The notes under the pieces were generated by a model that saw only the letters and a list, made by a program, of their open reading frames with translations, searched no databases and was not told the origin of the DNA. Both the position numbers and the translations under genes were made by a program. From Methylomarinum sp. (GTDB lineage Bacteria; Pseudomonadota; Gammaproteobacteria; Methylococcales; Methylomonadaceae): a DNA stretch of 19,565 nt. Below, piece by piece: positions 1 to 19,565 of this stretch (position 1 is its first letter; every line of letters begins with the position of its first letter). Location of the stretch: the NCBI GenBank assembly GCA_013139755.1, contig WTAG01000179.1:1-19565 (forward strand), in the 5' to 3' direction.

Positions 1-376
1 GCAAGGCTTCATCAGTCACCGTGCCAGGGGTAACAACGCGCATTACTTTGCGTTCTACTGGGCCTTTGCTGGTAGCCGGGTCACCGACTTGTTCACAGAA
101 GACTACGGATTCACCTTGTTTAATTAATCTGGCAACATAGCCTTCAGCGGCGTGGTGAGGCAGTCCTGCCATCGGAATGGGTTCGCCAGCAGATTTTCCT
201 CGGCTGGTTAGGGTAATATCTAATAGTTCAGCTGCTTTTCTGGCATCATCAAAAAATAATTCGTAAAAATCCCCCATCCGGTAAAAAACCAGCGTATCGG
301 GATGTTGTGATTTGATGCGCAAATATTGCTGCATCATCGGAGTATGTGGGTTAGTTTTTTTCTGTTCTGTAGGCAT
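1..376 (-). CDS. mutS: DNA mismatch repair protein MutS, N-terminal part (runs off the window)
   Basis: Only the first 125 codons are present; the rest lies beyond position 1. The translation begins [19 protein letters not shown] and continues through [13 protein letters not shown] and [16 protein letters not shown], which is the MutS mismatch-recognition domain I. The Phe-X-Glu motif that stacks on the mismatched base is seen as F37-Y-E39 (E. coli F36/E38). MutS recognises base mismatches and small loops and recruits MutL in methyl-directed repair. The start is the ATG at 374-376; no upstream ATG fits the family N-terminus, and the Shine-Dalgarno sequence is weak. It is divergent from pncC with only 33 nt between the starts, a neighbourhood common in gammaproteobacteria. 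Identity is certain; completeness cannot be judged. Confidence 0.97.
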
Positions 377-383
377 GCTATTA

Positions 384-399
384 TTCTATCAAAATAGAA
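384..399. promoter_or_regulatory. Short perfect dyad in the mutS/pncC divergent gap
   Basis: TTCTAT-caaa-ATAGAA is a perfect 6-bp inverted repeat with a 4-nt spacer, in the middle of the 33-nt gap between the mutS and pncC start codons. It could be an operator or an overlapping promoter element for both genes. A 12-bp match in AT-rich DNA may also be chance. No sigma-70 boxes can be assigned with confidence, because the gap is too short to hold two complete promoters outside the coding regions. Confidence 0.25.
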
Positions 400-409
400 A
401 GCGCAAAAG

Positions 410-1207
410 ATGATGGATAAACAAATAACTGAACTTGCAGAGCAATTAGGGCTTAAATTAAAAGAAAATAAGCTGAAAATTGTTACCGCCGAATCTTGTA
501 CGGGAGGGGGAATAGCGCAAGCCATGACTGAAATCTCAGGAAGTTCAGTCTGGTTTGATAGAGGGTTTGTCACTTATAGCAATTTGGCTAAAGTACAAAT
601 GTTACAAGTAAAGCAAGTGACTTTAGATGATTTTGGAGCAGTCAGTGATGAAGTCGCTAGGGAAATGGTTGGAGGTGCTTTAGCTAATAGTGATGCAGAA
701 ATAGCTGTTTCAGTGACTGGTATTGCTGGGCCTACGGGTGGTTCGGAGCAAAAGCCAGTCGGTACTGTTTATATTGCCTGGGGAATGACGGGCGGAGCAA
801 TAGGGTGTAAAAAGTATGCCTTTTTAGGCGATAGAACTGAAATTAGGCAGCAAACTGTTGTTTATGCATTAACAAATTGTTTACAGCAACAAAAAATATT
901 TAAAAACATAAAGGTATCACTTTATCAAAAAAGTGAAATCTTTTTAAAACAATTGTTGAAACAAAAATTACCAGAAAATAGTCATTATTTTCTTTTTGGC
1001 TCAAGAGCAAAGGGAACCGCAAGTGAAATGGCTGATATTGATATTGGAATCTTGGCAGAATTAGCAATACCAAAACAAATTATCAATAATATAAATGAAG
1101 AAATAGAAGAATCTTTTGTTCCCTATAAAGTAGATTTAATTGATTTTAAAGTGGCTTCTGAGTCATTCACACAACAAGCATTAAAGAAGGTTATCCCGTG
1201 GAATTAA
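410..1207 (+). CDS. pncC: NMN amidohydrolase (PncC/CinA C-terminal) fused to a minimal nucleotidyltransferase (MNT) domain
   Basis: The 265-residue protein has two domains. Residues about 5-160 are a complete PncC/CinA_C domain, with TAESCTGGGIAQAM at 26-39, SVTGIAGPTGG at 101-111 and GTVYIAW at 118-124. This family deamidates nicotinamide mononucleotide in NAD recycling. Residues about 170-265 are an MNT domain with the GSRA motif at 197-200, the metal-binding D-I-D at 209-211 and a third acidic residue at D242 in KVDLIDF. That is the catalytic set of HI0073/MntA-type nucleotidyltransferases. Stand-alone PncC is about 160 residues, so the MNT part is an in-frame extension with almost no linker. 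No ATG or GTG lies between the domains; only weak TTG codons (953, 956) could start a separate MNT. The 3' end overlaps the HEPN gene by 10 nt. Start is ATG 410 or 413. Domain identities are firm; the activity of the fusion is inference. Confidence 0.9.
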   Translation: MMDKQITELAEQLGLKLKENKLKIVTAESCTGGGIAQAMTEISGSSVWFDRGFVTYSNLAKVQMLQVKQVTLDDFGAVSDEVAREMVGGALANSDAEIAVSVTGIAGPTGGSEQKPVGTVYIAWGMTGGAIGCKKYAFLGDRTEIRQQTVVYALTNCLQQQKIFKNIKVSLYQKSEIFLKQLLKQKLPENSHYFLFGSRAKGTASEMADIDIGILAELAIPKQIINNINEEIEESFVPYKVDLIDFKVASESFTQQALKKVIPWN

Positions 1208-1614
1208 AATTACAGGTTTATAAGCAAGCACTGGATGGCTTTAACTACCTGGCTAATGTTGATTATGTTTCCTTGCAGAAAATATTGGATCCCAGATTAA
1301 TTGATGGACTTGAAAATGGTTTGATACAGAAATTTGAAATTATTACTGAATTGAGCTGGAAATTAGCAAAAGTATTTTTGTTTAAAATGGAAGCTGTTGA
1401 CTCAAAAACACCAAAGCAAAGTATTAAAAGTTTTTTTGCAGCAGGTCATCTTGTTGAGGAAGATTATTTATTATGGATGCAGGCACTTGATGATAGAAAT
1501 AGCTTGAGCCATCGATATGATGAAGAGTCTTATCAGACAGCTTTAAAAAGAATGAAAGTTTATGCTGAGTTATATTTAAAATTATTGGCTTTTTTTGAAA
1601 ACTACAGTAAATAA
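1198..1614 (+). CDS. HEPN-family nucleotidyltransferase partner (HI0074-like, HepT-type)
   Basis: This 138-residue, mostly helical protein matches the HI0074 / NTase_sub_bind family: FEIITELSWKLAKVFL at 46-61, then DDRNSLSHRYDEE at 98-110. It keeps R100-X4-H105-X-Y107, the R-X4-H-X-Y signature of HEPN RNase toxins. In HepT/MntA systems the Tyr is AMPylated by the MNT partner, which silences the toxin. Start is GTG at 1198, inside the end of the upstream fusion gene, so translation is probably coupled and the two proteins likely act together. All three catalytic-motif residues are retained, so it may be an active RNase. HI0074 itself was described only as an NTase substrate-binding partner, so toxicity is inferred. 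Confidence 0.85.
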   Translation: MELKLQVYKQALDGFNYLANVDYVSLQKILDPRLIDGLENGLIQKFEIITELSWKLAKVFLFKMEAVDSKTPKQSIKSFFAAGHLVEEDYLLWMQALDDRNSLSHRYDEESYQTALKRMKVYAELYLKLLAFFENYSK

Positions 1615-1666
1615 AGGAGGGGGAAAAGGAAGGATTAATAATAACCCTATTTTACCAAAGCTACTT

Positions 1667-1684
1667 TTAAATATCTGTATTTAA
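1667..1684. promoter_or_regulatory. AT-rich dyad upstream of the glycan locus
   Basis: TTAAATA-tctg-TATTTAA is a perfect 7-bp inverted repeat in the 128-nt gap (1615-1742) before the first glycan gene. The gap also holds a near-repeat of 15 nt (1601-1615 and 1686-1700, one mismatch, core ACTACAGT). The dyad may be an operator or part of the promoter region for the following genes, but its composition makes chance occurrence plausible. I see no convincing -35/-10 pair and no terminator for the HEPN gene. Confidence 0.2.
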
Positions 1685-1742
1685 GACTACAGTTAATAAA
1701 TTTACCGATTTCCCAACTTCAAACTGTTCTAATTAAGTATCA

Positions 1743-3137
1743 ATGACTGAACCACATTTATATAGACGACACTATCAACTTGGCATTGTTTTTTGGCTCC
1801 AATGGTGTGTCGCAGTGGGGTTGATACTGGTCTTACTCGCATTGTTAACACTGAATAAAACAGGAGAAATAAGCCAGGCCTATCGCTTATTAATGGTATT
1901 AACCCTATTAGTTACAACACCTGTTTATAGTTTGTGTCGTGTTTATGCACAAGATCAAGGGCTTATTAATGGAGCTGCTCGCCTTGGTTTTGCATGGTTG
2001 TTAGTGCTTCTTGTACTAGGTGTCATTGGGTTTATTACTAAAACGAGTGAAGTCTACTCTAGAGAAGTGATGCTGCAATGGAGTGTATTGGGGGGTATAG
2101 TTCAAGTTTTAACTTTCTTCATGTTGCATAAAATGACCAAAATCTATTATCAGCATGACCGAAGAAAAACCAAAGTTATTATTATTGGAACGGGGCAGTT
2201 AGCAAAAAAATTAGCAACTGTAATAGCAACTAAGAAAGAAGAACAGCTGGTTGGTTTTGTTTCCCTTAAAACAACAGATGTCATAGAAATAGATAAGTTA
2301 TCAGCTATGCTTGGTGGTATAGAGGAACTAAGAACACTTATACCCGAGTATCGAGTGAATAAACTTTATATTGCGCTTCCAATGACTGACCTAGACAATA
2401 TTGAATCGTTGTATATTGATTTTTTAGATATGTATGTCGATGTCATTTGGGTACCAGATTTAGCTAGTTTGATGTTATTTAATCATGAGATAGTGGATGT
2501 GGCTGGGTTATCAGCCATTCATTTTAATCAGAACCCATTGTCTACATATTGGCCAGCAGCAATGATGAAAGCCGTAATAGATAAAATCCTCGCATTGTTA
2601 GCTATTATTGTATTGAGTCCTGTTTATGTGATGACTGCCATTGCAATCAAGTTAAATTCTCCTGGCCCCGTACTTTTTAAACAAAAGCGGCATGGTTGGA
2701 ATGGAACCGTTATTAATGTATGGAAGTTTCGTAGTATGTATGTTCATCATGATAAACAGCTTAAGCAAGCCATACGAAATGATGAAAGAGTGACAAAAGT
2801 AGGGCGGTTTATCCGCAGAAGTTCAATTGATGAAATGCCTCAGTTCTTCAATGTATTAATGGGGAGTATGTCATTAGTCGGGCCACGACCTCATGCCTTG
2901 GAGCATAATAATTATTACACGGGAAAAATAATTGCCTATATGGCAAGGCATAGAATTAAACCTGGTATTACAGGCTTAGCTCAAATTAGTGGCTGTCGAG
3001 GTGAAACCTCCACGGTAGAGCAAATGAAAAGGCGAGTGGAATATGATTTAAGCTATATTAATAATTGGTCTATAGGCTTGGATCTTAAAATTTTGATAAA
3101 AACGCCATTTTCTTTGTTATCAAAAGATGTTTATTGA
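1743..3137 (+). CDS. Undecaprenyl-phosphate sugar-phosphate transferase (WcaJ/WbaP-type polyprenyl glycosylphosphotransferase)
   Basis: The protein has 464 residues. Four hydrophobic segments at about 17-37, 49-66, 80-99 and 112-129 are followed by a nucleotide-binding-like fold starting KVIIIGTGQLAKKLA (144-158). A further membrane segment lies at 278-303, then the cytoplasmic Bac_transf catalytic domain. That domain shows LNSPGPVLFKQKRHGWNG (304-321), WKFRSMYV (327-334), SSIDEMPQFFNVL with the catalytic D363-E364 pair, SLVGPRPHA (377-385) and KPGITGLAQISG (406-417). The family transfers a sugar-1-phosphate (often glucose or galactose) from a UDP-sugar to undecaprenyl phosphate at the inner membrane, the first step of repeat-unit assembly. 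It is the first gene of the glycan locus. The exact sugar cannot be read from the sequence. Confidence 0.93.
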   Translation: MTEPHLYRRHYQLGIVFWLQWCVAVGLILVLLALLTLNKTGEISQAYRLLMVLTLLVTTPVYSLCRVYAQDQGLINGAARLGFAWLLVLLVLGVIGFITKTSEVYSREVMLQWSVLGGIVQVLTFFMLHKMTKIYYQHDRRKTKVIIIGTGQLAKKLATVIATKKEEQLVGFVSLKTTDVIEIDKLSAMLGGIEELRTLIPEYRVNKLYIALPMTDLDNIESLYIDFLDMYVDVIWVPDLASLMLFNHEIVDVAGLSAIHFNQNPLSTYWPAAMMKAVIDKILALLAIIVLSPVYVMTAIAIKLNSPGPVLFKQKRHGWNGTVINVWKFRSMYVHHDKQLKQAIRNDERVTKVGRFIRRSSIDEMPQFFNVLMGSMSLVGPRPHALEHNNYYTGKIIAYMARHRIKPGITGLAQISGCRGETSTVEQMKRRVEYDLSYINNWSIGLDLKILIKTPFSLLSKDVY

Positions 3138-3163
3138 AAATAGTAATCTTGAATAAATAAATT

Positions 3164-4480
3164 GTGATAGATAAAATAAAAAAACTTTGTCAGCATCAGG
3201 GCTTTATTCTTTATTTTAAAAATACTTCATGGATGATGGGAGAGCAAATGCTACGAATGCTGGCTGGGTTGTTTGTGGGGATTTGGGTGGCGCGCTATTT
3301 AGGGCCAGAACAATTCGGTATATTCAGTTATGTATTAGCATTTTCTTCTATTTTTGCTGGAATTGCAAAATTAGGATTGGATGGAGTGCTTGTACGTGAA
3401 CTAGTTCATCATCCAGAAAAACGTGATGTCTATTTAGGTACTGCATTTTGGCTGAAAATGATTGGAGCATTGTTGGTAATGGGCTTTGTTGCAGTTGCTG
3501 TGCAATTTACCTCGAATGATGTATTAACGAATTTATATATTTTTATTATTTGTTCTGGTTTATTATTTCAAAGTTTTGAAGTAATAGAATTTTATTTTCA
3601 AGCTCAAGTTTTGGCAAAGATTGTTTCTATTTGTAAAGTGATTCAATTGGTGTTTTCATCAATTGTGAAAATCTATTTAGTGATTATTCAAGCTGAGTTG
3701 GTTTGCTTTGTTCTTGTTGCACTATTTGATGCCTTTACTTTGGCAATTGCTTTGTTTATTGCTTATAAAACACAGAGTGCTATTAGTTTCTACAAAAAAT
3801 TTGATTTAAGTGTAGCTGGTAAATTATTGAATGATTCCTGGCCACTTATTTTTAGTGGTTTTGTTTTAATGATTCAAGCTAGAATTGATCAAGTGATGAT
3901 CAAGGAAATAATTGGTGAGATAGAGGTAGGTTATTATAGTGTTGCTTTGAGACTTATAGAGATTTTTGCATTTATTCCAATGATGCTTAAAAATTCACTT
4001 TTACCATCTATAGTAAATTCTAAAAATAATTCTGAGAAAATTTATCTAAAAAGGATGTTGAATTTTTATAGATTAAACTTTTTATTATTTTTAGCTATAT
4101 CTATTCCAATATATGTTTTCTCAGAGAAAATTGTAATTATGATGTTTGGAATAGAATATCAGAGTGCAGGAGTTTTATTGTCTTTAATGACTATAAGACT
4201 ATTCTTTGCAAATATGGGGGTAGCCAGAGGTACATTTATATTGGTTGAAAATTTGCTTAGATTTTCACTGTTAACGATGCTTTTAGGTACTATTACAAAT
4301 ATAGTTTTAAATTATTTATGGATTTATAAATATGGATCTCAAGGGGCAGTTTTAGCTACAGTTGTTTCAATGATAGTGACCATATTTTTAGTAGATATTA
4401 TTTATTTTAAAACTAGAGTTAATATACGTTTAATGCTGAAGGCTATTTTAACATTTTATAAAATTAATATAAGGATATGA
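3164..4480 (+). CDS. Wzx-type lipid-linked oligosaccharide flippase
   Basis: The protein has 438 residues and is hydrophobic throughout, with about a dozen membrane segments typical of the MATE-like polysaccharide transporter (Wzx/RfbX) family. The N-terminal block GEQMLRMLAGLFVGIWVARY followed by LGPEQFGIFSYVLAF is characteristic. It would move the finished undecaprenyl-linked glycan from the cytoplasmic to the periplasmic face of the inner membrane. The start is GTG at 3164; the Shine-Dalgarno sequence is weak. Its stop overlaps the next start (ATGA at 4477-4480), so it is probably translated with the downstream methyltransferase. Base composition drops towards high AT in the second half and stays low through the following genes. 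Confidence 0.92.
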   Translation: MIDKIKKLCQHQGFILYFKNTSWMMGEQMLRMLAGLFVGIWVARYLGPEQFGIFSYVLAFSSIFAGIAKLGLDGVLVRELVHHPEKRDVYLGTAFWLKMIGALLVMGFVAVAVQFTSNDVLTNLYIFIICSGLLFQSFEVIEFYFQAQVLAKIVSICKVIQLVFSSIVKIYLVIIQAELVCFVLVALFDAFTLAIALFIAYKTQSAISFYKKFDLSVAGKLLNDSWPLIFSGFVLMIQARIDQVMIKEIIGEIEVGYYSVALRLIEIFAFIPMMLKNSLLPSIVNSKNNSEKIYLKRMLNFYRLNFLLFLAISIPIYVFSEKIVIMMFGIEYQSAGVLLSLMTIRLFFANMGVARGTFILVENLLRFSLLTMLLGTITNIVLNYLWIYKYGSQGAVLATVVSMIVTIFLVDIIYFKTRVNIRLMLKAILTFYKINIRI

Positions 4481-5151
4481 TGATGGGGTTAATAAATTTT
4501 GGTGTGCCTGAAAGTAAAATAAATTTCTTAATAAAAAAATTAGGCCTTAATGTGTTTGTTGAAGGTGGTACTTATAAAGGTGGTACTGCTAAGGCTATGA
4601 GTACTAAGTTTGAAAAAGTATACACAATTGAAAAATCTTTAGATATGTTTGATATAGCCAAAGAAAACCTAATATCTTTATCAAATGTATTAATGTTGAA
4701 AGGAGATACAAGAGAGCATTTACAATCAATTTTAGAAAATAATGATGATATTTTGTTTTGGTTAGATGCTCATTGGAGTGGAGGAAAGACATATGGTGAA
4801 GAAGATGAATGTCCTTTAATTGAAGAATTAGAAATAATATTTTCTTATAATAAGAGCTATATAATTTTAATAGATGATGCTAGGCTTTTTCTAGCTCCTC
4901 CTCCAAAGCCACATAATTTTTTAAACTGGCCATCCTTAACAGATATTATAAAATTAATGCCTGATAATTGGGATTTAATTGAATTTGAAGATGTTATATA
5001 TTTGTTTCCTAAAAGTATTAATATTGATTTTAGAGAGTATTTGCAGCAGGGGATTACAGAAAAATGGAAAAAAAGTAACAAGGAGGCGGCAGGTAGTATT
5101 CTAAACGGCTTGAAAATTTCTATTCGTGGATTGTTAAATGGGAACTTATAG
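4477..5151 (+). CDS. Probable class I SAM-dependent methyltransferase (glycan modification)
   Basis: The protein has 224 residues. A motif-I-like loop, NVFVEGGTYKGGTAKAM, lies at 25-41. An acidic strand end, YTIEK, lies at 49-53, followed by LFWLDAHWSGG (93-103) and IILIDDARLF (129-138). These resemble methyltransferases found among polysaccharide genes, although the glycine loop is EGGTYKGG rather than the classical GxGxG. Three ATG codons in a row (4477, 4480, 4483) follow an AAGG at 4471-4474, so the exact start is open; 4477 overlaps the flippase stop by 4 nt. The likely job is O-methylation of a sugar in the repeat unit. The acceptor is unknown, and an atypical acyl- or glycosyl-transfer role is not excluded. 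Confidence 0.65.
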   Translation: MMMGLINFGVPESKINFLIKKLGLNVFVEGGTYKGGTAKAMSTKFEKVYTIEKSLDMFDIAKENLISLSNVLMLKGDTREHLQSILENNDDILFWLDAHWSGGKTYGEEDECPLIEELEIIFSYNKSYIILIDDARLFLAPPPKPHNFLNWPSLTDIIKLMPDNWDLIEFEDVIYLFPKSINIDFREYLQQGITEKWKKSNKEAAGSILNGLKISIRGLLNGNL

Positions 5152-5944
5152 TAAAGAAGGCGGATATAGGAAAGCTATTTTGCTTTTTAAAAAAAATGAA
5201 ATAGTAAGAGAAATTTATTATTTTATGCAAGGAGCAAGAAGCTACTTTAAATTTGAACCATTAAACCTTTTAAAGCAGTATATTTGGTTTTTAAGGCAAT
5301 ATAGAAACTTTAAAAAAATGGAAGATAATAAAAGGTTTAAGAAAACTCAATGGTTTCCTTGCTTGTTAGATCATCAAAAATATACACCACTTGAGCCTAC
5401 GTATTTTTTTCAAGATAGTTGGGCTGCAAAACATATTTTTAAATTAAAACCGAAGCATCATTATGATGTTGGTAGTTCAGCAAAGACCATGGGTGTTTTG
5501 TCACAGTTTGTACCAATCACAATGATTGATATTAGGCCTATAGCGCTAGAATTAGATGGTCTGTTTTTTAAAAAAGGTTCTATTTTAAAACTCCCATTTA
5601 ATGATAGATCTATTGAAAGTTTATCCTCTCTCTGTGTAGTGGAGCATATTGGACTTGGGCGCTATGGTGATGAAATTGATCCCTTTGGTAGTGAAAAGGC
5701 TATTAAAGAGTTAAAAAGGGTATTGAAAGTAGGTGGTATAATTTTATTTAGTGTTCCTGTAGATAATGAAAACAAAATTTATTTTAATGCCCATAGAGCT
5801 TTTACGAGGAGTTATATTTTAGAGCTCTTTGATGATTTTACACTCATTGAAGAGAAGTATCATTATGGTATGGAAATGCATGATATATATGATGTAAATA
5901 AAGGTTTTGGGACTGGTTTGTATATGTTTAAGAAAGAAAGATAA
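5138..5944 (+). CDS. SAM-dependent methyltransferase-like protein (resembles DUF268)
   Basis: The protein has 268 residues. A basic N-terminal region (about 1-75) precedes a Rossmann-like part: YFFQDSWAAKHIF (89-101), HHYDVGSSAKTMGVL (107-121), TMIDIRPI (128-135), then VVEHIGLGRYGDEIDPFG (167-184) and LKRVLKVGGIILFSVPV (192-208). The last two are the usual motifs around the methyltransferase post-I region, with Gly-rich LKVGG. The QD-W-A and DVGSS arrangement recalls DUF268 proteins. It overlaps the upstream gene by 14 nt at the chosen ATG; M30 is an alternative start with less support. The stop shares one base with the next ATG (TAATG). A glycan methylation role is inferred from context. Confidence 0.7.
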   Translation: MGTYSKEGGYRKAILLFKKNEIVREIYYFMQGARSYFKFEPLNLLKQYIWFLRQYRNFKKMEDNKRFKKTQWFPCLLDHQKYTPLEPTYFFQDSWAAKHIFKLKPKHHYDVGSSAKTMGVLSQFVPITMIDIRPIALELDGLFFKKGSILKLPFNDRSIESLSSLCVVEHIGLGRYGDEIDPFGSEKAIKELKRVLKVGGIILFSVPVDNENKIYFNAHRAFTRSYILELFDDFTLIEEKYHYGMEMHDIYDVNKGFGTGLYMFKKER

Positions 5945-6738
5945 TGTTTACAAAAATATCGTATATAAAAAGAAAAATAAGAAGTCTTTCCCTGAAAGTT
6001 TTTAATAGTATTGAAAATAATGGGAATTGTAATTTTATAGTAAATGGGGAAAAGTTATTTATTGATAATTTATTTTATTATTTTATAAAGTCTAAACAGA
6101 AAAGAATTGTTTTTGATCTTGGGGCTAATAAGGGGGAATATTCGAAAATAATTCAAGATACAAGTGAAAAAAATAATATTGATGTTGATTTATATTTGTT
6201 TGAACCTACAAAAAGTTGTTTTTTAACTATTAAAAATAAATTTGAAGAGGGAGGTGTCGTATTAAACAATTTTGGTGTTTCTGATGTAGAGGGCGTGTCT
6301 AAAATATATTACGATAAAGAGCAGAGTGGGCTGGCTTCTTTATATCAAAGAAATCTAAATTCGTATAATATTAAACTAGATAAAGTTGAAAACATTCAAC
6401 TTAGGCGGTTAGATAATTATATAAAAGAAGTTGGTATTAAACATATTGATTTTATAAAAATAGATATTGAAGGTCATGAACTATCTGCATTTAAAGGATT
6501 TGGTCAATATTTGAATGCTGATTTTATTAGTTTTATTCAATTTGAATATGGTGGTGCAAATCTAGATTCACATACAAGCCTTATGGAGTTGTATGAATTG
6601 CTTGAAGGGTGTGGGTTTGTAATTTGTAAAATAATGCCGAAAGGGTTAGATATTAGGACTTATAGCCCTTTTATGGAAAACTTCAATTATTCTAATTATG
6701 TTGCAATTTCTAAAAAAGTTATAAAGAATTTTTTGTGA
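5944..6738 (+). CDS. FkbM family methyltransferase
   Basis: The protein has 264 residues and carries the FkbM (Methyltransf_21) hallmarks: IVFDLGANKGEYSKII (55-70, SAM loop), LYLFEPTK (83-90), RRLDNYI (154-160) and FIKIDIEGHELSAFKGF (170-186). FkbM-type enzymes O-methylate sugars or polyketides; in glycan loci they are usually assigned to sugar methylation. Its ATG overlaps the previous stop by one base. The last 45 nt of the conserved 3' block (around 6670-6714) match 39 of 45 bases in the degenerate copy around 7264-7308, so the downstream remnant is a close paralogue. No frameshift or missing motif is seen here, so this copy is probably functional. Confidence 0.92.
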   Translation: MFTKISYIKRKIRSLSLKVFNSIENNGNCNFIVNGEKLFIDNLFYYFIKSKQKRIVFDLGANKGEYSKIIQDTSEKNNIDVDLYLFEPTKSCFLTIKNKFEEGGVVLNNFGVSDVEGVSKIYYDKEQSGLASLYQRNLNSYNIKLDKVENIQLRRLDNYIKEVGIKHIDFIKIDIEGHELSAFKGFGQYLNADFISFIQFEYGGANLDSHTSLMELYELLEGCGFVICKIMPKGLDIRTYSPFMENFNYSNYVAISKKVIKNFL

Positions 6739-7019
6739 TTTATTTTATTGGGCAGGGATAACTTGGTAATCAGGTATTCCAATATGTATTTATTAAGACA
6801 ATTTAAAATTAATTTTACTGTAAATTTTAAATTTCTGATAAAAAATAAAAAGACATCTAATAAATATCTTTTTTTAAAAGAATCAATGTCTAGAATGAAC
6901 CAACTGGTGCGTCAATATGGTTCGTTTCATTAGAATAATGGTACTGATCCTTGACCTAGTCATTTTAAAACACTGATTTGCATTCATCGTGATTGTGGAG
7001 CACTTTGATACAAGGAAGA
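6739..7019 (+). other. Low-coding stretch with a short unconvincing open frame (6748-6933)
   Basis: No gene can be supported between the intact FkbM gene and the FkbM remnant. A 61-codon frame with a non-ATG start (6748-6933) has a strongly basic, Asn/Phe/Lys-rich translation typical of AT-rich non-coding DNA, ending in MNQLVRQYGSFH. I recognise no domain. From about 6890 the base composition becomes slightly less AT-rich, and frames with broken coding-like runs appear, so this may be the eroded 5' part of the same lost gene or of another one. Confidence 0.3.
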
Positions 7020-7320
7020 ATGACCTGGCAAACAACACAAGTTAATTCTATCAAGGTTGATGTAGTAGGGTATGAATTACAGTTTTTTCATGGATTTGTA
7101 GAGTATCTACGAAATAATTTTATCGATTATATTCAGTTCTAATATGGAGGAGAAAATTTGATTCTCACACTAATTTTTATGGGGCTATAAATTATTAAAT
7201 GAGAGGGTTTTTTTTCTTGTGAAAGTAATGGAAAAAGGTCTGGAAATAAGAGAATGTTCTCTATTTATGGATAATTTTAATTATTCAAATTATGCTGCTA
7301 TTTCTAAAGGAAAAAATTAA
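7020..7320 (+). pseudogene. Degenerate 3' remnant of a second FkbM methyltransferase
   Basis: From 7020 a frame reads MTWQTTQVNSIKVDVVGYEL, then QFFHGFVEYLRNNFIDYIQF, a stop, and YGGEN. This aligns with FIKIDIEGHELSAFKGFGQY and IQFEYGGANL of the intact gene upstream. The stop TAA replaces the conserved Glu codon of QFEYGG. After a frameshift the frame DSHTNFYGA continues, then after another shift FLVKVMEKGLEIRECSLF and MDNFNYSNYAAISKGKN, ending at TAA 7318-7320. These correspond to IMPKGLDIRTYSPFMENF and NYSNYVAISKK of the 5944-6738 product. The Glu of the IDIEGHE motif is also replaced (DVVGYE). At least one stop and two frame changes make it non-functional. Its TAA abuts the next ATG directly. 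Confidence 0.88.
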
Positions 7321-8190
7321 ATGATTATTTTTCTAGCTGATGGCCGATTAGGTAACCAATTATTTCAATATGCTTTTTTGAAGGCTATTCAACGTAGAAA
7401 AGAAAAAATAATGGTTTCTGGGTTTGAGGAGCTAAATGAAGTTTTTGAAGTTAATGACATTATTCGTATAAACAAAAAAAATAGGTGGATTAGGGTGATA
7501 GTGTTTAGGATGATAAGGCCCGTATTGATATTTCTTAGTGATTATAAAATAATAAGTGCAATTAAGATTGTTCATGAAAAAATTTTAGATAACTTTCGTC
7601 GTGAAACAAAAAAAACCATAAAAACCAATGGATTATTTGACGTGGTTCTATTTGTTAAATTAGGTTTTTTTCAAAGCAATGTTTTTTTTGAAGAAAATGA
7701 TATAAAACACCTTGAAATTAAAAAAAAATACAAAGATTGTGCCCGTCAAAATATTAAGTCTATACCATTAGATAGTCATAGGGTGTTTGTTCATATAAGA
7801 CGTGGTGATTATAAAGATCATAAGGTATATGGGAGAAATACACTCTTACCAATTGAATATTACAAAGAACAAATTAATTGGTTTAAGTTAAACAAGAAAA
7901 ACCCTTTCTTTATTTTTTTAAGTGATGAACCTGACTTTATAGAAGAAGAATTTGGATATATAAAAGAAAAAATTATTCCAATAAATAATCACTTTGGGGT
8001 TGATATGGCTATTATGTCTCTATGTCAGAGTGCCATACTTAGCCCAAGTAGTTTTAGCTGGTGGGGAAGTTATTTTATGAAAAAAAGAGATACAGTTTTT
8101 ACACCAGAATATTGGCTAGGTTTTGAAAGTAAAACAGAGTATCAAAAAGGAACTATTACTGAGTATATGACTGAGATTGACATAAAATGA
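7321..8190 (+). CDS. Glycosyltransferase family 11 (alpha-1,2-fucosyltransferase-like)
   Basis: The protein has 289 residues and shows the GT11 signature blocks: [16 protein letters not shown] (8-23), the GDP-fucose-binding [11 protein letters not shown] (157-167), [17 protein letters not shown] (196-212) and [12 protein letters not shown] (241-252). These enzymes transfer fucose from GDP-fucose in alpha-1,2 linkage, commonly to galactose. They act in the cytoplasm, building the lipid-linked unit. The start ATG follows directly on the stop of the FkbM remnant. The 3' end overlaps the SDR stump by 4 nt (ATGA). The window holds no GDP-fucose synthesis genes (gmd, fcl), so the donor must be made elsewhere or a related donor is used. 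The family call is strong; the exact linkage is inferred. Confidence 0.92.
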
Positions 8191-8300
8191 AAAAACGAAT
8201 CCTAATCACCGGTGGCGCTGGTTTCCTTGGCTCGCATTTGTGTGAAAGCCTCTTAAATGAAGGTAATGATGTTATTTGTGCGGATAAGGCGACGATGTGA
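8187..8300 (+). pseudogene. Truncated head of an SDR nucleotide-sugar enzyme (UDP-glucuronate decarboxylase-like)
   Basis: A 37-codon frame starting at ATG 8187 reads [20 protein letters not shown] and then [12 protein letters not shown] before ending KATM and TGA. This is the NAD-binding N-terminus of extended SDR enzymes such as UDP-glucuronate decarboxylase or epimerases: the GGAGFLG dinucleotide loop is at residues 9-15, and DVICAD is where the family normally continues with DN(F/L). Homology stops at about 8286 and a glycosyltransferase gene begins at once. About 44% of its bases are G+C (50 of 114), against 27% in a sample line of the fucosyltransferase gene, so it has a different origin. 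The frame overlaps the upstream stop (ATGA) and the downstream GTG. It cannot be an enzyme; it may still act as a coupling leader. Confidence 0.85.
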
Positions 8301-9214
8301 CCTTAGCCCCAATAGTCCTTTTCGTCTACAACCGCCCGTGGCATACCCAGCAAACAATTGAAGCCTTGCAGAAAAATGAATTAGCAAATGAAAGTGAACT
8401 GTTTATTTACAGCGATGCTCCTAAAAACGAATCAGCTAAAGGCAGTGTTACAGAAGTTAGAGAGCTAATTAAAAATATAAAGGGTTTTAAACAGGTAACC
8501 GTTATTGAAAGAAAAAAAAACTGGGGGCTGGCTGACTCTATTATTGATGGTGTGACAACTATTATCCATCAATATGGAAAAATCATTGTGCTTGAGGATG
8601 ATTTGGTAACGAGTCCATATTTTTTAAAGTATATGAATGAGGCGCTAGATTTTTATAAGGATGAGGAAAAGGTTTGGCATATTAGTGGCTGGAATTATCC
8701 AATAGCCGTTGATGGCTTAGGTGATGTTTTTTTTTGGCGATTGATGAATTGCTGGGGCTGGGCAACATGGGAGAATAATTGGCAATTTTTTGAAAAAAAT
8801 ACTTTCAAATTAATCAATGAATTTTCAAAAGAACAAATAAGGTATTTAAATTTGGATGGTTTCAATGATGCTTGGTCACAGGTTACCTTAAACAACGAAA
8901 ATAGAATTAAAACTTGGGCGATATACTGGTATGCCACGATTGTGAAAAATGATGGTTTATGTTTAAATCCAGTAAAAACTTTTGTGAATAATATAGGGTT
9001 AGATGGAAGTGGTGTTCATTGTGGAGATAGTGATTTTTTTAAAACCGAAATAAAAGAGTTAAGGAAAAATGTAAATTATACAACGATTTTCGTTGAAGAT
9101 AAGCAAGTGGTAAATAGAATTAAATTACATTATAAACATGTAGATAATAACTTTCTTTATAGAATGCTGAAGAGGATTTACAAAATTTTTAAAAGAGGCT
9201 TAAATGTTAAGTAA
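8297..9214 (+). CDS. Glycosyltransferase, GT2-like (GT-A fold)
   Basis: The protein has 305 residues. The N-terminus [20 protein letters not shown] (4-23) and [12 protein letters not shown] (75-86) match a GT-A glycosyltransferase group often annotated as GT2 or sugar transferase. The acidic metal- and nucleotide-binding motif is [18 protein letters not shown] at 96-113, followed by [10 protein letters not shown] (126-135). A Trp-rich segment, [12 protein letters not shown], comes next. It would add one sugar to the lipid-linked glycan from a nucleotide-sugar donor at the cytoplasmic face. The start is GTG 8297, with AAGG at 8286-8289 placed 7 nt upstream. The AAGG itself lies in the SDR stump, so the join created or kept a usable ribosome site. 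The 3' end overlaps the next gene by 11 nt. Donor and linkage are unknown. Confidence 0.85.
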
Positions 9215-10151
9215 GTTAAAATATTTAATAAGTAGGTTACGGAGTTTTTCGAGTAAAAGCGATATAGATGAATTAAAAAAACTATCTGCTCAGATCCTGA
9301 TACGAGATAATAATAAGTCCACATTTTATTCTCTCATAGATTCGGAGTTTAAAGTATTTTCTCAATGGGGTGAGGATGGAATTATTCAATACTTAATAAA
9401 TAAAATACCGATCAGAAATAATGTTTTTGTAGAGTTTGGCGTAGAAAATTATATCGAAGCAAATACAAGGTTTTTACTTGAAAATAACAATTGGTCTGGA
9501 TTGGTATTGGATGGGTCAAGCACACATATAAAATCAATACAAAGCAGTGATTTGTATTGGAAATATGATTTACTAGCAAAAAAAATTTTTATCACAAAAG
9601 ATAATATTGACAAAATTATTGCAGAATATATAAATTCCAATAAGCTTAATCAAGAAATAGGGCTGCTGAGTATTGATATTGATGGGAATGATTATTATAT
9701 TTGGAAGGCCATTGAAGCCATCGATCCTGTTATAGTAATTTGTGAATATAATTGGATTTTTGGAAATAAATATAAATTAACAGTGCCGTATGATGAAAAC
9801 TTTATAAGGACTCAAAAACACCATTCTAATTTGTATTTTGGAGCCTCTATTCAGGCTTTATATTCTCTTGCTAAAATTAAGGGTTACGAATATGTTGGAT
9901 GCACAACAGCAGGTAATGATGCTTTTTTCGTTAAAAAAGAATATGCAAAAAAATATATTAATGAACTTATAACAACGCCTTCAGAAACTTTTAACAAGCA
10001 GCAAGCGAAAGAATCACGCGACAAGAAAGGGGTGTTAACTTTTGTAAGAGGGAGCTATAGGTTAAAGATAGTTCAAGATTTAGAAGTCTTGAACTTGGAT
10101 ACAAATAAGAATATACGATTAAGCACTTTGGTTGACGACGAGATGCTTTAA
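9204..10151 (+). CDS. Uncharacterised methyltransferase-like protein
   Basis: The protein has 315 residues. Distinctive blocks are FKVFSQWGEDGIIQYLI (49-65), NVFVEFGVENYIEANTRFLL (73-92), WSGLVLDGS (97-105) and GLLSIDIDGNDYYIWKAI (153-170). The order of an acidic strand with a Gly loop (VEFGVE), a second acidic strand (VLDGS) and IDIDGND recalls SAM methyltransferases of the FkbM type, where the equivalent of the last block is KIDVEGHE. The SQWGEDG start is a conserved mark of this group, which is usually found in glycan loci without a tested function. It overlaps the glycosyltransferase gene by 11 nt, and the next gene starts immediately after its stop. The methyltransferase call is tentative. 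Confidence 0.6.
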   Translation: MLSKLKYLISRLRSFSSKSDIDELKKLSAQILIRDNNKSTFYSLIDSEFKVFSQWGEDGIIQYLINKIPIRNNVFVEFGVENYIEANTRFLLENNNWSGLVLDGSSTHIKSIQSSDLYWKYDLLAKKIFITKDNIDKIIAEYINSNKLNQEIGLLSIDIDGNDYYIWKAIEAIDPVIVICEYNWIFGNKYKLTVPYDENFIRTQKHHSNLYFGASIQALYSLAKIKGYEYVGCTTAGNDAFFVKKEYAKKYINELITTPSETFNKQQAKESRDKKGVLTFVRGSYRLKIVQDLEVLNLDTNKNIRLSTLVDDEML

Positions 10152-10865
10152 ATGAAAATAGAAAATGGAGTTCAAAAAAATCATTATTTTGAATATAGAA
10201 AAGTTAGCGAATCATTTTATAAAAATGCAACAATTCCTATTTGGATAAAAAATGAATTATCAAATAAAGAATCAAAGATTTTAGATTATGGTTGTGGGTT
10301 TGGGCAAAACTTAACAGCATTGGCGAATGAAAATTATCAAAATATCTACGGCGTGGATATAGAAAAAAATGCAATCAAGCAGTGTTTGAAAAATAATTTG
10401 GTGGTTAAAAAGCTGGATTTGAATAATTTGGTAAATCCTTTTGACTTTAAATTTGATGTTATTATTTTGACGCACATTATCGAACATATTCCGAAAGATG
10501 AAATTATCAGTACTTTGATATTGATAAAACAAAAGTTTTTATCCAGTGATGGTAAGTTGTTAATTGCGGTGCCCAATGCGCAGTCTAATACCGATTGTTA
10601 TTGGGCTTATGAAGACTGGACACACACGACATTGTTCACTTCGGGTTCTTTGTATTACGTATTAAAAGCAGCAGGGTTTCAGAATGTAGATTTTCTTGAT
10701 ATTGATTGTACTTTGGGCAGTGTCGGCATCAAAATAATCATTCGGAGATTTTTTCTTAAACTGTACAAAATTAACAAAAATTTCTGGAACAAAATTACCG
10801 CGAGTTCCTATCACAAGCCTTCGCCTGTAATATTTAGTTATGAAATTAAATGCAAGGCTTTTTGA
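10152..10865 (+). CDS. Class I SAM-dependent methyltransferase
   Basis: The protein has 237 residues. Motif I is SKILDYGCGFGQNLTAL (41-57), with the acidic motif II at YGVDIEKNAIKQC (66-78). The motif around strand 4 is FDVIILTHIIEHIPKDEI (101-118), followed by LIAVPNAQSNTDCYW (137-151), DWTHTTLFTSGSL (155-167) and AAGF (173-176). This is a Methyltransf_23/11-type enzyme like those in O-antigen and capsule loci. The ATG directly follows the previous TAA. It probably modifies a sugar of the lipid-linked glycan, but the position and acceptor are unknown. The C-terminal 60 residues are basic and could touch the membrane. Confidence 0.88.
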   Translation: MKIENGVQKNHYFEYRKVSESFYKNATIPIWIKNELSNKESKILDYGCGFGQNLTALANENYQNIYGVDIEKNAIKQCLKNNLVVKKLDLNNLVNPFDFKFDVIILTHIIEHIPKDEIISTLILIKQKFLSSDGKLLIAVPNAQSNTDCYWAYEDWTHTTLFTSGSLYYVLKAAGFQNVDFLDIDCTLGSVGIKIIIRRFFLKLYKINKNFWNKITASSYHKPSPVIFSYEIKCKAF

Positions 10866-12015
10866 TTTAATGATCCAAAAACTAAAAACACTTATCAAGT
10901 TGATTGCTTTTTGTGCAATAAATATATTCGTCAAGTCCTCAAAAGAGGTAAGCAAAAAAACGCTTTTAATCATCCGTCTTGATGCTATCGGCGATTATAT
11001 TTTGTTCAGAAATTATATTGAGGCGCTTAAAAAAATTGAACGCTACAAAAATTATAAAATCACTTTGATTGGAAATAGCATTTGGAAAGATTTAGCTTTA
11101 GAGCTTGATAGTCAATTTGTGGATGGTTTTATTTGGCTGGACAAAGGTAAGTTTGATAAAAATCTTATTTATCGTTATAAAAAATTAAGAGAAATTGCAT
11201 CTGTAGGATATGAAATAGTGGTGAACCCTGTTTATAGTAGGGAGTTTTATTACGGAGATATGATTGTAAAGCTGGTAAATGCTAGTGAAAAAGTTGGTAG
11301 CATTGGGGATTTGTCAAATATCAAAAAGTGGCAAAAAAAGATAAGTGATACCTACTATACGCAGCTAATTGATGCAGATAGTCGATTGATGTTTGAATTT
11401 AATCGAAATAAAGAGTTTTTTGAGAATTTTTTACAGCAGCAATTGATAATTCCAAAGCCTTTTATAAAATTAAACAATAAAAAAATATCTTTTGAATTAC
11501 CCGAAAATTATGCCCTTCTTTTTATTGGTGCAAGTGCTAGCTTTAGAAAGTGGGATATAGAAAAATTTGCACAGGTAGCGAAGTATTTGAAAAATAACTT
11601 GGGGCTGAATATTGTCTTATGCGGTGGCCCTTCAGATAAATCGGATGCTGATATATTTAAACAGCATTATACTGACGATTACTTAGACTTAGTGGGTAAA
11701 ATGTCACTCGTTGATTTTTTGTATGTCATTTATAACGGGAAGCTAATGATAGCAAATGAGACTTCTGCTCCTCATTTTGCGGTTGCGTTAGAAATGACAA
11801 AGCTATTTGTCATTTCTAACGGAAATCATTATGGCCGTTTTACTCCTTACCCTACGAAAATAACAAGCAATTATCATGTCATTTATCACCCAGAAATAGA
11901 AAAAGATTTAGATGATTATAAAAAACTTTCGAACCTTTATGGTTTAGGTAGTGAATTAAATATTTCTGATATTAGCGTAGAGCGAGTTATTGAAACAATA
12001 AATGCAGTGTACTAA
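10840..12015 (+). CDS. Glycosyltransferase family 9 (heptosyltransferase-like)
   Basis: The protein has 391 residues from the first ATG. TLLIIRLDAIGDYILFRNYI (41-60) is the GT9 N-terminal donor-domain start. YALLFIGASASFRKWDIEKF (224-243), NIVLCGGPSDKSDAD (257-271), LVGKMSLVDFLYVI (284-297) and MIANETSAPHFAVAL (303-317) follow the ADP-heptose:LPS heptosyltransferase pattern, where a D(S)GPxHxA loop is usual and here is NETSAPHFA. GT9 enzymes include heptosyltransferases and related transferases for other sugars. ATG 10840 overlaps the upstream gene by 26 nt. ATG 10870 (MIQKLKTLIK) lies just past the upstream stop with AAGG about 12 nt before it, and is equally likely. No heptose synthesis genes are present, so the donor is open. 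Confidence 0.87.
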   Translation: MKLNARLFDLMIQKLKTLIKLIAFCAINIFVKSSKEVSKKTLLIIRLDAIGDYILFRNYIEALKKIERYKNYKITLIGNSIWKDLALELDSQFVDGFIWLDKGKFDKNLIYRYKKLREIASVGYEIVVNPVYSREFYYGDMIVKLVNASEKVGSIGDLSNIKKWQKKISDTYYTQLIDADSRLMFEFNRNKEFFENFLQQQLIIPKPFIKLNNKKISFELPENYALLFIGASASFRKWDIEKFAQVAKYLKNNLGLNIVLCGGPSDKSDADIFKQHYTDDYLDLVGKMSLVDFLYVIYNGKLMIANETSAPHFAVALEMTKLFVISNGNHYGRFTPYPTKITSNYHVIYHPEIEKDLDDYKKLSNLYGLGSELNISDISVERVIETINAVY

Positions 12016-12041
12016 ATAATAACTTCTTTAAAAGCGATAGC

Positions 12042-12158
12042 GTGCCGACCACTGTATACTCAAGTGGGCACAGAGAAAAAGCCTCCTTTGCCCATCCTAC
12101 ACAAGAAGAACTTAACTTAATGGCATTGGGTTTAGTGGTAAAGGTTGAGGACGATTAA
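12042..12158 (+). other. Orphan short reading frame, possible gene remnant
   Basis: In the 200-nt gap after the GT9 gene, a frame from GTG 12042 to TAA 12156-12158 reads VPTTVYSSGHREKASFAHPT and then QEELNLMALGLVVKVEDD. Its amino-acid composition and codon use look coding, unlike the AT-rich spacer around it. It reads like the C-terminal tail of a larger protein whose body has been lost. I do not recognise the family, and there is no ribosome site. The rest of the gap (12016-12041 and 12159-12215) shows nothing I can name. Confidence 0.3.
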
Positions 12159-12215
12159 TATTTAACAATTTGGAATAAAGAATAAAAACCTGTTCATGAG
12201 ACCTAGAAAAGAAAA

Positions 12216-13351
12216 ATGAATATACTGGGGTTAATACAGCAAGGTGAAAATGCTTCCATTGAATTTAAAGAAAGTTTACCTCGACCTGAGAGTATTGCAA
12301 AAGAGATTATAGCTTTTGCCAACACTCAAGGGGGGACTTTGTTAGTTGGTGTGACTGATGATGCCAAGGTGTGCGGTATCATTGAAGAGAAAAGCCATGA
12401 AGAGTTTTTTTCTAATATTGCACGTAATAATGTAATTCCTGCTATTGATATTAAAATACAATGGGTTGATTTCAAAAATAAAAAAGTACTTGTTATCAGT
12501 GTACCCAAAGGCAAAGATAAGCCTTATCAAACATTAAACCATCAATTTTTAGTGAGAATTGGATCAACAAATAGAGTGGCAACCCAAGCTGAATTAATGC
12601 GTTTGTTTCAGCAAAGTGGCGTGTTTCATTATGATGCTATTGGCATTGAAAATAGCAGTATAAAAAATATTAATTTACATAAAATATCAGAATATTTTGA
12701 TAATTATCAGGTAGACTTTGCTCAGGAAGAACAACCAGAAAATTTACTAAGAAACACCGATATACTCACCGATAATTTACAGGTGACAGTGGCTGGTTTA
12801 TTGGTCTTTTCTTTAAACCCTCAACGGTTTATGCCTGATGCCTGTATTAGCTTTGCTCATTTTTCAGGCAATAAGATAACTGAAGAATTAATTGATAAAC
12901 AGACGATTGCAGGCACACTGGATTATCAGGTTGATACTGCATTAGCGGTCATAAAAAATAATTGTCAAAAGCCGTCTCTTATTGAAGGAAGCAAAACGGT
13001 ACAGACTCGGTTTAGTTATCCAGATAAAGTTTTTAGGGAGTTGCTGGTTAATGCTTGTATTCATCGGAATTATTCCATTGCAGGCTCGAGAATACGGATC
13101 TTTATGTTTTTAGTGATCGGATTGAATTTATTAGCCCTGGTAAGTTACCGAATACGGTCACAGTTGAGAAATTAAGTTATGGGGTCTCTTATTCAGTTAA
13201 TCCAATTATCGTTAAGTTTATGGAAAATTTAAGATACATTGATAAACTAGGTAGAGGCCTACCTATGGTTTATAAAATAGCAAAAGAGAGCCATAAGCAG
13301 ATTAAGTTTGAAGAAATAGGCGAAGAATTTAAGGTAACACTTGAATTGTAA
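12216..13351 (+). pseudogene. AlbA_2 / Schlafen-like ATP-binding protein, broken by a frameshift
   Basis: The first frame (12216-13175) has the AlbA_2 (Schlafen AlbA) domain: NASIEFKESLPRPESIAKEI (12-31), FANTQGGTLLVGVTDD (34-49) and FLVRIGSTNRVATQAEL (111-127). It then enters the HATPase_c_4 region with VFRELLVNACIHRNYS (272-287). After SRIRIFMF the frame becomes unrelated. The natural continuation, FSDRIEFISPGKLPNTVTVE and later YIDKLGRGLPMVYKIAKE, sits in another frame ending at TAA 13351. The shift lies at the T5 run 13107-13111. Joined, the product would be about 378 residues, near full length for these RecG-like putative transcription or helicase-related regulators. Without correction the protein loses the ATP-lid region (GRGLP), so it is probably inactive, unless slippage or a sequencing error restores it. 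It sits between glycosyltransferase genes but is not a glycan enzyme. Confidence 0.85.
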
Positions 13352-13402
13352 CCTTGTTGCCGAGGAAGATTAAAAAGCCTTACTGTTGATGAACAGTGCA
13401 AT

Positions 13403-13411
13403 GGGGGGGGG
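13403..13411. repeat. G9 homopolymer tract upstream of a glycosyltransferase gene
   Basis: Nine consecutive G residues lie in otherwise AT-rich DNA, in the 104-nt gap after the broken ATPase gene and about 45-90 nt before the candidate starts of the GT2 gene. An ATG (13401-13403) runs into the tract, and the resulting frame closes a few codons later. Long G tracts are prone to slipped-strand change and can alter promoter spacing or a leader frame. The rest of the gap shows no clear promoter or terminator. Confidence 0.6.
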
Positions 13412-13455
13412 CTAGTAATCATTTTTTGAGAAAGCATTAAGCTCTATTAATAGCT

Positions 13456-14454
13456 GTGATGCTTTGTCTTTCTTATGAATCCACTGAGTTAATAATGATT
13501 GTATTAGATTCACAATATAGTACTACTCGCAAAGTGACGTTAACCCCGCCGGCAATGAGTAATGGGGAGACCGAAAAAATTCATTCAATGCTTTTTTTAC
13601 CAGAAACTCCTGAGCGGATAGGGCAGGGTGGATTGCGAATTGAAGGCTATTTTAAAAAAAATGAAATAAATAATCCTCCTCTTATCAGTGTAATTACTAT
13701 TGTCTACAATGGTGTTAAATATATAGAGCAGACGATTAACAGTGTTATTGGTCAATCTTATAATAATGTCGAATATATTATTATTGATGGAGGGTCAACT
13801 GATGGTACTTTGGATATTATTAAAAAATATGAGAAGCAGATTGATTATTGGGTGAGTGAATCAGATAAAGGCATTTCAGATGCTTTTAATAAAGGTATAT
13901 CATTATGTACTGGAGAAATCATTGGTATTATTAATGCAGATGATTGGTATGAAACGGATGTTTTTGAAAAAATCAGTTATAACAAACAATATGATGTCAT
14001 ACACGGTCAACTTCAATATTGGAAAGACAATTTTAAATTAGAACTATTTATGCCAAACCAAGTAGGACTCGATAAAGAAATGACTTTAAACCATCCAACC
14101 TGTTTTGTTAAACGTGAAGTTTATAACAAGATAGGTGATTTTAATTGTGAATTAAAAATTTCGATGGATTATGACTTTTTATTAAGAGTATATAGGCATA
14201 ATATGAAATTTCATTATTTACCTATTGTCATTGCTAATATGAGATATTGTGGGGTGTCTGATATTAATTGGGTTTCAACTTATAAGGAAGTGTTTAAAGT
14301 TAAAGTTAAAAATGGTATTAATATTTATTTTTCTGCCCCCTACTTTATTTATCAAATAGTACGACGCTGTATCAGAATTTTCTTTGGCAAAGTTGGGTTA
14401 CAATTTCTTGTACGATTATATCGGGATAAATTTTCAATAATGCGGAAATCATGA
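13456..14454 (+). CDS. Glycosyltransferase family 2
   Basis: The frame has 332 codons from GTG 13456. ATG 13459 and ATG 13495 are possible starts, and none has a strong ribosome site, so the N-terminus is uncertain. The family part begins at KIHSMLFLPETPERIGQGGL (41-60) and GYFK. The GT-A catalytic domain then shows PLISVITIVYNGVKYIEQTI (75-94), YIIIDGGSTDGTLDII (107-122), SESDKGISDAFNKGI (134-148) and the D-x-D-like metal site IINADDWYE (158-166). HPTCFVKREVY follows, typical of GT2 enzymes of O-antigen and exopolysaccharide loci. It adds one sugar from a nucleotide donor to the lipid-linked glycan. Its stop overlaps the next ATG (ATGA at 14451-14454). Being preceded by a G9 tract, its expression could vary. 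Confidence 0.92.
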   Translation: MMLCLSYESTELIMIVLDSQYSTTRKVTLTPPAMSNGETEKIHSMLFLPETPERIGQGGLRIEGYFKKNEINNPPLISVITIVYNGVKYIEQTINSVIGQSYNNVEYIIIDGGSTDGTLDIIKKYEKQIDYWVSESDKGISDAFNKGISLCTGEIIGIINADDWYETDVFEKISYNKQYDVIHGQLQYWKDNFKLELFMPNQVGLDKEMTLNHPTCFVKREVYNKIGDFNCELKISMDYDFLLRVYRHNMKFHYLPIVIANMRYCGVSDINWVSTYKEVFKVKVKNGINIYFSAPYFIYQIVRRCIRIFFGKVGLQFLVRLYRDKFSIMRKS

Positions 14455-15677
14455 GTGATTTTCATATTATTATCGTCAATGATTTTTCTTTTATTAATGG
14501 TGGTGCAAGTCAAATAGCTATAAGTTCTGCTTTGGCATTATCCTTGGCTGGATATTCAGTGAGTTTTTTCGCTGCTGTTGGGCCAATATCGCCTGAATTA
14601 CGTAATAGCCAAATTAATGTTATTTGCTTAGATCAATACGATATTCTTAATGACCCAAATAGAGTAAGGGCTATAAGTCAGGGGGTTTGGAATAAGAAAG
14701 CTGCACGGGCAATGGATGATTTGTTAAAGACAAAATCAAACCAGAAAGTTATTGTACATATTCACGGGTTTGTTAAAGCACTTAGCTCTAGTGTTATAAA
14801 GATATGTCATCAACATAATGTGCCTATGGTTTTAACCTTGCATGATTATTTTATAGCCTGTCCGAATGGTGGGTTTTATGATTACCAACAAAAAAAACTT
14901 TGTTTAAGGCGTGCAATGTCTTTTGATTGTCTTAGCGCAAATTGTGATGTTCGTAATTATAAACATAAAATATGGCGAGTGATTCGTCATGCTATTCAGG
15001 GGCGAATGGGTGGGGTTCCTGTAATAATTAAACATTTTATTTATATTTCTGAATTAAGCAAACAAATCCTTCAGCCTTATTTGCCTGAAGTAGCTAAATT
15101 ACGCTATGTACCCAATCCAATAGATGTGGTGCAGAGTGATCGAATTGAAGCTGAGAAAAATCATTATTATATTTTTATTGGACGGCTTTCACCCGAAAAA
15201 GGAATTAATGCATTTTGTCATGTGGTTTCAAAATTCAGCTATCCTGCAATTGTTGTGGGTGATGGTGAGTTACTAGATAGTTTAAAGGAATCGTATCCTC
15301 AGATTGAATTTACTGGTTGGCTGGATAAAACAGAAATTTCTTGTGTGATGAATAAGGCAAAAGTATTGGTATTTCCTACTCATTTGTATGAAACTCAGGG
15401 ACTTGTTGTATATGAATCGTTAGCTAAGGGTATCCCCGTTATAGTTCCTAGGCATTGTTGTGCTGCTCAGGACATAGAGCATGGAAAAAATGGTTTTTTA
15501 TATAATGATTCTGATAAAACAGCTTTAGAAGTAGCTATTCATCAGTTTGAAAGATTATCTACTGATCAAATTAAAGTCCTAAGTGAGACTTCTTATAATC
15601 TTTTTTCGAATACAGCGGATAGTAGCCAGCAGCATGTTATTGATTTAATTAGTGTCTACAATGGTATGTGTAAATAG
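14451..15677 (+). CDS. Glycosyltransferase family 4 (GT-B fold)
   Basis: The protein has 408 residues. The N-terminal acceptor domain starts IIIVNDFSFINGGASQIAI (6-24). VLTLHDYFIACPNGGFYDY (127-145) belongs to a GT4 subgroup with several conserved cysteines, here C137, C151, C160 and C165, which could form a small metal or disulfide knuckle. The donor domain shows YIFIGRLSPEKGINAF (240-255), IVVGDGELLDSL (267-278), FTGWLDKTEI (287-296) and the E-X7-E motif in HLYETQGLVVYESLAKGIPV (311-330; E314 and E322). It retains the catalytic and UDP/GDP-sugar binding motifs. It is coupled to the GT2 gene by a 4-nt overlap, so the two probably act in sequence on the same glycan. The donor sugar is unknown. 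Confidence 0.93.
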   Translation: MSDFHIIIVNDFSFINGGASQIAISSALALSLAGYSVSFFAAVGPISPELRNSQINVICLDQYDILNDPNRVRAISQGVWNKKAARAMDDLLKTKSNQKVIVHIHGFVKALSSSVIKICHQHNVPMVLTLHDYFIACPNGGFYDYQQKKLCLRRAMSFDCLSANCDVRNYKHKIWRVIRHAIQGRMGGVPVIIKHFIYISELSKQILQPYLPEVAKLRYVPNPIDVVQSDRIEAEKNHYYIFIGRLSPEKGINAFCHVVSKFSYPAIVVGDGELLDSLKESYPQIEFTGWLDKTEISCVMNKAKVLVFPTHLYETQGLVVYESLAKGIPVIVPRHCCAAQDIEHGKNGFLYNDSDKTALEVAIHQFERLSTDQIKVLSETSYNLFSNTADSSQQHVIDLISVYNGMCK

Positions 15678-15708
15678 ATTATATTTTAATTAAAAAAGAA
15701 GAAATTGA

Positions 15709-16824
15709 ATGAAAATTGCTGTTATACATGATTGGTTGGTTACTTATGCTGGAGCTGAGCGAGTATTAGAGCAAATTTTAAAGTTGTATCCAGAGGCCGA
15801 TTTATTTTCGATCGTAGATTTTTTACCTCAAGAGCAAAGAGGTTTTATTTTAAATAAAGTGGTTAAGGTATCTTTTATACAGAACTTACCTTTTGCAAAG
15901 AATAAATATAGGCTGTATTTGCCGTTAATGCCTTTAGCTATTGAACAGTTCGATTTATCAGCTTATGATTTAATAATCTCTTCTTCTCATGCTGTTGCAA
16001 AAGGCGTGATTACAGGTCCTAGCCAGTTACATATTAGTTATGTTCATTCTCCAGTTCGTTATGCATGGGATTTACAGTATCAATACTTACGTGAATCTAA
16101 TTTGAACAAGGGGGTTAAAGGCTGGCTTGCAAAGTATCTTTTACACAGAATACGCTTATGGGATGTGGCATCTGCTAATCGTGTGGATGTTTTTATTGCG
16201 AATTCAGATTTTATTCGACGTAGAATTAAAAAGGTTTATCGTCGAGATGCAAAGGTTATTTACCCACCTGTTGCCGTGAATGAATTTACTTTACAAGTAC
16301 AAAAACAGGATTTTTATTTAACTGCCTCACGAATGGTACCCTATAAAAAAATTGATTTAATTGTTGAAGCATTTACCTTGATGCCTGATAAAAAATTAAG
16401 AGTGATTGGAGAGGGGCCTGACTTTGAGAAAATAAAAAAAGTAGCACAAGGTTATTCTAATATAGAACTCTTGGGTTATCAGTCATTTAGCTTGTTAAAA
16501 ACACAGATGAAACAGGCAAAGGCATTTGTTTTTGCTGCCGAAGAGGATTTTGGTATTGTGCCTGTTGAAGCACAAGCTTGCGGTACAGCTGTTATAGCTT
16601 TTAAAAAAGGAGGTGCTTTGGAAACAGTTGTGGAAAATGAAACTGGAATATTCTTTAATAAGCAGGATATTGAAAGTGTAATTGATGCTATTAATCGATT
16701 TGAAATGTCTGATTTTAACGCAGCTAATGTACGGCAACATGCTTTACGATTTTCAACAGAGAACTTTATTGATGCATTTAAAAAAATTGTTGAAGATGAG
16801 GTCATGAAGTTTAAAAATAACTAA
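15709..16824 (+). CDS. Glycosyltransferase family 4, WbaZ-like (mannosyltransferase-type)
   Basis: The protein has 371 residues, a usual length for the WbaZ-like GT4 group. Key blocks are KIAVIHDWLVTYAGAERVLE (2-21), SSSHAVAKGVITG (91-103), HISYVHSPVRYAWDLQYQYL (108-127), VFIANSDFIRRRIKKVY (161-177), LTASRMVPYKKIDLIVEAF (204-222) and the E-X7-E donor motif in FAAEEDFGIVPVEAQACG (275-292; E279 and E287). Related enzymes often use GDP-mannose. The start ATG follows an AAGAAG ribosome site. A 31-nt gap separates it from the previous gene, and it is the last gene of the plus-strand glycan run. It converges on the ligase gene, with 50 nt between stops and no strong terminator visible. Confidence 0.93.
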   Translation: MKIAVIHDWLVTYAGAERVLEQILKLYPEADLFSIVDFLPQEQRGFILNKVVKVSFIQNLPFAKNKYRLYLPLMPLAIEQFDLSAYDLIISSSHAVAKGVITGPSQLHISYVHSPVRYAWDLQYQYLRESNLNKGVKGWLAKYLLHRIRLWDVASANRVDVFIANSDFIRRRIKKVYRRDAKVIYPPVAVNEFTLQVQKQDFYLTASRMVPYKKIDLIVEAFTLMPDKKLRVIGEGPDFEKIKKVAQGYSNIELLGYQSFSLLKTQMKQAKAFVFAAEEDFGIVPVEAQACGTAVIAFKKGGALETVVENETGIFFNKQDIESVIDAINRFEMSDFNAANVRQHALRFSTENFIDAFKKIVEDEVMKFKNN

Positions 16825-16874
16825 TCGATTCACTTAATGGTTGTTGTTACGGAAGGAGCAACGGACTGTAAATG

Positions 16875-18800
16875 CTATTTTTGGTGCTGGTCAAAACTTT
16901 GTAAAGTGAAATACCCACCAGTCCCTTTCTTATCTAGTAATTGATCAATTTGTTGTTTAATATTTTCAATAGCTTCTGAATCATTTGTTGGTATCACAAG
17001 GGCTAATAGTATTTGTAAATATAGTATTCCATTTTGATAATTACTGAAATACCTACGCTCAAGCCCCCCTGTTAATGCGTTTAATGCGTCTTGTTTTTTA
17101 TTAAAATGCATTAAAGCATCCGCTAGATCTAATCGAGATTGTAGGTTAAAAGGATCTAGCCGGATGGCTTCAGAAAAGCTATTAATAATAGTTTGAGAAT
17201 GGTTTTCTTGTTCAGTGCTATCAAACAAATATAATTTTGCTTTATTACTATAGTTTAAATCACGAAAGGGGTTGCCTATAATCGCTTTATCAACTGCTTT
17301 TTTTCCCAGTTCAATTAATTGATGTTTACCTTCACTGTTGAACATATGAGCATCTTTCGATAGTAAAAGTGTATAAATATTTGCTTCAGTGGCAAAATAT
17401 TCTTCTTTAAAAGGAGTTAGACTTGATGCTTGTATGGTGTTTTCTAAAGCAATTAAATTGTTAGGGTATGTGCTAAATACTTTATAAAGTGTAAATGAGT
17501 TGATACTAATAAAATAAAGTATGACAACCGACATAGCAGTAAGGATGCCTATATAGCCTGTTTTGGTGAAAAAAATAATTTTACAGGGGATAAAAGAAAG
17601 GCTTAGCTGTATTTTTAAATGATCAAGTCTTTGGGTAATGATACCCATGTATAAGCCCATTAATAATAATGGAGCGGGTTGGTAAAAGTTAAAGGTAAAG
17701 AAAGAATGGGTAAAGACAGCAATGCAAGCTGTAATCAATCCTAATGTTTGTAATTTTTGATTATGATCAGCTGTTTTTGAATATAGGGTGTAGCTAGATT
17801 TTAGAAAGGTGATGATAAAGCCGATAAAAAACAACAAGCCTATTGGACCTAGTTCAATTAAAAATTGTAGATAATCATTATGTGCAAATTGGCCAATATC
17901 AGGGGCATTAAGATGTCTAAACTGAGGAAACAACGAATGAAACATATTGAATCCTCTTCCTAAAAAGGGCTGTTCCAAATACATTTGTAGACCAGAGTTC
18001 CAAATGTAATCCCTACCTGCAGAAATTGTGGTTAGGTTATTACTGCTTGATAAGTTAACGGCTCTGTTTAGGTAGCTTGCCCCTGTTAAAAACTCAGCCA
18101 ATACAAAGCCTGAAAATAAGTAAGAAGTTAGTTTCAAAAAGTTTTTAATCGCTTGTTTTTCTAGCAGAACATGGGTTAGTAAAATAATAATACCAATGCC
18201 TAGGCCAAGTAGGGCACCGCGAGAAACCGTTAAAGCGATAATAAAAGTGCCGCAAGCAATTACAAAGCCAATAATATGTTTCTTGTATGTTGTTTTTTCA
18301 GTTAAAAAACAAGTACAAAAGGGAAGTAACAACATGGCTATGAAGATTGCATTGGTGTTTTTATTTAAGAAAAAACCAGGAGCTAGTAAATGAGATGGAT
18401 CAATAAATCGTTGGTAATAAGCTTTTATCATGATGATGACAATATAAGCCGCTAAAGTTAAGTGGAAATATTGTTGTTGTTTGGAAGTACTCCAAAAACT
18501 TATAAGTAGACCTAGGGGGAGTACTAAAAAAATTAAAGCAGAATAAAAGCTATCGCTCGGAACGGGTGACCAAAGAATAGATAGAAATGACCAAGCTACA
18601 AAACATAAGAAAAATAAGGTATAGCTATTAGTAGGTATTTTTATAACTGAATGAAAAGCATAGAATTGTTTAACTAAAACGATACTAAGCAATAACCCTA
18701 ATGCCACTATAAAGTATAAATAACTTAACGAGTGGTTATGAAGGTTCGGTGTAAGAAATAATGCAATAGCTGTTAATAAAATAGCTGTACTTTTTTTCAA
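16875..18800 (-). CDS. O-antigen ligase / O-oligosaccharyltransferase family membrane protein (Wzy_C, PglL/PilO-like)
   Basis: The protein has 641 residues, with about a dozen membrane segments over residues 5-450 and then a soluble, helical tail (about 460-641) resembling tetratricopeptide repeats. Wzy_C landmarks are FFLNKNTNAIFIAM (143-156), TVSRGALLGLGIG (191-203), ISAGRDYIWNSGLQMYLEQP (259-278), FLGRGFNMF (279-287) and QFAHNDYLQFLIELGPIGLL (304-323). The conserved H307 lies in the periplasmic-loop HNDYLQ motif typical of PilO/PglL O-oligosaccharyltransferases. Such enzymes move an undecaprenyl-linked glycan to protein Ser/Thr, or to lipid A in WaaL. Its place directly downstream of the pilin gene favours protein glycosylation. 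The start is TTG 18800 with no strong ribosome site, so the true start may differ slightly. A WaaL or Wzy role is not excluded. Confidence 0.85.
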   Translation of the reverse strand: MKKSTAILLTAIALFLTPNLHNHSLSYLYFIVALGLLLSIVLVKQFYAFHSVIKIPTNSYTLFFLCFVAWSFLSILWSPVPSDSFYSALIFLVLPLGLLISFWSTSKQQQYFHLTLAAYIVIIMIKAYYQRFIDPSHLLAPGFFLNKNTNAIFIAMLLLPFCTCFLTEKTTYKKHIIGFVIACGTFIIALTVSRGALLGLGIGIIILLTHVLLEKQAIKNFLKLTSYLFSGFVLAEFLTGASYLNRAVNLSSSNNLTTISAGRDYIWNSGLQMYLEQPFLGRGFNMFHSLFPQFRHLNAPDIGQFAHNDYLQFLIELGPIGLLFFIGFIITFLKSSYTLYSKTADHNQKLQTLGLITACIAVFTHSFFTFNFYQPAPLLLMGLYMGIITQRLDHLKIQLSLSFIPCKIIFFTKTGYIGILTAMSVVILYFISINSFTLYKVFSTYPNNLIALENTIQASSLTPFKEEYFATEANIYTLLLSKDAHMFNSEGKHQLIELGKKAVDKAIIGNPFRDLNYSNKAKLYLFDSTEQENHSQTIINSFSEAIRLDPFNLQSRLDLADALMHFNKKQDALNALTGGLERRYFSNYQNGILYLQILLALVIPTNDSEAIENIKQQIDQLLDKKGTGGYFTLQSFDQHQK

Positions 18801-18869
18801 GGTATTTTTTAATGTAAATTTGGAGTGAATAATGTTAAAAAACTACAAACTAACCACAGCTTATTGCTA

Positions 18870-18921
18870 GGAAGTGAGGCTTTAGTCTCGCCTGATTGTG
18901 CGAGGCTAAATCCTCACTTCC
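18870..18921. repeat. REP-like palindromic element
   Basis: This is a near-perfect 52-bp palindrome. Left arm 18870-18891 starts GGAAGTGAGGC and right arm 18900-18921 ends CCTCACTTCC. The arms pair at 20 of 22 positions around an 8-nt loop. It is more G+C rich than its surroundings and lies between the pilin terminator and the ligase start. This resembles REP/RAYT-type intergenic palindromes, normally dispersed in many copies. It would form a strong hairpin in RNA from either strand and could attenuate pilin read-through into the ligase. Only one copy is in this window. Confidence 0.75.
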
Positions 18922-19000
18922 ATTTCTGTAAATTGTTTGGGAGGTTATAAACCTAATTCCACAAACCTGTCGTTTGTTAATTGGCAGGTGATTTAAAGCA

Positions 19001-19028
19001 AAAAAAGCCTCAATTAAGAGGCTTTTTT
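19001..19028 (-). terminator. Rho-independent terminator of the pilin gene
   Basis: This is a perfect 11-bp stem, AAAAAAGCCTC / GAGGCTTTTTT, with a 6-nt loop, 19 nt beyond the pilin stop codon (19048). The T run after the stem on the minus strand fits a factor-independent terminator. The A/T arms also make it usable on the other strand. It should end the abundant pilin transcript and keep most transcription out of the ligase gene. Confidence 0.88.
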
Positions 19029-19047
19029 ATTGGGTATTAGTTAATAA

Positions 19048-19512
19048 TTAACGACAGCTAGCAGGTCTAAATTTAGCTAATAAAGTACCAGTTGTACAAG
19101 TCCACTGTATGGCACCAGATGCAGGCGCTCCATTGGCGGTTAACACAGCACCCCCAGATGTTGGTATAAAAATAATTGTATTAGCGGCTACATCAGTTGT
19201 AACAGATGAACCATAAGTAATTGTAATTTGACCAGAACTTGAAAGTACTGCTAATGAGTTAACATGGGCTGTTGTGCCTGGGTCTACAAATCCAGTCGCA
19301 AAACCACCATTAGCCGTTAATACTCCAAATGCGGCATTTTCACTTACAGTTACTTTAGCTGATGAAGCCAAAACAATCCCTTCTGTTACTTTAGCTCTAA
19401 CCATATAGTCAGTATAAGCAGGGATAGCGATTGATGCTAAGATACCGATGATCGCTACAACGATCATGAGTTCGATTAATGTAAAACCTTGTTGTGATTT
19501 TTGAGTATTCAT
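19048..19512 (-). CDS. pilA: Type IV major pilin (PilA family)
   Basis: The 154-residue prepilin begins MNTQKSQQG, a short basic leader ending in Gly9. The mature hydrophobic helix [20 protein letters not shown] follows (10-29), with Glu14 (Glu5 of mature pilin). PilD would cut after Gly9 and methylate Phe10. The globular part is rich in Ser, Thr, Ala and Gly. It ends [20 protein letters not shown], giving a C139-C153 disulfide loop as in Pseudomonas and Neisseria-type pilins. A VLTANG block occurs twice (64-69 and 123-128). ATG 19512 is chosen because it gives the canonical class III leader and has GAAGG 10 nt upstream; a longer frame from TTG 19560 is unlikely. Its terminator lies at 19001-19028. 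The neighbouring O-oligosaccharyltransferase suggests the pilin is glycosylated. Upstream promoter elements are outside the window. Confidence 0.95.
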
Positions 19513-19565
19513 TTTATGTGTGCCTTCAATTTGATAAAAAGGAAATTCAATAAACTTCAATTACA

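Follow-up and report, generated by a model that had tools for sequence, protein, structure and literature searches.

An in-frame fusion of a PncC NMN deamidase to the MNT half of a probable HEPN/MNT toxin-antitoxin module in Methylomarinum sp.

Class I HEPN/MNT modules are defined by a gene of family PF08780 or PF01934 beside one of family PF01909, with the motifs RX4HXY and GSX10DXD (PMC7641770). The Tyr of the HEPN motif is AMPylated (PMC7641770; PMC11586414), and which signal sets off or reverses AMPylation in type VII HEPN/MNT systems has been called a critical open question (PMC7641770). Occasional fusions of this HEPN group to MNT, nuclease, and methylase domains were noted in a HEPN survey (PMC3710099). 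The closest known systems to the pair described here are HI0073/HI0074 and the Legionella HEPN-MNT module (type VII), but in our sequence the MNT belongs to a PncC protein. Single-domain PncC NMN deamidases, such as E. coli YgaD and A. tumefaciens CinA, agree with this protein in their domain, in the catalytic Ser/Lys, and in the NMN-binding residues; this protein has in addition a C-terminal MNT. In the common two-domain deamidases, a MocF/COG1058 domain is found at the N-terminus of PncC (PMC3855486). NMN is a product of DNA ligase, and PncC may serve to remove it (PMC3855486). Literature searches aimed at the PncC-MNT combination, with most subscription journals outside their scope, returned no report of it, and a literature search for HEPN, MNT, and CinA together found no paper. 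An earlier sighting of the fusion in some domain list is possible, since PMC3855486 mentions occasional fusions of CinA to further domains and leaves them aside.

The features of the locus are listed below. Throughout, the window is the whole stretch of DNA that was analyzed, 19,565 nucleotides in length.

1..375, reverse strand: 5' part of the divergent neighbor of pncC (from translation and alignment), which we take to be mutS.
410..1207, forward strand: PncC-MNT fusion gene, a single frame of 265 aa plus stop with an ATG start.
410..880, forward strand: PncC (NMN deamidase, CinA_C) domain, residues 1-157.
881..919, forward strand: linker, residues 158-170, with no in-frame ATG, GTG, or TTG codon.
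920..1204, forward strand: MNT (minimal nucleotidyltransferase, antitoxin-like) domain, residues 171-265.
1185..1190, forward strand: AGAAGG, a ribosome-binding-like stretch 7 bases upstream of the HEPN GTG, read by eye.
1198..1614, forward strand: HEPN (HI0074-like, toxin-type) gene of 138 aa with a GTG start.

A complete PncC is thus joined to a complete MNT through a 13-residue linker, and the open reading frames of the HEPN gene and the fusion gene end overlap by 10 bases. The coordinates and named residues that an earlier note had given for the fusion and HEPN proved correct in every detail when frames, Pfam matches, and motif positions were checked. In the fusion protein, Pfam identified CinA (E 1.5e-54, residues 7-157), Polbeta (E 3.5e-12, residues 181-260), and NTP_transf_2 (E 1.8e-8, residues 180-246), all above their curated cut-offs. 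The AlphaFold model has a mean pLDDT of 92.0 and a pTM of 0.62, with a hinge at residues 166-168 of the linker where pLDDT falls below 50.

The PncC half keeps S29, C30, S46, Y56, K61, T103, and R142. S29 and K61 are the equivalents of S31 and K63 of A. tumefaciens, where mutation work tied those PncC residues to catalysis and NMN binding (PMC5384747). Both TIGR00199 (161.9 bits, cut-off 68.9) and PF02464 (184.3 bits, cut-off 23.5) were passed. The full-length PncC equivalog NF002975 was missed at 201.6 bits against a cut-off of 212 that is set for the whole protein; in that match, fusion residues 1-160 fall on model positions 1-160 of 164. In PHROGs, the PncC half matches phrog_26784, whose function is unknown.

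The MNT half carries GSX10DXD at residues 197-211 and further Asp residues at 242 and 245. In the HEPN protein, RX4HXY is present as RNSLSHRY from residue 100, including Tyr107. HEPN was assigned to NTase_sub_bind PF08780 (E 2.4e-18, Pfam) and passed the HI0074 family TIGR01987 at 57.2 bits (curated cut-off 55.8). The window therefore holds a PF08780 gene adjoining an MNT, with RX4HXY and GSX10DXD, as in class I HEPN/MNT. The two motifs are common to the window pair and Shewanella oneidensis HepT/MntA (type VII). However, the Shewanella MNT of known structure is longer, at 139 aa, and the window pair falls under the NCBI equivalog cut-offs of 60 bits for both Shewanella-type partners, with 47.2 bits for MNT against MntA_antitoxin NF047752 and 13.9 bits for HEPN against HepT_toxin NF047751. 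The MNT half is only 23-29% identical to 1no5, 8xeo, and 8xeh. The structure model of HEPN has a pLDDT of 93.7, and Foldseek matched it to the AMPylated HEPN toxin 8xdj and also to HI0074 1jog. RX4HXY is kept in 35 of the 40 HEPN relatives found by protein search; the five others are either incomplete (P0018 and P0041) or altered (P0031, P0039, and P0047). PADLOC gave weak matches of the MNT half to Specificity_I (4.3e-10), PDC-S09 (4.8e-6), and others, and no match for HEPN.

We consider it likely that the locus is a class I HEPN/MNT (type VII, HI0073/HI0074-like) toxin-antitoxin module in which the antitoxin has been attached in frame to the resident PncC at its C-terminus, tying the antidote to pncC. 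Judging by the protein families, the PncC domain of the fusion would still deamidate NMN, and the MNT domain, on its flexible hinge, would move AMP from ATP to Tyr107 of HEPN. The product of the overlapping gene, which by family would be a toxic RNase, would thereby be kept off in its AMPylated form. The fusion would tie the supply of antidote to a housekeeping gene, so that no pncC expression would mean no antidote. Such expression coupling would be the simplest consequence of the fusion and may be maintained by selection. Another explanation is that the pair is not a toxin-antitoxin system and instead, in line with the first naming of HI0073/HI0074, represents a nucleotidyltransferase and its substrate-binding subunit that were domesticated in NAD metabolism. 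The best family names, HI0074 substrate-binding subunit (TIGR01987) and NTase_sub_bind, agree with this, and domesticated MNT/HEPN enzymes have been described (PMC3710099). However, a HEPN fused to MNT in one protein is typically without the RNase residues (PMC3710099), whereas the window HEPN is a separate protein that keeps R-X4-H-X-Y, and among its relatives of known structure is a HEPN toxin that was AMPylated. Domestication of this kind seems very improbable to us.

The recurrence of the fusion was examined by a protein search that scored residues 150-265 at E <= 0.001 and took its candidate lengths from the full protein. Eight proteins passed among 85 candidates: seven PncC-MNT proteins, one of them partial (P0004), and one MNT-HEPN protein (P0008). 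The seven further fused proteins are 63-95% identical to the window protein by alignment and come from ncbi, jgi, ena, and lgn. The two that are named are both from Methylococcales (P0001, Methylomarinum sp.; P0004, Methylococcales bacterium). GSX10DXD is kept in all seven. AESCTGG, TYSN..K, VTGIAGP, and G[NDS]R..[VI]R are kept in all six that are full length, and P0004, which is without its N-terminal part, keeps VTGIAGP and G[NDS]R..[VI]R. The earlier note had proposed looking for recurrence of the CinA_C and MNT architecture, which was thus found, and had named an indel confined to this assembly as grounds for dropping the fusion; the seven other fused sequences, from several sources, rule out such an indel. 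They likewise refute an assembly or sequencing error joining two genes. Nothing was found in favor of such an error, and we give it next to no probability. P0008 is a 165-aa protein with MNT fused to a HEPN-type domain (PF18765 and PF08780), another possible fusion of the pair.

All seven further fused proteins end in PWN or PWS (PWS in P0004). In the window, the overlapping HEPN start (CCGTGGAAT) yields the PWN ending of the fused protein, and from the shared endings we infer that the HEPN overlap is also present at the other fused loci. Stand-alone MNTs such as P0049-P0051 share the PWN-type ending, so the MNT/HEPN overlap probably belongs to the module itself and predates the fusion. P0001 and the HEPN protein P0018 probably lie on one contig, since they come from the same named organism and the longest contig is 24,511 for both.

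Counting the window, seven of the eight fused rows have 13 residues between the PncC-terminal Cys and LYQKSE, and P0006 has 12. Linker identity is 62-100% within close pairs and 8-39% between lineages, so the linker has largely changed in sequence without a break in the frame, which rules out an assembly indel. There is no in-frame ATG, GTG, or TTG between codons 126 and 182 of the window gene, and codon 182 falls inside the first MNT helix (171-186). With these three taken as the possible start codons, an intact free MNT is not expected from the window, and the antidote should come only within PncC. Met residues are present in the linkers of P0006 and P0007, and a free MNT might start inside these two.

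Loss of the pncC stop between neighboring genes, which the earlier note had suggested, is a plausible origin, with the qualification that it must be old, as the linkers are 8-39% identical between lineages and yet open. The P0006 linker (MDNLATLYQKSE) resembles the N-termini of the stand-alone MNTs P0051 (MTNAESLYQRSE) and P0054 (MDAETLYQQCE), which fits stop loss as the founding step. The fusion could also be neutral: the stop separating pncC from an MNT-HEPN pair downstream disappeared, the two halves work unchanged, and breaking the frame would remove the antitoxin. This linker resemblance, the existence of stand-alone MNT and HEPN relatives, and the hardly constrained linker sequence all agree with a neutral event. 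The frame is, however, open in eight fused proteins including the window, although this discriminates little, as the cell's need for an antitoxin would be reason enough. We regard neutrality as possible but somewhat unlikely; its probability overlaps with that of the preferred reading because the toxin-antitoxin mechanism is common to both.

The same divergent neighbor flanks unfused pncC in 8 of 11 loci examined, with L003, L007, and L010 as the exceptions; because L001 and L002 belong to a single genome, this amounts to 7 of 10 genomes. The fused gene is therefore most likely the resident pncC and not a second copy. An MNT-HEPN pair like that of the window was absent 3' of pncC in the 11 unfused loci, where the genes on this side vary, those of L008 and L009 being alike. 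Pilin-like frames similar to one in the window, described below, occur 3' of pncC in L008 and L009. In L005 (1-338, reverse strand), from the unfused relative G296, a different MNT-like gene lies about 350 bases past pncC and reaches the contig end. A promoter scan of 250-1800 gave four sites against a shuffle average of 5.7 and none upstream of pncC, so steady pncC expression is an assumption here.

Directly after the HEPN gene, a long surface-polysaccharide-type cluster occupies 1743-16824 of the window, with sugar transferase, FkbM methyltransferase, and glycosyltransferase 2 and 9 families; its further frames are presumably of the same type. Within this stretch, a Schlafen AlbA_2 / HATPase_c_4 (RecG-C-like) gene at 12216-13351 is apparently split, as by a frameshift, into overlapping frames at 12216-13175 and 13055-13351. 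At 16875-19560 on the reverse strand, a Wzy_C (O-antigen ligase type) protein adjoins another frame, which we take to be type IV pilin-like, and the two are possibly a pilin glycosylation pair.

With the fusion as query against 301 genomes of the order, 280 matched; among the matches listed, none was a PncC-MNT fusion and every match past residue 162 contained a stop. With the fusion alignment against 369 genomes of the class, 236 matched; among the matches listed, there was no fusion, none ran past residue 167 without a stop, and the best row other than G001 scored 222.7 bits. A search of genome contigs gave one locus, an unfused pncC. MNT matched 15 of 237 genomes of the family, its best places being 28-37% identical to the window MNT. 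HEPN matched 14 of 311 genomes of the order, two of them strongly (L047 and L048), and one of 369 genomes of the class (L061), and all three of these loci adjoin separate MNT genes. The MNT-HEPN pairs of L047, L048, and L061 are separate and overlapping, and the genes near them look to us to be of polysaccharide type, as after the window module. No HEPN relative was found in viral contigs. Among plasmids, the fusion matched 391 records, of which 0 reached 80% coverage, and HEPN matched eight, all below 60% identity.

The domain trees gave differing pictures of the spread of the fusion. In the PncC tree, whose rows were hand-chosen (L002 being the same genome as L001) and many of whose forks are unresolved, a single clade of fused rows is rejected at p-AU 0.00085 when 22 of 31 pncC loci and the partial P0004 are included. 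Without P0004 and with 16 of the 31 loci, it is again rejected (p-AU 0.016). The half PncC of P0004 pairs with the unfused L003 at a support of 100/98. The MNT tree was built from the first 50 of 91 MNT matches plus the fused rows. Here, the fused rows form one group at 93/92 when the 59-aa fragment P0097, labeled as fused by hand, is counted among them, and at only 81/43 without it, which points weakly to the fusion having arisen once. The window, P0018, and P0038 lie inside a 19-row clade of the HEPN tree with a support of 99/98; P0038 was grouped as fused solely by a longest contig equal to that of P0097, itself putatively fused. Stand-alone MNTs reach about 60% identity at best, and among the HEPN relatives one carries the name Beggiatoa. 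Scattered PncC domains together with weakly grouped MNT domains suggest repeated loss or transfer: either one old fusion was lost repeatedly, or the module was passed from species to species and recombination within pncC joined it again. A foreign base composition of the MNT-HEPN part was also considered. Third-position G+C is 28.7% for PncC, 20.0% for MNT, and 26.1% for HEPN. Fisher's test gave p 0.29, and a composition break as strong arose in 1394 of 2000 shuffles, so it gives recent transfer no support.

A further possibility is that the fusion acts as a metabolic switch: PncC would sense NMN (from NAD-dependent DNA ligase and NAD breakdown) and gate MNT, and the HEPN toxin would be freed when NAD/NMN status changes, as upon phage attack or DNA damage. 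In favor of a switch, the fusion retains the substrate-binding residues of PncC, and linker length is steady at 12-13 residues despite sequence drift. However, those residues are expected to persist anyway if this is the cell's own deamidase, the low-confidence hinge and the pTM of only 0.62 do not support a fixed domain contact, and presence among relatives is patchy. We find a switch improbable. An extended form, in which NMN/NAD status tunes HEPN AMPylation by MNT and a module moving repeatedly between methanotroph species docks at the 3' end of pncC, is a speculation to which we give little weight.

Under the preferred reading of a toxin-antitoxin module tied to pncC, the antidote is probably made whenever the housekeeping enzyme is made, in several methane-oxidizing bacteria. 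An antitoxin that is seemingly not made apart from an NAD-recycling enzyme would depart from the usual short-lived, separately controlled antidote. With the fusion, it becomes possible to test directly whether the module is linked to NAD metabolism or has reached a stable domesticated state. If PncC did act as a sensor, the toxin-antitoxin switch would respond directly to NAD turnover, as during phage attack or DNA damage.
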